Positions 1-64,000 of a stretch of DNA of 64,000 nt are shown piece after piece. Numbering within the stretch: the stretch's first letter is position 1; the number at the start of each line of letters is the position of its first letter. Source of the DNA: Verrucomicrobiota bacterium JB022 (GTDB lineage: Bacteria; Verrucomicrobiota; Verrucomicrobiia; Opitutales; Oceanipulchritudinaceae); NCBI GenBank assembly GCA_030673845.1, contig JAUTCQ010000017.1, positions 248,001 through 312,000 of the forward strand. Reading direction: 5' to 3'. The notes under the pieces were generated by a model. That model searched no databases. It was not told the origin of the DNA and saw only the letters and a list, made by a program, of their open reading frames with translations. Position numbers and translations under genes: made by a program.

Positions 1-2
1 TT

Positions 3-1451
3 TACCCCTGGTCGAGCGACGATGGCTTTAGCGTGATCGACTACCGCAAGGTAAAGTCCGAATACGGGGGCTGGAGCGATGTGGAGCAGATCGGCGGGGA
101 CTTCGGCCTGATGTTCGACCTCGTGCTCAACCACTGCTCGCGCGAAGGCCGCTGGTTCAAGGACTTCGTCACCGGCATTGCCCCGGCGCGCGACTACTTC
201 CACGTGCTCGACCCGAAGACCGACACCTCCGAGGTGGTTCGCCCGCGCCCCTGGCCGCTGCTTACCCGCACGGCCACCCGCGACGGCGAGGCCTGGGTGT
301 GGACGACTTTCAGCGAAGACCAGGTCGACCTCAACTGGGCCAACCCCGACGTGCTCTTCGAGTTCCTCGACATCCTCTTCCTCTACCTCGCCAAAGGCTG
401 CCGGATCTTCCGCCTCGACGCGGTGGCGTTCCTCTGGAAAGAGCTGGGCACCAACTGCATCCACCGCCCCGAGACGCACGAGGTGGTGAAGCTCTTCCGC
501 GACGTGGTCGACATCGTGGCGCCCGACGCCGTGATCATCACCGAGACCAACGTGCCCCACGAGGAAAACATCAGCTACTACGGGCAGGGCGACGAGGCGC
601 ACATGGTCTACAACTTTACCCTGCCGCCCCTCATGCTGCACAACTTGCTGCGGGAGGATTCGACCCTGCTCACCGAGTGGGCCAAGAGCCTGCCCGAGCT
701 GCCGGAGGGGCAGACCTTCTTCAATTTCACCGCCTCGCACGACGGTATTGGCGTGCGCCCCCTGCAAGGCCTGCTCGCCGAAGACGAACTGCAGTGGGTC
801 GTCGATCAGGTGCGGGAAAAGGGCGGGCGCGTCTCCATGCGCGCGCTCGGCGACGGTACCGAGCGCCCCTACGAGCTCAACATCACCTACGTCGATGCGA
901 TGGGGGATGCGGACAACGAAGACCTCGGCGTCGCGCGCTTCCTTTGCTCCCAGGCTGTGGCGCTTGCCTTCCGCGGCATGCCCGCCGTCTACATCCACAG
1001 CCTGCTCGGCACGCCCAACTGGCAGGAAGGGGTCGCCGAGACCGGCCACAACCGCACCATCAACCGCCGCAAGTGGCACGTGGGCGAGTTGACCGATGCG
1101 CTCTCCGATCCGGAGAACAAGCAGGCGCGCATCTATGGCCGCTATTTGCAATGGCTCCGCCGCCGCGCCGGGCATCCCGCCTTCCACCCCGATGCGAAGA
1201 TGGAGATGCTCGACCTCGGCTCAAAGCTCTTCGGCTTTGTCCGCAAAGGCCGCCACGGCAACCAGCACATCGTCTGTATCTTCAACTTCAGCCGCGAAGA
1301 GCAAAAAGTCTCGCTGGCAGACTTGCACCCGAAGCTGGCCGAAGCCGGCACCGCCCGCGACATCCTCAACGCCAAGGACGTGAAGACCGGCCCCAAGGCC
1401 AAGCTGACGCTCCAGCCCTTCTACGCCCATTGGATCGCCCTAAACGTGTAG
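3..1451 (+). CDS. GH13_18 sucrose/glucosylglycerate phosphorylase-like enzyme, 5' partial
   Basis: The reading frame is open to the left edge, so the N-terminus is missing; the codons before the first GTG read YPWSSDDGFSVIDYR, the usual start of the sucrose-phosphorylase subfamily barrel. Family hallmarks follow in order: DLVLNH, the nucleophile region FRLDAVAFLWKE, the acid/base region IITETNVP, and FTASHDGIG with the third carboxylate. Such enzymes reversibly phosphorolyse alpha-glucosides (sucrose, glucosylglycerate or glucosylglycerol) to glucose-1-phosphate in the cytoplasm; no signal peptide can be assessed. The subfamily call is firm, the exact substrate is not decidable from sequence alone. 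A hairpin terminator follows directly. Confidence 0.85.
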   Translation, partial: YPWSSDDGFSVIDYRKVKSEYGGWSDVEQIGGDFGLMFDLVLNHCSREGRWFKDFVTGIAPARDYFHVLDPKTDTSEVVRPRPWPLLTRTATRDGEAWVWTTFSEDQVDLNWANPDVLFEFLDILFLYLAKGCRIFRLDAVAFLWKELGTNCIHRPETHEVVKLFRDVVDIVAPDAVIITETNVPHEENISYYGQGDEAHMVYNFTLPPLMLHNLLREDSTLLTEWAKSLPELPEGQTFFNFTASHDGIGVRPLQGLLAEDELQWVVDQVREKGGRVSMRALGDGTERPYELNITYVDAMGDADNEDLGVARFLCSQAVALAFRGMPAVYIHSLLGTPNWQEGVAETGHNRTINRRKWHVGELTDALSDPENKQARIYGRYLQWLRRRAGHPAFHPDAKMEMLDLGSKLFGFVRKGRHGNQHIVCIFNFSREEQKVSLADLHPKLAEAGTARDILNAKDVKTGPKAKLTLQPFYAHWIALNV

Positions 1452-1458
1452 AAAGAGA

Positions 1459-1485
1459 AAGGAGTGGCGATAAAAGCCACTCCTT
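1459..1485 (+). terminator. Hairpin terminator behind the GH13 gene
   Basis: A perfect 10-bp stem (AAGGAGTGGC / GCCACTCCTT, 1459-1468 and 1476-1485) with a 7-nt loop starts 8 bases after the stop codon. It lies between two convergent genes and has no long U tract, so it may act weakly in either direction. Confidence 0.6.
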
Positions 1486-1516
1486 GCGGTCTGTTTAGCT
1501 AAAATGTGGTGAGATT

Positions 1517-1786
1517 TCAGCGGGGTGCATGCTTGCCCGCCGGGCCGGCAAAGATGCGCGGCGTCTCAATGGCGAGCACCTTTACCTCGTTGGCCACCGC
1601 TCCGGGCGTAGCTTTGACGAAGTTCTCGGTCGCCTTGATCACAGGCTTGGCGCTGATCTTGGGCGTGTCTTCGTCGAAAATTTCGTAGCCGAGGGCACCA
1701 AGGGCAAAGAGGGCGAGGCCGATCGCGCCGAGGCGAACCAGATTTACCACGGCATAGTAGACGGTGCGGGAAGAGATACCAATCAT
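1517..1786 (-). CDS. Small single-span membrane protein, unknown function
   Basis: 89 residues with one clear hydrophobic segment near residues 15-33 (VRLGAIGLALFALGALGYEI) and a polar, lysine-containing C-terminal half. I do not recognise a family. It follows the 59-residue gene at 1835-2014 by 48 bp on the same strand, so the two probably form a small operon of membrane proteins divergent from the sigma54 activator. No convincing Shine-Dalgarno sequence precedes the ATG. Coding status is supported by the neighbouring small gene and the absence of a better frame, but remains uncertain. Confidence 0.5.
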   Translation of the reverse strand: MIGISSRTVYYAVVNLVRLGAIGLALFALGALGYEIFDEDTPKISAKPVIKATENFVKATPGAVANEVKVLAIETPRIFAGPAGKHAPR

Positions 1787-1834
1787 GGCGTTTACAGGGT
1801 TTTTCCAGAGTCTTGCAGCTTGCGTGCCAAGGCC

Positions 1835-2014
1835 TTAAAAGCCCTTGAGCGCCACCAGCGGCCAGCACAGCGTGAGCATCAGCAGGGCAGTGCCGAGGAC
1901 AATCGAAATCGCCGTCCGCGCAGCGTAGTACCGATGCTTGGAGCGATAGACGCTCGGCACGCGGCGGGAGTTCAAACTGGGGCTGAAGGCGAAGGAAAGC
2001 TGTTGTTGGTTCAT
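1835..2014 (-). CDS. 59-residue membrane protein, unknown function
   Basis: A short frame runs from ATG (2014-2012) to TAA (1837-1835). The product starts MNQQQLSFAFSPSLNSRR, continues through a basic stretch (VYRSKHRYYAARTA) into one membrane segment (ISIVLGTALLMLTLCWPLVAL) and ends KGF. The arrangement, basic cytoplasmic N-terminus followed by one helix, is that of a small inner-membrane protein. It is upstream of and co-directional with the other small membrane gene at 1517-1786. No family recognised; there is no strong ribosome binding site, so it needs comparative support. Confidence 0.45.
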   Translation of the reverse strand: MNQQQLSFAFSPSLNSRRVPSVYRSKHRYYAARTAISIVLGTALLMLTLCWPLVALKGF

Positions 2015-2168
2015 GGCAGTAAAGGAATGAAGGTGATACTGTTGCGTTGATGAAATCTCTTATATCAGCCTTGGTGCCATTTGCTGTTCTGTAGATTTTA
2101 AGTCATTGATTGAAAGTGTGATATAGTTTTCTCGTCTTGGAGTTTCTTCCTGATTGGTCTCTGGCTTC

Positions 2169-2197
2169 TTGACATCCTGTGAAGTGTTGCCTACACA
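2169..2197 (+). promoter_or_regulatory. Sigma70-type promoter of the sigma54 activator, predicted leaderless start
   Basis: TTGACA (2169-2174), a 17-bp spacer and TACACA (2192-2197). The expected transcription start, about 7 bases further on, coincides with the ATG at 2205, which has no Shine-Dalgarno sequence. This both argues for 2205 as the start codon and predicts a leaderless mRNA. Confidence 0.5.
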
Positions 2198-2204
2198 AAA
2201 TGTC

Positions 2205-3719
2205 ATGCCTGCTGCGCTGTTATCGTCGGAAGATCGTGCGTTTGCCGAAGCCATCTCGCAACTGACCTATTGCGATCCTTTCGCCCCGCAGCGGGTGGAG
2301 CTGGAGCGTCAGGCGCTGGGGGCCGAATACACACCGCCTCCGCGAGCCTGGAACCTCGACCCGATGGCCCCGCGCGAAGAGGCCAACCTCCAGCGCATGC
2401 TCGAGCGCGTCCGCGAAATCGAAAAGCAAGCCGGGCCTGGCTATCGCGACGGGAAAGGCGGCAAGCGCGACCGCCACTGCTTTGAAGACATGGTTGTCTT
2501 CGAGCTGTTCCACCGCTACCAATACCTCTTCGACGAGTATATCCACCAGGCGCACCAAGAGGGTACGGCCAGCTCGCGCCTCGTCTTTTACCGCGACTTT
2601 TTGGCGCGTTATCAGCAGACCCTCGGCCCGGAGCAGCCTATCGCCCCGGCGCATCTCTTCGCGCTGTTTTTCCAGATCCGGCGAGCCTTTTTCCACATCT
2701 TCCGGTTTTTTGTCGGCGGCAGTGCGGCAGCGATGCGGTTGCGCTCCTCCGTCTGGCAGTCGATCTTCACCCACAGCCTCGACCGTTACCAGCGGGTGCT
2801 CTACCCTCGGATGTCGGAGATCCCGACGCTCATTACCGGCCCCTCCGGCACGGGTAAAGAGCTGGTCGCGCGCGCCATCGGCCTCTCGCAATACCTCCCG
2901 TTCGAGCCCGAAACGCTGCGCTTTGCCGAAGACTTCGTGCAGGTCTTCCAGCCGATCAACCTCAGCGCGCTCTCGCCCACGCTGATCGAGTCGGAGCTGT
3001 TCGGGCACCGCAAAGGCGCCTTTACTGGTGCGTTGCAAGACCGCACCGGCTACTTCGAGGCCTGCGGCCCCTACGGCTCCGTCTTCCTCGACGAGATTGG
3101 CGAGACCGATCACAGCATCCAGGTCAAGCTCCTGCGCGTGCTGCAGACCCGACAGTTTCAGCGTCTGGGCGACACGGGCCTGCGGCGCTTCCAAGGCAAA
3201 GTCATCGCCGCCACCAACCGCAACCTGCAGGAGGAGATCGCCAACGGCACCTTCCGCGAAGACTTTTACTACCGCCTCCGGGCCGACGTGATCACCACGC
3301 CCTCGTTGCAGGAGATCCTCGCCGGCCAGCCGGCCGAGCTCGAATACCTCGTCCGCTTCGTCGCCACCCGCGTCACGGGCGAGGCCGACGCGGAAGACCT
3401 CACTGCCGACGTGCTCGCGTGGGCACGCCAACACCCAAATTACCCCTGGCCGGGCAATTTCCGCGAGCTGGAGCAGGCCGTGCGCAACATCCTGCTACGC
3501 CGCGAATATCGGCCCGACCCACGCCCCCGCAAGTCCACCGGCGGCGACTGGCGCGAAGCCCTCGGCGAGATCGACTGGACCACCGACCGCCTCCTGAGCG
3601 AATACATCACCCGCTCGTACGCCCGCTACGGCAACTACGAAGAAACGGCCCGCCGCCTCGGCCTCGACCGCCGCACCGTCAAAAAATACCTCGACGAGTC
3701 CCTTCTGCCGGAGAAGTAG
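2205..3719 (+). CDS. Sigma54-dependent AAA+ transcriptional activator
   Basis: 504 residues from the chosen ATG; an in-frame GTG 51 bases upstream would place the promoter inside the gene. The N-terminal ~190 residues are a helical domain I do not recognise, not a receiver or GAF domain. The AAA+ module has Walker A GPSGTGKE (about 202-209), the sigma54-contacting GAFTGA loop (261-266) and Walker B FLDEIGE (284-290). A Fis-type helix-turn-helix (YEETARRLGLDRRTVKKYL) ends the protein. It is therefore a true sigma54 activator that binds enhancer sites. Its targets are unknown; sigma54-like promoters cluster at 32-41 kb in this window, but a functional link is only inference. Confidence 0.9.
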   Translation: MPAALLSSEDRAFAEAISQLTYCDPFAPQRVELERQALGAEYTPPPRAWNLDPMAPREEANLQRMLERVREIEKQAGPGYRDGKGGKRDRHCFEDMVVFELFHRYQYLFDEYIHQAHQEGTASSRLVFYRDFLARYQQTLGPEQPIAPAHLFALFFQIRRAFFHIFRFFVGGSAAAMRLRSSVWQSIFTHSLDRYQRVLYPRMSEIPTLITGPSGTGKELVARAIGLSQYLPFEPETLRFAEDFVQVFQPINLSALSPTLIESELFGHRKGAFTGALQDRTGYFEACGPYGSVFLDEIGETDHSIQVKLLRVLQTRQFQRLGDTGLRRFQGKVIAATNRNLQEEIANGTFREDFYYRLRADVITTPSLQEILAGQPAELEYLVRFVATRVTGEADAEDLTADVLAWARQHPNYPWPGNFRELEQAVRNILLRREYRPDPRPRKSTGGDWREALGEIDWTTDRLLSEYITRSYARYGNYEETARRLGLDRRTVKKYLDESLLPEK

Positions 3720-3727
3720 GGCGAGCA

Positions 3728-3843
3728 GTGGCACTCCTCCAGAGTGCATAATTTAGGCGTTGGCCCCCCGGGGTATCGGACCTTGCGGCCCTCGACCCCG
3801 GGGACCGCCCTCCCGAAAATCTGCACCCCGGAGGGCGTGCCAC
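3728..3843. repeat. Dispersed palindromic element, copy A (short form)
   Basis: The element begins 8 bases after the activator stop codon. Outer ends GTGGCAC (3728-3734) and GTGCCAC (3837-3843) are inverted, and an internal hairpin pairs CCCCGGGGT (3766-3774) with ACCCCGGGG (3795-3803). It shares its ends and central hairpin with longer copies at 17562-17785 and 50685-50896 but lacks their other hairpins. No coding capacity is seen. Confidence 0.65.
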
Positions 3844-3868
3844 GGTTGCGGGGCATCCCTTCAGCCAC

Positions 3869-3903
3869 AAAAAAGCGGACGGCCCGGGCTGGGCGCGTCC
3901 GCT
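3869..3903 (-). terminator. Intrinsic terminator of the DUF3016 gene
   Basis: On the minus strand a stem AGCGGACG / CGTCCGCT (3903-3896 with 3881-3874) is followed by six T residues (3874-3869). It lies 28 bp downstream of the stop codon of the gene at 3931-4443. Confidence 0.8.
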
Positions 3904-3930
3904 GGGGAAAGATTGTAAAGGCCTCGAACC

Positions 3931-4443
3931 TTAGTTCTGGGCGACGGAGTCCTTGCTCAGCTCGTAGCGGAAGAAGTCCTCGAGGAGGCGCTTTTCGTAG
4001 TAGAGCTGCTCGGTGTTGGCGCGGGGGGAGGCGGTCATCTGGAAGCTGAGGTCGGTCAGCTTCTTGGTGCCTTCCTTGAGCACGTTGCCGTTGTCGTCAG
4101 TCAGCTTGTAATCGATGACGAGGCGGGGCGGGTAGATGTCCTTCACGATACGGGTATCGCTCAGGTTCACGCGCCACCATTCGTATTCACCCGCGAGGTC
4201 GATCTCCTTGAAGGTCAGCTCGAGCTTCGGCTTGTTTTCGCCAGAGAAGCGTTTCTCGTACAGAGTGCCGAGCTTTTCATTGAGCTCACGGGCGACCGCG
4301 TCGAGGGCCTTCTGATCGTCGCGGTCGGTCGGATAAGCGATGTCCCGGTATTCGTCGGGTTCGAGGTAATTGACGGTCAGTTGGGCCTGCGCCAGGGGGG
4401 TAAAAGCGAGCAGGCCGAGAAGGGGAGTGATGATGGATTTCAT
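3931..4443 (-). CDS. DUF3016 family secreted protein
   Basis: 170 residues with a Sec signal peptide (MKSIITPLLGLLAFTPLAQAQ, cleavage after AQA). The mature part has the DUF3016 pattern: an N-terminal VNYLEPDEYRDI segment, a helical LDAVARELNEKLGTLYEKR region, and the core LTFKEIDLAGEYEWW followed by ...TRIVKDIYPPRLVIDYKLTDDNGNVLKEG. Members are periplasmic or outer-membrane-associated proteins of unknown function. It is a single-gene unit with its own terminator, co-directional with the TlpA-like gene upstream (72 bp gap). Confidence 0.8.
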   Translation of the reverse strand: MKSIITPLLGLLAFTPLAQAQLTVNYLEPDEYRDIAYPTDRDDQKALDAVARELNEKLGTLYEKRFSGENKPKLELTFKEIDLAGEYEWWRVNLSDTRIVKDIYPPRLVIDYKLTDDNGNVLKEGTKKLTDLSFQMTASPRANTEQLYYEKRLLEDFFRYELSKDSVAQN

Positions 4444-4515
4444 GGTCTTGATACAGTTGGTATTCTAACAGCCGTTTAAACGCTGTTTCCAGCGAATAGT
4501 TTCGTGTATGTAATT

Positions 4516-5085
4516 TTACAGCGATGCCTGTGCCGATTCCACTGCGCGCCGCAGATTATCGGTGCTCACGCGGCCCTCGAAACGCTTTACAATACGGCCC
4601 TGAGCATCGATCACCACGGTGGTGGGGAGATACTGCACCCCGCCAAACGCTTCGAGGATAGCAGGATCGGCAAACGTTACGGGGAAGTTCAGCTCATACT
4701 GATCGGCCATACGTTGGACTTTTTCCACTTGGCTGGGTTCTTCTACGTTGGCCCCCACAAATTGCACGCCTTTGCCCGCCCATTCGGTTTGCAATGCAAC
4801 AAAGTCGGGCAACTCCGCGCGACAGGGCGGGCACCAGGTGGCCCAGAAGTTGAGCACCACCACCTCGCCCTCCAGTTGGCCGCTGGCCAACAGCTGTTGG
4901 TCGAGGGTGGGCATTTGCCAAGCCGGCGCCGGCTGGCCGACCACCTTTTCACCCCCGCCGAGCCAGCTGCCGACGAGGGTAGCCGGGCAGCTGCCGGACG
5001 AGCGCGCGGCGTAAAGATAGCCGCCAAACGCCACCACGAGGACGACTTCAAACCAGTGCCGTTTCAGTTTTTGCAACAGTGCCAT
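4516..5085 (-). CDS. TlpA-like membrane-anchored thiol-disulfide oxidoreductase
   Basis: 189 residues: a short basic N-terminus, one membrane anchor ([14 protein letters not shown], about 14-27), then an extracytoplasmic thioredoxin fold. The active site is WATWCPPC, followed by [11 protein letters not shown] as in TlpA/ResA-type reductases; the cis-proline loop is [12 protein letters not shown]. Such proteins reduce disulfides in apocytochromes or other periplasmic substrates. No cytochrome maturation genes are adjacent, although a c-type cytochrome is encoded at 42859 in this window. It is divergent from acetyl-CoA synthetase with a 142-bp shared upstream region. Confidence 0.85.
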
Positions 5086-5227
5086 GATGAATTCTTCGCG
5101 AGTGGGAGGGCAGGGGCGCCGGGTTTATTCCGGGGGGCTGCCGGTTGATCGTGCTCTAGTCTTGCGCCGTAGCCCGGTCGCAAATACGCTGTGTGGGTCT
5201 CACCTCCGAACGTCTATATCATACCCC

Positions 5228-7189
<1,962 letters not shown>

Positions 7190-7213
7190 CGCGGGGCGAC
7201 TTGACGCTAGGCT

Positions 7214-7248
7214 GCTTGCGAGGCATGATTGTGCCATGTCTCGCAAGC
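7214..7248 (+). terminator. Hairpin downstream of acs
   Basis: Fourteen-bp stem GCTTGCGAGGCATG / CATGTCTCGCAAGC (7214-7227, 7235-7248; one G-U pair) with a 7-nt loop, 24 bp after the acs stop codon. No long U tract follows. Confidence 0.6.
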
Positions 7249-7387
7249 AACGCTTGTCTTGCTGGAAGTGAGATATATATCCCGTTGGCATTGAGGGGTG
7301 CCCGCTGCATATAAAGGTCTGCAAAAGATCCGTTTGTCCTCGACAGGGAGAGGTGCTTCGCCCCTATTAAAGCCGTTGGCGGTTATC

Positions 7388-7429
7388 TTTCCGTAACGAT
7401 ACGGAAAACCCCCTGCTGTCAACAGGGGG
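7388..7429 (+). promoter_or_regulatory. Two consecutive hairpins in the leader of the 30-residue membrane gene
   Basis: TTTCCGT / ACGGAAA (7388-7394, 7401-7407) is immediately followed by CCCCCTG / CAGGGGG (7409-7415, 7423-7429). Both stems are perfect 7-mers with 6-7-nt loops and lie 34 bp upstream of the ATG at 7464. They could be an attenuator, an RNA-stability element or part of a small RNA. Confidence 0.45.
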
Positions 7430-7463
7430 CTTCGTGGTAACCTCAATGGGAAAGGAGGTCGGA

Positions 7464-7556
7464 ATGGATTACCTTGTGGCTCTGTTCCTGATCCTGCTCA
7501 TGATCTTCCTGATTGTTGTCGCAGTCGGGTCGATCACTAAGCAGCGAGATGAGTAA
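7464..7556 (+). CDS. 30-residue hydrophobic membrane peptide
   Basis: A very short frame preceded by a near-perfect Shine-Dalgarno sequence (AAAGGAGGT, 5 bases before ATG), which is rare in this window. The product, MDYLVALFLILLMIFLIVVA followed by VGSITKQRDE, is one membrane helix with a charged tail. Paired hairpins lie upstream and a GC-rich terminator hairpin lies 22 bp downstream, so it appears to be a self-contained transcription unit between acs and the lspA operon. The function is unknown; small subunits of membrane complexes and toxin-like peptides look similar. Confidence 0.6.
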   Translation: MDYLVALFLILLMIFLIVVAVGSITKQRDE

Positions 7557-7578
7557 GGGTATTGACCCGTAGCTCTCC

Positions 7579-7606
7579 GAGGGGCCGCAGGCACGGCTCC
7601 TCGTTT
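7579..7606 (+). terminator. Terminator of the 30-residue membrane gene
   Basis: Stem GAGGGGCCG / CGGCTCCTC (7579-7587, 7594-7602, one G-U pair), 6-nt loop, followed by GTTT. Confidence 0.6.
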
Positions 7607-7705
7607 CTCATTGAGGTTATCCTACTTCCAGTTGGGCCGAGGTCAAGCTTATCGCCTGTTCGGAGTAGGGTGCGAACGGCGGTTTGAAACAGCTTTTTCT
7701 CCCTC

Positions 7706-8620
7706 CTACTCCACAAACACGCCCAGATGGTTCGCCACTGGTCTCTGCCAGCCGGGGATGTAGCTGTGGACGGGGGAGTTGACCGCGTGGGGGCCGAACC
7801 AGCCGCCCATGACGAGTGCGGTGGAGCCGCCGCCGTCGAGGTTGAAGGCGCGGTAGGCGCCCAGCTCGTGCAGGAAGGCCGCCAGCTCGGGCAGGGTCAG
7901 GCCGGCGGAGTAGCCGGGTTGGCGCCCGTCGTTGGCGACGAGGTAAAGGAAGCGGCCGTCTTCGGAAAGGCCGAGGGCCGAGCGCGGGTTGCGATCCAGC
8001 CAATAAGTGGGGGCGTCGGCCTCCTGCAGCGGCTGGTCGTCGATCACCAGCCAAGGGTAGCCGGAGATGGCGAGCAGTGAGCCGGCGGGGATCTCGCTGC
8101 TGATGACCGTTTCGCCGGTGTGCATCTGCACGAGGATGGGGCGCTCTTCGACCGTGCTGGCGTAGAGCTGGCCACCCCAGATGGCAAAGCCGTTGACGTC
8201 GACCGGATCGCCGCTGCGCGGGTAATAGTCGAACGGGCTGTGGAAGTGCCAGGGCGTAAAGTAATCGCCGTTGAGGGCCACCGCTGCGCCGCTGGCCTTG
8301 GCGTATTCCTCGACCGTCTGGGCCAGCAGGGGAGGGCGGCCTTGCTCGGTGGTCAGCGGACGGGTGATCGACCACGAGATGCCGGGGTGGTGGAGGTCGA
8401 TGGTGGCCACGTGGATCACCTGTGGCAGCGGTCCTTCGATCACGTGCCGTGTGTAGGTGATGCCGGGCTCGACGACGCGTGAGACGGCCGGTGGCTGGGG
8501 CCGCTCGTAATACCAGAAGACCGCACTCGCCACCCCCATCAGGGCCCAGACGCCCAGCAGGGCGAGGCCGACGAACCCTCGGGCGAGGATTCCGGGCAGT
8601 GACCAGTGGCGGCGGCTCAC
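7706..8620 (-). CDS. Phosphodiester glycosidase family protein (NAGPA/DUF2233 domain)
   Basis: 304 residues with an N-terminal membrane anchor (FVGLALLGVWALMGVASAVFWYY). The rest is the NAGPA-type domain: ALNGDYFTP, a central GETVISSEIPAGSLLAISG, and the hallmark NLDGGGSTALV near residue 258, ending VANHLGVFVE. Homologues cleave phosphodiester-linked sugars, as in mammalian uncovering enzyme, and bacterial members are linked to cell-wall or exopolysaccharide turnover. The start codon overlaps the end of lspA by 4 bases (ATGA), so it is translationally coupled as the last gene of the ileS operon. Confidence 0.88.
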   Translation of the reverse strand: MSRRHWSLPGILARGFVGLALLGVWALMGVASAVFWYYERPQPPAVSRVVEPGITYTRHVIEGPLPQVIHVATIDLHHPGISWSITRPLTTEQGRPPLLAQTVEEYAKASGAAVALNGDYFTPWHFHSPFDYYPRSGDPVDVNGFAIWGGQLYASTVEERPILVQMHTGETVISSEIPAGSLLAISGYPWLVIDDQPLQEADAPTYWLDRNPRSALGLSEDGRFLYLVANDGRQPGYSAGLTLPELAAFLHELGAYRAFNLDGGGSTALVMGGWFGPHAVNSPVHSYIPGWQRPVANHLGVFVE

Positions 8621-9111
8621 GGCTCAACCCTGGGCTGAGGGCGGAAAGACCACAAGAGATAAAGGCAGATGCCCACCACAATCCCGCAGTCGGCCACATT
8701 GAAGGTGGGCCATTGGTAGAACTGCAGGTCGAAGTCGAGGAAGTCGATCACGTAGCCGTGCGCCACACGGTCGATGGTATTGCCGAGGATGCCGCCTACG
8801 ATGAGCCCGAAGATGATTTGCATGCCGCGCTGCCGCATTTCCAGCGCATGGCGGAAGGCGTAGATCGCGATCAGCGCCACGGCGGCCAACAGGATGAGCA
8901 GCCAGCCCATGCCGGCCATCATGCCCCATGCGGCGCCGTAGTTGACGCTGTAGACGATGCGGAAGAAGCCGGGGATGATCTCCCAGCCTCCCTGCGGATC
9001 ATGCAGCGGCAGCCCGGAGAACCGTGCGATGAAAATCTTGGTCAGTTGATCGAGCAGCAGGATTACCCCTGCCACTCCCCAGAACCATCGGTAGCGCAAC
9101 AGCCGCGTCAT
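8617..9111 (-). CDS. lspA: Lipoprotein signal peptidase (signal peptidase II)
   Basis: 164 residues with four membrane segments. It removes signal peptides from prolipoproteins after diacylglyceryl modification. The two catalytic aspartates are in GGILGNTIDR...GYVIDFLDF and in FNVADCGI; the N-terminal DQLTK motif is present. It starts 11 bp after the DksA-like gene and overlaps the next gene by 4 bases. Lipoprotein substrates in this window include the PqiC-type protein (61146) and the TonB-like protein (52276). Confidence 0.97.
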   Translation of the reverse strand: MTRLLRYRWFWGVAGVILLLDQLTKIFIARFSGLPLHDPQGGWEIIPGFFRIVYSVNYGAAWGMMAGMGWLLILLAAVALIAIYAFRHALEMRQRGMQIIFGLIVGGILGNTIDRVAHGYVIDFLDFDLQFYQWPTFNVADCGIVVGICLYLLWSFRPQPRVEP

Positions 9112-9122
9112 GTGTGCGGCGC

Positions 9123-10070
9123 TTAGCTATCGCTGTCGTCGTCGCCAAACGACACATTGTCGGCAGAGCCTTCGTTGAGGAAGGCCCCGGCGCGCTGCAC
9201 CCGGCGGCGGGAGGTGGACTCGTATTGGCGCTGGCCTTCGAGGGAGAAGCGGGTGAAGGGTACGGCTTCGAGGCGCTCGTCGGCAATCTTGTGGCCGGTG
9301 ATCTCGCACACCCCATAGCTGCCGTTGTAGATGCGCTCGATGGCGGCCTCGATCTCCTTCAGCGCTTCCTGCTCGGTCGAGAGGAGGCTGAGGGCGAATT
9401 CGCGGTCAAAGTTGTCGGAGCCGGAGTCGGCGCTGGTGGCGAGGTCGCCCGTGTCTTCCTTCTGGCTGCGCTTGAGGGTGTCGTTGGAGTGCTCGCTCAG
9501 CTCGTTGCGCACGCTGTCGCGCAGCTCGACGAGCAGCTTGTGGTATTTCTTCCACTTTTCGGGCACCTTGCGCTCCCCCTTCGGGGTCACGACGGTCGAG
9601 CCGCCGGTGCTGCCGCCGAGGCTGAAGCCGAGGATATCGGCCAGGGAGGCGGCGTTGCGCTTGGTGGCCTGCGCGGGCGTGTCGTCGACCGGCTTGGCGG
9701 CGGCGGGCTGGCTCGCGGCGGGTGCGCCCTTGACGGCATCGGGGGCTACATCGGGCGCGGCGGTCGGGTCGCTCTTGGCCGTCTTGCGCTTGCTCAGCAC
9801 CTCGCGCACGTCCTCCAGCGTAAACATTACCGGGGCGGACTTGCGGGCGGGCACCTTGAAGATGGCGGGCGTGTTGCGACCTTTGCGTCGCGCGACGGCT
9901 CCGGCTGCGGCCTTGACATCGCTGGAAGTCTCGTCGCTCGCCGCGGCAGTCGCTTCGTCAACATCGCTTTTTCCGGCCACCTGCGAGGCGATTTGTTCCT
10001 CGTCGGCGGGGGACGTTTGCTTGTTGGAAGTCGTCTTGCTGATCTTCTTGGCGGCTTTCTTGGCAGGCAT
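9123..10070 (-). CDS. DksA/TraR-type protein with degenerate zinc finger and long N-terminal extension
   Basis: 315 residues. The first ~165 are low-complexity, rich in Ala, Lys and Ser, with a short VMFTLEDVREVLSKR segment. Residues ~172-285 are the DksA-like coiled coil and globular end: KYHKLLVELRDSV...DTGDLATSADSGSDNFDREFALSLLSTEQEALKEIEAAIERIYNGSYGVCEITG. Of the four zinc-finger cysteines only C255 remains; the others are T258, S276 and G279 by alignment to CxxC...CxxC. It likely binds RNA polymerase in the secondary channel, but whether it works with ppGpp is unknown. It sits between ileS and lspA in one operon. Confidence 0.85.
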   Translation of the reverse strand: MPAKKAAKKISKTTSNKQTSPADEEQIASQVAGKSDVDEATAAASDETSSDVKAAAGAVARRKGRNTPAIFKVPARKSAPVMFTLEDVREVLSKRKTAKSDPTAAPDVAPDAVKGAPAASQPAAAKPVDDTPAQATKRNAASLADILGFSLGGSTGGSTVVTPKGERKVPEKWKKYHKLLVELRDSVRNELSEHSNDTLKRSQKEDTGDLATSADSGSDNFDREFALSLLSTEQEALKEIEAAIERIYNGSYGVCEITGHKIADERLEAVPFTRFSLEGQRQYESTSRRRVQRAGAFLNEGSADNVSFGDDDSDS

Positions 10071-10112
10071 GATGTGTGTGAAAGGAGAAAGGTTGGAAAG
10101 AGTGTCTGTATC

Positions 10113-12875
10113 TTAACCCACAATTGCTTCGGCGCAACGCGGGCAGACATCCCCCGCCTCGGTGTGGATAAGCTCGTCAACGCGACGCCAGCAGCGCGGG
10201 CAGCGCTCGCCCTCGGCTTCGCGGGCTTCGATCTGCAGGGCTTCGGCGGCTTCGTCGGTGCCCAGGAGCACGCGGGAGACGACGAAAAGCTCGGGCAGGC
10301 TGCTCTCGTAGCGCTGCAGCACGCTCAGGTCGGCATCCTGGGCGGGGCCCTTCAGCTCGACGGCGGCATCGGTGGACTTACCGATCACCTTGGCGGTGCG
10401 GAGCGCTTCGAGGCGTTCGTTGACTTGGTCGCGGATGGTGAGTAAACGCTCGAAATCCTCGGCCAGTTGCGGATTTTTCCACTCCGGCTGGGCTTGAGGG
10501 TAGCCTTGCAGGTGCACGGAGCCCTTCGGCAGGCCGATTTCCTCGGTGCCCTGGCTCCAGGCTTCGTCGCAGGTAAAGACGAGCACCGGTGCGAGCAGCT
10601 TGGTCAGCGTCACAAAGTGGTGATAGATCACCGTCTGCGCGGAGCGGCGCTCCAGGCCGTCGGCCCGCATCGTGTAGAGGCGGTCCTTCAGGAAGTCGTG
10701 GTAGCGCGAGCTGAGCGTGACGACGAAGTAGCGGTTGATGTACTGGTAGCCGCGGTGGAATTCGTAGGAGGCGAAGGCCTTCGTCACGTCTTCGACCAGC
10801 GTAGCCAGCTCATGCAGCGCCCAGCGGTCGAGCGGCAGCAGGTCGTCGAGGGCGACCGCGTCTTTGGCAACGTCGAAATCGTAGAGGTTGCCCAGCTGGA
10901 AGCGCAGGCTGTTGCGGATCGTGCGGTAGGTGTCGGCCGTGATCTTGACGATTTCCTCGGAGAGGGCGACGTCGTTGCGGTAGTCGGTGCTGGCCACCCA
11001 GAGGCGCAGGATGTCGGCCCCATATTTCTCGATCAGGTCGAGCGGGCTGATCACGTTGCCCATGCTCTTGGACATGGCGACGCCCTTACCGTCGAGCACG
11101 AAGCCGTGCGTGAGCACTGCCTTGAACGGGGCGGAATCGTGCGCGCCCACGCCCAGCAGCAGCGAGCTTTGGAACCAGCCACGATGCTGGTCGCTGCCTT
11201 CGAGGTAGAGGTCGGCCGGGTAGCTCTGGTTGTCGCGCGGCTTGAGCACGGCGGTATGGCTGGCACCGGAGTCGAACCACACGTCGAGAATGTCGAACTC
11301 CTTTTCGAAGTCGTTGGCGTCCCAGCCCTCGGGCAGGAAGCTTTCGAGCGGCTCGCTGTACCAGGCGTCGGTGCCCTTGTCGGCCACCAGCGCGATAAAC
11401 TTGGCGACCACGGCGGCGTCGAGCACGCTGGAGTTGGTCGACTTCTGCCGCAGGGCCGGGATCGGCACGCCCCAGTGGCGCTGACGGCTGATGCACCATT
11501 CCGGGCGGCGCTCCACCATGCCGCGGATGCGGTCGCGGCCCCACGCGGGGATCCACTCCACTTCCTCGTCGATGGCCTTCAGGGCGCGGTCGCGGATCTG
11601 CGAGCTGAGGTCGACAAACCACTGCTCGGTCGCGCGGAAAATGATCGGCTGCTTGGAGCGCCAGGAGTAGGGGTAGTCGTGCTTGATCTTGCGATAGCCT
11701 ACGAGCAGGCCCTTTTCGCGCAGCAAGTCGACCACCTTCGGGTTGGCGTCGAAGACGAAGGTGCCCTCCATCGCCGGGTACTCGTTGGTGTAGCAACCCT
11801 TGGCATCGACGGGGCAGAAGACCGGCAGCCCGTAGGCGCGGCCGATGATAAAGTCGTCGGCACCGTGGCCGGGGGCGGTATGGACGCAGCCCGTGCCCTG
11901 TTCGAGCGTCACGTGCTCGCCAAGCATCACCAGGCTGTCCTTGTCGTCAAAAATCGGGTGCTGGGCGAGCGCACGGTCAAACTCCGTGGCCTTGAATTTG
12001 GCGCGCACGGTGGTGTCTTCCAGCTTGCAGGCCTTTTCAAAGGCTTCGCGCAGCCCTTCGGCGATCAGGTAGGTCTGTTCGCCCGCCTGCAGCGCGATGT
12101 AGTCAAACTCCGGATGCAGCGAGATGCCGAGGTTGGCCGGCATCGTCCACGGTGTGGTCGTCCAGATGACAAAGCTGGCTTCGGTCACGCCGGCGGCTGC
12201 GAGGCTCGGGTATGCGCTGGCGTTCTTCAGCGGCATCGCCACGTAGATCGAGGGCGATTCGTGCTCCTCGTATTCGATCTCGGCTTCGGCGAGGGCGGTG
12301 CGGAAAACGGGATCCCACGAGACGGTCTTGAAGCCCTTGTAGATCAGGCTCTTTTGCACGAGGGCTTCGAGCACCTGCAGGATGCCCACCTCGTACTGCG
12401 GGTTGGTCGTGAGGTAAGGGTCTTCCCATTGGCCGAGGATGCCCAGGCGCTTGAACTGGTCGCGCTGGGTGTCGACCCACTTCATGGCAAAATTGTGGCA
12501 CAGCTTGCGCAGCTCCAGCGGCTCCATGTCGTGGATCTTGTCGCCCACCTGCTTGAGCACCTGCTGCTCGATCGGCAGGCCGTGGCAGTCCCAACCGGGC
12601 ACGTAATCGCAGCGGTGGCCGGCCATGCTCTGGAAGCGCAGGATCAAGTCCTTCAACACCTTGTTGAGCGTGTGGCCCATGTGGATGTTGCCGTTGGCAT
12701 AGGGCGGGCCGTCGTGCAGGACGAAAGGCGTGTCGCTGGCGTGCTCCGCAATCACCCGCTCATACAGCTTGTCCTGCTCCCAGCGGGAGAGGCGTTCCGG
12801 CTCGCGCTGGGCCAGCGAAGCGCGCATCGGGAATGAAGTTTGCGGGAGGTTGAGAGTGTCCTTAAAGTCGGCCAT
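10113..12875 (-). CDS. ileS: Isoleucyl-tRNA synthetase
   Basis: 920 residues from the ATG at 12875 (MADFKDTLNLPQTSFPMRA), a standard length. The frame stays open far upstream through the opposite-strand thiM gene, which is not a real extension. Class I motifs: PYANGNIHMGHTLNK (HIGH box) and GVAMSKSMGN (KMSKS box); WDCHGLPIE near the N-terminus, and a C-terminal zinc-binding CPRCWRR...CPRC. It charges tRNA-Ile and edits valine. First gene of the operon with the DksA-like protein (42-bp gap), lspA and the phosphodiester glycosidase. I see no T-box leader. Confidence 0.98.
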   Translation of the reverse strand: MADFKDTLNLPQTSFPMRASLAQREPERLSRWEQDKLYERVIAEHASDTPFVLHDGPPYANGNIHMGHTLNKVLKDLILRFQSMAGHRCDYVPGWDCHGLPIEQQVLKQVGDKIHDMEPLELRKLCHNFAMKWVDTQRDQFKRLGILGQWEDPYLTTNPQYEVGILQVLEALVQKSLIYKGFKTVSWDPVFRTALAEAEIEYEEHESPSIYVAMPLKNASAYPSLAAAGVTEASFVIWTTTPWTMPANLGISLHPEFDYIALQAGEQTYLIAEGLREAFEKACKLEDTTVRAKFKATEFDRALAQHPIFDDKDSLVMLGEHVTLEQGTGCVHTAPGHGADDFIIGRAYGLPVFCPVDAKGCYTNEYPAMEGTFVFDANPKVVDLLREKGLLVGYRKIKHDYPYSWRSKQPIIFRATEQWFVDLSSQIRDRALKAIDEEVEWIPAWGRDRIRGMVERRPEWCISRQRHWGVPIPALRQKSTNSSVLDAAVVAKFIALVADKGTDAWYSEPLESFLPEGWDANDFEKEFDILDVWFDSGASHTAVLKPRDNQSYPADLYLEGSDQHRGWFQSSLLLGVGAHDSAPFKAVLTHGFVLDGKGVAMSKSMGNVISPLDLIEKYGADILRLWVASTDYRNDVALSEEIVKITADTYRTIRNSLRFQLGNLYDFDVAKDAVALDDLLPLDRWALHELATLVEDVTKAFASYEFHRGYQYINRYFVVTLSSRYHDFLKDRLYTMRADGLERRSAQTVIYHHFVTLTKLLAPVLVFTCDEAWSQGTEEIGLPKGSVHLQGYPQAQPEWKNPQLAEDFERLLTIRDQVNERLEALRTAKVIGKSTDAAVELKGPAQDADLSVLQRYESSLPELFVVSRVLLGTDEAAEALQIEAREAEGERCPRCWRRVDELIHTEAGDVCPRCAEAIVG

Positions 12876-12916
12876 AACAAGGGATCCGGCGCGGGCTGGG
12901 GCGCACGAAGCCGCCG

Positions 12917-12944
12917 AAAATGGGAATCTACACCCAAATGTCAA
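12917..12944 (-). promoter_or_regulatory. Possible ileS promoter
   Basis: Minus-strand TTGACA (12944-12939), 16-bp spacer, CATTTT (12922-12917), about 40 bp upstream of the ileS ATG. The -35 is perfect and the -10 poor. The remaining part of the 12876-13253 intergenic stretch holds the thiM promoter and riboswitch; I see nothing else in it. Confidence 0.3.
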
Positions 12945-13065
12945 GCTAAGCCGCGCATTTGGAGCAGATTTAGTATTAGCAGGAGCTGGGCCAAGGGGCA
13001 GGTGAACGACCGCCTTAGGGGCGGGAGCAGGCGCAGGCAGCCGCTTGACGCGATGCTCCTTCGTT

Positions 13066-13094
13066 TTGACATGGGCGGATCGAGGGGCCATATT
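13066..13094 (+). promoter_or_regulatory. thiM-thiE promoter
   Basis: TTGACA (13066-13071), 17-bp spacer, CATATT (13089-13094), placing transcription start just before the riboswitch. Confidence 0.55.
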
Positions 13095-13107
13095 GGACGC
13101 AGAAATT

Positions 13108-13189
13108 GTGACACGGGGTGCCCGCCAACCGGGCTGAGAATATACCCGTCGAACCTGATTCCGGATCATGCCGGCGAAGGGACTGTCAC
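13108..13189 (+). promoter_or_regulatory. TPP riboswitch (THI element)
   Basis: P1 is GTGACA (13108-13113) paired with TGTCAC (13184-13189). Between them are the conserved blocks CGGGGTGCCC, GGGCTGAGAA, ACCCGTCGAACCTGAT, and CATGCCGGCGAAGGGA. It binds thiamine pyrophosphate and represses the downstream thiM-thiE when TPP is abundant. No terminator hairpin is obvious in the 64 bp before the ATG, so control is more likely translational or Rho-based. Confidence 0.95.
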
Positions 13190-13253
13190 CGGCAGCGGTC
13201 GAGCGCATCGGCGGCACTGGGGCAGCCCGCCTCGCCTCACCCCACCGCCCGCC

Positions 13254-14060
13254 ATGCCGCAACCCACCCCCACCACCGCCGAGCTGATCGACGTCCTCCA
13301 GCGCCTGCGCGCCCACCCGCCGCTCGTGCATTGCCTCACGAACGGGGTCGTCAAAAACTTCACCGCCAACGCCTTGCTGGCCCTCGGCGCCGCTCCGGCG
13401 ATGGTCGAGCATCCGCAGGAGGCCGAGGCCTTTGCGGCGATGGCCGACGCTCTGCTGGTCAATGTCGGCACGTTGGGAGAGGCCGAAGAGGCGCCCATCC
13501 GTCGTGCGGTGCCCAGCGCCGTGACCGCGAAAAAGCCGTGGGTGCTCGATCCCGTGGCCGTCGGCCCGCTGGCCGTGCGGACGGCCCTGGCGCGCGATCT
13601 GGTGGCGCAGCGCCCGGCGATCATTCGCGGCAACGCTTCGGAGATCATCGCGCTGGCCGGGATGCAGGGCAAAGGCCGTGGCGTCGACAGTGGCGACCCG
13701 GCGGAAGCGGCTCTCGATGCGGCCAAGGCGCTCACCGCCCAGAGCGGTGGCGTCGTGCTGGTGACGGGCCCGGTGGATTACGCGACCGATGGCCAAACCG
13801 TCTGTGCCTGTCACAACGGCCACCCCCTCCTGACCCGCGTGACGGGTGTCGGTTGCGCGCAAGGTGCCATCGTGGCCGCTTGCACTGCGGTAGCGGAATC
13901 GCCTCTGGTGGCGGCGCTCGCGGCGGCGGTGTTCGTCGGCGTGGCCGGGGAAGTTGCCGCCGAGCGGGCGCAGCGCCCCGGTTCATTCCAGATTGCGTTC
14001 CTCGATGCGCTGGATGCCCTCGACGCCGACACCCTCAACGCCCGCACCCGCCTCGGATGA
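13254..14060 (+). CDS. thiM: Hydroxyethylthiazole kinase
   Basis: 268 residues. Phosphorylates 4-methyl-5-(2-hydroxyethyl)thiazole, a salvage step feeding thiamine synthesis. Family motifs: PLVHCLTNGVVKNFTANALLALGA at the N-terminus, WVLDPVAVG, IIRGNASEIIALAG and the C-terminal TGVGCAQGAIVAA (usually GTGC; here GVGC). The ATG chosen lies 64 bp behind the TPP riboswitch and gives the normal length. The stop codon overlaps the thiE start (ATGA), so the pair is translationally coupled. Confidence 0.95.
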   Translation: MPQPTPTTAELIDVLQRLRAHPPLVHCLTNGVVKNFTANALLALGAAPAMVEHPQEAEAFAAMADALLVNVGTLGEAEEAPIRRAVPSAVTAKKPWVLDPVAVGPLAVRTALARDLVAQRPAIIRGNASEIIALAGMQGKGRGVDSGDPAEAALDAAKALTAQSGGVVLVTGPVDYATDGQTVCACHNGHPLLTRVTGVGCAQGAIVAACTAVAESPLVAALAAAVFVGVAGEVAAERAQRPGSFQIAFLDALDALDADTLNARTRLG

Positions 14061-14677
14061 AGCCCATCGACTACACCCTCTATCTGGTGACGGACGCGCC
14101 CGACCGCTACGCCGCTGGCCTGCTCGAAGGCGTCGAGGCCGCGCTGGAGGGTGGGGTGACGGTCGTGCAATACCGCTCCACCACTGGCACGCGCCGCCAG
14201 CTCTACGATACCTGTCTGGCCCTGCGCCAGCTCACGGCCACTTACGGCGTGCCCCTGATCGTCAACGATTACCTCGACCTCGCTCTGGCCGTGGAGGCCG
14301 ATGGGCTGCACCTGGGCCAGAACGACTTGCCGGTGGCGGTCGCGCGCCGCTTGCTCGGCCCCGACCGCCTGCTCGGCCTCTCCATCACCGCCCCGGAGCA
14401 GCTGGACGAGGTGGAGCCTGATCTGGTCGACTACCTCGGCCTCGGTCCGGTCTTCCCCACTGGTTCCAAAGACGACGCCGCTCCGGCGCTCGGCCTCGAA
14501 GCCCTGCGCCGCCTTGTCGCGCGCAGCCCGCTGCCGACGGTCGCCATCGGCGGCATCAACACAACCAACGCCCCCGACGTGTTCGCGACCGGCGTGGACG
14601 GCCTGGCCGTCGTCTCCGCCCTCTCCTACGCTCAAGACCCCGAAGCCGCCGCCCGCGCACTCCTGGCACTGAAGTAA
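14057..14677 (+). CDS. thiE: Thiamine-phosphate synthase
   Basis: 206 residues. Couples the thiazole phosphate made by ThiM with HMP-pyrophosphate to give thiamine phosphate. Recognisable features: LYLVTDAP start, VQYRSTTGTRRQL, LIVNDYLDLALAVEADGLHLGQND, LGLSITAPEQ, YLGLGPVFPTGSKDDA, and VAIGGINTTNAPDVFATGVDGLAVVSAL. Starts inside the last codons of thiM. The ThiM-ThiE pair points to thiazole salvage; the HMP branch is not in this window. Confidence 0.96.
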   Translation: MKPIDYTLYLVTDAPDRYAAGLLEGVEAALEGGVTVVQYRSTTGTRRQLYDTCLALRQLTATYGVPLIVNDYLDLALAVEADGLHLGQNDLPVAVARRLLGPDRLLGLSITAPEQLDEVEPDLVDYLGLGPVFPTGSKDDAAPALGLEALRRLVARSPLPTVAIGGINTTNAPDVFATGVDGLAVVSALSYAQDPEAAARALLALK

Positions 14678-14707
14678 GGGGAAGAGGCCTTGCATTTTCA
14701 GCTCCCC

Positions 14708-15946
14708 TTAAATAAACTCCAGCCGGTCGAACTTGCGACCGAGCACGGCTTCGGCCTGGTCGCATTGGAACCAGCGGTCGAGCACTGTGGCGTAGACGCT
14801 GCGGAAGTCGGTGGAGAAGGTGAGGTCCTGATTCTTCTGCAGATTGAGGTCTGCGGGGGAGCCGAGCAGCGGGGCCTTGATCTGGCTGCCCATGACAAAG
14901 AGCGGGGCGGCGGTGCCGTGGTCGGTGCCGTTGCTGTCGTTTTCGCTCGGGCGGCGGCCAAACTCGCTGAAGGTCATCGTCAGCACCTGATCGGAGAGAC
15001 CCTTGCGGTCGAGGTCTTGCTGAAAGGCCTGCATCGCGCCCGCCAGTTCGCCGAGCAGCCGCGCGTGTTGCTGCGCCTGATTGTTGTGCGTGTCGAAGCC
15101 GCCGAGCGAGGCATAGTAGACCCGCGTCTCGATGCCCGCCGAGATCAGCGCGGCAATGCGTTTCAGCGACTGCGCGAGTTGGTTTTGCGGGTAATCGACC
15201 TCCGTCTTGTAGCGGCGGAAGACACGCTCGATCTTTTCCTCCGTCACCAGCGCGTCCATCAAGGTCTGGGAAAGGTAGGCGGCGTTGTCTTCGTCCAGCG
15301 GCGCCTCGGCCACACTTTTGAGCAGGTCTCGATTCGGCTGGTTGGTGCCGTAACGGCCGGTGGGGCGCGAGCTGAAGATGTGGTGCGTATCCTGGCTGAA
15401 GTAGCTCTGCGGCACCTGATCGGTGAAGTGGATTGCCTCGGGGTCGCTCTCGGGGCGGCCATTGCAGGCGTTGTCGAGGTAGCGGCCCAGCCAGCCCGTA
15501 TATTCCGTCTCGTCGGCGTCGGAAGCCGTTTCCCAGATCTCGGTCGAGCGGAAGTGCGAGCGATTGGGGTTGGGATAGCCGACGTTCTGGATGATGCCCA
15601 ACTGGCCCTGATCGCGCAGGGCGAGCAGCGGCTGGAGGCTCGGATGCAGGCCCAGGTGGTCGTCGAGCTTCAGCACATCCTTGGGCTTGAGACCGATCGT
15701 CGGGCGCAGGCGGTGGTAATGGTCGTCGGCGTAAGGCACGAGGGTATTGAGCCCGTCGTTGCCACCCGCGAGTTGGATGAGCACGAGCACGGTGCGGTCT
15801 TTTTCCGCGCCGGGCAGCTTGGCGGCAGCGGCCTGGGTGAGAAAGGCGGGGGCGAACTGCGAAAAGGCGATCAGCCCGAGCCCCTTCACGCCCGCATCGA
15901 GGAATTCGCGACGGGTGCAGGGGCAGATGGCGTGGGCGTTGTTCAT
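14708..15946 (-). CDS. DUF1501 family exported protein (Tat signal)
   Basis: 412 residues. The N-terminus CTRREFLDAGVKGLGLIAFSQ is a twin-arginine signal; the mature part begins with the family block TVLVLIQLAGGNDGLNTLVPYADDHYHRLRP and contains TFSEFGRRPSENDSNGTDHGTAAPLFVMG, a sulfatase/phosphatase-like superfamily signature. DUF1501 proteins are abundant in Planctomycetes and Verrucomicrobia and are nearly always paired with a DUF1800 protein, here 19 bp upstream on the same strand. Biochemical function unknown; an exported hydrolase is the usual guess. Confidence 0.92.
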   Translation of the reverse strand: MNNAHAICPCTRREFLDAGVKGLGLIAFSQFAPAFLTQAAAAKLPGAEKDRTVLVLIQLAGGNDGLNTLVPYADDHYHRLRPTIGLKPKDVLKLDDHLGLHPSLQPLLALRDQGQLGIIQNVGYPNPNRSHFRSTEIWETASDADETEYTGWLGRYLDNACNGRPESDPEAIHFTDQVPQSYFSQDTHHIFSSRPTGRYGTNQPNRDLLKSVAEAPLDEDNAAYLSQTLMDALVTEEKIERVFRRYKTEVDYPQNQLAQSLKRIAALISAGIETRVYYASLGGFDTHNNQAQQHARLLGELAGAMQAFQQDLDRKGLSDQVLTMTFSEFGRRPSENDSNGTDHGTAAPLFVMGSQIKAPLLGSPADLNLQKNQDLTFSTDFRSVYATVLDRWFQCDQAEAVLGRKFDRLEFI

Positions 15947-15965
15947 ACGAAAAGGGGGCTAAAGG

Positions 15966-17468
15966 TTAGCACAACTGATACTGCGGCCCCTGCAGCAGCG
16001 TGATCGCGAGCTGCCGGATGCGTTCGCCGCGGCCCGGTTTTTCGCCCGGCTGCTGGAGATAGGCGAGCAGGCTGCGCCGTTGCGGGGCGGGCAGGGGCTG
16101 GCCGTAAAGGCGCTCGACCAGGTGATCCAGCACGGCCTCGTCCTTGAGCTTCAGCAGTGGCTGGAGCCGTTCGCGGGTCAGTTTCAGCTCGCTCCGACCG
16201 GCCGCACGGGCCTCTTCGAGGCGGCGAAGGTCGTCGGCGTTCATCTTCTCTTCGTCGAGCGGAGAGAAGACCCACTGCACGGCTTGCCGACGCGCCGCGA
16301 GGGTGCTGGCGTTGATCCAGTTGCGTCCATAAACCCAGCCCCGCACGTTGGGCGGCATGAAGAAGGCCTGCCCCATGCCGCGCAGGCTGCGGTGGACGAT
16401 TTCGGGGAAAGGCGGCACGTCCAGCTCCAGATCGGTCAACAGGCCGAGGTAGAACTGCAGGGGGCTCTTGATGTAGTTGCCGCGAAATTGGTGTGCGTAA
16501 AACAACTGGCTGCCGAAAAACGTGTCCGCCAGCGTGCGGAGGTTGAAGCCCGACTCGCGCCAGATCTCGCCCAGCGCCTGCAGGTGGGCTTCCGGCAGCG
16601 GATGGTCGGCATCGAGGTAGTAGGCGGCAAGCTGGCCGGGCAGGAAGGTGGCGGCGGCAGGCTGTTGCAGTGCGAGGTCGATCACCGCATCGCCGTCGAA
16701 GTGGCCCGTTTGCCCAAAGATCGTCTTTTCGCCCTCGTCGTGCTGTCGGCGGGCAAAGGTGAAGGTGCCGTCGCGGCGCACCCGATAGCCGGTAAAGGCG
16801 CGGGCGGCCTCCTTGATGTCGTGCTCGGTGTAGTGGCCTTCACCGAGCATGAAGAGCTCGAACAACTCGCGGGCGAAATTCTCGTTGGGCGCGTCTTTCT
16901 TGCTGCCGTTCAGGTCGAGGTAGCGCACCATCGCAGCCGAGCGCGAGACGGCCTTGCACAGGTCGCCAAACGATCCCGTCGCCCGTTGGCGCAACAACTC
17001 CTGGTAGGCGTAGAGCACCAGCGGGTCCTGCACCTTGGGCGAGCCCACCACAAACACGTCTTGCAGGAAGAGCACCCACTTCTCGTAGGGCTGGCGCTCG
17101 AAAGGCCGCGCAAACTGGAGCCAGTCGACCTCGTAGAGGAAGAAGACTTCGCGCCCGTCGCGCCGGAGTTCGCGCTGCGCCATGCGCTTTTCGCGCGGCT
17201 CCAGTTCATCGAGCCCCTCGTAGGTCTCCTGCGCACTCACCCGCAATTCGGGGAACGACTCAGGCTCGGGCATCGAAAGCGCGGTTCCCAAATAGCGCTT
17301 GAGCGTGGCGGGGAGGCCAGTCTGCACGGCATGGCGGACGGCCTCGGGTGGGGCGGCAAAGCCCAGGCGACGCAGCAGGTGGGCTGCGTTGGCTTCATTC
17401 CACTGGGATTCGGGCAAAGGCGCCCAAGCCTCGGCGGGAGTGAAGGCTCGGATTTCCGAATCACTCAT
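15966..17468 (-). CDS. DUF1800 family protein
   Basis: 500 residues beginning MSDSEIRAFTPAEAWAPLPESQWNEANAAHLLRRLGFAAPPE, which contains the family pattern HLLRRLGFG. Other family traits are KWVLFLQDVFVV, NFARELFELFMLGEGHYTEHDIKEAARAFTGYRV, and the C-terminal NVRGWVYGRNWINASTLAARR. No signal peptide is visible. It precedes and is surely cotranscribed with the DUF1501 gene; the pair is conserved across the phylum but without assigned function. Confidence 0.92.
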   Translation of the reverse strand: MSDSEIRAFTPAEAWAPLPESQWNEANAAHLLRRLGFAAPPEAVRHAVQTGLPATLKRYLGTALSMPEPESFPELRVSAQETYEGLDELEPREKRMAQRELRRDGREVFFLYEVDWLQFARPFERQPYEKWVLFLQDVFVVGSPKVQDPLVLYAYQELLRQRATGSFGDLCKAVSRSAAMVRYLDLNGSKKDAPNENFARELFELFMLGEGHYTEHDIKEAARAFTGYRVRRDGTFTFARRQHDEGEKTIFGQTGHFDGDAVIDLALQQPAAATFLPGQLAAYYLDADHPLPEAHLQALGEIWRESGFNLRTLADTFFGSQLFYAHQFRGNYIKSPLQFYLGLLTDLELDVPPFPEIVHRSLRGMGQAFFMPPNVRGWVYGRNWINASTLAARRQAVQWVFSPLDEEKMNADDLRRLEEARAAGRSELKLTRERLQPLLKLKDEAVLDHLVERLYGQPLPAPQRRSLLAYLQQPGEKPGRGERIRQLAITLLQGPQYQLC

Positions 17469-17561
17469 GGCCAGTAAGAGGAGGTTACTCCGCCATTAAA
17501 CCCCCGCCAATCGGGACGGTTGCGCGGCAGTGGGCAGGTAGATTCCTCTGTCTATGCCGGA

Positions 17562-17785
17562 GTGGCACACCCTTCGGGGTGCATTTGGGGGGTAGACATT
17601 TCCTGCAGTGTCGGTTCGCTTTGCGAACCTCAACTGCAGGCTAAGGGATGGCATCCCTTCAGGATGCTGGATCATCCTGCAAGCCAGCGGCTTGCCAGAT
17701 CTTAGCCCGGGGTTGAGGTCAGCCTTGGCGGACCGACACCCCGGGTATTCCCGGATCGGAGAACGCACCCCGGAGTGGGTGCCAC
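17562..17785. repeat. Dispersed palindromic element, copy B (long form)
   Basis: It fills most of the 316-bp gap 17469-17784 and ends on the first base of the arsenite-transporter stop codon. Outer inverted ends are GTGGCAC and GTGCCAC. Inside are hairpins at 17603-17639 (CTGCAGTGTCGGTTCGC with GCGAACCTCAACTGCAG), a GCAAGCC/GGCTTGC stem near 17680-17697, and 17706-17745 (CCCGGGGTTGAGGTC with GGACCGACACCCCGGG). Nearly the same sequence occurs inverted at 50685-50896. Confidence 0.7.
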
Positions 17786-18852
17786 TACTGCGAAGGCCTG
17801 AACCACCGCCGGCGCAGCCAGAAGGCGGCGCTCACGAGGCCGATCATTACCGGCACCTCCACCAGCGGGCCGATCACGGCGGCAAAGGCAGCCCCCGAGT
17901 TGAGCCCGAAAACGGCGACGGCCACCGCGATCGCCAGCTCGAAGTTGTTGCTCGCTGCGGTAAAGGACAGCGTGGTGCTCTGGCGATAGTCCGCCCCGGC
18001 CAGCTTGCCCATGCCAAAGCTGACGAAGAACATGAGCAGGAAGTAGAGCGTGAGCGGCACCGCGATCAGCAGCACATCGCCCGGCAGCGCGAGGATACGG
18101 TCGCCCTTGAGGCTGAACATCACCACAATCGTGAAGAGCAGCGCGACGAGCGTCAGGGGGGCGATGCGGGGGAGGAAACGCTGCTCATACCACATGCGGC
18201 CCTTCAGGCGCAGCCCGATCCAGCGGGTCGCCATGCCGCCAAAAAACGGGATACCCAGGTAGATCAGCACGCTTTGCGCAACCTCGCCCATGGTGATGTC
18301 GACCACGCTGCCCTGCAGGCCAAAAAACGGTGGCAGAACGCTGAGGAAGAACCACGCGTAGACGCTGAAAAACACGATCTGGAACACGCTGTTGAAGGCG
18401 ACCAGCGCGGCGGCGTATTCGTTGTCGCCCTCCGCCAGCTCGTTCCACACCAGCACCATCGCGATGCAGCGGGCGAGGCCGATCAGGATGACGCCGGTCA
18501 AATACTCCGGGTGGTCGCGCAGGAAGAGCACCGCGAGCCCAAACATCAGCGCAGGGCCGATAATCCAGTTTTGCAGCAGCGAAAGACCGAGAATCCGGCG
18601 GTTGCGCAACACGCGGGGCAGCTCCTCGTAGCGCACCTTGGCCAGCGGCGGGTAAAGCATCAGGATCAGGCCGACTGCGATGGGCACGTTGGTGGTGCCG
18701 ATAGAGAGAGCGTCGATGGCGTCCGCCACTCCGGGCCAGATGACGCCAATCGCCACCCCGACCGCCATCGCGGCGAAGATCCAGACGGTCAGGAAACGGT
18801 CGAGCCAGCCGAGCGAGCGGCGGCAAGGGGCACAGGCTGCGGCGTCGCTCAT
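17785..18852 (-). CDS. acr3: ACR3-type arsenite efflux transporter
   Basis: 355 residues with about ten membrane segments. Exports arsenite across the inner membrane. Signature pieces: [37 protein letters not shown] with the essential cysteine, FQIVFFSVY and the C-terminal [19 protein letters not shown]. It starts 4 bases inside the end of arsC, so the arsenate reductase and efflux pump are translationally coupled. Its stop codon abuts repeat element B. Confidence 0.95.
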
Positions 18853-19289
18853 CGGGCCTCCTGGGCTTGACGATAACCGGCGGCAAAAGCCTCGAAAGTC
18901 AGGCGGATGCGGTCGCGCACATCGCGGAAGACCGCCAGCACCTCCTCTTCGCTGCCCGTAGCATGCGCAGGGTCTTCAAAACCCCAGTGGTAGCGCCGCA
19001 CCTGCCCCGGGAAGACCGGGCACACGTCGTTGGCGTTGCCGCAGACGGTGATCACGGTGTCGATCTCGCGGTCGAGGAAGGTGTCGAGGTGCTTCGATGT
19101 ATGGCCGCTCAAGTCGATGCCGATCTCGGCCATCACCTTGACGGCAAACGGATGCACGTAGCCTGCCGGTTTGGAGCCGGCGCTGTGCACCTCGAAGAGA
19201 TCGCTCGCCGCATGGCGAAGGATGCCTTCCGCCAGATGGCTGCGACACGAGTTGCCCGTGCAGAGGATCAAAACGCGAGGACGCTGCAT
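18849..19289 (-). CDS. arsC: Arsenate reductase, LMW-phosphatase/thioredoxin-coupled type
   Basis: 146 residues. Reduces arsenate to arsenite for export by Acr3. The P-loop is LCTGNSCRS with C10 and C15, and the redox pair C83/C90 sits in [30 protein letters not shown] is typical. These cysteines place it in the thioredoxin-dependent class rather than the glutaredoxin class. No arsR gene is adjacent, but a 24-bp palindrome lies 40 bp upstream of the start. Confidence 0.94.
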
Positions 19290-19328
19290 GTCCTCGGTTC
19301 TGGTCGCTCACGCTATATAATGCAAGGG

Positions 19329-19352
19329 GAATATTCCGGTGATGGAATATTC
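19329..19352. promoter_or_regulatory. Perfect palindrome upstream of arsC-acr3, candidate operator
   Basis: GAATATTCC-N6-GGAATATTC (19329-19337 and 19344-19352), in the 76 bp between the SDR stop and the arsC start. AT-rich inverted repeats of this kind are typical ArsR/SmtB binding sites; the regulator must be encoded elsewhere. Confidence 0.5.
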
Positions 19353-19365
19353 AATCGAGCACCTC

Positions 19366-20076
19366 CTAAAAGGCCATCGGCTGGCCGTCTGGGCCGACGT
19401 AGAGGGCTTGCGGCGCGGGCCCGGTCAACAGCTTGATGATGTTGGAGGCGGCGTCTTCGGGGGTGATGGGAGCCTTTTGCCCGCCCATGTCGCTGCTGAA
19501 CCAGCCCGGGTGCATCGCGAAGACGCGCACGCCCGTGTCCTTGAGGTGCTCGTGGAGGATCATGGTGGCGCGGTTCAGGGCCGCCTTGCTCATGCAATAG
19601 CCGTATTCGGAGCTGCGCCAGTTATCCGCGCACGAGCCGGCTTCGCTGCTGATGTTGACGACCCGCGGCTCGCGACCCTTGCGCACCAGGGAGAGGGCGT
19701 ATTTCAGCACCCGCAGGGGGCCGACGGCGTTGATGTCGAATGCCTCCAGGTAGCGGCTGAAGTCGGCATCCTCCAGCGGCACGCGCTCCGGGTCGGGGTG
19801 GATGGCGGCGTTGTTCACAATCAGTTCCAGCCCGTCGACCCGCTCGGCCACCTGCGCCACCGCTCGCTTGACCGAGTCCTCGTCGCGCACATCCGCCTCG
19901 TAGAGGAAGAGGTGGTCCGGAAACTGCGCCTGCTGGTCCTTCAACGAATCGCTGGCACTGCGGTTGAGCGCGTGCACTTCATAGCCCTGCGTGAGGAGCT
20001 GGTGCACGATGGCGAGGCCAAGGCCACGGTTGCCCCCGGTAACGAGGGCACGGAAGACGGGTTCGGAGCGGGTCAT
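19366..20076 (-). CDS. Short-chain dehydrogenase/reductase
   Basis: 236 residues from the ATG at 20076 (MTRSEPVFRALVTGG); an upstream ATG at 20133 adds 19 residues with no homology feel. Classical SDR motifs: VTGGNRGLGLAIV for NAD(P) binding, NNAAIHPDPE in the NNAG position, and the catalytic YGYCMSKAAL. Resembles the C-factor/CsgA-like branch by its VDGLELIVNNAAIH and GWFSSDMGGQKAPITPEDAA segments. Substrate unknown. It precedes the ars genes on the same strand but a probable operator separates them. Confidence 0.85.
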   Translation of the reverse strand: MTRSEPVFRALVTGGNRGLGLAIVHQLLTQGYEVHALNRSASDSLKDQQAQFPDHLFLYEADVRDEDSVKRAVAQVAERVDGLELIVNNAAIHPDPERVPLEDADFSRYLEAFDINAVGPLRVLKYALSLVRKGREPRVVNISSEAGSCADNWRSSEYGYCMSKAALNRATMILHEHLKDTGVRVFAMHPGWFSSDMGGQKAPITPEDAASNIIKLLTGPAPQALYVGPDGQPMAF

Positions 20077-20150
20077 GCCGCTTAGATACGGGCGGTCGGC
20101 TGAGAGGTCAAAGCGTGAGGCATCTTCCGGCATAAAAATCTATCCGGCCA

Positions 20151-20175
20151 ATCTGCGTTTCATCTGCGGCTAAAT
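20151..20175 (+). repeat. ATCTGCGTTTCATCTGCG repeat, left copy
   Basis: ATCTGCGTTTCATCTGCG (20151-20168) followed by GCTAAA recurs exactly at 21458-21475 on the other side of the aminotransferase gene. Similar CTGCGT repeats are widespread between genes in Verrucomicrobia and Planctomycetes. Confidence 0.6.
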
Positions 20176-20244
20176 AGCTCTTCCGCTCCTCCCGGGTTGA
20201 TGGACAAACTTGTCTTTTCGGCGGGGTCGTTGCAGTTTCTCCCC

Positions 20245-21405
20245 ATGTCGTTTGATTTCGAGACGTGTAGCGACCGGACTGGCACCGGGAGCCTGAAGTG
20301 GGACAAGTATCGCGGGCGCGATGTGCTGCCGTTCTGGGTGGCCGATATGGATTTCGTGTCGCCGCCGCCGGTGCTGGAAGCCCTTCGGGCCCGCGTCGAC
20401 CATGGTATCTTTGGCTACACCTTGCCCAACGACGAGGTGGTGGAAGCCGTGCTCAGCTACCTGCAGCGCGTGCATGGCGTGAAGGCCGAGAAGGAGTGGC
20501 TGGTGTGGATGCCGGGCCTGGTGCCTGCGCTCAACGTCTCGGCGGCCGCCTTTGCCGAGCAGGGCGACGAGATCCTGACTTGCACGCCCGTTTACCCGCC
20601 CTTCCTCAGTGCCCCCGTCTGGCGCGACCGCACGCTCAAGACGGTCGACCTGAAGCTGGAGGATGGCCGCTATACCTTCGATTGGGAAAAGCTGGAGGCC
20701 GCCGTCACCCCGCAGACCAAGATCTTCATCCTCTGCAACCCGCACAACCCGGTGGGCCGCGTCTACACGCAAGAGGAGCTGGAGCGCCTGGCCGACTTCT
20801 GCGAGCGGCATAAGCTCGTGCTGCTGTCCGACGAGATTCACTGCGACCTGATCCTCGAGCCCGGCGCGAAGCACCTCCCGATGCTCAACGTCAGCGAGTC
20901 GATCGCCAGCCGCACGGTGGCGATGTATGCGCCCAGCAAGACTTACAACCTGCCGGGCCTCGCCTGCGCCTTCCTCGTCATCCCCGATACCAAGGTACGG
21001 GCGGCTTACCGCCTCTGCGCGCGCGGCCTCATCACCGAAGTCAATTCGTTTGGCTACACCGGCTGCGCCGCCGCCTACAACCACGGCGAGCCTTGGCGAC
21101 AGGAGCTGATTGGCGTGCTGCGCGCCAACCGCGACCGTCTTTATGCCTTTGTGCGCGAGCACTTGCCCCAGGTGGTGATGCAACCAATGGAGGCCACCTA
21201 CCTCGCCTGGCTCGACGTGCGCGCGCTGGGTCTCGACAACCCCGTCGCCCACTTCGAGCAGCACGGCATCGGCCTCAGCAACGGCGGCGACTTCCACGCG
21301 CCGGGCTTCCTGCGCTTCAACTTCGGCTGCCCGCCCGCCATGATGGAAAAGGGCCTCGAACGCCTCAAGGCCGCCTACGACGCCGCGGTGGCGCAGGCGG
21401 TGTAA
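20245..21405 (+). CDS. patB: PatB/MalY-type PLP-dependent C-S beta-lyase (aminotransferase class I/II fold)
   Basis: 386 residues from ATG 20245. The MalY/PatB group begins with FETCSDRTGTGSLKWDKYRGRDVLPFWVADMDF, as here; homologues cleave cystathionine or cysteine conjugates to pyruvate, ammonia and a thiol. Further motifs: YTLPNDEVVEAV, ILCNPHNPVGRVYT, LLSDEIHCDL with the PLP-contacting Asp, and APSKTYNLPGL with the Schiff-base lysine. Flanked by two copies of a CTGCGT-type repeat. Cytoplasmic; the metabolic role (methionine synthesis or detoxification) is not resolvable. Confidence 0.9.
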   Translation: MSFDFETCSDRTGTGSLKWDKYRGRDVLPFWVADMDFVSPPPVLEALRARVDHGIFGYTLPNDEVVEAVLSYLQRVHGVKAEKEWLVWMPGLVPALNVSAAAFAEQGDEILTCTPVYPPFLSAPVWRDRTLKTVDLKLEDGRYTFDWEKLEAAVTPQTKIFILCNPHNPVGRVYTQEELERLADFCERHKLVLLSDEIHCDLILEPGAKHLPMLNVSESIASRTVAMYAPSKTYNLPGLACAFLVIPDTKVRAAYRLCARGLITEVNSFGYTGCAAAYNHGEPWRQELIGVLRANRDRLYAFVREHLPQVVMQPMEATYLAWLDVRALGLDNPVAHFEQHGIGLSNGGDFHAPGFLRFNFGCPPAMMEKGLERLKAAYDAAVAQAV

Positions 21406-21414
21406 GATAGATTC

Positions 21415-21488
21415 AGCCGCAGATCGACGCAGATTTTCTCAGATGATGATTTGTTTTATCTGCGTTTCATCTGCGTGAAACTGCGGCT
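21415..21488. repeat. CTGCGT-type inverted repeat between convergent genes
   Basis: AGCCGCAG (21415-21422) and ACGCAGAT (21427-21434) are mirrored by two ATCTGCGT copies (21458-21465, 21469-21476) and CTGCGGCT (21481-21488). The fold may serve as a bidirectional terminator for the convergent genes on both sides. Confidence 0.6.
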
Positions 21489-21500
21489 AAAAGCCATTTC

Positions 21501-22820
21501 TCAATGGCAGGCGTGGGCTTCTTCCTTCGCGCTTGCCTTGGCCTTGGGCAACAGGCGTTGCAGCCAGGGCCAGACGAGCAGGGCGATGAGGCCGGCGCCG
21601 AGCACGTGTTGCCACCAGGCCGCCTGCATCTCCATCGGGTGCACATGGCCGATCACGTTCCAGTGTCCGAGGTCGACCAGCAGGGCCGCAATCCAGGCGG
21701 TAACGGTCAGCGAGGCGATGTAAAGTACGGTGGAGCGGGCCCCGATGATCTTTCGTAGCGCCACCATGGTTGCCACGCTGGTCGCCGGGCCTACCACGAG
21801 GAAGATCAGCGCCGCACCAGGCGAGAGACCTGCCGCCAGCAGGGCCACTGCGATGGGGATCGAGCCGATGGCACAGACGTAGAGCGGCAGGCCGATGACG
21901 GTAGCGGCAACGTATTCGATCCAGCCGCTGCCGATGTAGTCCTGCAGCGCGCCGCTTGGCAAAAGCTGGGTCAGCACGCCTGCGAGCACGAAGCCCAGCA
22001 GGAGCGAGCGCGAGAGGTCGCGCGGCAGCGTCTCGAATCCGAAACGCAGGCCCTCCGCCAGCTTCGACGGTGCGTGATGAGCGTGCTCCGCGCCATGGGA
22101 GCTGCAGCAAGAGCTTTCTGCGGCCTTGTGGCTGGAGCAGCACGATGCCTCCTCGACAGGCGCTTCGTGGCTGCAGCAGGAGGTGACGGCAGGTTGAGTC
22201 TTGGAGCTGCAGCAGCTCGACTCGGGTTGGGCGATGGCCTCCACGGGCTGGCTGGCGCAGCAGGTGTGCGCCTCCTTGGCCTTGCTGGAAGAACAGCAGC
22301 TATGCGCTTCCTCCGGCTCGTCTTCGCAGGCGCAGGCGGCTTCTTCGCCCTTGCAGCCGCAACCGCAACCGCAACCAGCGTCGATGTCCTTGGGTGCCAC
22401 GTCGTCGGCCTGGCCAAAGCGGTCGACCATCACCCCGGTGACGACGCCGCTGACCGCTGCCACGCCGATGCGCACCAGGGCGAAGGGCCAACTGATCATG
22501 CCGGCAGTGGCGAGGATGCTGTCGACCCCGGTGTGCGGGGTGGAGGCGGTAAAGGCCGCCGTCGCCCCTGCGCTGCCGCCCTGCCGCCGAATGCCTGCCG
22601 CGACGGGGATCACGCCGCAGGAGCAGAGGGGGAGGGGGACGCCGAGCAGGGTGGCCTTGACGGTCTGCCAAAAGCCGCGCTTGCCCAGGTGCTCGCGCAC
22701 CCAGCTCTCCTTCACAACCGCGTGGAGCAGGGCCGCAATGCCAAAGCCCAGCCAGAGGTAAGGGGCCATCTCGGCCACAAGAGCCCAGACGCCGCGCAAA
22801 AGTTCACTCACCCAGTTCAT
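21501..22820 (-). CDS. SO_0444-type permease (Cu/Zn or metalloid efflux) with cysteine-rich loop
   Basis: 439 residues: four N-terminal helices with the family motif LLGVPLPLCSCGVIPVAAGIRRQGGSAGATAAFTASTPHTG, a ~120-residue soluble loop, then further helices repeating VIGLPLYVCAIGSIPIA. The loop begins CGCGCGC and then carries six Cys-Cys motifs (SCCSS, TCCAS, SCCSS, SCCSH, SCCSS, SCCSS) plus histidines, evidently a metal-binding region. Expected to move a soft metal or metalloid out of the cytoplasm. The adjacent MerR gene and the promoter at 22828-22859 support metal-induced expression. Confidence 0.9.
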   Translation of the reverse strand: MNWVSELLRGVWALVAEMAPYLWLGFGIAALLHAVVKESWVREHLGKRGFWQTVKATLLGVPLPLCSCGVIPVAAGIRRQGGSAGATAAFTASTPHTGVDSILATAGMISWPFALVRIGVAAVSGVVTGVMVDRFGQADDVAPKDIDAGCGCGCGCKGEEAACACEDEPEEAHSCCSSSKAKEAHTCCASQPVEAIAQPESSCCSSKTQPAVTSCCSHEAPVEEASCCSSHKAAESSCCSSHGAEHAHHAPSKLAEGLRFGFETLPRDLSRSLLLGFVLAGVLTQLLPSGALQDYIGSGWIEYVAATVIGLPLYVCAIGSIPIAVALLAAGLSPGAALIFLVVGPATSVATMVALRKIIGARSTVLYIASLTVTAWIAALLVDLGHWNVIGHVHPMEMQAAWWQHVLGAGLIALLVWPWLQRLLPKAKASAKEEAHACH

Positions 22821-22827
22821 GAGGGCC

Positions 22828-22859
22828 AGCTTACACCCTCTACCTTACTACAGGGTCAA
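22828..22859 (-). promoter_or_regulatory. MerR-type long-spacer promoter for the metal permease
   Basis: Reading the minus strand: -35 TTGACC (22859-22854), a 20-bp spacer, -10 TAAGCT (22833-22828). The spacer contains the inverted repeat ACCCT-G-TA-N6-TA-G-AGGGT, and the length equals that of the E. coli zntA promoter, which MerR-family proteins activate by DNA distortion. It overlaps the merR stop codon. Transcription would start at or next to the permease ATG (22820), giving a leaderless mRNA. Confidence 0.75.
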
Positions 22860-23280
22860 GCGTGCAGTGGAGCTTTTTTGTATTTCCACTCAAGGTGCGG
22901 GCGATAGGGCATTCGCTGGCCGAGCCTTCGCCCGGGCAGGCTTCGAGCAGGCGCTGCAGGGCCGTGCGCAGCCTCTGGAGGTCGTCGATCTTCTCTTCGA
23001 TGTGGTGCAGCTTTTCCGTCACGAGGTGGTGGTAGTCTCCCGCATCGCTCTCGTCGTCCTGACGCAGCTCCAGCAGCTCGGCGATCTCTTTCAGCGAAAA
23101 GCCCAGGGCCTTGGAGCGCTGGATAAAGGCCACGCGGTCGACCGCCTCGGGCGCATAGGCGCGGTAGCCGTTGCTGAGGCGGATCGGCTCGGGCAGCAGG
23201 CTCTCGCGCTCGTAAAAGCGGAGCGTCTCCACCGTCACGCCGGTCTCCTTCGCCAGTTGGCCGATGGTCATGCGTTGCAT
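22840..23280 (-). CDS. MerR family metal-responsive regulator
   Basis: 146 residues from ATG 23280 (MQRMTIGQLAKETGVTVETLRFYERESLLPEPIRLSNGYRAY), a textbook MerR DNA-binding domain, then a dimerisation helix (HLVTEKLHHIEEKIDDLQRLRTALQRLLEAC). The metal loop ACPGEGSASECPIARTL resembles the ZntR/CadR type (C-x8-C-x-I). The earlier ATG/GTG codons up to 23328 give an atypical N-terminus. It controls the permease just downstream (19-bp gap) through the promoter overlapping its stop codon. Confidence 0.92.
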   Translation of the reverse strand: MQRMTIGQLAKETGVTVETLRFYERESLLPEPIRLSNGYRAYAPEAVDRVAFIQRSKALGFSLKEIAELLELRQDDESDAGDYHHLVTEKLHHIEEKIDDLQRLRTALQRLLEACPGEGSASECPIARTLSGNTKKLHCTLDPVVR

Positions 23281-23333
23281 GGTGGCAAGGTAAGCCGCCG
23301 AACCGGCCATCGCAAGCCGCGTGTACACGGTGA

Positions 23334-23361
23334 GGGGGAGACCGTTGGAACGATCTCCCCC
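23334..23361. terminator. Perfect 28-bp hairpin between the TPR gene and merR
   Basis: GGGGGAGA-C-CGTT-GG-AACG-A-TCTCCCCC forms an almost complete stem (23334-23341 with 23354-23361, plus inner CGTT/AACG). A TTTT run follows on the plus strand. It probably ends transcription of the TonB operon, whose last gene stops at 23419. Confidence 0.55.
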
Positions 23362-23418
23362 TTTTGCGCTCAGGTTTATAAGGGTAAGAGAGGGCGGTGT
23401 GGAACCGTGTTGAAAGCC

Positions 23419-24786
23419 CTATTGGCTGTCGGCCGCTCTCTCCACCTGGGCCAGGTAATCGGCCACGTATCCCAGCGGCTTGATGTCCTGTGCCTGGCGC
23501 AAATAGCGGGAGGCGGCGCCGAACTCCTTCTGGCCCACCTTGATGCGGGCGAGGGAGAGCAGGGCCGGGTGGCGGAATTCTTCCAGCTTGGCGGCTTGTT
23601 CCGCATAGTAGGTGGCCTTTACGGCATCGCCCGCCTGTTGGTAGTAGTCGATGAGCGAGAGGAGTGCGCGCCCGTTCATGGGGTCGCGCGAGACTACGTT
23701 TTCGAGCAATTCGGCGGCCTTCTCGTTCTGGTTGTTACCCAGCGCGACCTTGGCTTCGAGGTTGAGCACTTCCAGCTCTTCAGCTTCGGTCATCTTGCTA
23801 CCGGCCGGCGAGGCGCGGAACTTCGAGATGATCTCGGCCACTTCGTCGAAGCGCTCGTGCGAGGCGAGGTTGTAGCCCACGCGCAAGACGCGGTCGGTCT
23901 TGACTTCGCCGGAGGTGAGCGCGTCGCCGTAGGCCTCGGTGCCTTGCTGGATCAGGCCCTGGTTGATGTAGATGTCGCCCAGGAGCATGAGGGTGGCCGG
24001 CTTGGCTTTGCCCAGCTGGCGCACGATCTCTAGGTTGGCGGCGGCGAGCTCTGGCTTTTGCAGGTCGAGGAATTCGTTGGCCTGCAGCATCCACCATTCG
24101 GCGTTCTCGGGCTCCTTCTCGATGAACTCGTAGAGCATGGCGATGGTCTCTTCATGCTCGTTGAGGGCTTCGAGACACTTCATCTTGCCCAGCTTCCAGT
24201 CTTTGCTGGAGGGCTGGAGCATGATGGCCATGCGGTAGGAGTCGAGCGCGGTGGTGTACTCGCCCTGGTTCATGTAGCAGTAGCCCAGCAGGCCGTAGAG
24301 CGAGCCGTCGCCCGGCTTCAGCTCCATCGCCTTTTGGAGGTGCTTGAGCGCTTCGGACCAGTTGTTCTGGCTCACGTAGCTGCGGCCGATGTTGACGTAG
24401 GCGCGGTAAAAGTTCGGGAACTTCTTGATCGCCTGCTGATAGGCCGGGATGGCCTTCGCCATGTCCTGCTCCTGGTAATACAGGTTGCCCAGGATGAAGT
24501 CGAAGGCGGCGCTGGACTCTGGCTTGATGCCGCGTTGCAGGGCCGCGATGGCCCCGCGGGCGTTGTTGGACTGGATGAGCGGCGTGATCTCTTCGAAGAG
24601 AGTCTTCTCGTCGAGGCTGATCTCGGGGTTCACTGAGGTGTCGACCCCGTAGCTGCCGAGGAAGCGTTCCCGGAATTCCGGGTTGGACCAGCTGTTCTCG
24701 GAGAGGGGGAAGAGTTGCCCATGCACGCTGCCCACGGATACGAGGGCGAGCGCCAGGGTGCTGAACGTGCGAAAGTGCTTGAACAT
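23419..24786 (-). CDS. Exported TPR protein of the TonB2-like operon
   Basis: 455 residues with a signal peptide (FSTLALALVSVGSVHGQ). From about residue 60 it is a run of tetratricopeptide repeats (for example AFDFILGNLYYQEQDMAKAIPAYQQAIKKFPNFYRAYVNIGRSYVSQNNWSEALKHLQKAMELKP, seen here in part). A periplasmic TPR protein closes the Vibrio/Alteromonas TonB2 clusters, where it supports TonB2 function. It starts 12 bp after tonB. Confidence 0.88.
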   Translation of the reverse strand: MFKHFRTFSTLALALVSVGSVHGQLFPLSENSWSNPEFRERFLGSYGVDTSVNPEISLDEKTLFEEITPLIQSNNARGAIAALQRGIKPESSAAFDFILGNLYYQEQDMAKAIPAYQQAIKKFPNFYRAYVNIGRSYVSQNNWSEALKHLQKAMELKPGDGSLYGLLGYCYMNQGEYTTALDSYRMAIMLQPSSKDWKLGKMKCLEALNEHEETIAMLYEFIEKEPENAEWWMLQANEFLDLQKPELAAANLEIVRQLGKAKPATLMLLGDIYINQGLIQQGTEAYGDALTSGEVKTDRVLRVGYNLASHERFDEVAEIISKFRASPAGSKMTEAEELEVLNLEAKVALGNNQNEKAAELLENVVSRDPMNGRALLSLIDYYQQAGDAVKATYYAEQAAKLEEFRHPALLSLARIKVGQKEFGAASRYLRQAQDIKPLGYVADYLAQVERAADSQ

Positions 24787-24798
24787 GTGTCTGTTGAA

Positions 24799-25542
24799 TT
24801 ACCAGTTGATGACAATCGGGATGCCGTAGCGGGCGCTCACGGCGCGGCCGTCTTTCATGGGCTTGGTGAAGCGCATGCGGCTCACGTAGTTGATGATCGA
24901 TTCCTCGACGCCGGACGGGCTCACCTCGTGGAACTTGGTGAAGTTGACCGAGCCGTCGGGGTTGATCACGATCTCAACGATCGCCTTGATCGGGATGCGC
25001 TGCTGGCGGATCCGAGGCGGAGCGTCAAACTGCTCGTTGGTCAGCGCGCGCGGCTTTTCGTCGAGCTCGCTGATGTCGAAGAGCTGGATGTCCTGGATCG
25101 TGTCGGCGCTGCTCACCTGGTTAACCTCCCCGAGGCCGAAGTCTCCGGCCAAGGCACCACCCACACCGGGGTTGATCGCCATGGAGAGCTGGCTGAGGGA
25201 GAGGTTCATGGGGGGCGGCTGCATCTGCGGCGGCGGCTCTTCCACCACCTCGTTGACCGGGGGCGGAGGCTCCGGCGGGGGTGGGGGAGGGGGCGGCAGC
25301 GACACGTTGAACTCGCGGACGGTTACCTGCTCCGGCGGGCCACCGGTGATCGATTGCACGAGGGGCACCAGGACGAGCATGGCGGCCACCCCGAAGATCG
25401 CGAAGACCACGCCCCCGGGGGTTGATTTGGACACCTTGGGCGCCTGGTAGCCGCGCCACGAAAACGAAGAGTTTGGCATGTTGTGCGGTGGTCGGCCCGC
25501 CCGCGGAGAGGCCTTGGGGGCCGGTGCGGTCGTGGTACCCAT
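24799..25542 (-). CDS. tonB: Energy transducer TonB
   Basis: 247 residues: cytoplasmic N-terminus, one membrane helix (GVVFAIFGVAAMLVLVPLVQSI, about 45-66), a proline-rich periplasmic spacer (PPPPPPPPEPPPP and further PPP runs), and a TonB C-terminal domain (PRIRQQRIPIKAIVEIVINPDGSV...INYVSRMRFTKPMKDGRAVSARYGIPIVI). It couples the proton-motive force harvested by ExbB/ExbD to outer-membrane receptors such as those at 29018. Three bases separate it from exbD. Confidence 0.94.
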   Translation of the reverse strand: MGTTTAPAPKASPRAGRPPHNMPNSSFSWRGYQAPKVSKSTPGGVVFAIFGVAAMLVLVPLVQSITGGPPEQVTVREFNVSLPPPPPPPPEPPPPVNEVVEEPPPQMQPPPMNLSLSQLSMAINPGVGGALAGDFGLGEVNQVSSADTIQDIQLFDISELDEKPRALTNEQFDAPPRIRQQRIPIKAIVEIVINPDGSVNFTKFHEVSPSGVEESIINYVSRMRFTKPMKDGRAVSARYGIPIVINW

Positions 25543-25545
25543 GGC

Positions 25546-25953
25546 TTAGATCTCGTCGGTTGAGATGCTGATGTCTTCCGCCCCGGCGAGCTTGAGCTCG
25601 TCGAGCACACGGACGGTGAGGTCGGTGGGCACGGCCTTGTCGACCTGCATGATCACGGGCATCTTCTCGTTGGTGAGCAGGTTCTTGACGACGGAGCGGA
25701 CGCCGGTGAGGCCGACTTCCTTGCCGCCGTAGACGACTTGCCCCTTGTCGGTAATTGCGATCAGGATGCTGTTCTTCTGCAGGTCGCTGGCGGAGGCCGC
25801 CTGCGGTTTGTCGACCTCGACGCCCGTCTCTTCGACGAACACGGTGGTGACGATAAAGAAGATCAGGAGGATGAACACCATGTCGATGAGGGGCGACATG
25901 TTGATCTCGTCGCTTTCGGATTCACCCTCGGTAATGGAACGACGGTATTTCAT
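25546..25953 (-). CDS. exbD: Biopolymer transport protein ExbD
   Basis: 135 residues, single N-terminal membrane helix with the proton-carrying aspartate in INMSPLIDMVFILLIFFIVTTVF, then a periplasmic domain (ILIAITDKGQVVYGGKEV...MPVIMQVDKAVPTDLTVRVLDELKLAGAEDISI). Partner of the adjacent ExbB; the gene starts 9 bp after exbB. Confidence 0.95.
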   Translation of the reverse strand: MKYRRSITEGESESDEINMSPLIDMVFILLIFFIVTTVFVEETGVEVDKPQAASASDLQKNSILIAITDKGQVVYGGKEVGLTGVRSVVKNLLTNEKMPVIMQVDKAVPTDLTVRVLDELKLAGAEDISISTDEI

Positions 25954-25962
25954 GGGAATGTG

Positions 25963-26598
25963 CTAAGCTGCGGGTTGAGACTTTTCCCTGTTGCGGCGCT
26001 CGAACTTGATGGCCGTCAGGATTTCCAGCTGCGTGAAGAAGTGGTCGAGCTCGGCAAGCTGCTTCTTGATGTAGCTGACGAGGACGTAGCCGGGGATGGC
26101 GAAGACCAGACCGGTCTGCGTGGTGATAAGGGCCTCGGAGATGCCGCCCGCCACCATGTCGATCGTGTTGCCGGCCCCGGAGGACACGGAGAGACCGAGG
26201 AAGGTGGAGAGCATGCCCATCACCGTGCCGAGCAAGCCCGTGAGGGGCGCGGCGTTGATGAGCATGGTGGCGAATACGAGGCGGCGCTGGATGGGCGGGA
26301 TGGAGGCCTGGCGGATTTCCGCGACGCGCAGACGCACGTCGGCGGCGCTCTGGCAGCCCTCCTGGCTGTAGCGAATCACTTCGCCCACCTTGCCCTTGGC
26401 CTCGTCTGGACGGTCGACCCAGTGGCCGTATTCGTTCGGGTCGAGCTTGAAGTAGCTGTTGGCCAGCAGGTGGAGGAACAGCTCGCCCAGCACCAGGTAG
26501 ATCATCAGGCCGAGGATCGCGAGGGGGATCATCAGGGAGCCCCCTGCCATCCAGATCTCGATCACCTGGTCGACTAGTTCTTGGAATGAGAACGACAT
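25963..26598 (-). CDS. exbB: Biopolymer transport protein ExbB (MotA/TolQ/ExbB channel)
   Basis: 211 residues with three membrane segments: LMIPLAILGLMIYLVLGELFLHLL at the N-terminus and the two channel helices in the family block AAPLTGLLGTVMGMLSTFLGLS ... GISEALITTQTGLVFAIPGYVLVSYI. Forms the proton channel with ExbD. Lies between the larger ExbB-like gene (22-bp gap) and exbD. Confidence 0.95.
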   Translation of the reverse strand: MSFSFQELVDQVIEIWMAGGSLMIPLAILGLMIYLVLGELFLHLLANSYFKLDPNEYGHWVDRPDEAKGKVGEVIRYSQEGCQSAADVRLRVAEIRQASIPPIQRRLVFATMLINAAPLTGLLGTVMGMLSTFLGLSVSSGAGNTIDMVAGGISEALITTQTGLVFAIPGYVLVSYIKKQLAELDHFFTQLEILTAIKFERRNREKSQPAA

Positions 26599-26620
26599 GG
26601 CGTGCCGGGTGGTGGAGGGC

Positions 26621-28045
26621 TTAGGCTACGGTAGCCTTCTTGTCGGTGCGCAGCGCCTTCACCCCGTTGCCGAAGCTGATCGCCATGTTCTCCATCGTGC
26701 TGAGGTAGCCCTTGGCGTAGCGGGAGAGCAGTGCGTAGAAGAGCACGGCCGGGATGGCCACGATCAAGCCGAATTCGGTGGTGATGAGCGCTTCGGAGAT
26801 ACCGCCGGAGAGGCTCTTCGCGTCGCCCGTGCCGAAGATCTTGATCATGTTGAAGGTGTTGATCATCCCCGTAACGGTGCCCAGAAGGCCCAGCAGGGGG
26901 GAGACGGCCGCCGTGACGGAGATGAAGGGCAGCAGGCGCATGACCTTGGGCTGCGTCTCCACGATGGTCTCGTAGAGCATCTCTTCGAGCAGCTCCGGAT
27001 CGCGATGGTAGTTCTTCACGCCGGTTTGCAGCAGCTTGCCGGGAGGCCCTTGCACGCTGTTGGCGATGCGGTTGGCTTCCTCCGTCTTGCCATCGTGCAG
27101 GGCGGCGAGGATTTCGTAGGTAAGGGTAGGCTTTGGCTTGGGCAGCGAGAAGAGCTCGAAGCTCTTGAAGAGCGCCACGATCAGCGAGAGCACCGCAAAG
27201 CCGATGATCGGCCATACCCACACGCCGCCCTTCTTTACGTGGTCGAGCAGCGATTCCTTGGTCGAAGCCACGGCGGCAGCGTTGCCGAGGGTGGCGTCGG
27301 TCGGCAGCAGGCCCGCGCCGCTGGAGGCGACGGAAGCGATCTGGCCGTCGAACGCGCCCTTGCCGACGGCGAGCACCGTGGGCTGGTCGGACTGGCCGCG
27401 AGCGGCCTCACCGGCGATGGCGCCATCGCTGCTGGCAAAGAACGTCAGCGGGCCGTAGAGCACGAACGTGCCGTCGACCAGCGTGCCATTAGGGGCGACG
27501 GCTTGGCCTTGGATGCGGGTGCCGCCAAGCAGCTTTTCCACGCGGTCGATGCCGGCGCCGACGGTGTCGAGCTGGGCGCCGATCTTGTCGACCGAGGTAA
27601 AGGACGGGTTTTCCATCGCGGCGAGCGAGGCGTCGAAGAGCGGCTGGTAGCCGGGGACTTCGGCGGCGTCGGCGCGCGTTTCGAGCGAGCGGGAATACTC
27701 GGCCGTGAGGTTGGCCAGGTAGTCCATCTCTTCGCGGCGGGTCTGGACGTTTTGCTCCAGGCTGGCCACATCGGTGCGGCTATTGTCGCGCAGGCGCTGG
27801 ACGCGGTCGGCCTCGCGGCGGATGGTCTTCAATTCGTCGAGCAGCGCCTGGCGTTCGCGGGCCAGAGGCAGCTTTTCGTCCTTGATCTGCGTTTGCAGCT
27901 CGGCGAGTTGGCCGAGGGAGGACTCGAGTTTGGTTTCGGCCTTCTCGTGGGCTTGCTGCCACGCCGAGGACTGCCCGAAGGCAGTCCCCGAGAGGCAGAC
28001 CAAACCAAGGACCAAACCAGAAATGGTGTTACGGGACATCTTCAT
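26621..28045 (-). CDS. TtpC-like large ExbB homologue with periplasmic coiled coil
   Basis: 474 residues from the ATG at 28045; a longer frame to 28237 runs through the upstream gene and is not credible. Signal peptide (ISGLVLGLVCLSGTAFGQ), then a coiled coil (WQQAHEKAETKLESSLGQLAELQTQIKDEKLPLARERQALLDELK, in part), a beta-rich region, and a C-terminal MotA/TolQ/ExbB domain (AAVSPLLGLLGTVTGMINTFNMI...GISEALITTEFGLIVAIP). This layout equals TtpC of Vibrio TonB2 systems, a fourth inner-membrane component needed for TonB2-driven uptake. Confidence 0.9.
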   Translation of the reverse strand: MKMSRNTISGLVLGLVCLSGTAFGQSSAWQQAHEKAETKLESSLGQLAELQTQIKDEKLPLARERQALLDELKTIRREADRVQRLRDNSRTDVASLEQNVQTRREEMDYLANLTAEYSRSLETRADAAEVPGYQPLFDASLAAMENPSFTSVDKIGAQLDTVGAGIDRVEKLLGGTRIQGQAVAPNGTLVDGTFVLYGPLTFFASSDGAIAGEAARGQSDQPTVLAVGKGAFDGQIASVASSGAGLLPTDATLGNAAAVASTKESLLDHVKKGGVWVWPIIGFAVLSLIVALFKSFELFSLPKPKPTLTYEILAALHDGKTEEANRIANSVQGPPGKLLQTGVKNYHRDPELLEEMLYETIVETQPKVMRLLPFISVTAAVSPLLGLLGTVTGMINTFNMIKIFGTGDAKSLSGGISEALITTEFGLIVAIPAVLFYALLSRYAKGYLSTMENMAISFGNGVKALRTDKKATVA

Positions 28046-28058
28046 GGGAGACGGGCGA

Positions 28059-28823
28059 TTAGTCGATGATTTCGTAGGGCACGCTGACGTAGGAGGCCTC
28101 GACCGAGCGGTCGTAGACGGCCACCAGCTGCTTGATCGCATCAGCGGATTCGGGCGCGGCGGTAAAGACCCAGCCATCGGTGCTGGGCTTGCCAACGCCC
28201 ACGTAAGTGCCTTCGGGATCGGTGAAGAACGCGCCACCGAGGCCGAAGTAGAGGGTGGTGACTTCGGCGGTGGAGCCGTCGTCCAGCTCCTGGATGTCCG
28301 TCTCCTTGGTCACGACGCCGTTGAACTTGTCGATCTCGTTGAGGATCGCGACGACGTTCTGGGTGCGGATGGAGAGGGAGACCTCGGTCTCCTCATCCGT
28401 CGGGATACGGCCCAGGGGCGTCTTGATCATGCGCTGGAGCGGCTTGGGCAAGCGAGGTGCGAGCGCCAGCAGCTCCTTTTCGTAGGTGGAAATGGAGGCG
28501 GCGATATCCTTGGAGGTAGCCTGGAGCTTGTCCTTGGCTTCGAGGAGTTCGGCACGCTTCTTGTCGGCTTCACCCGCGGAGGCCTCGGCATCTTCGATGA
28601 TGCTCTGGAGCGAGCTTTTCTCTTCCTTCAGCGCCTGGATCGAGTCTTGCATGATCTCCTTTTCGAGATCCCACTCGTTCCGTTCATCGACGATGCGCTT
28701 TTCGGTCGAGACCCACTCCTGGATCAGTTCCTGGGTGACTTTTGCGTTTTCCTGCGCCTGGAGGGGGGTGGCGAGTGCCGCCACGGCCAGCCAAGGCAGC
28801 CATTGGTGAGTTGCTTTTTCCAT
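28059..28823 (-). CDS. DUF3450 family protein of the TonB2-like operon
   Basis: 254 residues from ATG 28823; signal peptide (LPWLAVAALATPLQAQ) followed by a long coiled coil to about residue 115 (KRIVDERNEWDLEKEIMQDSIQALKEEKSS, in part) and a globular C-terminal half (EVTTLYFGLGGAFFTDPEGTYVGVG). DUF3450 genes head TtpC-ExbB-ExbD-TonB-TPR operons in marine gammaproteobacteria; the same order here makes this the first gene of that operon. Role unknown, presumably a periplasmic scaffold with TtpC. Confidence 0.88.
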   Translation of the reverse strand: MEKATHQWLPWLAVAALATPLQAQENAKVTQELIQEWVSTEKRIVDERNEWDLEKEIMQDSIQALKEEKSSLQSIIEDAEASAGEADKKRAELLEAKDKLQATSKDIAASISTYEKELLALAPRLPKPLQRMIKTPLGRIPTDEETEVSLSIRTQNVVAILNEIDKFNGVVTKETDIQELDDGSTAEVTTLYFGLGGAFFTDPEGTYVGVGKPSTDGWVFTAAPESADAIKQLVAVYDRSVEASYVSVPYEIID

Positions 28824-28926
28824 ATCTGCTTCAAACGGTTCCGGTAAATTGAACAAGGGGGAGGGCCCGCCTTTTTGCAGGTGGCGCTCTACCTTGGCCA
28901 GTGGGGCCGGGTTTCGATAGGGGAGG

Positions 28927-28949
28927 GGAGTGGGGACTGGCCCCACTCC
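28927..28949 (-). terminator. Hairpin downstream of the TonB-dependent receptor
   Basis: GGAGTGGGG (28927-28935) pairs with CCCCACTCC (28941-28949) over a 5-nt loop, 69 bp after the receptor stop codon and 104 bp before the DUF3450 start. No U tract, so termination is uncertain; the two units may be partly cotranscribed. Confidence 0.4.
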
Positions 28950-29017
28950 ACCTCCGTGATCGCAGCGTGCTTCCCGATGATGAAAGAAGCTAAAGCGGTT
29001 GGCTTAGACGGAGGTCT

Positions 29018-31921
29018 TTAGAATGTGACCTCGGCAACGAAGTAGACGTTGCGGCCGCGGTCGGCCATGACTTCGCCGTCGGTGCTGTTGTAGGAGGTCG
29101 CATACCAGGCTTCCTCGTCGAACAGGTTGTCGGCATTGACGGAGAGCTTCAGGCCGCTGAACTTGCTGTCGGCCGGGGCAGCCCAGGAGATGCCGGAGTT
29201 GACGAGCACGTAGCTGGGGATCTCCTGCGTGTTGAGCGTGTTGATGTAGACGTCGTCGTAGTACTTGCCGCCCAGGCTGAGGGTGAAGTCGCCAATGCGG
29301 TAGGTGCCCTCGAGGTTGACGGTGAGGAACGGCGTGTTGCCCATGTCCTTGCCCGAGCTGTTTTCATAGCGCTCGTACTGGTTTTGCTCGGGGGAGCTCG
29401 GGTCGTAGTTCGGGTCGGTGGGCGGCAAGACCGCTACAAAGCGCGGGTTGGGCAGCGTGTAGTAGTTGTCGTTGTCTTCCGCATCGTTCGTCAGGCCGTC
29501 GTAGAGGTCTTCGGCAAACTCGGTTTGTTGCACCGCGATCGAGCCGACGAACTTCAGGCCTTCGATCGGTGTGCGCCAGTCGAAGCCGATTTCCGCCCCG
29601 ATGGACTCCAGGCCACCCACGTTGCGGTAGGTCGTCTGGCCGGTGGTGAAGGACGAGTCGCCTGCCGGGGCCGGCACGGCCAGGACGCGGTCGTCATACT
29701 CGATGTAGTAGACGGCGAACGAGGTCTGGATGCTGCCACCGGAGTAGCGCACGCCCAAGTCGTAGTTCTTGGCATACTCGGGGGAGAGGCCGGAATTGAA
29801 GCCGCTCGCGTCGGCCAGCGTGCCGTGGTCGGGCGCCGACATGTTTTCCGAGTAGTTGCCGAAGAGCTCGATGCGGTCGGTCAGCTCAAAGGTTGCGCCA
29901 ATTTGCGGCAGGAAGTTGTCCTTGTAGACCACCGAGCGAAACTCGGTCGTGTTCTCGCGCCACATTTGGTTGGAGAGGATACCGTCGATCTCGCGGTCGA
30001 CCTTCAGCATCTTGAAGCCGCCGGTGATGGTCAGGCGCTCGTCCAGGAGACGTTGCGTGTCCTGGAAGAAAGCCATCATGTGCTTGCTGGTGAAGCGGCG
30101 GTTGTAGTTGTTGAAGAGCGGCTGATCGTAGGCAAACCAGTTGGTGACACCGCCGCCGACGAGGTTGAAGTTCGGGCGGTTGGCGCCGTGACGGTCATGC
30201 TCATACCAGCCACCAACCACGAAGGTATTCGTTTCGGTGATATCCCATTCGAGGGAGGTCGTGATGCCGTAGCGGTGCCCGCCGAAGTCTTCATCGCGGC
30301 CAGTGCGCCCAGGGACGCCCGGGGTGATGTCGGTGGGCGTCGAGCCAGGAGCAACGACTGCGTGGCCCGAGCTGAAGTTACGCGCTTCGACGAAGGTCTC
30401 ACCTGGTTGAGGGGTCGCGGTGGTGTAGATGCCCTCGGGGCCCATCGCGCGGTAGAGGATTCGGCCTTGGTTGTCGAGGACTTGGGGGATCACGCTGCCG
30501 TCCATGCGGAGGGGCTCTCCAGCGGCGTTGTAGAGCATCACGGGCCACATATCGGTGCGGGGGCGCTCGCTCAGGGTGGCATACTCATACGCCGTGCGGA
30601 TTTCACCCTCGGCGGCGGAGCGATCGACGCCCCAGGTGCCGTAGTTGTTCTTCTCCTGGTAGTAGGCGTTGCCGGAGATCTTGATCGATTCGGTGATCTC
30701 GAGCTCGCCCACCAGGCGGGTAAATTGGTCGATCCGGCCGTTGCGCCACTTGTCGTAGTAGATGGCGTTTACGCCGTCGCCGGGCCCGAGGTCGGGGTCG
30801 ATGTAGGTGGGGGGGCCGTATTCGCGAGCGCTGTCGCTATAGTTGCCCATATCCCAGCGATCCGGCGTCCACGGGGTGCCCGTGTTGGTGGTCGTGCCAA
30901 AAGTTTCACGTTCGCCGTCCGCGTTGATACGGCTATCGCGGTAGATGGGCTGACCGTCCGCCGTGGTGTAGGTCATGAACGGCGAGTATTCGCGGTAGCC
31001 ATGAGCGGCGAGGACGTGCAACCAGGTGGCAGCTTCGCTGGCGTTGATGTTGTAGTCGCCGGGGTTGCCGTTTTCGAGGGCATTCCACTCGGCGTAGCTC
31101 AGGGCGGCGGTGTCGTAGTCGTCGCGGTCGTTGTAGGCGAACTGGGCGCTGATGAAGCCCTTCTCGAACTCATAGCGCGTCACGACATCCATGTGCCGGC
31201 GCAGAGAGTCGGCCGGGATCCCGGCGCTGCGGAAGGAAAAGTCGGAAGCGCTGACGTAGGCGGTGAGGCCCGGCAGGATCTCGCCGGTGTCGACCCGGGC
31301 GAAGACGCGCTCGGCGTTGAAGTCGCCACGGGTATACTTGATCATCACCTCCGGCTCGGCGGAAGGCATGCGCACGCGGTACTTGATGGAACCACCGAGG
31401 GCCTCATAGGCGGGCGTGGTCAAGTCGCCAGCACCTTGGGAGACGTCGATGCCACCGATGTTTTCGGTGTCGACCACACGGGTGGCGCGAGTGCCATAGC
31501 GCGGGTCGTTCGAGCCCATCGGCACGCCGTCTACGGTAACGGCGACCTGGTCGAGACGGAAGGAACGCAGACGCACATCCGAGCCGAATTCGTAGAAGCC
31601 AAACGGGTCGGTCGTGGTGACATTCACACCGGGGAGGACGTCGATGGACTTTTCCAGCGACAGGCCGGGCAGCGAGGCCTCCAGGTCTTCCAGGTTCAGC
31701 GAGTTGCTGGCGCGAGTTTCACCGCGGCCGATAGCGGTGAAGGTATCCAGCATTTCCAACTCCTGGGCGTGGGCCAGGGTGCCAGCGCTCAACATAAGGC
31801 CGAGGGTACTGGCAACAGCTAGACGTGAGCAGAAACCGGTGCGGCGCGGCGCGCTTTGAGAACCGGCATGAGCAGAGCTAACGGCCCCTGGGACGGGGGC
31901 TTCCAGTTTTAAGTGGGACAT
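29018..31921 (-). CDS. TonB-dependent outer-membrane receptor
   Basis: 967 residues from the ATG at 31921; the frame runs to a TTG at 31990 that falls inside a likely sigma54 promoter. Basic N-terminus and signal peptide (RLAVASTLGLMLSAGTLAHAQ), then a plug domain (SLEKSIDVLPGVNV, SDVRLRSFRLDQVAVTVDGVPMG, GGIDVSQGAGDL, ALGGSIKYRVR) and a 22-strand-type barrel ending GRNVYFVAEVTF. Imports an unknown ligand too large or scarce for porins, energised by the adjacent TonB2-like operon. Divergent from the plug-less barrel protein at 32149. Confidence 0.93.
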   Translation of the reverse strand: MSHLKLEAPVPGAVSSAHAGSQSAPRRTGFCSRLAVASTLGLMLSAGTLAHAQELEMLDTFTAIGRGETRASNSLNLEDLEASLPGLSLEKSIDVLPGVNVTTTDPFGFYEFGSDVRLRSFRLDQVAVTVDGVPMGSNDPRYGTRATRVVDTENIGGIDVSQGAGDLTTPAYEALGGSIKYRVRMPSAEPEVMIKYTRGDFNAERVFARVDTGEILPGLTAYVSASDFSFRSAGIPADSLRRHMDVVTRYEFEKGFISAQFAYNDRDDYDTAALSYAEWNALENGNPGDYNINASEAATWLHVLAAHGYREYSPFMTYTTADGQPIYRDSRINADGERETFGTTTNTGTPWTPDRWDMGNYSDSAREYGPPTYIDPDLGPGDGVNAIYYDKWRNGRIDQFTRLVGELEITESIKISGNAYYQEKNNYGTWGVDRSAAEGEIRTAYEYATLSERPRTDMWPVMLYNAAGEPLRMDGSVIPQVLDNQGRILYRAMGPEGIYTTATPQPGETFVEARNFSSGHAVVAPGSTPTDITPGVPGRTGRDEDFGGHRYGITTSLEWDITETNTFVVGGWYEHDRHGANRPNFNLVGGGVTNWFAYDQPLFNNYNRRFTSKHMMAFFQDTQRLLDERLTITGGFKMLKVDREIDGILSNQMWRENTTEFRSVVYKDNFLPQIGATFELTDRIELFGNYSENMSAPDHGTLADASGFNSGLSPEYAKNYDLGVRYSGGSIQTSFAVYYIEYDDRVLAVPAPAGDSSFTTGQTTYRNVGGLESIGAEIGFDWRTPIEGLKFVGSIAVQQTEFAEDLYDGLTNDAEDNDNYYTLPNPRFVAVLPPTDPNYDPSSPEQNQYERYENSSGKDMGNTPFLTVNLEGTYRIGDFTLSLGGKYYDDVYINTLNTQEIPSYVLVNSGISWAAPADSKFSGLKLSVNADNLFDEEAWYATSYNSTDGEVMADRGRNVYFVAEVTF

Positions 31922-31972
31922 CTTTTTGATTGGTGTTTGGTTAGCTACGGAGATCGAAGCTGTTCCCGGAAG

Positions 31973-31990
31973 TTGCAGAAGGTGTGCCAA
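31973..31990 (-). promoter_or_regulatory. Sigma54-type promoter of the TonB-dependent receptor
   Basis: TTGGCACACCTTCTGCAA on the minus strand: GG at 31988-31987, ten bases, GC at 31976-31975, a near-perfect -24/-12 element. Predicted 5' UTR about 40 bases. Confidence 0.6.
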
Positions 31991-32045
31991 ACCCTACTGG
32001 TGAGTAGCCTCTGATCAGTTTTCGCCGTGAAGGCGGTTATCATGG

Positions 32046-32068
32046 TGTTTAATGACCATTATTAAACA
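32046..32068. promoter_or_regulatory. Perfect inverted repeat between divergent receptors, candidate enhancer/operator
   Basis: TGTTTAAT-N7-ATTAAACA (32046-32053, 32061-32068). It lies about 20 bp upstream of one sigma54-like promoter and 55 bp upstream of the other, so one dimer could serve both genes. Confidence 0.45.
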
Positions 32069-32087
32069 GTAGGGTAAAATTTAGCGG

Positions 32088-32105
32088 ATGGTATACCCTT
32101 TGCTC
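32088..32105 (+). promoter_or_regulatory. Sigma54-type promoter of the plug-less barrel protein
   Basis: ATGGTATACCCTTTGCTC: GG (32090-32091), ten bases, GC (32102-32103), with the TTGCT -12 block matching consensus and TGG at -24. Confidence 0.5.
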
Positions 32106-32148
32106 AAAGGCGCTGCGGCCACTGTGAGTGGCTCAACTTTTTAATCAG

Positions 32149-34617
32149 ATGTCCCTGCTTCCTTCTTATAGAACCGTGTCCTGTCTCTTGGGATGCAGCC
32201 TTTTTCTTCACGCACTGCCCGGGCAGACCGCTCAAACCACGGCCGAAGCCGGCCTGGGGGTGAGCGAACGTACCACTCCGGACGAGGCTGCGTTGAGTGA
32301 CCCGGCGGCGGATGTGCAAAATTTGCCAGTCGAGAGCGACGCCTCCGGCAGCGCCAACGAAAGCCCCCGCGAACGCGGTCGCGTGCTCCAGAAGCGCAAC
32401 CCGATTGCCTCTGAGTACCAAGCCTTTGGCGATGTGGGCCTCGGCAGCGCCGCCGATGGCGACGGCGAAGGCGTCGACTACCGCGCCTTCTTTCCTGGGT
32501 CCACCATCCTGGGCCGCAAAGACAGCCTGCGCACCGGCCTCGAACTCAACTACAACCACATGTCGGGCTCCAGCGCCTGGGGCGGCGGCGTGCAAGGCCT
32601 CGTCGGCTGGGGCGAAGACAAATGGGCCTTCGCCTTTCAAGCCCGCTCCTCGGCGGCCGACCGCGCGGTAGAGCACTATGAAGCCTATTGGGCCACGCTG
32701 CGCGGCGGCTACGATGGAGACGATGCGACGACGGACGATGAAGCCTACTTCCTCGACCGCCCGCGCTACTCGCGCGACACGATTTATACGCGCGACAACC
32801 GCTACACGGGCCAACTGGAGTGGGCGCCGAGCGAAAATCAGCTCTTTTACCTGCGCGCCTTCTATCAGGACTACTACGACCGCTTTTACCGCAACCGCCT
32901 GGAGCTGCAATTCGGGGCGGGCGACTTCGATGTGCTTGCCAGCGAAGGCGACACCGTCACGCAAGGCCAGGTGGAAGACGGCCGCACGCGCCGCTATTTT
33001 GGCGACACGATCACCAACCGCGAGCGCTACCGCCTGACAGCGGGCGGCGAGACCCGTTTTGACTGGGGCGCGATCAGCTACTCCGCCTTTTACCACAAGT
33101 GGGATATGTCTGACATGTGGTGGGACTGGAATTTCAAGGACTCCGGCCTCGACATGCGCTACGACATCAGCGATCCGGCCTTCCCGACCTACGAGATCCT
33201 CAGCGGCCAGGACCTGATGGACACCAGCACGGCAGAATTCCAGAGCCTGCGCCTCCACCCGACCGAAACCACGGATGAAGATTACGCAGGGCGGGCCGAT
33301 GTTGAGTACCGGCTGGAAACTTTTGACCAGCCGATCTGGATCTACTCGGGCGTGCTCCACCGCGAAAAAAAGCGCACCAACCGCGAAGATCGCGAAGTCT
33401 ATAACCCCGCCAATGGCGGCTTCACCCTTGATCGGGTCGATCAGGCTTACGCGCCGGGCACCATCGTCCGCGACCGCTTTGAGCAGCCCGCCGGTCTGGC
33501 CGCGACCCCCGGCGCCCATTTCTTCTACGATAACAAGGACGCTTACTTCGGCTTCGAGGAAAACGCCTCCAAGCTCGAATCTTACCAGCAGACGTATGAC
33601 GCCGAGGAGGCCGTCTCGGGCGGCTACCTCCTGCTGGCCAGCGCCCTGGGCAAGTGGAACGTGTCCGCCGGCCTTCGCGCCGAACACACCAAGACCGACA
33701 CGCTCGGGATCGAGCAGGTGCCGGTAAGCGTCAACGACCCCAGCGTGGGCCGCGAAATCGACCAGGTGGGCGATGTGGTGGTCAAGGAGCGGACGGCGAA
33801 CCGCTCGTATTGGAATTACCTCCCGTCCTTCCAGCTCGAATACAAGCTCGCCGAAGACTGGACGCTGCGCGGCGCCTGGTCGCAAGTGCTCATGCGGCCC
33901 CAGTATTTCGACATCGTTCAATACCGCCGCGTGGCCATCCCCACGCAGACCATCAGTGAGGGTAACCCCAATCTGGAACCGACCCGGATCAATCAATACC
34001 AGTTCGGCATCGTCCACGGCACCGAGAGCTGGGGCACCCTTTCGGTCGAGCTCTACTACCTGGAGATCAGCAACTTCTTCTACGGCGCGGCCGATACCGA
34101 ATACATCGGTGGTGCTCCCTACACCGTCAGCCGCGTCGAAAACGGCGAAGAAGGCCACATTCAAGGCTTTACGGCTCAGTGGGACAAGCGCTTCAAGCTC
34201 ACGGAAACCTGGGCGCTGGCCACCTCGCTCGGCTATACCTATTCCGACCACGAGGCAAAAATCGACACTCCGACCCGTCCGGACGAGACGATTGCCGTGC
34301 CGGGCCGCTCGGATCACCTCGCGCAGGCGCGGGTGGATTTGAACGACGACCGCTACCGCTTCTCCCTCGGCTTCTCCTATCAGAGCGAGTCGTTGGACGA
34401 TGTGGACCAGAGCGCAGGTCGCGATACTTACCGCGAGAAGGTCATTTCCTTTGACGCGGCGGCCAGTCGCGCGATCGGCGAACACTGGCGCGTAGGGGTG
34501 CAAGTCTTCAACCTGCTGGATTCGCCCGAGCGCAGCTACATGGGCGACGAGCTGCGCCAGACGAAGAACCAATACAGCCTCTGGTACGGCGTGGTGAGTG
34601 CTGACTATACGTTCTGA
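32149..34617 (+). CDS. TonB-dependent-receptor-type beta barrel lacking a plug domain
   Basis: 822 residues from ATG 32149 with signal peptide (TVSCLLGCSLFLHALPGQTAQ). Only ~80 low-complexity residues (SERTTPDEAALSDPAADVQ and similar) precede the barrel, so the ~150-residue plug with its VxVDGVPMG-type motif is absent. The barrel matches the Xanthomonas/Caulobacter receptor group: WAPSENQLFYLRAFYQDYYDRFYRNR, EYKLAEDWTLRGAWSQVLMRPQYFDI, SEGNPNLEPTRINQYQFG, ending VVSADYTF. It could be an open or helper channel, or receive a plug in trans. Followed 14 bp later by an MFS carrier, suggesting joint uptake. Confidence 0.85.
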   Translation: MSLLPSYRTVSCLLGCSLFLHALPGQTAQTTAEAGLGVSERTTPDEAALSDPAADVQNLPVESDASGSANESPRERGRVLQKRNPIASEYQAFGDVGLGSAADGDGEGVDYRAFFPGSTILGRKDSLRTGLELNYNHMSGSSAWGGGVQGLVGWGEDKWAFAFQARSSAADRAVEHYEAYWATLRGGYDGDDATTDDEAYFLDRPRYSRDTIYTRDNRYTGQLEWAPSENQLFYLRAFYQDYYDRFYRNRLELQFGAGDFDVLASEGDTVTQGQVEDGRTRRYFGDTITNRERYRLTAGGETRFDWGAISYSAFYHKWDMSDMWWDWNFKDSGLDMRYDISDPAFPTYEILSGQDLMDTSTAEFQSLRLHPTETTDEDYAGRADVEYRLETFDQPIWIYSGVLHREKKRTNREDREVYNPANGGFTLDRVDQAYAPGTIVRDRFEQPAGLAATPGAHFFYDNKDAYFGFEENASKLESYQQTYDAEEAVSGGYLLLASALGKWNVSAGLRAEHTKTDTLGIEQVPVSVNDPSVGREIDQVGDVVVKERTANRSYWNYLPSFQLEYKLAEDWTLRGAWSQVLMRPQYFDIVQYRRVAIPTQTISEGNPNLEPTRINQYQFGIVHGTESWGTLSVELYYLEISNFFYGAADTEYIGGAPYTVSRVENGEEGHIQGFTAQWDKRFKLTETWALATSLGYTYSDHEAKIDTPTRPDETIAVPGRSDHLAQARVDLNDDRYRFSLGFSYQSESLDDVDQSAGRDTYREKVISFDAAASRAIGEHWRVGVQVFNLLDSPERSYMGDELRQTKNQYSLWYGVVSADYTF

Positions 34618-34631
34618 TCGCTCACCCTTTT

Positions 34632-35822
34632 ATGCCGCGCGCTTCCCTCTGGCACCTCTCGCTCCATCAGGGCCTGCTCTCCCTGCAGGCTCAGGCGGCG
34701 TGGCTGCTGGTGCCGCTGTGGGGCGCGCAAATCGGCTGGGGCCTGCAGGAGACGGGGCTCGTCCTCGCTGCGCAGGCGACCGGCACTGCCGTCGGCTCTG
34801 TGCTCGCCGGCCTGTGTGCGGCTCGTTGGGGCGCGGCCCGGATGGTCCGGTGGTCGTCCTGGCTCGTGGCCGCTTTTTCGCTCGCTTTGCTCGTGCCGCA
34901 GGCGGGCCTTTTTTATTGGGCCGCGTTGAGGGCGCTGGCAGGAGTTGCCACCGGGCTCAGTCGCGGTCTGGTGCCGATGGTGGCGGTGCGCGGCGAAGAT
35001 TCGCCCCGCCGCTCGCTGTCGCTCTCCACTGCTGGCTATGTCGCGGGGCAGGCGGCGGGCTTGCCCTTGGCGCTGGTGGTAGGCGCGGCCATTTCTCCGG
35101 CCTTTGTGCTGGGTGGGCTGGGCGGCCTCTTGCTGGTGTCGACTGCGGTGCTCCGGCTGGCGAAGGATGCGCCCCCGGCGGCGGTGCAGAAAATCCGGGC
35201 GCTCTGGCAGGCGTTGGGGCAGGAGGTGCGGACGCCTGCTACGCTGGGCACCGCGAGCCTCTATGCTGTTTCTTTCGCCATCGGCGGGGCGCTGCTGGCG
35301 TATTTACCAGTCTGGTGGACCGAAGAAAAGGTGCGCAGCTCCGGTCAACTGGCGGTGTGGCTGTGCATCGCCGGGGTGGTACAGGCGGGGGTGTTGATTT
35401 TGCTCAGCCAACTACAGGTGCAGCGCTCGGTGGTGCGCCGGATCGGCGGCTGGATGTGCGCCTCCGGCCTTGTCTGCCTGACGGGGCCGCTCTGGTGGCA
35501 GCTTTCGCCCATGAGTGCCGGGGTGTGGGTGTTGCTGATGCTGGTGACGCGCGCTGGCCGGATCCCGGCGATCCAGGAGAGCCTTTTTGCGCGTGGCAGC
35601 GATGCGAGCCAAGCGGTGCGCTTGAGCCTGTGTTACGGCGTCGCGGAGCTGGGCCGTGCGATGGGAGCCTCGGCTGCGGGGTGGATTTACCCGCAGGGAG
35701 GATTTGCCGGGGTGGCGCTGGCCAGCGGGCTCTTGGCGGCGCTGGCTCTATTGGCATTGCCATGGCTTTCCCACTCTCAAGAAGTGGGCTGGCAAAATAA
35801 AGGCACGCCCGCCTCGGAGTAG
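34632..35822 (+). CDS. MFS transporter
   Basis: 396 residues with about twelve membrane segments. Loop 2-3 has the MFS pattern (GLCAARWGAARMVRWSSWLVA), and the halves are joined by LRLAKDAPPAAVQKIRALWQALG. Substrate unknown. It begins 14 bp behind the plug-less barrel gene, so an outer-membrane and an inner-membrane step for the same solute are likely coexpressed from the sigma54-like promoter at 32088. No terminator is evident in the 170 bp after it. Confidence 0.88.
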   Translation: MPRASLWHLSLHQGLLSLQAQAAWLLVPLWGAQIGWGLQETGLVLAAQATGTAVGSVLAGLCAARWGAARMVRWSSWLVAAFSLALLVPQAGLFYWAALRALAGVATGLSRGLVPMVAVRGEDSPRRSLSLSTAGYVAGQAAGLPLALVVGAAISPAFVLGGLGGLLLVSTAVLRLAKDAPPAAVQKIRALWQALGQEVRTPATLGTASLYAVSFAIGGALLAYLPVWWTEEKVRSSGQLAVWLCIAGVVQAGVLILLSQLQVQRSVVRRIGGWMCASGLVCLTGPLWWQLSPMSAGVWVLLMLVTRAGRIPAIQESLFARGSDASQAVRLSLCYGVAELGRAMGASAAGWIYPQGGFAGVALASGLLAALALLALPWLSHSQEVGWQNKGTPASE

Positions 35823-35992
35823 GACCTGTGCAGAAGATGTCCCGAAAAACTGCGGCGGTCCCATCCGAGGCAGCGTAAGACGCATATTTTATCCAATCTG
35901 GTCAAAAATCAACCGAAAAGCACCGTATATCTTTGCTCAACTGTTTACTTTTAGCCAGACTGGAGCCGGTAGGATGCCGCTGATGTCAAAAA

Positions 35993-37153
35993 TCAGCCGA
36001 AAATCTTCCGCATCGCCCGCTCGCACTGATCCATCTCTCGGCGATTGCCCATGCTGGTGCGGCACCAGTCTTCATAAGGCGGGAAGGGGCGGCCAATGAG
36101 CAGGCCTTCTTCCTTCATCGCGGCCTCGTAGTCGCGGATCGGCATCTTGATCTCGTGGAAGACGAAATTGCCATGCGAGGGCGTGTAGCGCAGGCCCAAC
36201 TCGTCGAGTAGCTGCGTATACCGCGTACGCTCTTCGCGGATCAGGCGGCGCGAAAGCTGGTGAAAACTGTCGTCGCGCAAGCTCACGCGGGCCGCTGCCA
36301 CGCCCAGCCAGTTGGGGCTCGACATCTTGAAGTGCTCCAGCCGCTTGGCGATCTCGGGTGTGGTGATGGCGTAGCCGAGGCGGTGGCCGGCCAGCCCGTG
36401 CATCTTCGAAAAAGAGCGACCGATGATCACCGGCAGGCCCTCCTTGACCAGCGGCACCATCGTCTGCTGGCGAAACTCATCGTCGAGGTCCAGATACACC
36501 TCGTCGAGGAACACCGTCGTGCCGGGGGTGACGCGGCGGATAAAACCCTCGATCTCGGCGGGCCCGTGGCGTGTGCCGCTGGGTGTATCGGGGTTGCAGA
36601 CGTAGACGAGGCTCGTCGCGCTATCCACCTTGGCCTCCATCGCGGCGAGGTCGTGCTTCATGTCGCTCTCGCGATGGGGGATCCATTCGACGTGGGCGCC
36701 CATCTTCTCCGCGCACTCCATCAGCCACAGGTAAGTGGGCTCGGTCGCGATCAGCGTGGCGCCGGGGTGGCCGTAGGCAAAGCCCGTCAGGCCCAGAATC
36801 TCGTCGCAGCCGTTGCCCAGCACGATGTTCTCGCGCTGCACGCCCTCGAGCGCCGCAATGTCGTCGCGCAGGATCGACTCTTCGCGCCAGGGGTAGCGGC
36901 AGCTCTCCGGGGTGGCGTTGAAGATGGCCTGGACGACGCGGCGGGAGGGCCCGTGCGGGTTTTCATTGCCCGCCAGGTTGATGTATTTGAGATCCGGGTA
37001 GCGGGCGATCAGGCCGGCATCGGGCGCGGCCGCAGGCGTATTGGGGTTGGTGGCGGTGGCTTGGCCGCCCAGGCGGCTGCCAAGGGCGCCGGCGAGCAGA
37101 GTGCCGCCCGAGAGTTGAAGCCAGCGACGACGGGAAAGGGTGGGGAAGTCCAT
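35993..37153 (-). CDS. Tat-exported HisC-like PLP aminotransferase (paralog 1)
   Basis: 386 residues. The N-terminus SRRRWLQLSGGTLLAGALG is a twin-arginine signal, implying export of the folded, cofactor-loaded enzyme. Catalytic features of class I/II aminotransferases remain: N187 in VCNPDTPSG, D217 in FLDEVYLDL, Schiff-base K250 in GRSFSKMHGLAG, and the carboxylate-binding Arg in WCRTSMGN. It resembles histidinol-phosphate aminotransferase but an exported member cannot serve histidine synthesis. The last of four tandem paralogs; preceded by a terminator at 37177-37212, so it may have its own promoter. Confidence 0.9.
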   Translation of the reverse strand: MDFPTLSRRRWLQLSGGTLLAGALGSRLGGQATATNPNTPAAAPDAGLIARYPDLKYINLAGNENPHGPSRRVVQAIFNATPESCRYPWREESILRDDIAALEGVQRENIVLGNGCDEILGLTGFAYGHPGATLIATEPTYLWLMECAEKMGAHVEWIPHRESDMKHDLAAMEAKVDSATSLVYVCNPDTPSGTRHGPAEIEGFIRRVTPGTTVFLDEVYLDLDDEFRQQTMVPLVKEGLPVIIGRSFSKMHGLAGHRLGYAITTPEIAKRLEHFKMSSPNWLGVAAARVSLRDDSFHQLSRRLIREERTRYTQLLDELGLRYTPSHGNFVFHEIKMPIRDYEAAMKEEGLLIGRPFPPYEDWCRTSMGNRREMDQCERAMRKIFG

Positions 37154-37176
37154 GCGTGAGAATCGGGAATGGGTTT

Positions 37177-37212
37177 TAAAAATAGAAACGGCCGCCAGGA
37201 AAGGCGACCGTT
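37177..37212 (-). terminator. Terminator of aminotransferase paralog 2
   Basis: Minus-strand stem AACGGTCGCC / GGCGGCCGTT (37212-37203, 37196-37187; one G-U) followed by TCTATTTTT. Confidence 0.8.
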
Positions 37213-37259
37213 AACTGAGGCGCGGCACTGCCGCGAGGAGGGCGGGCAGCGGCGCGAGA

Positions 37260-38402
37260 TCAGGTAGAAATCTTGCCTTTCTGCTTCATCACCTTCTCGA
37301 AGACCTCGTAGAAGACGGCCATCTCTTCCTCCGAGCCGATGCTGATGCGGGCCCAGTCCATCAGGGGAGGGAAGGGGCGACCGATCAGGACCTGCTCGGC
37401 GGCCATATCGGCCTGCAGTTCTTCGATCGGCACGCCGGTGTGCACAAAGATGAAGCTGCCGTTGGGTTCAGCATATTTCAGGCCCCAGGCGTCCAGTTTG
37501 GCCTTAAATTCGTCGCGCACCTTGTGATACTGCTCGACGTTGTAAGCGAAGTGGTCCTGGTCCTCGATTGCGGCCACGGCGGCCACGGCGCTGAGGATCG
37601 ACGGATACTGCATGTGGTAGGGCTCAAGCTTCTCGAGGACCTGCGGCTGGGCGATCCCGTAGCCGATGCGCAGGCCAGCGAGGCCCCATGCCTTGGAGAA
37701 GGTGCGGGAGACGATCAGGTTTTCGCGCTGTTTGACCAGCTTGGCCATCGAGTGCTTTTCCAGCCCGCCCGGAGCCAGCTCCAGGTAAGCCTCGTCGATA
37801 AAGATCAGCACGTCCTTGGGGGCGGAGAGGATGAACTGGCTCAACTCGATCGGGTTGGGCACCGTGCCGGTCGGGTTGTTCGGGTTGCAGATGTAGACGA
37901 TGGCAGTGTTTTCGTCCATCGCCGCCTTGATCGCCTTCAAGTCGACTTCGAGCTTGCTGTTGAGCGGCACCGACTTGAACTCGCCGCCCTGCTGCACAAA
38001 CGAGTCCGTCAGCTGCGTATAGCCAGGCGTGGAGGAGACGACGTTCTTGCCGGGTTCGGCGTAGGCCATGGCCGTCATCAAGAGTACCGGGCCGCTGCCG
38101 TCGGTCTGGATGATGTGGTTGGCGGGCAAGCCTTCGCGGGCGGCCAGCGCCTGTTGCAAGGCCATCGCTTCTTCGCGCGGGTAGCGATTGGCGCCTTGGA
38201 GCTTCTGCATAATGGCCATCTGCGACATCTGCGAATAGCCAAAGGCGTTCTCGTTGATCGAGATGTTGACGGGGCCGCGCTCGGCCTCGTCATTGATTTC
38301 GTGCTGCGCAAACAGCGGTGCGGCGACCAGAGAGAAGGCCGCGAGCAGGCTGCTTTGCTGCAGCCGGCGGAGGAGGTGGAGACTCTTCAAGTGCGGGGAC
38401 AT
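37260..38402 (-). CDS. Exported HisC-like PLP aminotransferase (paralog 2)
   Basis: 380 residues with a signal peptide ending ...AAFSLVAAPLFAQ and mature start HEINDEAERGPVNISINENAFGYS. PLP residues intact: ICNPNNPTGT, FIDEAYLEL, K227 in SRTFSKAWGLAG, Arg in DWARISIG. The signal has an RR (LLRRLQQSS), so Sec versus Tat is open. Very similar to paralogs 3 and 4 but the most diverged of the three (YPREEAMALQQ, HFAYNVEQYHKV). The short 77-bp upstream gap contains only the terminator of paralog 3, so it either depends on readthrough or has a weak promoter there. Confidence 0.9.
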   Translation of the reverse strand: MSPHLKSLHLLRRLQQSSLLAAFSLVAAPLFAQHEINDEAERGPVNISINENAFGYSQMSQMAIMQKLQGANRYPREEAMALQQALAAREGLPANHIIQTDGSGPVLLMTAMAYAEPGKNVVSSTPGYTQLTDSFVQQGGEFKSVPLNSKLEVDLKAIKAAMDENTAIVYICNPNNPTGTVPNPIELSQFILSAPKDVLIFIDEAYLELAPGGLEKHSMAKLVKQRENLIVSRTFSKAWGLAGLRIGYGIAQPQVLEKLEPYHMQYPSILSAVAAVAAIEDQDHFAYNVEQYHKVRDEFKAKLDAWGLKYAEPNGSFIFVHTGVPIEELQADMAAEQVLIGRPFPPLMDWARISIGSEEEMAVFYEVFEKVMKQKGKIST

Positions 38403-38431
38403 CTTGTGTTGAGTGGTTGGATGGAGAGACG

Positions 38432-38465
38432 AAAAAAAAAGCGGAGCGAGGAAAACCCGCTCCGC
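38432..38465 (-). terminator. Terminator of aminotransferase paralog 3
   Basis: Minus-strand perfect stem GCGGAGCG / CGCTCCGC (38465-38458, 38448-38441) followed by nine T residues (38440-38432). Confidence 0.9.
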
Positions 38466-38479
38466 CTGGATGGAAAGTT

Positions 38480-39622
38480 TTAGGCAGCTAGTTTGCCTTT
38501 TTCCTTCATCACGCGCTCGAAGACTTCGAGGAAGACTTGCATTTCCTCTTCGGTCCCGATGCTGATCCGGGCCCAGTCGAGCATGGGCGGGAAGGGGCGA
38601 CCGATGAGCACGTCTTCAGCTTCCATCGCGGCTTGCAGCTCTTCAATCGGCACGCCGGTCTGGACGAAGATGAAGCTGCCATTCGGGTCGGCATACTTGA
38701 GGCCCATTTCGTCGAAGCGCTTCTTCACCATGTCGCGCACGGAGGTGTAGCTCTCGACGCTGTAGCTAAAGAAGTCCGTGTCTTGCAGGGCGGCGGTGGC
38801 GGCCACGGTGCTGAGGATGGAGGGCCCGCCCATGTGGTAGGGGCGCAGCTTGTCGAGGGTGGCGGGTTGTGCCACACCGTAGCCGACGCGCAGGCCGGCC
38901 ATGCCGTAGACCTTGGAGAAGGTGCGGGCCACGATCATGTTTTCACGCTGCTTGACGAGCTTGACCATCGAGTTCTTTTCCAGGCCGCCGGGGGCCAGCT
39001 CGAGGTAGGCTTCGTCGACAAACACGAGCACATCCTTGGGCGCGGAGAGGACGAATTGGGTCAGCTCCAGCGGGTTGATGATGGTACCGGTCGGGTTGTT
39101 TGGGTTGCAGATGTAGACGATGGCGGTGTTTTCGTCCATCGCGGCCTTCACGGCGGCGAGATCGTACTGCAGCTTGTCGTTGAGCGGCACTTCCTTGACG
39201 GTGCCGCCGTGGGCCTCGAAGGCGCGCGACAGCTGGGTGTAGCCAGGGGTGACCGTCACGATATTCTTGCCGGGCTTGGCGTAGGCCAGGGCCGTCATGA
39301 CGAGCACGGGGCCGCTGCCGGCGGTCTGGATCACATGGTTGCTGGGCACGCCTTCACGGGCGGCGATGGCATTCTGGAGTTCCACCGCTTCAGCAGCCGC
39401 ATAGCGGTTGGCGCCCTGGAGCTTCTGCATGATGGCCATTTGAGCCATCTGCGAGTAGCCGAAAGCGTTTTCATTGCCGTTGATCTTGACGGGCGCGCGC
39501 TCGGCGTCGTCGCTGATTTCGTGTTGGGCAAAGACCGGGGCCGCGATCAGCGCCAGAGAGGCCAGCAGGCCGCTCATCCGGAGCCAGCGGGGGAGACGGA
39601 AGTTGAGTGTATCGGTGGACAT
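38480..39622 (-). CDS. Exported HisC-like PLP aminotransferase (paralog 3)
   Basis: 380 residues from the ATG at 39622; the frame is open further upstream but the signal peptide (MSGLLASLALIAAPVFAQ) fixes the start. Mature start HEISDDAERAPVKINGNENAFGYS. PLP residues conserved (VYICNPNNPTGT, FVDEAYLEL, ARTFSKVYGMAGLR, DWARISIGTEEEM). Same length as paralogs 2 and 4 and closest to 4, indicating recent duplication. It has its own sigma54-like promoter (39669) and strong terminator, thus a single-gene unit. Confidence 0.92.
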   Translation of the reverse strand: MSTDTLNFRLPRWLRMSGLLASLALIAAPVFAQHEISDDAERAPVKINGNENAFGYSQMAQMAIMQKLQGANRYAAAEAVELQNAIAAREGVPSNHVIQTAGSGPVLVMTALAYAKPGKNIVTVTPGYTQLSRAFEAHGGTVKEVPLNDKLQYDLAAVKAAMDENTAIVYICNPNNPTGTIINPLELTQFVLSAPKDVLVFVDEAYLELAPGGLEKNSMVKLVKQRENMIVARTFSKVYGMAGLRVGYGVAQPATLDKLRPYHMGGPSILSTVAATAALQDTDFFSYSVESYTSVRDMVKKRFDEMGLKYADPNGSFIFVQTGVPIEELQAAMEAEDVLIGRPFPPMLDWARISIGTEEEMQVFLEVFERVMKEKGKLAA

Positions 39623-39668
39623 CTTTTTCGGTTTTGTTAAAAGGGATCGGTTGATCGACAGTCCTTTG

Positions 39669-39686
39669 AGCACAGGTCGTGCCGGT
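39669..39686 (-). promoter_or_regulatory. Sigma54-type promoter of aminotransferase paralog 3
   Basis: CGGCACGACCTGTGCT on the minus strand: GG (39683-39682), ten bases, GC (39671-39670). GGCACG and TGCT match the -24/-12 consensus. TGTTGAGT motifs lie at 39698 and 39709, just upstream. Confidence 0.6.
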
Positions 39687-39828
39687 TGAATCCCTAATGT
39701 TGAGTATTTGTTGAGGGAATGGCTTGCGTTGAGTGCTCTACCCGGTGCCACACCGGTATTATAGGGCTGAATCGCCTTGATTAGAGGGCTGAGGGCGGAT
39801 GCTCGCTTTCGCTCAACGGTGGGTGGAC

Positions 39829-39868
39829 AAAAAAAACCCCCGCCCGCCGCAGAGCGGCAAGGCAGGGG
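39829..39868 (-). terminator. Terminator of aminotransferase paralog 4
   Basis: GC-rich hairpin (39868-39837, inner stem GCCGC/GCGGC) followed on the minus strand by eight T residues (39836-39829). Confidence 0.85.
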
Positions 39869-39905
39869 TGGTCGCGTGATCAAAAAGCTTGTTGAGTAAA
39901 ATTGA

Positions 39906-41048
39906 TCAGGCGGCGAGCTTGCCCAGATCCTTCATCGCGCGCTCGAAGGCTTCGAGGAAGATTTCCATCTCCTCCGGGGTGCCCAGGGTGACGCGGGCCC
40001 AGTCGAGCAGGGGCGGGAAGGGGCGACCGATGATCACGTTCTGCTCTTCCAGCTTGGCGTTGAGCTCCTGGATCGGCACGCCGGTGTGGATAAAAATGAA
40101 GCTGCCGTTCGGGTCGGCGTATTCGATGCCCATCTCATCGAGGCGCTTTTTCACCATCTCGCGCACCTGCGTATAGCTCTCGACGCTGTAGTTGTAGAAG
40201 TCGGTATCCTGGACTGCGGCCGTGGCAGCCACTGCGCTGAGGATCGAGGGCCCACCCTGGAAGTAGGGTCGCAGCTTTTCCAGCGTCTGGGGCTGGGCCA
40301 CGCCATAGCCGATGCGCAGGCCCGCCATGCCGTAGACCTTGGAGAAGGTGCGGGCCACGATCAGGTTGGGGCGCTGCGAGACGAGTTTGACCATTGAGTT
40401 CTTTTCGAGGCCCCCCGGTGCGAGGTCGAGGTAGGCTTCGTCGATAAAGATCAGCACGTCCTTGGGCGCGGAGAGGATGAACTGGGTCAGCTCCAGCGGG
40501 TTGACGATGGTGCCGGTCGGGTTGTTCGGGTTGCAGATGTAGACGACCTTGGTGTCGGCGTCGATGGCCTGCTTGATCGCGGCGAGGTCGTACTGCAGCT
40601 TGTCGTTGAGCGGCACATACTTGGCCTCCCCGCCGGCCGAGACGAAGGCGTCCGTCAAGTCGGTGTAGCCCGGCTGGGTGGTGATCACGTTCTTGCCCGG
40701 CTCCCCGTAAGCGAGGCCGGTCATGGTCAGCACGGCTCCGCTGCCGGCGGTGACGAGCAGGTGGTCGGTCTTTACCTTTTCGTCGGCGGCCAAGGTCTGC
40801 TGCAGCTCCTGGGATTCGGCCGCGGCGTAGCGGTTGGCGCCCTGCAGCTTCTGCATGATCGCCATCTGGGCCATCTGGGAGTAGCCGAAGGCGTTTTCGT
40901 TGTAGTTGATCATCACCGGCGCCTGTTCGGCGTCGTCGCTGATCTCGTGCTGTGCGCGTAGCGGGCTGGCGCCGAGGGCCAGGAGCGCCAGCAGCGAGCC
41001 GGTGCGGAAGAGCGGAAGACGATTTACGGAATGGAAGTGGGTGAGCAT
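39906..41048 (-). CDS. Exported HisC-like PLP aminotransferase (paralog 4)
   Basis: 380 residues from ATG 41048; signal peptide RTGSLLALLALGASPLRAQ, mature start HEISDDAEQAPVMINYNENAFGYS. Catalytic set intact (VYICNPNNPTGT, FIDEAYLDL, ARTFSKVYGMAGLR, DWARVTLGTPEEM). It is the promoter-proximal member of the tandem array and is divergent from the amine-oxidase operon, with which it shares a 221-bp region carrying a sigma54-like promoter in each direction. Expected reaction: transfer of amino groups between amino acids and 2-oxoacids outside the cytoplasm; substrates unknown. Confidence 0.92.
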   Translation of the reverse strand: MLTHFHSVNRLPLFRTGSLLALLALGASPLRAQHEISDDAEQAPVMINYNENAFGYSQMAQMAIMQKLQGANRYAAAESQELQQTLAADEKVKTDHLLVTAGSGAVLTMTGLAYGEPGKNVITTQPGYTDLTDAFVSAGGEAKYVPLNDKLQYDLAAIKQAIDADTKVVYICNPNNPTGTIVNPLELTQFILSAPKDVLIFIDEAYLDLAPGGLEKNSMVKLVSQRPNLIVARTFSKVYGMAGLRIGYGVAQPQTLEKLRPYFQGGPSILSAVAATAAVQDTDFYNYSVESYTQVREMVKKRLDEMGIEYADPNGSFIFIHTGVPIQELNAKLEEQNVIIGRPFPPLLDWARVTLGTPEEMEIFLEAFERAMKDLGKLAA

Positions 41049-41093
41049 CTCGCTGGATTGGTTAAAAATGCACATTAAATGCGCCTATCCCTA

Positions 41094-41111
41094 GAGCATT
41101 GGGTGTGCCGA
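41094..41111 (-). promoter_or_regulatory. Sigma54-type promoter of aminotransferase paralog 4
   Basis: TCGGCACACCCAATGCTC on the minus strand: GG (41109-41108), ten bases, GC (41097-41096). Predicted 5' UTR about 36 bases. A TGTTGAGT motif lies upstream at 41132-41139. Confidence 0.6.
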
Positions 41112-41179
41112 CGCATTATTTTGTTTAGTGATGTTGAGTGAAAGTGCGCGTAATTGTTCAAGTTTACTCTACGGCGGGG

Positions 41180-41197
41180 TTGGCATCCTTCCCGCTG
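41180..41197 (+). promoter_or_regulatory. Sigma54-type promoter of the amine oxidase operon
   Basis: TTGGCATCCTTCCCGCTG: GG (41182-41183), ten bases, GC (41194-41195). The -24 half is perfect and the -12 half is CCGCT instead of TTGCT. It overlaps an inverted repeat CTCTACGGCGGG / CCCGCTGTAGAG (41167-41178, 41191-41202), which is an alternative reading of the same bases. Confidence 0.45.
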
Positions 41198-41269
41198 TAG
41201 AGCCAGCCGTCCCGAACGCGGTCCATTTTGGGCCGCATCCATTTTCAACCTCGTTTTCAGTCATTGAAT

Positions 41270-42838
41270 ATGTCTCTTCCTACCCCCCTGACGCGGCGTG
41301 AGTTCGTAATGCGCCTTGGTGGCGGTGCCCTCGCCGGTCTCACGGCGCTGGGCCTCATGTCGCGAGCCAGCGGCCAGGGAGTTGCGCTCGACGGGCTCAC
41401 CCCGGTCGATTCCCGCAAAGCCAAGAAAGTCGTCATCCTCGGGGCCGGTATTGCCGGCCTCACTGCCGCCTACGAGCTCCAGAAGCTGGGGATCGAGAGC
41501 GTGATCATCGAGCCGCGCGCCAAGGTTGGCGGCCGCTGCATCACCATCCGCAAAGGCGATGTGATCGAGGAGACCAACGGTTACAAACAGACCTGCCAGT
41601 TCGACGAAGGCCAGTACTTCAACCCCGGCCCGGCCCGCTTCCCGCAGTGGCACGTGACGATGGACTACTGCCGCGAGCTGGGGGTGCCGATCCAGCCTTT
41701 CCTCGCCGTCAACGAAAACGCCTGGTTCTACAACGAAGGCGAAGGCCTCGGCCCGTTGAGTGGTCAACGCATCCGCCAGCGCGAGGCCAAGGCCGACCTG
41801 CGGGGCTATGCCGCCGAGCTGCTCGCCAAGTGCGTCGACCAGGACAAGCTCGACCAGCCGCTCTCCGCCGAAGACAAGGAGCGTCTGCTCGACTTCCTCA
41901 CCTACGAGGGCCAGTTGGGCCGCGGCAACCGCTTTAGCGGCGGCACGCGACGCGGTTTCGACGTCTGGCCCGGCGCCGGTCTCCAGGAGGGCGAGATGGG
42001 CGAGCCCAACAAGATGGACGCGCTCCTGCAGTCCGAAGTCTGGAAGTTTTTCCACCGCGCCAATGAATACGAGTACCAGGCGCAAATGTTTACACCCGTG
42101 GGCGGGATGGACAATATTGCGCACGCCTTGGCCAAACAGGTGAGCAATAAGATCATTCTGGGCGCCAAGGTGAAAGAATTCCGCCACACCAACCCTGGTA
42201 TCCGCGTCGTCTACGAAGAAAACGGCGTCGACAAGGAAATCACGGGCGACTTCGGCATCGTCACCATCCCGCCGACGATCCTCCGCAAGCTGCCGAATGA
42301 TTTTTCGCCCATGTTGAAGAACACGCTCAACGTGGTGCCCTTCCAGAACAGCAACCGCATCGGCCTCCAGTTCAAGCGCCGCTTCTGGGAAGAAGACGAC
42401 CGCATCTTTGGCGGCATTACCTGGACCAACCAGCCGATCGGCGAAATCTATTACCCGAGCGAAGGCTTCTACGAAAAGAAGGGCGTGCTCGTGGGCTACT
42501 ACATCTTCGGCCCCGTCTCCGACGAGCTTGGCCGCAAGACCCCGGAAGAGCGCCTCGAGTTCGCGCTCTCCCAAGGTGAGAAGATCCACCCGCAGTACCG
42601 CAAGGAGTTCGACAACGCCGTCAGCTTCAACTGGTCGACCACGCCTCACATCGAAGGCTGCCTCGCCCACTTCCCGAAGGCGATGATGAAGACCTTCTAC
42701 CCGCTGCTGATCAAGCCGGAGCAGGAGACCTACATCGCCGCCAGCTGGGCCACCCACCTCGGCGGCTGGCAGGCAGGCGCGTTTGAAGCCGCCCGCCTCA
42801 CCGTCAAGAGCATCTACGACCGCATCCAAGCGGCCTGA
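41270..42838 (+). CDS. Tat-exported FAD-dependent L-amino acid/amine oxidase
   Basis: 522 residues. Tat signal TRREFVMRLGGGALAGLTALG, then the Rossmann FAD motif VVILGAGIAGLTAAYEL (G58, G60, G63), the amine-oxidase GG motif KVGGRCITI, and the C-terminal FAD block TYIAASWATHLGGWQAGAFEAARL. Such enzymes oxidise an amino group to an imine; the reduced flavin passes electrons to oxygen or another acceptor. Being followed by a cytochrome c, an ammonium transporter and RidA domains, it most likely is the key oxidase of an extracytoplasmic deamination pathway. Substrate unknown; polyamines or protoporphyrinogen are less likely from context. Confidence 0.92.
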   Translation: MSLPTPLTRREFVMRLGGGALAGLTALGLMSRASGQGVALDGLTPVDSRKAKKVVILGAGIAGLTAAYELQKLGIESVIIEPRAKVGGRCITIRKGDVIEETNGYKQTCQFDEGQYFNPGPARFPQWHVTMDYCRELGVPIQPFLAVNENAWFYNEGEGLGPLSGQRIRQREAKADLRGYAAELLAKCVDQDKLDQPLSAEDKERLLDFLTYEGQLGRGNRFSGGTRRGFDVWPGAGLQEGEMGEPNKMDALLQSEVWKFFHRANEYEYQAQMFTPVGGMDNIAHALAKQVSNKIILGAKVKEFRHTNPGIRVVYEENGVDKEITGDFGIVTIPPTILRKLPNDFSPMLKNTLNVVPFQNSNRIGLQFKRRFWEEDDRIFGGITWTNQPIGEIYYPSEGFYEKKGVLVGYYIFGPVSDELGRKTPEERLEFALSQGEKIHPQYRKEFDNAVSFNWSTTPHIEGCLAHFPKAMMKTFYPLLIKPEQETYIAASWATHLGGWQAGAFEAARLTVKSIYDRIQAA

Positions 42839-42858
42839 TTTCCACCCGTTTTCCGAAG

Positions 42859-43401
42859 ATGTCCCACCCGATTTCCACCCGACGTGAACCTTGGCAGTGC
42901 TGGAAGGTATGGGTCGCCGTAGTCGGCGTCGCCCTCTGCCTCCAGATCATGCTCTGGATCGCCGTGCCGCCCGAGACGTCGCCGCTCGGTCGTCACGACC
43001 CGAAGACCGGCACCTACCTCACCTGGGCCCGACAGGGCCACGGGGGCGGTCGGCTCGACTTGAAGGCGCTGGCCGCTTCGTCTGGCGGGGATTCGCAGGG
43101 TGGGGGCGGCTCGATGTATTACCAACTCGCCGCCCTGCCCGAAGTCGTCGAAAACGGCGAGGCGCAGTACAACATGTTCTGCCTCTCCTGCCACGGCGGC
43201 CCGGCCACCACGGGTGACGCGCCCAGCAACCTCTTCGACCCGGTGTGGCACTATGGCGACGGCCCCGACGGGGTCGCCCACATCATCCGCAAGGGCTATC
43301 CCGACGGCGGCATGCCGGCCTGGGAAGCCATGATCGAGCCCGACGTGATCGACGCGATCGTGGCATACCTCTTCAGCCACCAGGAGAAGCCCGCTTCCTG
43401 A
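42859..43401 (+). CDS. Membrane-anchored c-type cytochrome
   Basis: 180 residues: N-terminal membrane anchor (VWVAVVGVALCLQIMLWIAV, about 17-36), a glycine-rich linker, and a single-heme cytochrome c domain with CLSCH (C108, C111, H112) and the probable axial M142 in GGMPAWE. It starts 20 bp after the oxidase gene. The likely role is to accept electrons, directly or through quinol, from the exported flavin oxidase and pass them to a terminal oxidase; this is inferred from position only. Confidence 0.9.
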   Translation: MSHPISTRREPWQCWKVWVAVVGVALCLQIMLWIAVPPETSPLGRHDPKTGTYLTWARQGHGGGRLDLKALAASSGGDSQGGGGSMYYQLAALPEVVENGEAQYNMFCLSCHGGPATTGDAPSNLFDPVWHYGDGPDGVAHIIRKGYPDGGMPAWEAMIEPDVIDAIVAYLFSHQEKPAS

Positions 43402-43439
43402 GAAGCGCGGCACGACCTCCCTCTCACCCGATTTACAAG

Positions 43440-44789
43440 ATGTCCCTCGCCTCTTCACTCAACACCCGTGCCGCCCGTGTCGGGGTGGGGCTGAGCCTCC
43501 TGCTCGCCTCGCCCTCGCTCATTGCCGCGCGCTATATCGACCAGAAGACCTACGACGAGTTTCTGGAAGTCACGCTGCACAACGATTCGTTCTTCACGAT
43601 CAGCAACGCGTGGATTCTCATCTGCACCGCCCTGGTCTTTATCATGCACTTGGGCTTTGCCTCGCTCGAGGCCGGCCTCACGCGCAGGAAGAACACGATC
43701 AACATTCTCTACAAGAACGTGTTCGTAATCACCTCGGGCCTCATCCTCTACGCCCTCATCGGCTACCGCACGATGTACCCGGGCACGGATTTCAACGGCT
43801 TCATGCGGCTCGGCTTCGGCCTCGGCGCCAATCCGGACGACTACTTCGACCTGATGACGCCGCTCTACGCCGAATACACCTACTGGACCGATTTCCTCTT
43901 CCAGGGCATGTTTGCCGCCACCGCCGCCACCATCATCTCCGGTGCCGTGGCCGAGCGGATCAAGCTGGGTGCGTTCATGATCCTCACCATCTTCATGGTC
44001 GGCCTCGCCTATCCCATCGCGGGCTCGTGGACCTGGCAGGACGGCGGCTGGCTCAACCGTCAGGAGTTTCACGACTTTGCAGGCTCCAGCGTCGTCCACG
44101 CCTTCGGCGGCTTTGCCGCACTCGCCTGCGTGCTCCAGCTCGGGCCGCGCCTCGGCAAGTATAGCAAGGATGGCATCAAGCCGATCATCGGCCACAGCAT
44201 GCCGATGGCAACGATGGGTGCATTCCTGCTCTGGTTTGGCTGGTTCGGGTTCAACGGCGGCTCCGTGCTCAGCGCCCACCCCGAGATGATCAGCCTCGTT
44301 CTGGTCAACACCTGCCTCGGCGGCGCGGCGGGCGGCCTCACCTGCATGATCGCGACGCAAGTGATCGTAAAGAAGCCCGACCTTTCGATGATCCTCAACG
44401 GCATGCTCGCGGGCCTCGTGAGCGTCACCGCCGGTGCCGACTACATGATGCCCTACGGCGCGATGGCCGTCGGCGCGGTGGGTGGTGTGCTCGTGGTCGT
44501 GGCGGTCGTCCTGCTCGACAAGTTCAAGGTCGACGACCCGGTGGGCGCGGTGGCCGTGCACGGGGTGTGCGGTAGCTGGGGTACGATTGCGGTCGGCTTC
44601 TTCGGAGGGGCCAACCTGCTCACGCAGCTGCTCGGCACCCTCAGCTACTCGATCTTCGCCTTCGCCTTTGCCTTTATCGTCTTCTTCCTCATCCGCATCA
44701 CCTGGGGCGTGCGCGTCGCGCCGGAGGAAGAAGAAGAGGGCCTCGACCTCGCCGAACACGGCCAGGAAGCCTACTCCCTGGAGGGTTAA
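43440..44789 (+). CDS. amt: Ammonium transporter (Amt family)
   Basis: 449 residues from ATG 43440 (MSLASSLNTRAARVGVGLSLLLASPSLIAARYIDQ, signal-like N-terminus); the frame extends upstream inside the cytochrome gene but not in a plausible way. Eleven membrane segments with Amt signatures: FIMHLGFASLEAGLTRRKNTINILYKNV, FAATAATIISGAVAERIKL, DFAGSSVVHAFGGFAALAC, and VAVHGVCGSWGTIAVG with the second pore histidine. No GlnK gene is adjacent, unusual for a nitrogen-assimilation amt; here it is embedded in a catabolic operon. Confidence 0.95.
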   Translation: MSLASSLNTRAARVGVGLSLLLASPSLIAARYIDQKTYDEFLEVTLHNDSFFTISNAWILICTALVFIMHLGFASLEAGLTRRKNTINILYKNVFVITSGLILYALIGYRTMYPGTDFNGFMRLGFGLGANPDDYFDLMTPLYAEYTYWTDFLFQGMFAATAATIISGAVAERIKLGAFMILTIFMVGLAYPIAGSWTWQDGGWLNRQEFHDFAGSSVVHAFGGFAALACVLQLGPRLGKYSKDGIKPIIGHSMPMATMGAFLLWFGWFGFNGGSVLSAHPEMISLVLVNTCLGGAAGGLTCMIATQVIVKKPDLSMILNGMLAGLVSVTAGADYMMPYGAMAVGAVGGVLVVVAVVLLDKFKVDDPVGAVAVHGVCGSWGTIAVGFFGGANLLTQLLGTLSYSIFAFAFAFIVFFLIRITWGVRVAPEEEEEGLDLAEHGQEAYSLEG

Positions 44790-44792
44790 ACC

Positions 44793-46322
44793 ATGCCAGA
44801 AACGACAACTTCCGAAACCACTGCCCCCGCGCAGTCCACCCCGCCGGAGTCGAAAAAGCCGGCGGGTGCCAAGAAGAGCAAATGGCAGCTCTTTCCCGGC
44901 TTCTCCCCGTGGCTCGTGCTCGGCGTCTTTGCTACCGCCGTCGTGATCCGGCTTGTGCTCGCGCTGCTCTCCCAAGGGCAGAACAGCAACGTCACCAGCC
45001 ACACCAACCCAGAGCTGCCTTACGCCGAGCTGGTGGAAGTCGCGCCCGGCTCCAGCTACTTCTTCACCTGGGGCGTCACGGCCAGCCCACGCACGAAGGA
45101 GATTGCCCGCACGAGCACCGACGACCGCTACGGCGATACCTACTCGCAGTCCCGCCAAGTCCTCTCGACCTTGCAGAGCGACCTCAGCGAAGTGGGCCTC
45201 AGCCTGCGCGACGTCGTCAACGTCCGCGCCTACATCGTGGGTGACGACGGCGAGGAGCCCGACTTCGCGGCCTGGAACAAGGCCTTCATGGAGTTCTTCG
45301 GCACCTGGCACAACCCGCACGTGCCCGCCCGCACCACGCTGGGCATCACGCGCCTCTTCAACCCCGATTACCGGGTCGAAGTCGAGTTCGTGGTAGCCTT
45401 CCCCGACGGTCGCGGCCCGTTCGACGAAGGTAGCTGGTTCGATAAGCGCCACCAGCGCCTCAGTCGCACCGAGACGAGTGAAAACTGGCTCTCTTATGGC
45501 CGCCCCTCGTGGGTCATGAGCACCGGCAAGGCCACCGCGCCCGGCACCGATCTGTTTTTCTCCGCCCAGGTGCGCCCGGCCCCCCTCATGCCCAACGCGC
45601 CGCCCGCGCTCCAGATGTTCGGCACCGTCGATCAGCAGACCGCTTCGATCTTCAAGGAGATGAGCCAGACGCTGCAGGAAGCCGGCCTTGGCTACGAAGA
45701 CGTGTTCTTCGTCCGCACCATCGTTTATCCCGACCCGCGGACCTCGATCGGTCATAGCTTCTCCAGCTTCAACAAGACCTACGGCGAGTTCTTCAACAAC
45801 GACAAGAACCCGAACCGCCCGACGCGGACCCTCATGTCGGCCCCCGGCCTCACCGGCAAGAAGCAGTACCTCTCCATCGAGTTCTACGCCGCTTACCCGG
45901 AGGCCAAGGAAGGTGACATCCGCGAAACCGTGGGTGAAGCCGGCGGTCTCGGCACGCAAGGCGCCGTCGGTGGACGCGGGACCCGCGTGAGCAAAGACGG
46001 TCGCATGCTCTGGCTCAGTGGCACCATTGCCTCGACTTCAGCCGAAGAGCCGCTCGAAGCCCAGCTCGCCAGCGCGCTGGAAGGGGTGGAGCGCCGCCTC
46101 GCCCTCGCGGGTGCCACCAAGGAAGACATTACCGCCGTGCGCGCCTACCTCGTCTACGACTCCAACGCGATCCAGATGCAGCAGGAGATCACGGCGTGGG
46201 AAAAGTTCTTCCAGGAGAACCTCGGCGAGGTGAACCCGGCCGTCACCACCCTCCCGGTGGTCTCCCTCCCCGGTGGCTACCGCGTGGAGCTGGAAGTCCA
46301 GGCCGTCATCGCCGACGAGTAG
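44793..46322 (+). CDS. Membrane-anchored protein with three RidA (YjgF/UK114) domains
   Basis: 509 residues: polar N-terminus, one membrane helix (PWLVLGVFATAVVIRLVLALL, 39-59), then three RidA-like domains at about 75-205, 225-370 and 385-507. RidA enzymes hydrolyse enamines and imines made by PLP- or flavin enzymes to oxoacids plus ammonium. The carboxylate-binding arginine is kept in domain 1 (R180, VPARTTLG) and domain 2 (R345, PTRTLMSA) but is replaced by V484 in domain 3 (PAVTTLPV), which may be structural. With the helix N-terminal and short positive segment inside, the domains face the periplasm. Starts 3 bp after amt. Confidence 0.88.
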   Translation: MPETTTSETTAPAQSTPPESKKPAGAKKSKWQLFPGFSPWLVLGVFATAVVIRLVLALLSQGQNSNVTSHTNPELPYAELVEVAPGSSYFFTWGVTASPRTKEIARTSTDDRYGDTYSQSRQVLSTLQSDLSEVGLSLRDVVNVRAYIVGDDGEEPDFAAWNKAFMEFFGTWHNPHVPARTTLGITRLFNPDYRVEVEFVVAFPDGRGPFDEGSWFDKRHQRLSRTETSENWLSYGRPSWVMSTGKATAPGTDLFFSAQVRPAPLMPNAPPALQMFGTVDQQTASIFKEMSQTLQEAGLGYEDVFFVRTIVYPDPRTSIGHSFSSFNKTYGEFFNNDKNPNRPTRTLMSAPGLTGKKQYLSIEFYAAYPEAKEGDIRETVGEAGGLGTQGAVGGRGTRVSKDGRMLWLSGTIASTSAEEPLEAQLASALEGVERRLALAGATKEDITAVRAYLVYDSNAIQMQQEITAWEKFFQENLGEVNPAVTTLPVVSLPGGYRVELEVQAVIADE

Positions 46323-46363
46323 CTTTCATAGCAGAAACACATAGATCTCGCGCAAATCCATCC

Positions 46364-46395
46364 AAACCCGGTCGGTCCACCCGACCGGGTTTTTT
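46364..46395 (+). terminator. Intrinsic terminator of the amine oxidase operon
   Basis: Twelve-bp perfect stem AAACCCGGTCGG / CCGACCGGGTTT (46364-46375, 46381-46392), 5-nt loop, T run to 46395. It separates the operon from the AT-rich insert. Confidence 0.92.
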
Positions 46396-46468
46396 AGGGG
46401 TGAATGAGGTTTAGGTCTTTATCTTTTGTTTTTGTTTGTGTAGGAAGGGTTAAACCCAATTAGTAACT

Positions 46469-47626
46469 ATGGAAAGCGAATGGTTTGAGGATTACTCTGA
46501 AGATGAAGACCTTCTTGTAAGGGAGTATGATATTACGTCGACTCCCAATGATTTTAATGTTGCGACTTTGTTTAGTTTTGTAGAGTCCGGTGCGGTCTCT
46601 ATTCCAGGCTTTCAGCGTAACTTTGTTTGGGACATTAAGCGGTCATCGAAGTTGATTGAATCTCTAATATTAGGGCTCCCAGTGCCCCAGTTGTTTCTCT
46701 ACGAGCAGGCTAGAAATAAGTTTCTCGTTATCGACGGACAACAGCGATTGATGTCAATCTATTATTTTAAGAAGCAGAGATATCCGAGAAAAGAAAAACG
46801 CGGGGAATTGCGGGCTATATTTGAAGAAAATGGAGGAATTCCAGACGACATCCTTCACGATGATGAATATTTTTCAAATTTTCGTCTTTCTCTTCCTGGA
46901 CGGCTTCCTGAGAAAAAGAACCCATATTCTGGTAAGTCATATTCAACGCTCGGAGAATTCAAGGTTCAGTTTGATTTAAGGCCTATACGTAATGTCGTTG
47001 TTAGACAAAACTCGCCCGAGGGCGATGATTCATCGGTCTTTGAGATATTTAGCAGGTTAAACTCTGGAGGTGTAAACTTAACGCCTCAAGAAATTCGGTT
47101 GAGTCTCTATCATTCAGCTTTTTATGATATCCTAATGAGGATGAATATGAGTGAGGGGTGGCGGAGGATCTTGTCCAATGATACACCTGATCTCCACTTG
47201 AAGGATGTTGAGGTGATGTTACGGCTTTTCGCGGTGCTTATTGATCATCAAAACTATTCGTCTTCAATGGTGAAGTTTCTAAATCAGTTTTCACGGAAGT
47301 GTCAGCAGAATGATGAAGAAATGAATGCTTACTTAATTGGGCTTTTTAACTCGTTCATTGCGGCATGTGGTAATCTTCCGGATCGCGCATTTTTGAGCCG
47401 TAAAACCGGTCGCTTCAGTATCGCGCTTGTTGAGGCTGTCTTTACAGCAGCTTCACAGCAAGCATTCGCAGAACGGAGATTGTTGAATGGGATGCTTGAA
47501 ATTGATGAAATCGAGGAGCTGGCCAAAGATGAGACCTTTGTCGAGGCTGCAACTAAGGCTTCCACTCATACTTCAAACTTAACCATTCGGCTGGAGCGCG
47601 GTCGGCATTTTATCACCTCGCTTTAG
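46469..47626 (+). CDS. DUF262 domain protein
   Basis: 385 residues. The DUF262 fold is marked by SIPGFQRNFVW (about 44-54), KLIESLILGLPVPQLFLYE and the catalytic-type FLVIDGQQRLMSI (DGQQR at 89-93), with FEIFSRLNSGGVNLTPQEIRLSLYH further on. DUF262 proteins are ParB/sulfiredoxin-related and occur in DNA modification-dependent restriction (GmrSD) and other defence contexts. There is no DUF1607 nuclease half here; instead a HEPN protein follows 3 bp later. Base composition is clearly AT-richer than all neighbours, suggesting lateral acquisition. Confidence 0.9.
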   Translation: MESEWFEDYSEDEDLLVREYDITSTPNDFNVATLFSFVESGAVSIPGFQRNFVWDIKRSSKLIESLILGLPVPQLFLYEQARNKFLVIDGQQRLMSIYYFKKQRYPRKEKRGELRAIFEENGGIPDDILHDDEYFSNFRLSLPGRLPEKKNPYSGKSYSTLGEFKVQFDLRPIRNVVVRQNSPEGDDSSVFEIFSRLNSGGVNLTPQEIRLSLYHSAFYDILMRMNMSEGWRRILSNDTPDLHLKDVEVMLRLFAVLIDHQNYSSSMVKFLNQFSRKCQQNDEEMNAYLIGLFNSFIAACGNLPDRAFLSRKTGRFSIALVEAVFTAASQQAFAERRLLNGMLEIDEIEELAKDETFVEAATKASTHTSNLTIRLERGRHFITSL

Positions 47627-47629
47627 GGT

Positions 47630-48181
47630 ATGAACCATCAGCCAACAATCGTTGACAGGTTGATGGAGGATTTCTCTCTTCTGCAGAAGGAAATCGACGT
47701 CAAATCGCCTTCGTTGAAAGTTACAGCCGTTGATGTTTTTGGGAAGACGCTTCTCTTAGCTGCTGCGTCTTACTTTGAGAAAAAGATCACCAGTATTCTT
47801 GTAGATGAAGTGGAGAGGCGCTCGCCATCGGACGTCCTGATTATTGAATTCTTTAAGAATAAAGCGTTAAGCCGAAATTATCACACCTTCTTTGCCTGGG
47901 AATCAAAGAACGCCAACGCCTTTTTTGCGCTATTTGGCGACGGATTTAAGGATTACATGAAAGACTGTTGTAATAATGACGAAGATCTTCGAACTTCAAT
48001 TCGAGCTTTCCTGGAGTTGGGGAACGACCGTAATCGTCTCGTACATCAAAACTTCGGAGAGTTTGTTATGGAAAAAAATGTTGAAGAGGTCTATGATTTA
48101 TATTGCAAGGCAATACGCTTTGTTGAGCGAATTCCTGTATGCATGAAGAACTTTGTCGCTGAACAGGAAAAAGGGGCTTAA
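47630..48181 (+). CDS. HEPN-domain protein (MAE_28990-like), putative RNase partner of DUF262
   Basis: 183 residues, all helical by composition. The HEPN core is LLLAAASYFEKKITSILVDEV and ELGNDRNRLVHQNF, which holds the RNase motif R-x4-H (R134, H139) with N135 next to the arginine. HEPN proteins of this group are found beside DUF262 genes and are thought to be RNases in toxin-antitoxin or abortive-infection modules. It starts 3 bp after the DUF262 stop and shares the same low GC; its stop is 2 bp from the convergent lrgB stop. Confidence 0.85.
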   Translation: MNHQPTIVDRLMEDFSLLQKEIDVKSPSLKVTAVDVFGKTLLLAAASYFEKKITSILVDEVERRSPSDVLIIEFFKNKALSRNYHTFFAWESKNANAFFALFGDGFKDYMKDCCNNDEDLRTSIRAFLELGNDRNRLVHQNFGEFVMEKNVEEVYDLYCKAIRFVERIPVCMKNFVAEQEKGA

Positions 48182-48183
48182 TC

Positions 48184-48861
48184 CTACATCCCTGCCACCA
48201 CGGCTGCGGCGATGACCGTCACCTGACCGGCGAAGATCATGATCAGGCTGGCGATCGCGCCCTCTTCCTGGCCGATTTCGAGGGCCTTGGCCACGCCCGC
48301 ACCGTGTGCGCCCATGCCAAAGAGGGCACCGCGGGCCAGAGGCGAGCGCACGGGCAGGTAGCGCAGCAGCGTCTCGCCTACGGCAGCGCCGAAAAGGCCT
48401 GTCAGCGCAGTGAAGACCGCCGTCAGCTCCGGGATGCCGCCGAGGCGCAGGGAAGCGTCCATCGCTAGCGGGGTTGTCACCGAGCGCGGCAACAGGCTCG
48501 CCCGCAGCTCAGGCGAAAGATCGAAGACATAGGCGAGGCCCCACGCGCTGGAGACCGCCAGAATGCTGCCCACGGCCACGCCCACGCACATCAGCTGCCA
48601 GTGGCGGCGAATCAGCGCGCGGTGGCGGTGCATGGGGATGGCAAAGGCGACCGTCGCCGGGCCGAGCAGCCACACCAGCCAGTGGGTGCCGCTCAGGTAG
48701 TCGTGATACGAGGTGCGCGAGGCGAGGATGAGCAGCCCGCAGCCCGCCCAGGTTACGAGCAGGGGGGAGCTCCACCACTTGCCTTGCCACCGATGCAGGC
48801 GCCGGGCCGCGAGATAGATCGCGAGGGTGCAGACGCACCAGAAAAGGGCTTTAGCGAGCAT
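48184..48861 (-). CDS. LrgB/CidB family membrane protein
   Basis: 225 residues with about seven membrane segments. The LrgB core is LPRSVTTPLAMDASLRLGGIPELTAVFTALTGLFGAAVGETLL and RGALFGMGAHGAGVAKALEIGQEEGAIASLIMI. LrgAB/CidAB pairs are holin/antiholin-like and have been linked to export of glycolate, pyruvate or autolysis control. It overlaps the upstream LrgA-like gene by 11 bases, and a LysR regulator is divergent from the pair. Confidence 0.9.
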   Translation of the reverse strand: MLAKALFWCVCTLAIYLAARRLHRWQGKWWSSPLLVTWAGCGLLILASRTSYHDYLSGTHWLVWLLGPATVAFAIPMHRHRALIRRHWQLMCVGVAVGSILAVSSAWGLAYVFDLSPELRASLLPRSVTTPLAMDASLRLGGIPELTAVFTALTGLFGAAVGETLLRYLPVRSPLARGALFGMGAHGAGVAKALEIGQEEGAIASLIMIFAGQVTVIAAAVVAGM

Positions 48862-49258
48862 GGGCGCGATGCAGGCGAAGGCCGACCTCGACGACGCAGG
48901 CAGTGCCGCACATCACGATCAGCGTGCTCAGGAGCACCGTTACCAACAGCTTGACCCCCAGCAGGCTCAGGAACTCCGGGTGGTCGACGGCGGCGAGCAT
49001 GGCGGGCACGAAGAACAGCATCAGGTGCCGCAGCAGGTTGTCCGCGCCGTGCTCGAACCAGTCGAGCCGCACGAGCCCGCGGTCGAGCGCGAGCCACAGG
49101 ATCACGAGCGCCAGCAGGCTGCCCGGGATGGGCCAATGCAGCGCCGTGGCAAGGGTCTGGGCCAGCCACCAGAGCGCGATCAACGCGGCGGCCTGGACCC
49201 ACGGCAGGCATGAGTGTAGACGCTTGCGCGTGGTTGCAGAACAGATGGAGGATTCCAT
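48851..49258 (-). CDS. LrgA/CidA family membrane protein
   Basis: 135 residues from ATG 49258; four membrane segments with the LrgA pattern ALHWPIPGSLLALVILWLAL and HLMLFFVPAMLAAVDHPEFL. Holin-like partner of the LrgB protein, translationally coupled by overlap. The earlier in-frame starts up to 49546 run under the LysR gene and are not credible. Confidence 0.88.
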   Translation of the reverse strand: MESSICSATTRKRLHSCLPWVQAAALIALWWLAQTLATALHWPIPGSLLALVILWLALDRGLVRLDWFEHGADNLLRHLMLFFVPAMLAAVDHPEFLSLLGVKLLVTVLLSTLIVMCGTACVVEVGLRLHRAHAR

Positions 49259-49316
49259 GCCGCGCATTATACCAGCGTCCTTTGGATTCCAGAAATGAAT
49301 TGAAGGAATGTTGTCT

Positions 49317-49331
49317 ATTCCATATGGGAAT
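49317..49331. promoter_or_regulatory. Inverted repeat in the lysR/lrgA intergenic region, candidate LysR box
   Basis: ATTCC-N5-GGAAT (49317-49331) immediately before the LysR ATG, with further ATTCC and GGAAT half sites at about 49285-49310. LysR boxes of the T-N11-A type often have this form and position. Confidence 0.4.
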
Positions 49332-49334
49332 CGA

Positions 49335-50237
49335 ATGGAGCTGCGACATTTGGAATGTCTGGTCGAGGTGGTGCGCCAGGGAGGCTTCTCGGCGGCGGCC
49401 CGCGTGCTGGGAACGACCCAGCCGACCGTGAGCAAGGCGCTGGGCCAACTGGAGCACGAGTGCGGCGCCCGGTTGCTCGACCGGCTGGGGGAAGGCGTGC
49501 GCCTGACCGATGCGGGCGAGACGGTGATGAAGCGAGCCGTGGCCATGTTGGCCGAGCGCGATCACTTGCTGGCCGAGCTGGCTGCGCTCAAGGGCCTGCA
49601 GACGGGGCGCTTGCGGCTGGGCCTGCCGACCTTGGGCAGCAGCGTGCTCTTCGCGCCCATGGTGGCGGCTTACCGGCAGCGTTACCCGGCCATCGAGATC
49701 GAGCTGCGGGAGCAGGGCAGCCGTCACCTGGAGGAGCTGGTGCGGGGCGGCGAAATCGAAATGGGCGCGACCCTCGACCCGGTGCCCGAAGACCTCGACT
49801 GGCGCCTGCTGGTCGACGAGCCGCTCGTGGCGCTGTTGCCGCTCGGGCACCCGCTGGCGGGCCGCGACACCGTGAAGCTGCGGGAGCTGGCGGCAAGCCC
49901 CTTTATCCTCTTCGAATATGGCTTCGTGCTCAACGCGATCCTGATGAGGGCCTGCCGCCAACGCGGGCTCAGCCTCAACGTCGCCACCCGCGGCGGCCAT
50001 GCCGACTTCATCATAGCGCTCGTCTCGACCGGCTTGGGCGTCTCCATGCTGCCGCGCCTCGAAGTCGAATCCCGCAGCAACCTGCCCGTCCGCACCGCGC
50101 TGATCGACGAGGCCGACCTGCGCTGGCGCCTCGGGCTGATGTGGCGGCGCGGGTCCACGCTCTCGCCCGCCGCGACTCGTTGGCTCGATCTCGCGACCGA
50201 GAAGGTGAAGAAGCACAGCCACTCTCACCGGGAATAA
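49335..50237 (+). CDS. LysR family transcriptional regulator
   Basis: 300 residues from ATG 49335 (MELRHLECLVEVVRQGGFSAAARVLGTTQPTVSKALGQLEHE), a standard LysR helix-turn-helix, followed by an inducer-binding domain (LRLGLPTLGSSVLFAPMVAAYRQRYPAIEIELREQGSRHLEELV). Divergent from lrgA-lrgB, like CidR, which responds to weak acids in Bacillus and Staphylococcus; regulation of that pair is likely. The DoxX gene follows 27 bp downstream and may be cotranscribed. Confidence 0.92.
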   Translation: MELRHLECLVEVVRQGGFSAAARVLGTTQPTVSKALGQLEHECGARLLDRLGEGVRLTDAGETVMKRAVAMLAERDHLLAELAALKGLQTGRLRLGLPTLGSSVLFAPMVAAYRQRYPAIEIELREQGSRHLEELVRGGEIEMGATLDPVPEDLDWRLLVDEPLVALLPLGHPLAGRDTVKLRELAASPFILFEYGFVLNAILMRACRQRGLSLNVATRGGHADFIIALVSTGLGVSMLPRLEVESRSNLPVRTALIDEADLRWRLGLMWRRGSTLSPAATRWLDLATEKVKKHSHSHRE

Positions 50238-50264
50238 TCCGCATTGCTGGCGCCTCGGCTAAAC

Positions 50265-50672
50265 ATGGCTTCGCTCGCGAATCAGGACTACCGCCTCGCT
50301 CACTCGCTGGCCCGCTGGGGGCTCGGAATCAACATCGCCCTCCACGGCTACACCCGCCTGCCCACGCTCGGCAGCTTTGCCGCCACCATGCAGGAAAACT
50401 TTGCGCAAACGATCCTGCCCGGCGGCCTCGTCTACGCCACCAGCTACCTCATCGTGCTGGGGGAGGTCCTGATCGGCACTCTCCTGGTGCTCGGCCTCTG
50501 GCTGCGGCCCACGCTGATCGTCGGTGCCGCCCACATGATCCTGCTCATCACCGGTGCCTGCCTGATCCAGAACTGGAGCGCCGCCGGCACGCAGATGGTT
50601 TACCTCGCCTTTTACGTCGTCCTGCTCGCGACCGCCCGCCACGCCGGCTTTCTGATAGGGCGGCGAGACTAA
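50265..50672 (+). CDS. DoxX family membrane protein
   Basis: 135 residues from ATG 50265, four membrane segments. N-terminal helix pattern LAHSLARWGLGINIALHGYTRLPTLGSFAATMQENFAQTILP and GLVYATSYLIVLGEVLIGTLLVLGLWLRPTLIVGA fit DoxX. Family members associate with respiratory or oxidative-stress functions. Probably the last gene of the LysR unit. Its stop codon lies in the left copy of a 17-bp direct repeat that flanks palindromic element C. Confidence 0.8.
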   Translation: MASLANQDYRLAHSLARWGLGINIALHGYTRLPTLGSFAATMQENFAQTILPGGLVYATSYLIVLGEVLIGTLLVLGLWLRPTLIVGAAHMILLITGACLIQNWSAAGTQMVYLAFYVVLLATARHAGFLIGRRD

Positions 50673-50684
50673 AGCGCCTCGGGG
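50668..50684 (+). repeat. 17-bp direct repeat flanking element C, left copy
   Basis: ACTAAAGCGCCTCGGGG, identical to 50914-50930. The left copy holds the DoxX stop codon and the right copy the HxlR stop codon; possible target-site duplication. Confidence 0.6.
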
Positions 50685-50896
50685 AGGGGGTGCCTTTCTA
50701 TTCCTAAAGGGACCCGGGGTGTCGGTCCGCTGATGCGGACCTCAACCCCGCGCAAAGAGCTGGCAAGCCTCTGGCTTGCTGGATGATGCATCATCCCGGA
50801 GGGATGCCAGCTCGATAGCCTGCAGTTGAGGTTCGCAAGCCGAACCGACACTGCAGGTAGCCGTTCGAAGAACGAAGCACCCCGGAGGGCTGCCAC
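50685..50896. repeat. Dispersed palindromic element, copy C (inverted relative to B)
   Basis: Read on the minus strand it parallels element B: GTGGCAGCCCTCCGGGGTGC, the CTGCAGTGTCGGTTCG / CGAACCTCAACTGCAG hairpin, GGCATCCCTCCGGGATG, GCAAGCCAGAGGCTTGCCAG, and GGGGTTGAGGTCCGC / GCGGACCGACACCCC. The GTGCCAC end on the DoxX side has decayed. No open frame of interest. Confidence 0.7.
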
Positions 50897-50913
50897 GCAG
50901 ACGCCTATAATGC

Positions 50914-50930
50914 ACTAAAGCGCCTCGGGG
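50914..50930 (+). repeat. 17-bp direct repeat flanking element C, right copy
   Basis: Identical to 50668-50684; encodes the last residues and stop of the HxlR protein on the minus strand. Confidence 0.6.
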
Positions 50931-51307
50931 GAGGGCGGGGGCACATAGGCCGCCCGGGCCTTCCTCACTTCGGGGTAGTGCGTATCGGCCCACTCCACCA
51001 GCGGCGTCAGCACGCCGACCAGCGATTCCCCGAGGCCTGTCAGCTTGTAGTCCACGCGCGGGGGCACGGTGGGGAAGGCTTCGCGGCTCACATAGCCGTC
51101 GCGCTCCAGTGTGCGCAGCGTCTTGGCCAGCATGCGCGGCGAGATGTCGCCAATCGCGCGCCGTAGATCGCTGAAACGAATGGTGCCGGAAGACATGCCG
51201 GCCAGCGCAAGCACGCTCCATTTGTCGCCCACGCAGTCGAGGACATTGCGGATGGGGCAGGGGCTGGCGTCGTCGGTAATGGGAGGAAACTGCAGGCTCA
51301 TGGGCAA
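50915..51307 (-). CDS. HxlR family transcriptional regulator
   Basis: 130 residues (or 128 from the second ATG at 51301). HxlR winged-helix pattern: CPIRNVLDCVGDKWSVLALAGMSSGTIRFSDLRRAIGDISPRMLAKTLRTLERDGYVSRE followed by VDYKLTGLGESLVGVL. The N-terminal cysteine in CPI is the redox-sensing residue in relatives such as QorR and YodB. Divergent from the QorB-like gene with an inverted repeat between them, matching the E. coli ytfH-qorB arrangement. Confidence 0.92.
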   Translation of the reverse strand: MPMSLQFPPITDDASPCPIRNVLDCVGDKWSVLALAGMSSGTIRFSDLRRAIGDISPRMLAKTLRTLERDGYVSREAFPTVPPRVDYKLTGLGESLVGVLTPLVEWADTHYPEVRKARAAYVPPPSPEAL

Positions 51308-51316
51308 AATGGCTTT

Positions 51317-51334
51317 GGTTACCCAGCGGTAACC
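51317..51334. promoter_or_regulatory. Perfect inverted repeat, candidate HxlR operator
   Basis: GGTTACC-N4-GGTAACC (51317-51323, 51328-51334), 10 bp upstream of the HxlR start; half sites GGTTAC (51335) and GTTACC (51395 region) lie nearer to the divergent gene. Confidence 0.5.
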
Positions 51335-51424
51335 GGGTTACGAAAAAGACCCTTCTTGTGCGGGTAAGAGGTCTTTGGTATCATCTGGTGCATAAGTTAC
51401 CAAAAAGAACTAAAGGAGATCAAG

Positions 51425-52279
51425 ATGATTGCCATTACTGCTGCAACTGGCCAACTCGGCCGCCATGTAACCGAGCAACTGCTCGCTCAAGTCCCCGCCG
51501 CGCAAGTCGTGGCCGTGGTCCGCAACCCGGCCAAGGCCACCGACCTCTCCGCCCAGGGCGTGACGGTGCGCGCCGGTGATTACAACGACAAGGCCTCGCT
51601 GGTCGCGGCCTTCCAAGGCGTGCAAAAGGTGCTGCTCATCTCGTCCAACGAGATCGGCCAGCGCGCCCGCCAACACCAGAACGCGATTGATGCGGCCAAG
51701 GAAGCCGGTGTGTCGCTGCTGGTCTACACCAGTCTGCTGAAGGCCGATACGTCCCCGCTCAGCCTTGCCCCTGAGCACTTGGCGACCGAGCAGGCGCTGA
51801 AGGCCTCTGGGGTGCCTTACGTCATCCTGCGCAACGGCTGGTATAGCGAAAATTACGCGGGCTCGGTCCCGACGGCGTTGGCGCACGGGGCCTTTGTGGG
51901 CAGCGCCGGGGAAGGCCGGATCGCCTCGGCGGCGCGCGCCGATTATGCGGCGGCGGCGGTCGTGGCGTTGACGCAGGACTTGACCGCCAACCAGACCTTC
52001 GAGCTGGCGGGCGACGAGGCTTATACGCTAACCGAGCTGGCCGCCGAAATCTCACGCCAGTCGGGCAAAGACGTGCCATACGTAAACTTGCCGGAGGCTG
52101 AATACGCCGCCGTGTTGTCTCAGGCAGGCTTACCGACCGATCTGGCGCAGGCGATTGCGGGTTGGGACGCCGGAGCCGCTCAAGGGGCCTTGTTCGACGA
52201 CCGCCAGGTGCTCAGCCAACTGATCGGCCGCCCGACCACTCCCCTCAGCGCCACCATATCGCAGGCGCTACAGGCCTAA
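51425..52279 (+). CDS. NmrA-like NAD(P)H:quinone oxidoreductase (QorB type)
   Basis: 284 residues. N-terminal Rossmann MIAITAATGQLGRHVTEQLL (TGxxGx2G variant), AVVRNPAKATDLSAQGVTVRAGDYNDKASLVAAFQGV, and YVILRNGWYSENY, all typical of E. coli QorB/YtfG, which reduces quinones with NADPH. One of the few genes here with a strong ribosome binding site (AAGGAG at 51413, 6 bases before ATG). Regulated presumably by the divergent HxlR protein under quinone or aldehyde stress. Overlaps the convergent gene by 4 bases. Confidence 0.9.
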   Translation: MIAITAATGQLGRHVTEQLLAQVPAAQVVAVVRNPAKATDLSAQGVTVRAGDYNDKASLVAAFQGVQKVLLISSNEIGQRARQHQNAIDAAKEAGVSLLVYTSLLKADTSPLSLAPEHLATEQALKASGVPYVILRNGWYSENYAGSVPTALAHGAFVGSAGEGRIASAARADYAAAAVVALTQDLTANQTFELAGDEAYTLTELAAEISRQSGKDVPYVNLPEAEYAAVLSQAGLPTDLAQAIAGWDAGAAQGALFDDRQVLSQLIGRPTTPLSATISQALQA

Positions 52280-52866
52280 AACACCACCGTCGCCACCAGT
52301 TGGTAGCTCACCAACTGGCCTTCGGCGGGTGGCAGATCTTCCGGGTCGTAGCGGCGCTGGAGCAGGGCTGTGCGGCTGGGTTCGATCAGGCCGTAATGGG
52401 TCGTTTCGATCAGCTCGGCCCCTGTCACTTCGCCGCTGGGCGCAACGGTGAGCAGAAAGCTCGCGCGCCCACCGGCGAGGGCTTCGAGATCGGCATGCGC
52501 CGGGAAGACCGGGATCGGGTCCGCCACCGGCTCGGGGGCTTCTTCCGCTGCGATGCGGATGACGACCGCCAGCGGCACCACCGGCTTGGGTTCAGGTTCC
52601 GGCACCGGCGCCGGTGCGGCTTCCACGAGCGGCTCGGGTTCGGGCTCAGGCGTCGCCACTTCCGGTTCGCGCACGATGCTGACCGGGGGTGGCGGGGCTG
52701 GCGGAGGCACCATTACCTCCTCTCGCTGCGGCTCGACGCGACGAATCTTGGCCGAGCCCATGGGCACCGTCTGGTTGCCGCCAGATTGGGCGCAGCCTGC
52801 AAAAAAGCCCCAGAGCAACCCGAAGGCTGCCAGCTGGGGCGTTAAACTGGACCGCAGTCCGCGCAT
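52276..52866 (-). CDS. TonB-like proline-rich lipoprotein
   Basis: 196 residues. N-terminus LAAFGLLWGFFAGCAQSG has a lipobox-like FAGC, so the protein is probably lipid-anchored. It is followed by a Pro/Glu/Val-rich spacer (VPPPAPPPPVSIVREPEVATPEPEPEPL in part) and a C-terminal TonB-like fold (GRASFLLTVAPSGEVTGAELIETTHYGLIEPSRTALLQRRYDP). A lipid anchor instead of a membrane helix would uncouple it from ExbBD, so it is an unusual TonB relative. Nine bp separate it from dapL upstream, suggesting cotranscription. Confidence 0.75.
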   Translation of the reverse strand: MRGLRSSLTPQLAAFGLLWGFFAGCAQSGGNQTVPMGSAKIRRVEPQREEVMVPPPAPPPPVSIVREPEVATPEPEPEPLVEAAPAPVPEPEPKPVVPLAVVIRIAAEEAPEPVADPIPVFPAHADLEALAGGRASFLLTVAPSGEVTGAELIETTHYGLIEPSRTALLQRRYDPEDLPPAEGQLVSYQLVATVVF

Positions 52867-52875
52867 GGGTCTGCC

Positions 52876-54102
52876 TTAGCGGGCGAGGACTTCGCGGATG
52901 CGCTTCAGTGCCTGCTCGGTCTTTTCGGCAGTGTTGAAGGCGCTGAGGCGGATGTGGCCTTCGCCGCACTTGCCAAAGCCGGCACCAGGGGTGCAGACGA
53001 CGCCCGCTTCGTTGAGCAGCTTGTCGAAGAAGTCCCACGACTTGCCGCCGGTCTGGATCCAGACGTAAGGGGCGTGATCGCCGCCGACGCAGTCGTAGCC
53101 CAGCTCGATCATGGTCTCGCGGATCTTGCGGGCATTGGCCATGTAGCCGTCGATCAGGGCCTGCACCTGTTGCTTGCCCTCGGGGCTGTAGATGGCGGCT
53201 GCCGCGCGCTGCACGGGGTAGGACACGCCGTTGAACTTCGTGCTGTGACGGCGGTTCCAGAGCTGGCGCAGCGGCACGGGGTTGTTGTCCGGGTCGTAGG
53301 CCACGAGGTCTTGCGGCACCACGGTGAAGGCGCAGCGCGTGCCGGTGAAGCCCGCGTTCTTGGAGAAGCTGCGGAACTCGATTGCGCACTCCTTGGCGCC
53401 TTCGATCTCGTAGATCGAGCGCGGCAGGTTTTCGTCCTGGATAAAGGCCTGATAGGCGGCGTCGAAGAGGATCAGCGCGCGGTTCTGGCGGGCGTAGTCC
53501 ACCCAACGCTTCAGCTGCTCCTTGGTGGCGATGGCGCCGGTCGGGTTGTTGGGGAAGCAGAGGTAGATCAGGTCGACCGGGGTCTCGGGCAGGTCGGGCG
53601 TGTAGCCATTGTCCGCCGTCGAGTCGAGGTAGGTCAGGCCTTCGTAGCGACCGTCGATGAAGCGACCGGTGCGGCCCGCCATCACGTTCGTATCCACGTA
53701 CACAGGGTAGACCGGATCGGGCACGGCCACGGCGATGTCGGTGCCGAAGATCTCCTGAATGTTGCCGCTGTCGCACTTCGAGCCGTCGGAGACGAAGATC
53801 TCGTCGGCGCTGATGTCGCAGCCGCGGGCCTGGAATTCATGCTCGGCGATGGCTTCGCGGAGGAACGCGTAGCCCTGCTCGGGGCCGTAGCCGTGGAAGC
53901 CGTCGCGCGTGCCCATTTCGTCGACCGCCTGCTTGAGGGCGGTGCGGCACACCTCGGGCAAAGGCTCCGTCACGTCGCCAATGCCCATCTTGATCAGGGG
54001 CTTGTCGGGGTTGGCCTTTTGATAGGCGGCAACGCGTTGGGCAATATTGCTGAAAAGGTAGGAAGCCTGCAGCTTCTGGTAGTTCGGATTGATCCGGATC
54101 AT
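52876..54102 (-). CDS. dapL: LL-diaminopimelate aminotransferase
   Basis: 408 residues from ATG 54102 ([24 protein letters not shown]), the standard DapL start and length. Converts tetrahydrodipicolinate directly to LL-diaminopimelate for lysine and peptidoglycan synthesis, the route typical of Verrucomicrobia, Chlamydiae and plants. Motifs: [56 protein letters not shown], and [19 protein letters not shown] with the PLP lysine. Confidence 0.96.
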
Positions 54103-54167
54103 GGCGAACCTGCCACCGTAGGCACCCCGGCCCGAAAGGCAAGACCGGGAAGGAAGGCAATTAAGAT

Positions 54168-54296
54168 GAACAGGAGTTAAAAGGAGTAAAAAGGAGTCCA
54201 GAACAAGCTGAGTGAATGAGCCTTTGGCGGGGAGGCGGCGCGTAAGTGCGCAACTGACTCGGGAAGACTCTTTTTCACTCCTTTTAACTCCTGTTC
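54168..54296. repeat. Long inverted repeat with AGGAGT arms between dapL and panC
   Basis: GAACAGGAGTTAAAAGGAGT (54168-54187) is inverted perfectly at 54277-54296 and the similarity continues inward. It occupies much of the 317-bp gap between the divergent genes dapL and panC; the remaining bases show no recognised signal apart from the AGAGGA ribosome binding site before panC. Confidence 0.65.
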
Positions 54297-54419
54297 CATT
54301 TCTCTCTGCTCTCTCTTTTTGACTTTTATTCTCAATAATCGCTTTGAAAGCTTGAGCATCGGCTAGCCAAAGGTTTACCGTCACCGGGGTAGTTGGCCAA
54401 AATCCTTCAGAGGACACCC

Positions 54420-55262
54420 ATGCAAGTCATCGAATCCGTGCACGAAATGCAGTCCCTTGCCGTGAGACTGCGCCACCAAGGCAAGCTGATCGGCTTTGTC
54501 CCGACCAGCGGCTACCTGCACGCGGGCCACCTGAGCCTGATTCAACTCGCTCAGGACCAGGCCGACGTGGTGGTGGTGTCGTGCTTCGTGAACCCCAAGG
54601 AGTTTGGCGCCAACGAAGACTTCGCCCGCTACCCGCGGGATCGGGAGCGCGACCTCCAGTTCTGCCGCGAGGCCAAGGTCGACGTGGTCTTCCTGCCCAA
54701 GGAAGAAGAAATCTACCCGGCGGGCTTCTCCAGCTCGGTGACGGAAGACAAGCGTGCCAGCGGCCTCTGCGCCATCTCGCGCCCGCACTACTTCAAGGGC
54801 GTTTGCACCTGCCACGCCAAGCTCTTCAACATCGTGCGCCCCGACCAGGCCATCTACGGCCGCAAGGACCCGCAGATGGCCGCCGCGATCGCCAAGATGG
54901 TCGAAGACCTCAACTTTACGGTCGAAATCGTCGTCGGCCCTACCGTGCGTGAGCCCGACGGCCTCGCCTGCAGCGCCCGCAACACCTACCTCAACGAATT
55001 CCAGCGCCGCGATGCCCGCATCGTCTATCAGGCGCTGATGAAAGGCCGTGAACTCGTCGACAACGGCATCCGCAACGTCGACCGCGTGCTGGCCGAGGTG
55101 ACCTACCACATCTCGCAGATCCGCCGCCTGCGTGTGATCTACGTGCACGCCGTCAACAAGCACACGATGGAGTTCGAGCGCCAGATCGTTCCCGGCCAGA
55201 CCTTGATCATCACCAGCGTCTGGTGCGACGAAGTTCGCCTGCTCGACAATATGGAGTTGTAG
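54420..55262 (+). CDS. panC: Pantothenate synthetase (pantoate--beta-alanine ligase)
   Basis: 280 residues from ATG 54420, preceded by AGAGGA at good spacing. Forms pantothenate from pantoate, beta-alanine and ATP. Nucleotide-binding HxGH is LHAGHLSL, followed by [42 protein letters not shown] and SARNTYL follow. Two family motifs deviate: [10 protein letters not shown] for the usual PTMGALHxGH and GRKDPQ for GEKDxQ. The core fold and order are intact, so function is expected. Confidence 0.92.
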
Positions 55263-55393
55263 GTTACTTGGGGGTGAATACTAAGTTTTCAATGGGCTAT
55301 TAGGCCTAGGAAATTTGGTTGTCTTTTCGTTCAGAGAGGACATTTTTCAACGCGTTGATCTCACACCTTTGTTCAACTCGTTCCAACTTTTCC

Positions 55394-56035
55394 ATGCAGA
55401 AGACTCTTGTCCTGTTTCTCGCCTTGGTTAGCTCCATCCTCGCGAACGTCGCTCAGGCTCAAGCCGTCAGCGTCTACACGCTGGGCTACATCGGGCCCAC
55501 CTCCGACTTCAGCAGCTCGCAGACTTTTACAGGCAACGGCTATGTGACCGCCTTTGGGTCGTCCTACCACCCGGGTTTGTCGCTGGACAACGCCAAGTCC
55601 TACTTCCAGCAAGACATCTCGTCTTACGCTCCTGGGACGCAAATCGAATCGGTTAAGCTTGAATTCACGATCAGTGGCTCGGCTCTGGACGAAAACCTGC
55701 TGGTCACGCTGTTCGACTCCGAAGGCACGCTTGGCTTTCATGTCTCCGCACCCAATACGGTAGCTTCCGAGATTATGACCGTGCAGGGCGGCGCGTTCAA
55801 CTCCCTCGATTTGACGGATCTGTTCCAGACCGCCGTGGATGAAGGCCTCGACTACTTTGCGATTCACTTCGACGGGACGACGTCCGATATCTTTACTAAC
55901 GGGACATCGACCGTATTGACGCTTACGGTGACGACGGCAGCCATTCCGGAGCCCGCCGTTACCGCTTTGGCCCTGCCGCTCGTGGCGGGTCTGGGTTTGG
56001 TGTTGCGCCGCCGCCAGTTGGCGAGCCGCGCCTAG
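55394..56035 (+). CDS. PEP-CTERM sorting-domain exported protein
   Basis: 213 residues. Signal peptide LVLFLALVSSILANVAQAQA, a beta-rich middle with low-complexity Ser/Thr, and a C-terminal PEP-CTERM signal: IPEP, a hydrophobic helix (AVTALALPLVAGLGLVL) and RRRQ. Proteins of this class are processed by exosortase and often associated with exopolysaccharide; hundreds may occur per verrucomicrobial genome. The central domain (YTLGYIGPTSDFSSSQTF...) is not recognised. Followed by a strong terminator. Confidence 0.88.
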   Translation: MQKTLVLFLALVSSILANVAQAQAVSVYTLGYIGPTSDFSSSQTFTGNGYVTAFGSSYHPGLSLDNAKSYFQQDISSYAPGTQIESVKLEFTISGSALDENLLVTLFDSEGTLGFHVSAPNTVASEIMTVQGGAFNSLDLTDLFQTAVDEGLDYFAIHFDGTTSDIFTNGTSTVLTLTVTTAAIPEPAVTALALPLVAGLGLVLRRRQLASRA

Positions 56036-56060
56036 TCATCTTGACAGGCACGTTTTCAAA

Positions 56061-56091
56061 AGCTCCGGATGACCGTCCGGAGCTATTTTTT
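56061..56091 (+). terminator. Intrinsic terminator of the PEP-CTERM gene
   Basis: AGCTCCGGA / TCCGGAGCT (56061-56069, 56076-56084), 6-nt loop, then ATTTTTT. Confidence 0.92.
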
Positions 56092-56100
56092 GCGGTCCAC

Positions 56101-57525
56101 CTACCTGCCAAAATTCCGCCAGTCGGGCTCCGGGGCAAACTGGGCAGAGCCGTCGTTGACGTTGGCGTCCCGGCCTTTGTCCTGCAGCAGGGTGATCATT
56201 TCGGCCCCCGCCATCAGCACCGGACCGTAGCCGTGGGCGGCGTAGACGCTGACCGGGCGGTGGTAGTAGAAGGCCGGATCGAAGCCCATCCCGGTGCCTA
56301 CACAGGTGTTTTCGACCTGCCCCTGTTCGTTGACCTGGGCAGCGACGGCGTTCCAGCCCAGCAGCGTCGCCGGGCCGTAGGCCAGCGGGTCGAGCCAGCC
56401 GCGGTTGATCCCGCGCGCCATGGCGTAGACGAACATGGCCGAGGCCGAGGTCTCCTGATACGAGTCGTAGCGGTCGAGCAACTGGTGCCAGAGTCCTTCG
56501 CCGCCCTGGTGGGCCGCCAGCCCCTTCATATGGGCGCGGTAAATGGCCAGCACGGCCTCTCGCTGCGGGTGGCTCTCCGGCAGCACGCTCAGCAGCTCGG
56601 CTGCCGCCATGGCCGCCCACCCGTTGGCGCGGCCCCAGTGGAACGCGGGGTGGGGCTCCATGTCGCGGATCCAGCCGTGCATGAAGAGCCCCTTCTCGGG
56701 CACAAACATGCGCTCGTGAAACTGGATCAGCTGCTTGGCGGCGTCATCGAAATAGGCTGCGTCTCCGGTCAATACGCCCATCTGCGCCAGCGCGGGCACG
56801 CTCATGTAGAGGTCGTCGAGCCAGAGCGCGTTGGGCATCGGGCGGTTGCGGGCCAGCGTGCCGTCTTCAAAGCGGAACTGGCCTTCGGCGATCCACCCCA
56901 CGAGGCGGTCGATCACGGGGCGAATCTCGTCGCCTACCGCGTCGGCGCGCCGGGCCTTGATCATCGCCGCGCCCATCGCGCCCGAGTCGTCGAGCGTGTG
57001 GGGGGCGTTGAGGTTGCGTAGCGGCACCCGCCAGGGGCGGGGATCACCGGCGGCTTCGGCCTTTTTCAGGCGTTCGGCAAAGACGGGCAGACTGTCGGCG
57101 ATCAACTGCATTCGCTCGCCGACAAAACGGCCATAGCGCGCGTCTCCGGTCGCCTCTGCTGCGTGCAGCGCCCCGGCATAGGTGACGCCCCACTCGTAGC
57201 TGACGATGCCGAAGTGCGTCTGAGGGAAACGTGCGTTGGGGCTCGAAAACTCGCTCTTCTTCAGCACCTTACCCGTCTCACGGTCCACCAGGCTCTTGGG
57301 CGTTTCGGCGTCGATATAGGCCAGCACGCGGTCGAGCACCTCCTTGACCTCTTGGGTGGTCACGGGCCCATAAACCACCGGGTAGGCCGGCTGCGAGGCG
57401 CCGCGGTTGATCAGCCGCAGCTGTTCCACGCTGGGGGTAGCGGTTTCCTGCGGGGCCTGCGCCAGCAGGGTGGCAGGCAGCAGGGCAAGGGAGGCAAGAC
57501 GGGGAAGGGAGTAGCGTAACATCAT
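56101..57525 (-). CDS. GH105-type unsaturated rhamnogalacturonyl hydrolase
   Basis: 474 residues with signal peptide (LASLALLPATLLAQ). The (alpha/alpha)6 fold family motifs are WLDDLYMSVPALAQMG with the catalytic aspartate, HGWIRDMEPHPAFHWGRANGWAAMAAAELL, and YQETSASAMFVYAMARGINRGWLD. Removes the unsaturated uronic acid from rhamnogalacturonan oligosaccharides generated by pectate/RG lyases, here in the periplasm. Lies 50 bp behind the GH28 gene on the same strand, giving a pectin-degrading pair. Confidence 0.9.
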   Translation of the reverse strand: MMLRYSLPRLASLALLPATLLAQAPQETATPSVEQLRLINRGASQPAYPVVYGPVTTQEVKEVLDRVLAYIDAETPKSLVDRETGKVLKKSEFSSPNARFPQTHFGIVSYEWGVTYAGALHAAEATGDARYGRFVGERMQLIADSLPVFAERLKKAEAAGDPRPWRVPLRNLNAPHTLDDSGAMGAAMIKARRADAVGDEIRPVIDRLVGWIAEGQFRFEDGTLARNRPMPNALWLDDLYMSVPALAQMGVLTGDAAYFDDAAKQLIQFHERMFVPEKGLFMHGWIRDMEPHPAFHWGRANGWAAMAAAELLSVLPESHPQREAVLAIYRAHMKGLAAHQGGEGLWHQLLDRYDSYQETSASAMFVYAMARGINRGWLDPLAYGPATLLGWNAVAAQVNEQGQVENTCVGTGMGFDPAFYYHRPVSVYAAHGYGPVLMAGAEMITLLQDKGRDANVNDGSAQFAPEPDWRNFGR

Positions 57526-57575
57526 GAAAGGGGAGGGGAGTGAAAGGCGAACCGGCTGGGGAAGGCCGGGGCGGT

Positions 57576-59213
57576 TTAGAACGTCTGCAGCTCGGCCTCG
57601 CGCAGCTTTTGGTCGGGCACGAACTTGCAGCGATAGGTCTCGAAGTCGGTCACCTCCTGCAGGCGGAAGCTGCCGCCGCTCGACGGCTGGGCCGCAAAGC
57701 CCTCGAAAAGCACATCGGTCGCTTCGTGCAGCACCACCAGCGGACGCTCGTCATCTTCGGTCAGCGTGTAATGCAAGCCGCGCACCTCCAGGCCCTCGAC
57801 ATGGCGGGCGTAGAGGACAGAGGCGGGCAGCAGGCCAAACATGCTCGGCTCCGGATAAGCCTTCTCGCGCAGCGGCACGGCAAACGGCTCGCGCGGGCCA
57901 CGCACGCCCTCTTCCTTGCCGCGCAGGAAGAAGTGGTTGGCGAGGTGCTCCGGCTGTTCGGCCACGTCGGCCATCGTGATCCCGCCGCGCGAGACCACGC
58001 GGATGTCTTGCAGCAGCACGTCTTCGATCGGGTGCCCCGGCAGGCCTGCGAGGATGATCGGGAAGCGCCCGTCGGCATCGTGGACCGAGATGCCGCTGAT
58101 CTGCACGCCCCGGATGCTGCCGACCGACGTGCCTTCGGGGCCGCGCGCCCGGTTGCCAAGGCGGAGGAAAATGGGAGCGTTGGACACGTCGTGCATCACG
58201 AGGTTGCTCACCACGATGTTTTCGATGTTCGAGCCGTCGACCGACTCGATGGCCAGCCCGCGTGAGCGCCGGAAAACGCAGTTGCTGATCGTGATGTTGC
58301 GGAAGTCGCCGTTCGATTCCGTGCCCAGCTTGATCCGCGCGGTCGGCCCGTCCTGGTCGACGGCCTTCTTGGTCTCGGTGCGGTAGGTGGCGTCGAGCAT
58401 CGAGCCAATGTCGTAGCCGCTCACGAGGCAGTTGGTGATCGTGATGTCTTCGCAGTGGCGCACCTCACCCAGCGCGTAGCTCGCCTTGAGCACGATCGCG
58501 TCGTCGTTGAGCGAGTTGATGCTGCAGTTGGAGATGCGCACATTGCGGCACGCGTCGATGTCGAGGGCGTCGCGATTGGTGTCGATCTTCAAGTTGTCGA
58601 TCGTCATGGTATCGACCCCGGTGGCGAGCAGCATGAAGTGGCCGCCCTTGAGCACGGAGAAGTCGCGCAGGGTCACGTTGCGGCACTCCCGCAGTGCGAT
58701 GGCCTTGTTAGCGTGGCCGTTGCGGGCCTTTTCGTCGCTGTAGTCCACGTGGCTCTGCAGGCCCTCGCCGTCGATCAGGCCGTGGCCCACGATGGCGATA
58801 TTTTCGAGATTTTCGCCCCAGATCAGGCTGTTACGCCAGTGGCTGTGCCCAAAGTCCTGGTAACGCAGCTCGTCGCCCCATTTGTTCGGCTCCGGCTCGT
58901 CGTAGCGTCCGTCGCCGTCATCCGGTGAGGCCGCCAACAGGGTCGCGCCGGATTGCAGCTCCAGCGTGATGTGGCTTTGCAGGCGGATGGAGAAGCTGCG
59001 ATAGGTGCCCGCAGGGAGCACCACCGTGCCGCCGCCCGCGTCGGAGGCCGCCTCGATGGCCGCGTTGATGGCCGGCGAGTCGATCGCCTGGCCGTCGCCC
59101 TTGGCGCCATAGTCGCGCACATTGTAGGCCGTAGCAAAAAGTCCTTGGGTCATGAAGAGCAGGCACGCGAGCCAGGCGCCGGACGCTTGGGAACGAAGAC
59201 GAGGGGAGGCCAT
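57576..59213 (-). CDS. GH28 family polygalacturonase-like enzyme
   Basis: 545 residues from ATG 59213; signal peptide (SGAWLACLLFMTQGLFATA) then the right-handed beta-helix entry YNVRDYGAKGDGQAIDSPAINAAIEAASDAGGGTVVLPAGTY. GH28 catalytic region: DTNRDALDIDACRNV and SLNDDAIVLKAS, with RRSRGLAIESV replacing the usual HGxSIGS. It hydrolyses galacturonan or rhamnogalacturonan backbones outside the cytoplasm. The start is 180 bp from the divergent ogt; operon with the GH105 gene is likely. Confidence 0.9.
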   Translation of the reverse strand: MASPRLRSQASGAWLACLLFMTQGLFATAYNVRDYGAKGDGQAIDSPAINAAIEAASDAGGGTVVLPAGTYRSFSIRLQSHITLELQSGATLLAASPDDGDGRYDEPEPNKWGDELRYQDFGHSHWRNSLIWGENLENIAIVGHGLIDGEGLQSHVDYSDEKARNGHANKAIALRECRNVTLRDFSVLKGGHFMLLATGVDTMTIDNLKIDTNRDALDIDACRNVRISNCSINSLNDDAIVLKASYALGEVRHCEDITITNCLVSGYDIGSMLDATYRTETKKAVDQDGPTARIKLGTESNGDFRNITISNCVFRRSRGLAIESVDGSNIENIVVSNLVMHDVSNAPIFLRLGNRARGPEGTSVGSIRGVQISGISVHDADGRFPIILAGLPGHPIEDVLLQDIRVVSRGGITMADVAEQPEHLANHFFLRGKEEGVRGPREPFAVPLREKAYPEPSMFGLLPASVLYARHVEGLEVRGLHYTLTEDDERPLVVLHEATDVLFEGFAAQPSSGGSFRLQEVTDFETYRCKFVPDQKLREAELQTF

Positions 59214-59393
59214 GGGCAAGTCGTGGGGTAGGGGGTGAAGGGATCGGGTATCGCGCGGCGTGGGGGACCGCGAGACTACCCTGCCCGCGTGGGGCGCCTC
59301 TGTCGATGGCTTGCAAATCGGACAGTTCAAAAGATGCGCCGGCTGGCAATTGACGCCCCTGCGTGCGCCGCCCAAGCTACTCGTGCCCGCCAC

Positions 59394-59885
59394 ATGGAAG
59401 GCCTTGACTACATCCTCCACACGACGCCCATCGGCGCGCTCGGCCTCGGCTGCACGGGCGGCAGGCTTTCGCGAGTCTGGTTCCTGGGGGCGCGCGAGGG
59501 CCAAGACTTGCCCCTCCCGCCCGAGCCCGTGCTGCGCCAGACGGTCGACGAGCTGCAGGCCTACTTTGCGGGGCAGCTGAAGCGCTTCACCATCCCGCTT
59601 GCGCCCAGCGGCAGCGCCTTCCAGCTGCAGGTGTGGGAGGCCCTCTGCGCCATCCCCTGGGGCGAAACGCGCAGCTACAAAGACATTGCGCTCGCCCTCG
59701 ACAACCTCGGCGCGATCCGGGCGGTCGGCATGGCCTGCAACCGTAACCCCCTGCCGCTCATCATTCCTTGCCATCGGGTGATTGGATCCAGCGGCGAGCT
59801 GGTGGGCTTCGGCGGCGGCCTCCCGCTCAAGCGCCAGCTATTGGAGCACGAGCGCATTTTGCCGGTGCAGCGGGAGTTGTTCTGA
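59394..59885 (+). CDS. ogt: Methylated-DNA--protein-cysteine methyltransferase
   Basis: 163 residues from ATG 59394; the frame is open upstream to 59235 without family similarity. Transfers alkyl groups from O6-alkylguanine to its own cysteine. Active site IIPCHRVIGSSGELVGFGGG (C126), DNA-binding helix region FQLQVWEALCAIPWGETRSYKDIA, and the arginine-finger-containing GAIRAVGMACNRNPLPL. A stand-alone suicide repair protein; no Ada regulatory domain. Confidence 0.94.
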   Translation: MEGLDYILHTTPIGALGLGCTGGRLSRVWFLGAREGQDLPLPPEPVLRQTVDELQAYFAGQLKRFTIPLAPSGSAFQLQVWEALCAIPWGETRSYKDIALALDNLGAIRAVGMACNRNPLPLIIPCHRVIGSSGELVGFGGGLPLKRQLLEHERILPVQRELF

Positions 59886-59963
59886 GAATTACAGGCCCCA
59901 AATCTTCAATCCTGTGCTTGCGCTTGCGTTCGAGGGCTGGGGGCGGTGTATTAGGCGCCTTCC

Positions 59964-61136
59964 ATGAGTGCCGCATCGAACCGCAAAGACGTCATCCTGC
60001 CGCCGGCCACGATTGGCATCCTCGGTGGGGGCCAGCTCGGCCGCATGAGCATCCTGGCCGGGCGCAAGCTGGGCTACCGCTTCGTCGTTTACGAGCCCCA
60101 AGGCCCCAATTCCCCCGCCGGCGTGATTGCCGACGAGGAGATCAACGCCCCGTATGACGACATGGACGCGCTGCGTGCCTTCGCCCAGAAGTGCGACGTC
60201 GTGACCTACGAGTTTGAAAACGTGCCCAGCGGCCCGTTGCAGATGATCGCCAGCTACGCCCCGGTGCGCCCGGGCGCCAAGGCCCTGCACACCTGCCAGA
60301 ACCGCCGCCGCGAAAAGACTTTCCTGCAGGACAACGGCTTCCCCTGCGCCCCCTTTGCCATCGTCAACAATGCGGACGAGCTGCAGAGCGCCTGGCGTCA
60401 GTTGGGCGGCGATGTGGTGGTGAAGAGCGCCGACTTTGGCTACGACGGCAAGGGCCAGCGCAAGCTGAAGGACGGCGACGATGTCGCCAAGATCTGGCGC
60501 GAGCTGAACGTCGAAGCAGCCGTGCTGGAAAAGTGGATCCGCTTCAAGGGCGAGTATTCCGTCATCTGTGCCCGCAATGCGCGCGGCGATGAGATGGCCT
60601 TCCCGCTGACCCACAACGAGCACCGCAACCACATCCTCCACCAGTCCCTCGTGCCCGTGCGCGGGGTCGATGCCGCACGCCAGATGGAGGCCGAAGAGCT
60701 GGCCATGTCCATCGCGCGTGCCCTGGACGTGGAGGGTTTGCTGGCGGTCGAGCTGTTCCTGACCGAAGACGGCTGGATCGTGAACGAGCTGGCCCCGCGC
60801 CCGCACAACAGCGGCCACTATACCTTTGATGCGTGTCTCACCAGCCAGTTTGAGCAGCACATCCGCGCCATCTGCAACCTCCCCTTGGGCGACCCGCGTC
60901 TGCTCTCGCCCGTGGCGATGATCAACCTGCTGGGCGACTCCTGGAAGGCTGCCGGCGACGCTGGCCCCGACTGGCCCGGCCTGTTGGAGCACCCGCGCGC
61001 CAAGCTGCACCTCTACGGCAAGGCCGTGCCCAAGGCGGGCCGCAAGATGGGCCACTTCTGCGTGATGGCCGACACGGCGGCCGATGCCGCCAAGGATGCC
61101 GAAAAGCTGCTCAATACGATCGAGCGCCGAAAGTAG
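59964..61136 (+). CDS. purK: 5-(carboxyamino)imidazole ribonucleotide synthase
   Basis: 390 residues, ATP-grasp enzyme that carboxylates AIR with ATP and bicarbonate in purine synthesis. Features: TIGILGGGQLGRMSILAGRKLGY, VVTYEFENVPSG, VVKSADFGYDGKGQ, and VNELAPRPHNSGHYTFDACLTSQFEQHIRAICNLPLG. purE is not adjacent in this window. Located 78 bp after ogt. Confidence 0.95.
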   Translation: MSAASNRKDVILPPATIGILGGGQLGRMSILAGRKLGYRFVVYEPQGPNSPAGVIADEEINAPYDDMDALRAFAQKCDVVTYEFENVPSGPLQMIASYAPVRPGAKALHTCQNRRREKTFLQDNGFPCAPFAIVNNADELQSAWRQLGGDVVVKSADFGYDGKGQRKLKDGDDVAKIWRELNVEAAVLEKWIRFKGEYSVICARNARGDEMAFPLTHNEHRNHILHQSLVPVRGVDAARQMEAEELAMSIARALDVEGLLAVELFLTEDGWIVNELAPRPHNSGHYTFDACLTSQFEQHIRAICNLPLGDPRLLSPVAMINLLGDSWKAAGDAGPDWPGLLEHPRAKLHLYGKAVPKAGRKMGHFCVMADTAADAAKDAEKLLNTIERRK

Positions 61137-61145
61137 CGACGGAGC

Positions 61146-61754
61146 TTACTCGGTCCCCAGCTTGGAGGCGATCTCGCTGGCGAGCTGGCGCAAGCCGTCG
61201 CTGAGCGCGGCGACGAGCTGCTGGTAGTCACTGCCATCCCATTCGGCGCGGTGGCGGAAATGGCCTTGGGCGACGAAGCCCTGGCTGTCTTCCTCCGTCA
61301 CGATGTAGCGGGCCGCGACCCAGACTTCGCCGGATTGCGTGCCCTCGAAACGTTCGATCTCGACCTCCAGCACCGGTGCGCCTGCCGGCAGGTAGCGGCG
61401 GCGGCCCGTATCGACCTGATAGCTGGGCAGCGACGCGTTCAGATACTCCGCCAGCACACGCGTCAGCCCCACGTCCAGCTCCTCGCCCCAGCGGTGCCAG
61501 TCGCTATAGCTGATGCCGAATCCCTGACCGTGAACCGCGATCTTGCTGCCTTGCAGATAGGAGGGTAGTCGCACCTCCTGGAGCGTCAGCACGCGGCTGG
61601 TCTCGTCGGTCGCCGGAGCGTCGGAAAGGCCGGAGTGCAGCACATAAAATCGCGTTGGGTCGGCCGAAGGCTCGAGGTTCACGCAACCGCTGAGCGTCAG
61701 CCCGAGCAGGGCACAGCCGAAAAGGGCAGGAAAGGAGCGCATGGAAAGGGTCAT
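61146..61754 (-). CDS. PqiC/ABC-type transport auxiliary lipoprotein
   Basis: 202 residues. Lipoprotein signal FGCALLGLTLSGCVNL (lipobox LSGC). The mature part matches the PqiC/YmbA family: PTRFYVLHSGLSD, VRLPSYLQGSKIAV, WGEELDVGLTRVLAEYLNASLPSY, and VEIERFEGTQSGEVWVAARYIV. Such proteins are outer-membrane partners of MCE (PqiB/MlaD) bridges that move phospholipids between membranes. It overlaps the upstream MCE gene by 4 bases. Confidence 0.88.
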   Translation of the reverse strand: MTLSMRSFPALFGCALLGLTLSGCVNLEPSADPTRFYVLHSGLSDAPATDETSRVLTLQEVRLPSYLQGSKIAVHGQGFGISYSDWHRWGEELDVGLTRVLAEYLNASLPSYQVDTGRRRYLPAGAPVLEVEIERFEGTQSGEVWVAARYIVTEEDSQGFVAQGHFRHRAEWDGSDYQQLVAALSDGLRQLASEIASKLGTE

Positions 61755-62752
61755 TCGGGCTTGTCGCGCCCGGTGAGCAGGGCGCGGGGGTTGCGTTCGA
61801 GGAAGTCGGCCAGCTCTCGGAGTTCGCGGGCGGCGACGCGGACTTCGCGCATCGTCTGGTTCAGCTCGTAATACAAGGCCGACTGGGGCTGCACGGTGCT
61901 GGAGAGCCCATTGGCCGCATTTTCGACCGAGCCGAGGGTCGTATCGAGCCGCTGGGCCAGCGCGTGGTAATCGGCCATCGCCGGGTCCACATGCCCCTCC
62001 AGCTTGGTCGCCAGCGCCTGGACTTGTGCCAGCGTATCGCGCGACTGGGCGACGAGCGCGGGGATGTCGGCGTCGACGAGCGTCTGGTTCACGTTTTGCG
62101 TGGTGCGCACGAGCTCCTGATTGATCGCGCCGACATCGAGGGCCTCGACCACCGCATTAGAGTTACGCAGCAGGCGAATCGTCTCGTCGTTGATCGTCTT
62201 CATGTCGATCGCGCTGAAACGGGCCACGATGTCCGAAGCCGAGGAGCCGACCTGAGCCAGCACGGAGGGCTCGGTGGGGATCTCCTTGTATTCGATGCGC
62301 TGCTGGTGCGGGAACTCCAGCGGCACGGGAGTCTGGACGTAATCCAGCTCGATGTAGAGCTGACCGGAGATGTAGCTCGTCACCACCAGCTTGCCCCGCA
62401 GACCGTCCTGGATTTCGGCCGCGAGCACCTCCTCGTCGCGCAAATCGGCCTGCACGCCCAGGTCTTCTTCCAGCCGACGGGTGTCGATCTCGATAAAGAC
62501 GGGAATTGCAGTCGTCTCGGGCGACTGGTTGTAGCGGATGCGCACATCGCTGACCCGCCCGATGGGCACGCCTTTGAACTTGACCGGAGCGCCCACGGCA
62601 AGGCCATTCACGGTCTCGTCGAAGTAGAGCAGGAACGTCTCTTCCTTGGAAAAGATATTCTTGGCACCCACGTAGATGACGAGGCCGGTCAGCAAAACGG
62701 CCGCCCCGATGACGAAGGCTCCGATGACGGCAGGTGAAGCACGGCGACTCAT
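61751..62752 (-). CDS. MCE-domain protein (MlaD/PqiB family)
   Basis: 333 residues from the ATG at 62752 (MSRRASPAVIGAFVIGAAVLLTGLVIYVG), giving an N-terminal membrane anchor, followed by an MCE domain (FLLYFDETVNGLAVGAPVKFKGVPIGRVSDVRIRY) and a long helical C-terminal region (PALVAQSRDTLAQVQALATKLEG...). With only one MCE domain it resembles MlaD more than PqiB, although the adjacent lipoprotein is PqiC-type. No permease or ATPase gene is next to it: the gene upstream is an unrelated esterase. Confidence 0.9.
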   Translation of the reverse strand: MSRRASPAVIGAFVIGAAVLLTGLVIYVGAKNIFSKEETFLLYFDETVNGLAVGAPVKFKGVPIGRVSDVRIRYNQSPETTAIPVFIEIDTRRLEEDLGVQADLRDEEVLAAEIQDGLRGKLVVTSYISGQLYIELDYVQTPVPLEFPHQQRIEYKEIPTEPSVLAQVGSSASDIVARFSAIDMKTINDETIRLLRNSNAVVEALDVGAINQELVRTTQNVNQTLVDADIPALVAQSRDTLAQVQALATKLEGHVDPAMADYHALAQRLDTTLGSVENAANGLSSTVQPQSALYYELNQTMREVRVAARELRELADFLERNPRALLTGRDKPE

Positions 62753-62877
62753 GAACGAGAAAGTTTTGCCGCTAACCTTACCCGTCAACGGCTAAACGCC
62801 AAATGAAAAAGCGCATTTGCCGGACAGCCGGAAGCAGCGCCCTCCACGGCGGGCACCTTGCCGGATAAACGGCAGGC

Positions 62878-63774
62878 CTACTCCACAAACCCTTGCAGCT
62901 TCAGCCAATACGCGAGGTCGTAAGTCCACGGCAGCAGCTCGCGCGGGTCGCTCTGGCCCGGCGTATAGCTCCTCACGCCGAGCCCGAGCCCATGGCGCCC
63001 CGTCTGGTAGAGATGCAGGTCGTGCGGCACTCCATGCTCGCTCAACGCTTCGGCAAAGAGGATCGAGTTACCCACCTGCACGGTAGAATCGTCATAGGTG
63101 TGCCAAAGGAAGGTCGGCGGCGTCTCGGCAGTCACCTGCTTTTCGTTCGACATCAGCTCGATCAGCTCCGCCGGCGGCTGCTCGCCCAGCAGGTTACGCT
63201 TCGAGCCCTTGTGAGCTAAGTCTCCCATCGTGATTACCGGATAGCACAGGATGCCCAGGTCGGGCCGCGAGCTGACGCGGTCGATCGGGTCTTCGGCGGT
63301 CGGTGTGCCGGCATCGAAATGGGTCAACGCCGAGGCGGCGAGGTGCCCGCCGGCGGAAGAGCCCATCACGCCTACCCGGCCCGGGTCCAGCTCCCACTCC
63401 TTGGCATTGGCGCGCACGATCCGGACGGCACGCTGCACATCGTGAAGCATCGAAGGATGCCGATAGCCGTTAGTCCCCAGGCGATATTTGAGCACAAATG
63501 CCGTCACCCCGTGTTCATTCAGCCAGAGGGCATAATCACGCCCCTCGTGGGTAGCCAGATGCCCATACCCTCCGCCTGGGCACACGATGATAGCCGCTCC
63601 GGTCGCCACTTCCTCTGCCGGCCAATACGGCGTCAGCGTAGGCACATCGGTCGCTTCGGTGCCTTGGGCGCCAGGCACTTCGCCCGCAGGCCAAAGCGTC
63701 GTTTCCTGCTCGGGGCGAGCCTGCAAGTAAACGAGGAACGACGTAAGGGCCAGGAAAGTCATCCGTAAGATCAT
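62878..63774 (-). CDS. Secreted alpha/beta-hydrolase, acetyl-esterase type (BD-FAE-like)
   Basis: 298 residues from ATG 63774; signal peptide MTFLALTSFLVYLQARPEQ. Fold markers are the oxyanion-hole block AIIVCPGGGYGHLATHEG, the nucleophile elbow GVMGSSAGGHLAASAL and the C-terminal histidine in TGRHGLGLGV. This group removes acetyl or feruloyl esters from plant polysaccharides (xylan, pectin). It could act with the GH28/GH105 enzymes, and acetate released would feed acs; these links are inferred. Confidence 0.88.
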   Translation of the reverse strand: MILRMTFLALTSFLVYLQARPEQETTLWPAGEVPGAQGTEATDVPTLTPYWPAEEVATGAAIIVCPGGGYGHLATHEGRDYALWLNEHGVTAFVLKYRLGTNGYRHPSMLHDVQRAVRIVRANAKEWELDPGRVGVMGSSAGGHLAASALTHFDAGTPTAEDPIDRVSSRPDLGILCYPVITMGDLAHKGSKRNLLGEQPPAELIELMSNEKQVTAETPPTFLWHTYDDSTVQVGNSILFAEALSEHGVPHDLHLYQTGRHGLGLGVRSYTPGQSDPRELLPWTYDLAYWLKLQGFVE

Positions 63775-63958
63775 GGGAGGAGGTAGCTTATGGGGTACAG
63801 GTTGGTTTTGTCGGGGCAAGCCCAGCAAATGCCGACCGGCAGGCAAAGTCGATGCCTAAAAAGCTGACGCCATACAGGTGCGGTGCATCCATTCAGGCAA
63901 CGAATCAACTGGACAAGGCCGCACGCATCTCCACCTTAACGCTGTAAACCCTTTCTTT

Positions 63959-64000
<42 letters not shown>

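Follow-up and report, generated by a model that had tools for sequence, protein, structure and literature searches.

The window analysed here, a 64,000 nucleotide stretch of contig JAUTCQ010000017.1 from Verrucomicrobiota bacterium JB022, harbors a divergent gene island (Table 1). Four PF00155 aminotransferases with export-like N-termini are encoded on the minus strand and diverge from a tight plus-strand operon, whose Pfam families follow in the order PF01593 (oxidase), PF13442 (cytochrome c), PF00909 (Amt) and PF01042 in three stretches (triple Rid), with intergenic gaps of 20, 38 and 3 bp. The gene content of the original prediction (four aminotransferases, oxidase, cytochrome c, Amt and triple Rid) was recovered in full by Pfam profiles, each gene at its predicted position. 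Start codons were refined by reading (oxidase 41270, Amt 43440 and AT3 39622, the last moved from a TTG at 39883), and export-type N-termini (Sec or Tat) were assigned by eye from motifs and hydrophobic stretches. The divergent region holds one consensus promoter-like site, a weak one on the minus strand. Terminator-like sites such as the one behind the triple Rid gene are, as a class, no commoner than chance (5 observed vs a mean of 5.0 in shuffles).

Table 1. Features of the island and its flanks; positions are those of the window.
Feature	Position	Strand	Evidence and remarks
TBDR1, TonB-dependent receptor	29018..31921	-	PF00593/PF07715; near the island in 10/14 loci, window counted
TBDR2, TonB-dependent receptor	32128..34617	+	PF00593; same 10/14 loci as TBDR1
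MFS transporter	34632..35822	+	PF07690; homologue in 7/14 loci, window counted
AT1, aminotransferase class I/II	35993..37153	-	PF00155, E 1.1e-36; Tat-type N-terminus SRRRWLQLSGG
AT2, aminotransferase, tandem copy of AT3 type	37260..38402	-	PF00155, E 5.4e-51; Sec-type N-terminus; tree
AT3, aminotransferase	38480..39622	-	PF00155, E 1.7e-49 (scanned from 39601); Sec-type N-terminus; tree
AT4, aminotransferase, tandem copy of AT3 type	39906..41075	-	PF00155, E 1e-48; Sec-type N-terminus
Divergent intergenic region	41076..41269	.	probable promoters of both arms
LAAO-type flavin amine oxidoreductase	41270..42838	+	PF01593, E 5.9e-44; 2jae match; RR motif
Mono-haem cytochrome c with N-terminal hydrophobic helix	42859..43401	+	PF13442, E 1.3e-12; CLSCH
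Amt ammonium transporter	43440..44789	+	PF00909, E 1.7e-114; solved Amt relatives, E 8.7e-76
Single-chain triple Rid with N-terminal hydrophobic helix	44793..46322	+	PF01042 in three stretches
Terminator-like stem plus T run	46372..46388	+	50 bp past the triple Rid gene; possible operon end

The oxidase carries a Tat-type motif (TRREF) at its N-terminus, and the genome encodes TatC together with five COX1-family matches. The nearest solved structure is the L-amino acid oxidase (LAAO) of Rhodococcus opacus (2jae, E 7.3e-97), with which the Arg column is held in common, whereas monoamine oxidase structures match far more weakly (E 5e-15 or weaker). RR motif and LAAO-type Arg are invariant in 7/7 oxidases. 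Among the best 80 of 543 relatives from a scan of genome contigs the Arg was found by motif pattern in 72 loci, and in all eight pattern misses (three verrucomicrobial, four Bacillota and one Calothrix) it is present on reading the sequence. The substrates are most likely L-amino acids. The adjoining cytochrome c carries one haem site (CLSCH), and its N-terminal hydrophobic helix suggests a protein that is exported and membrane-anchored. A Tat motif on the oxidase next to a putatively exported cytochrome c is the combination that marks flavin amine oxidoreductase (FAO) dehydrogenases using cytochrome c. The Amt contains DFAGSSVVH and VHG stretches, which we take to be the sites of the twin histidines. 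Simple patterns for these motifs were unmatched in one related locus for the first (L030) and in three for the second (L033, L036 and L037).

In 13 triple Rid chains an Arg, presumably of the catalytic type, is found in repeat 1 of 12 chains, in repeat 2 of all 13 and in repeat 3 of none; L033 lacks it in repeat 1 as well as in repeat 3. A structure model computed from a six-row alignment reached a pLDDT of 77.8 and a pTM of 0.79, and Foldseek returned no whole-chain match of good TM-score. Among the top matches over the whole chain were cyclic amide hydrolases of the Toblerone fold (cyanuric acid hydrolase, barbiturase), which are built of three concatenated Rid-like domains; the title of one such structure, 4bvq, mentions structural concatenation. 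Their domain packing differs from that of the model (TM 0.17-0.28, rmsd ~20 A), and an assignment of the triple Rid to these hydrolases was dropped because of the poor whole-chain scores. In 5/5 loci inspected, another triple Rid gene is oriented divergently to the gene of a Tat-type flavoenzyme of the DAO family. Of 38 single RidAs, 22 matched a pattern for the Arg; among five example sequences, a further one has TARST and another is incomplete, and no conclusion is based on this count.

The original prediction had given every aminotransferase a Sec or Tat signal. By eye, export-type N-termini are present on all four, the Tat-type motif being confined to AT1 (SRRRW) and AT2-AT4 showing Sec-type hydrophobic N-termini. 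In the tree, AT1 orthologues form a single group of 12 (support 100), and AT2-AT4 cluster with a pair of sister-genome copies (5 rows, support 100), so that the four aminotransferases trace back to two more ancient types, of which one has expanded by tandem duplication. This phylogeny is a rapid one, and the deeper nodes (support 86 and 94) should be regarded as unsettled. Among solved structures AT4 is closest to 3ly1 (E 1.3e-53), and the alignment includes the TFSK stretch. An identity as cytoplasmic HisC was dropped in view of the export-like N-termini and of scores below the HisC cut-off (TIGR01141; best of the four 236.1 bits, cut-off 276.55). One of the closer NCBIfam models is that of the periplasmic transaminase PtaA (NF051461), though its scores are far under cut-off (best of the four 231.8 bits vs 500; E down to 9.4e-69).

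The order oxidase-cytochrome c-amt is kept in 14/14 related verrucomicrobial loci read (oxidase identity to the window 58-80%; in three loci the cytochrome c was identified by reading CxxCH within the gap). The triple Rid follows in 13 of these, the remaining contig (L036) ending inside amt, and aminotransferases adjoin the operon in 13/14, the exception (G376) having them on another contig. The operon is also borne by a cultured relative, Pelagicoccus mobilis (L029). A chance gene cluster is ruled out by the conserved order. Loss of the order in relatives had been set beforehand as the refuting test of the original prediction; since order and export-type motifs are conserved, the test does not refute the pathway reading. 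Across 387 genomes of the phylum, the oxidase (E<=1e-200), the triple Rid (E<=1e-100) and the AT4-type aminotransferase (E<=1e-110) occur in the same six genomes, G376 among them, with cut-offs that were placed in score gaps after the scores were known.

Beyond these loci the partners of the oxidase vary by phylum. Within the best 80 of 543 relatives, RidA accompanies the oxidase in 38/39 Bacillota loci (the Bacillota RidA has a Sec-type start) and a Tat-type aminotransferase does so in 26/28 Bacteroidota loci; in the same set, the 39 Bacillota oxidases had no aminotransferase detected nearby, and the 28 from Bacteroidota no RidA. In general, therefore, the oxidase does not depend on either partner. 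Genomes with no detected oxidase of this type also contain exported transaminases. Plasmid records from Proteobacteria hold related oxidases with cytochrome c and/or RidA. The order is oxidase-cytochrome c-RidA in Comamonas (oxidase 37.9% identical) and oxidase-Rid-tatA-tatC in Metabacillus, and in Dinoroseobacter oxidase and cytochrome c lie downstream of cytochrome oxidase genes.

The original prediction knew of no described system with this composition. This is not sustained by the literature, as the core LAAO-cytochrome c-RidA operon, the coupling to cytochrome c and the logic of periplasmic deamination with Amt are already in print (PMC5053998, PMC12224317, PMC7412212). As published in 2016, the lao-cccA-ridA operon of Gluconacetobacter diazotrophicus PAL5 encodes a Tat LAAO, a cytochrome c and a RidA, and the authors suggest that these three share the work in the way envisaged here (PMC5053998). 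An LAAO-type enzyme with a Tat motif, a same-strand adjacent cytochrome c and a RidA in the same operon are common to both systems; the Rid of the window differs in being a triple chain with amt in between, and the published architecture, as described in the available text, has no Amt, one RidA and no aminotransferase in the cluster (PMC5053998). That cluster was studied for indoleacetate production, and the word 'ammonium' is absent from the available text (PMC5053998). That Tat flavin amine oxidases adjoining a cytochrome c act as cytochrome c dehydrogenases is known from a survey that began from relatives of NicA2 (PMC12224317). NicA2/Pnao-CycN resembles the arrangement here in that a Tat flavin amine oxidoreductase passes electrons to an exported cytochrome c encoded next to it, but the substrates are amines and RidA is unmentioned in the available text, while the oxidase of the window is LAAO-type (PMC12224317). 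In Chlamydomonas, amino acids are deaminated in the periplasm and only ammonium is imported (PMC7412212); LAO1 with LAO2/RIDA and AMT offers extracellular deamination, a RidA partner and ammonium-only uptake. As described, however, that system is eukaryotic, its oxidase uses O2 and yields H2O2, and no cytochrome c or transaminase partner is reported in the available texts (PMC10805672, PMC7412212). PtaA and PvdN are exported periplasmic PLP transaminases that tailor pyoverdine and cross the membrane folded, carrying PLP; their action as described in the available text is on pyoverdine, without coupling to an amino acid oxidase (PMC6206403). In the open PubMed Central literature we found no account of amt in such an operon, of a triple Rid chain or of oxidase-paired exported transaminases, an absence that is weak. 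The joining of exported transaminases to the known core looks new.

Our analysis makes it probable that the island is a periplasmic oxidative-deamination module coupled to respiration, with putative activity and export. Protein families and literature suggest the following localisation, electron route, imine hydrolysis and ammonium uptake. Small amino compounds (L-amino acids being the most likely) would cross the outer membrane, perhaps via the two TonB receptors, and would be oxidised in the periplasm by the Tat-exported LAAO-type flavoenzyme. The flavoenzyme would hand its electrons to the neighbouring membrane-anchored cytochrome c, from which they would reach a terminal oxidase rather than going to O2 with formation of H2O2. 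The membrane-anchored triple Rid would hydrolyse the imine to oxoacid and ammonium, and the latter would be imported by Amt; uptake of the oxoacids as well, as in the original prediction, is hypothetical. The exported aminotransferases probably broaden the substrate range by periplasmic transdeamination, shifting amino groups from poor oxidase substrates to oxidase-made oxoacids and so yielding the preferred substrate. The roles of aminotransferases, TonB receptors and MFS transporter are the most tentative part of the scheme. Several observations count against it: the missing Arg in Rid repeat 3, the unlinked aminotransferases of G376, the three further amt genes of the genome besides the operon copy, the aldehyde dehydrogenase genes beside the operon in other loci, the oxidases of Bacillota and Bacteroidota that have one partner each, the exported transaminases of genomes with no detected oxidase, and the apparent Sec-type export of AT2-AT4, which leaves PLP loading unexplained.

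Periplasmic amine catabolism, in which the flavoenzyme turns a primary amine into an aldehyde, a neighbouring aldehyde dehydrogenase oxidises the latter and Amt recovers the ammonium, is an unlikely alternative. An aldehyde dehydrogenase gene adjoins the operon in 9/14 loci, which suits amine oxidation as well; in L028 its best, sub-threshold matches are aminobutyraldehyde and semialdehyde dehydrogenases, and the published cytochrome c-coupled relatives use amines (PMC12224317). Neither the window nor the stretch from the genus sister contains such a gene, however, the transaminases do not fit, and both the 2jae match and the LAAO-type Arg speak against amines. Very unlikely is the tailoring of an exported metabolite, e.g. 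a siderophore residue, with the TonB receptors recovering the product. The pyoverdine precedent of PtaA and PvdN (PMC6206403), the sub-threshold PtaA matches and the best matches of TBDR1 to siderophore receptor models, again below cut-off, are in its favor. Yet no biosynthetic cluster was seen by eye in the ORF list of the window (profile annotation covered the island), the oxidase-RidA pairs of Bacillota argue otherwise, and Amt and Rid are absent from pyoverdine tailoring as described in the available text (PMC6206403).

Some exported LAAOs harm competitors through H2O2. Antagonism, with peroxide as the chief product of the exported oxidase, has a precedent in bactericidal H2O2 (PMC7412212) and is the least probable of the three, since an adjoining cytochrome c predicts poor use of O2 (PMC12224317) and an Amt within the operon suggests nitrogen gain.

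Periplasmic deamination coupled to respiration can be carried further into a joint reading, which we hold to be possible though rather doubtful as a whole. Exported aminotransferases and oxidase could close a cycle that runs wholly outside the cytoplasm, with oxidase-made oxoacids accepting amino groups and regenerating the PLP of the transaminases and the oxidase receiving amino groups from the transaminases. The oxidase-transaminase pairing might have arisen in Verrucomicrobiota with one lineage of aminotransferases and in Bacteroidota with another. Triple Rids made as one chain might be imine hydrolases of general use in the periplasm, working for two unrelated amino acid oxidases (LAAO-type and DAO-type).

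The conserved bacterial operon would give a concrete route to amino acid nitrogen without importing amino acids, in which electrons would be kept for respiration rather than lost as peroxide. The pairing of transaminase and oxidase bears on the regeneration of periplasmic PLP, a point left open for PtaA in the available text (PMC6206403), and the module would extend the known use of Rid to periplasmic proteins with three domains in one chain.

The eight genes of the island, identified by Pfam, form two divergent arms (see table), and the intergenic gaps within the plus-strand operon measure 20, 38 and 3 bp. The N-termini of the oxidase (MSLPTPLTRREFVMRLGG) and of aminotransferase AT1 (MDFPTLSRRRWLQLSGG) are Tat-type and the hydrophobic N-termini of AT2-AT4 are Sec-type. 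The cytochrome c, with a single CLSCH site, and the triple Rid protein each begin with a hydrophobic helix. Export of the island proteins is predicted from this reading and from its conservation. The two genes right after the operon lie in a stretch of low GC (46.5% versus 57-67% in the other 2-kb bins of the window) and are probably a recently gained restriction/defence pair.

Coordinates of the island, its surroundings and related loci (L, loci of related genomes; C13, a contig of the own genome)
Feature	Location	Strand	Remark
Island	35993-46322	both	
Flavin amine oxidoreductase, cytochrome c, ammonium transporter, three-Rid-domain protein	within island	+	in that order (Pfam)
Four class I/II aminotransferases	AT1 35993-37153; AT2-AT4 within 37260-41075	-	Pfam
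Terminator-like stem	46372-46388	+	downstream of operon; such stems as a class no commoner than in shuffles
GmrSD_N gene and 183 aa partner	46469-48181		
Second triple Rid	C13:288754-289875		
Second triple Rid and DAO-family gene	L170:5731-8350 (C13:288.7-291.3 kb)		others: L147, L148, L149, L150
Gamma-glutamyltranspeptidase and M19 dipeptidase	L028:16255-19280		export-like starts
Hint domain genes (examples)	L068:12821-13810; L048:11756-12748		

The comparison covered 14 distinct verrucomicrobial loci: the window, L063 (genome G016, same genus), L027-L032, L033 (G305), L034 (G002), L035 (G011), L036, L037 and L019 (G376). Most are labelled Puniceicoccaceae, Pelagicoccus, Opitutales or Opitutaceae, L032 and L033 only Verrucomicrobia/Verrucomicrobiae. 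Oxidase, cytochrome c and amt are consecutive at all 14, the cytochrome c genes of L028, L030 and L032, missed by BLAST, being counted from a CxxCH reading frame in the gap. The triple Rid gene is in the operon at 13 loci, the exception being L036, whose contig stops inside amt. Aminotransferases lie within 4.5 kb of the operon at 13/14 loci; in G376 the AT3-AT1 pair is on a different contig from the operon. Among 387 genomes of the phylum the same six carry the oxidase (E<=1e-200), the triple Rid (E<=1e-100) and an AT4-type enzyme (E<=1e-110), with cut-offs placed post hoc in gaps of the score lists and among related genomes, so that no probability is attached. Four further genomes carry a more distant oxidase (41-43%), three of them with a single RidA match immediately beside it.

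The nearest solved structure to the oxidase is 2jae (E 7.3e-97), annotated as an L-amino acid oxidase (LAAO) and presumably from Rhodococcus opacus; next come ancestral L-amino acid oxidases reconstructed for tetrapods (2e-33), and monoamine oxidases match at 5e-15 and weaker. The column of the carboxylate-binding arginine, which we take to be R84 of LAAO, holds Arg in the window oxidase and in 7/7 aligned sequences. The 2jae-like relationship and this conserved Arg favour amino acids as substrates. An amino substrate would be oxidised in the periplasm with electrons passing to the cytochrome c, the imine would be hydrolysed by Rid, and the ammonium would be taken by Amt; taken as a whole, we regard this route as fairly probable. 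The main rival, amine oxidation coupled to an aldehyde dehydrogenase, appears improbable. An aldehyde dehydrogenase gene adjoins the operon at 9/14 loci (the L027 copy on the other strand) and is absent, together with gamma-glutamyltranspeptidase and M19 dipeptidase, from the window and the L063 stretch. At the five Pelagicoccus-type loci L028-L032 all three genes lie downstream of the operon. The transpeptidase and dipeptidase could be an amino acid source, with periplasmic glutathione or peptide supply possible. Two TonB receptors lie close to the island at 10/14 loci, on the aminotransferase side in the window, L063 and L027-L032 and on the opposite side in L034 and L035; an MFS homologue is near at 7/14.

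In 13 triple Rid chains an Arg aligned with what we take to be the catalytic Arg of Rid is present in repeat 1 of 12, in repeat 2 of all and in repeat 3 of none. An AlphaFold2 model from six sequences (pLDDT 77.8, pTM 0.79) has one helix followed by mixed helix-strand units. In Foldseek it matched single Rid domains, the best two of them at TMt 0.76 and 0.87; whole-chain matches, to Toblerone-fold hydrolases and chorismatase, reached TM-scores of just 0.17-0.28, so the modelled domain packing does not match theirs. The own genome encodes a second triple Rid with three PF01042 matches, a Sec-type start and, by eye, PTRT, PALS and PIRT in repeats 1 to 3. Its gene is divergent from that of a Tat-type DAO-family FAD oxidoreductase at 5/5 loci (own genome, G016, G002, G305, G376), the family being assigned by the PF01266 profile at three and by tblastn match (44-45%) at two. 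An aminotransferase also follows this locus in G002, and no second triple Rid was found in G011. The pair would be a sister periplasmic system, possibly for D-amino acids or other amines. The strongest independent reason to think that triple Rid hydrolyses the imine products of its oxidases is that Rid chains of this kind pair with amino acid oxidases from two unrelated families.

In a quick tree of 69 aminotransferases, AT2-AT4 group with two L063 copies (support 100), by which they are judged a tandem duplication, within the genus or just before it. AT1 orthologues form a single group of 12 (support 100), 14 AT3-type enzymes cluster separately together with the copy from G376 (support 100), and 26 Bacteroidota enzymes form a group of their own (support 99). 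Tat-type relatives (L123-L130) occur in order or class relatives without a detected oxidase of the window type, and at L036 and L037 an enzyme of the L123-L130-type group fills the AT3 position. These groupings and occurrences suggest that the oxidase-aminotransferase pairing arose more than once, from a family of exported transaminases. The window enzymes retain the FSK stretch aligning with 3ly1, its Lys presumably being the PLP lysine. AT1-AT4 score under the cut-offs for both HisC (TIGR01141, 276.55 bits) and PtaA (NF051461, 500 bits). AT2-AT4 appear to be Sec-exported, as opposed to Tat-type related enzymes of other genomes; a PLP enzyme exported unfolded would require periplasmic PLP. 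A precedent is PtaA, a periplasmic transaminase Tat-exported with bound PLP; its authors do no more than assume some periplasmic regeneration of PLP (PMC6206403). That the transaminases feed the oxidase (transdeamination) is a tentative reading, to which we give somewhat less than even chances.

The wider survey comprised the best 80 of 543 oxidase relatives from named genomes. Among these, Bacteroidota contributed 28 loci with a Tat-type oxidase; an aminotransferase adjoins in 26, always with an RRx[FLW] motif (11/24 for verrucomicrobial aminotransferases of 12 named loci), and no RidA was found near the 28. None was detected at L085, where the contig stops 0.3 kb beyond the oxidase, or at L073, where there is room. 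The same 26 loci also carry a Hint (self-processing) domain gene (PF01079) with a Sec-type start. Bacillota contributed 39 loci with a Tat-type oxidase, 38 with a RidA homologue (36/38 reading frames with a hydrophobic N-terminal stretch) and one, L097, with none found despite room; no aminotransferase was found near the 39. The single Calothrix locus, whose contig stops 0.25 kb past the gene, showed neither partner. From 36 plasmid records with an oxidase match, gene order was taken from five, hand-picked: oxidase-cytochrome c (Mesorhizobium), oxidase-TonB receptor-RidA (Sphingomonas), oxidase-cytochrome c-RidA (Comamonas), oxidase-Rid-tatA-tatC (Metabacillus) and, on Dinoroseobacter shibae pDSHI02 (L144), cytochrome oxidase genes immediately upstream of oxidase-cytochrome c, which suggests a dedicated electron route.

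The original prediction, a periplasmic amino-acid deamination route matching no described system, is probably right in its core idea but not in its claim to novelty, because the core elements are published (PMC5053998, PMC12224317, PMC10805672, PMC7412212, PMC2855505). The lao-cccA-ridA operon of Gluconacetobacter diazotrophicus, like the island, joins genes for a Tat-type LAAO, a cytochrome c and a RidA; it is required for indoleacetate, is reported to be conserved in organisation in Caulobacter crescentus and Xanthomonas, and drew much the same functional proposal, Chlamydomonas analogy included (PMC5053998). Many Tat flavin amine oxidoreductases beside a cytochrome c have been shown to be cytochrome c dehydrogenases (PMC12224317). 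Chlamydomonas has periplasmic LAO1 with RidA and imports ammonium only, through AMT (PMC10805672, PMC7412212), and marine phytoplankton are described likewise as deaminating in the periplasm with ammonium-only import (PMC2855505). In the literature searched we found no account of amt inside an LAAO-type operon, of a triple Rid chain or of exported transaminases paired with such an oxidase. With TatC, five COX1-family matches and three other Amt genes in the own genome, the periplasmic deamination route is feasible in this organism, and the island Amt is not its sole Amt.
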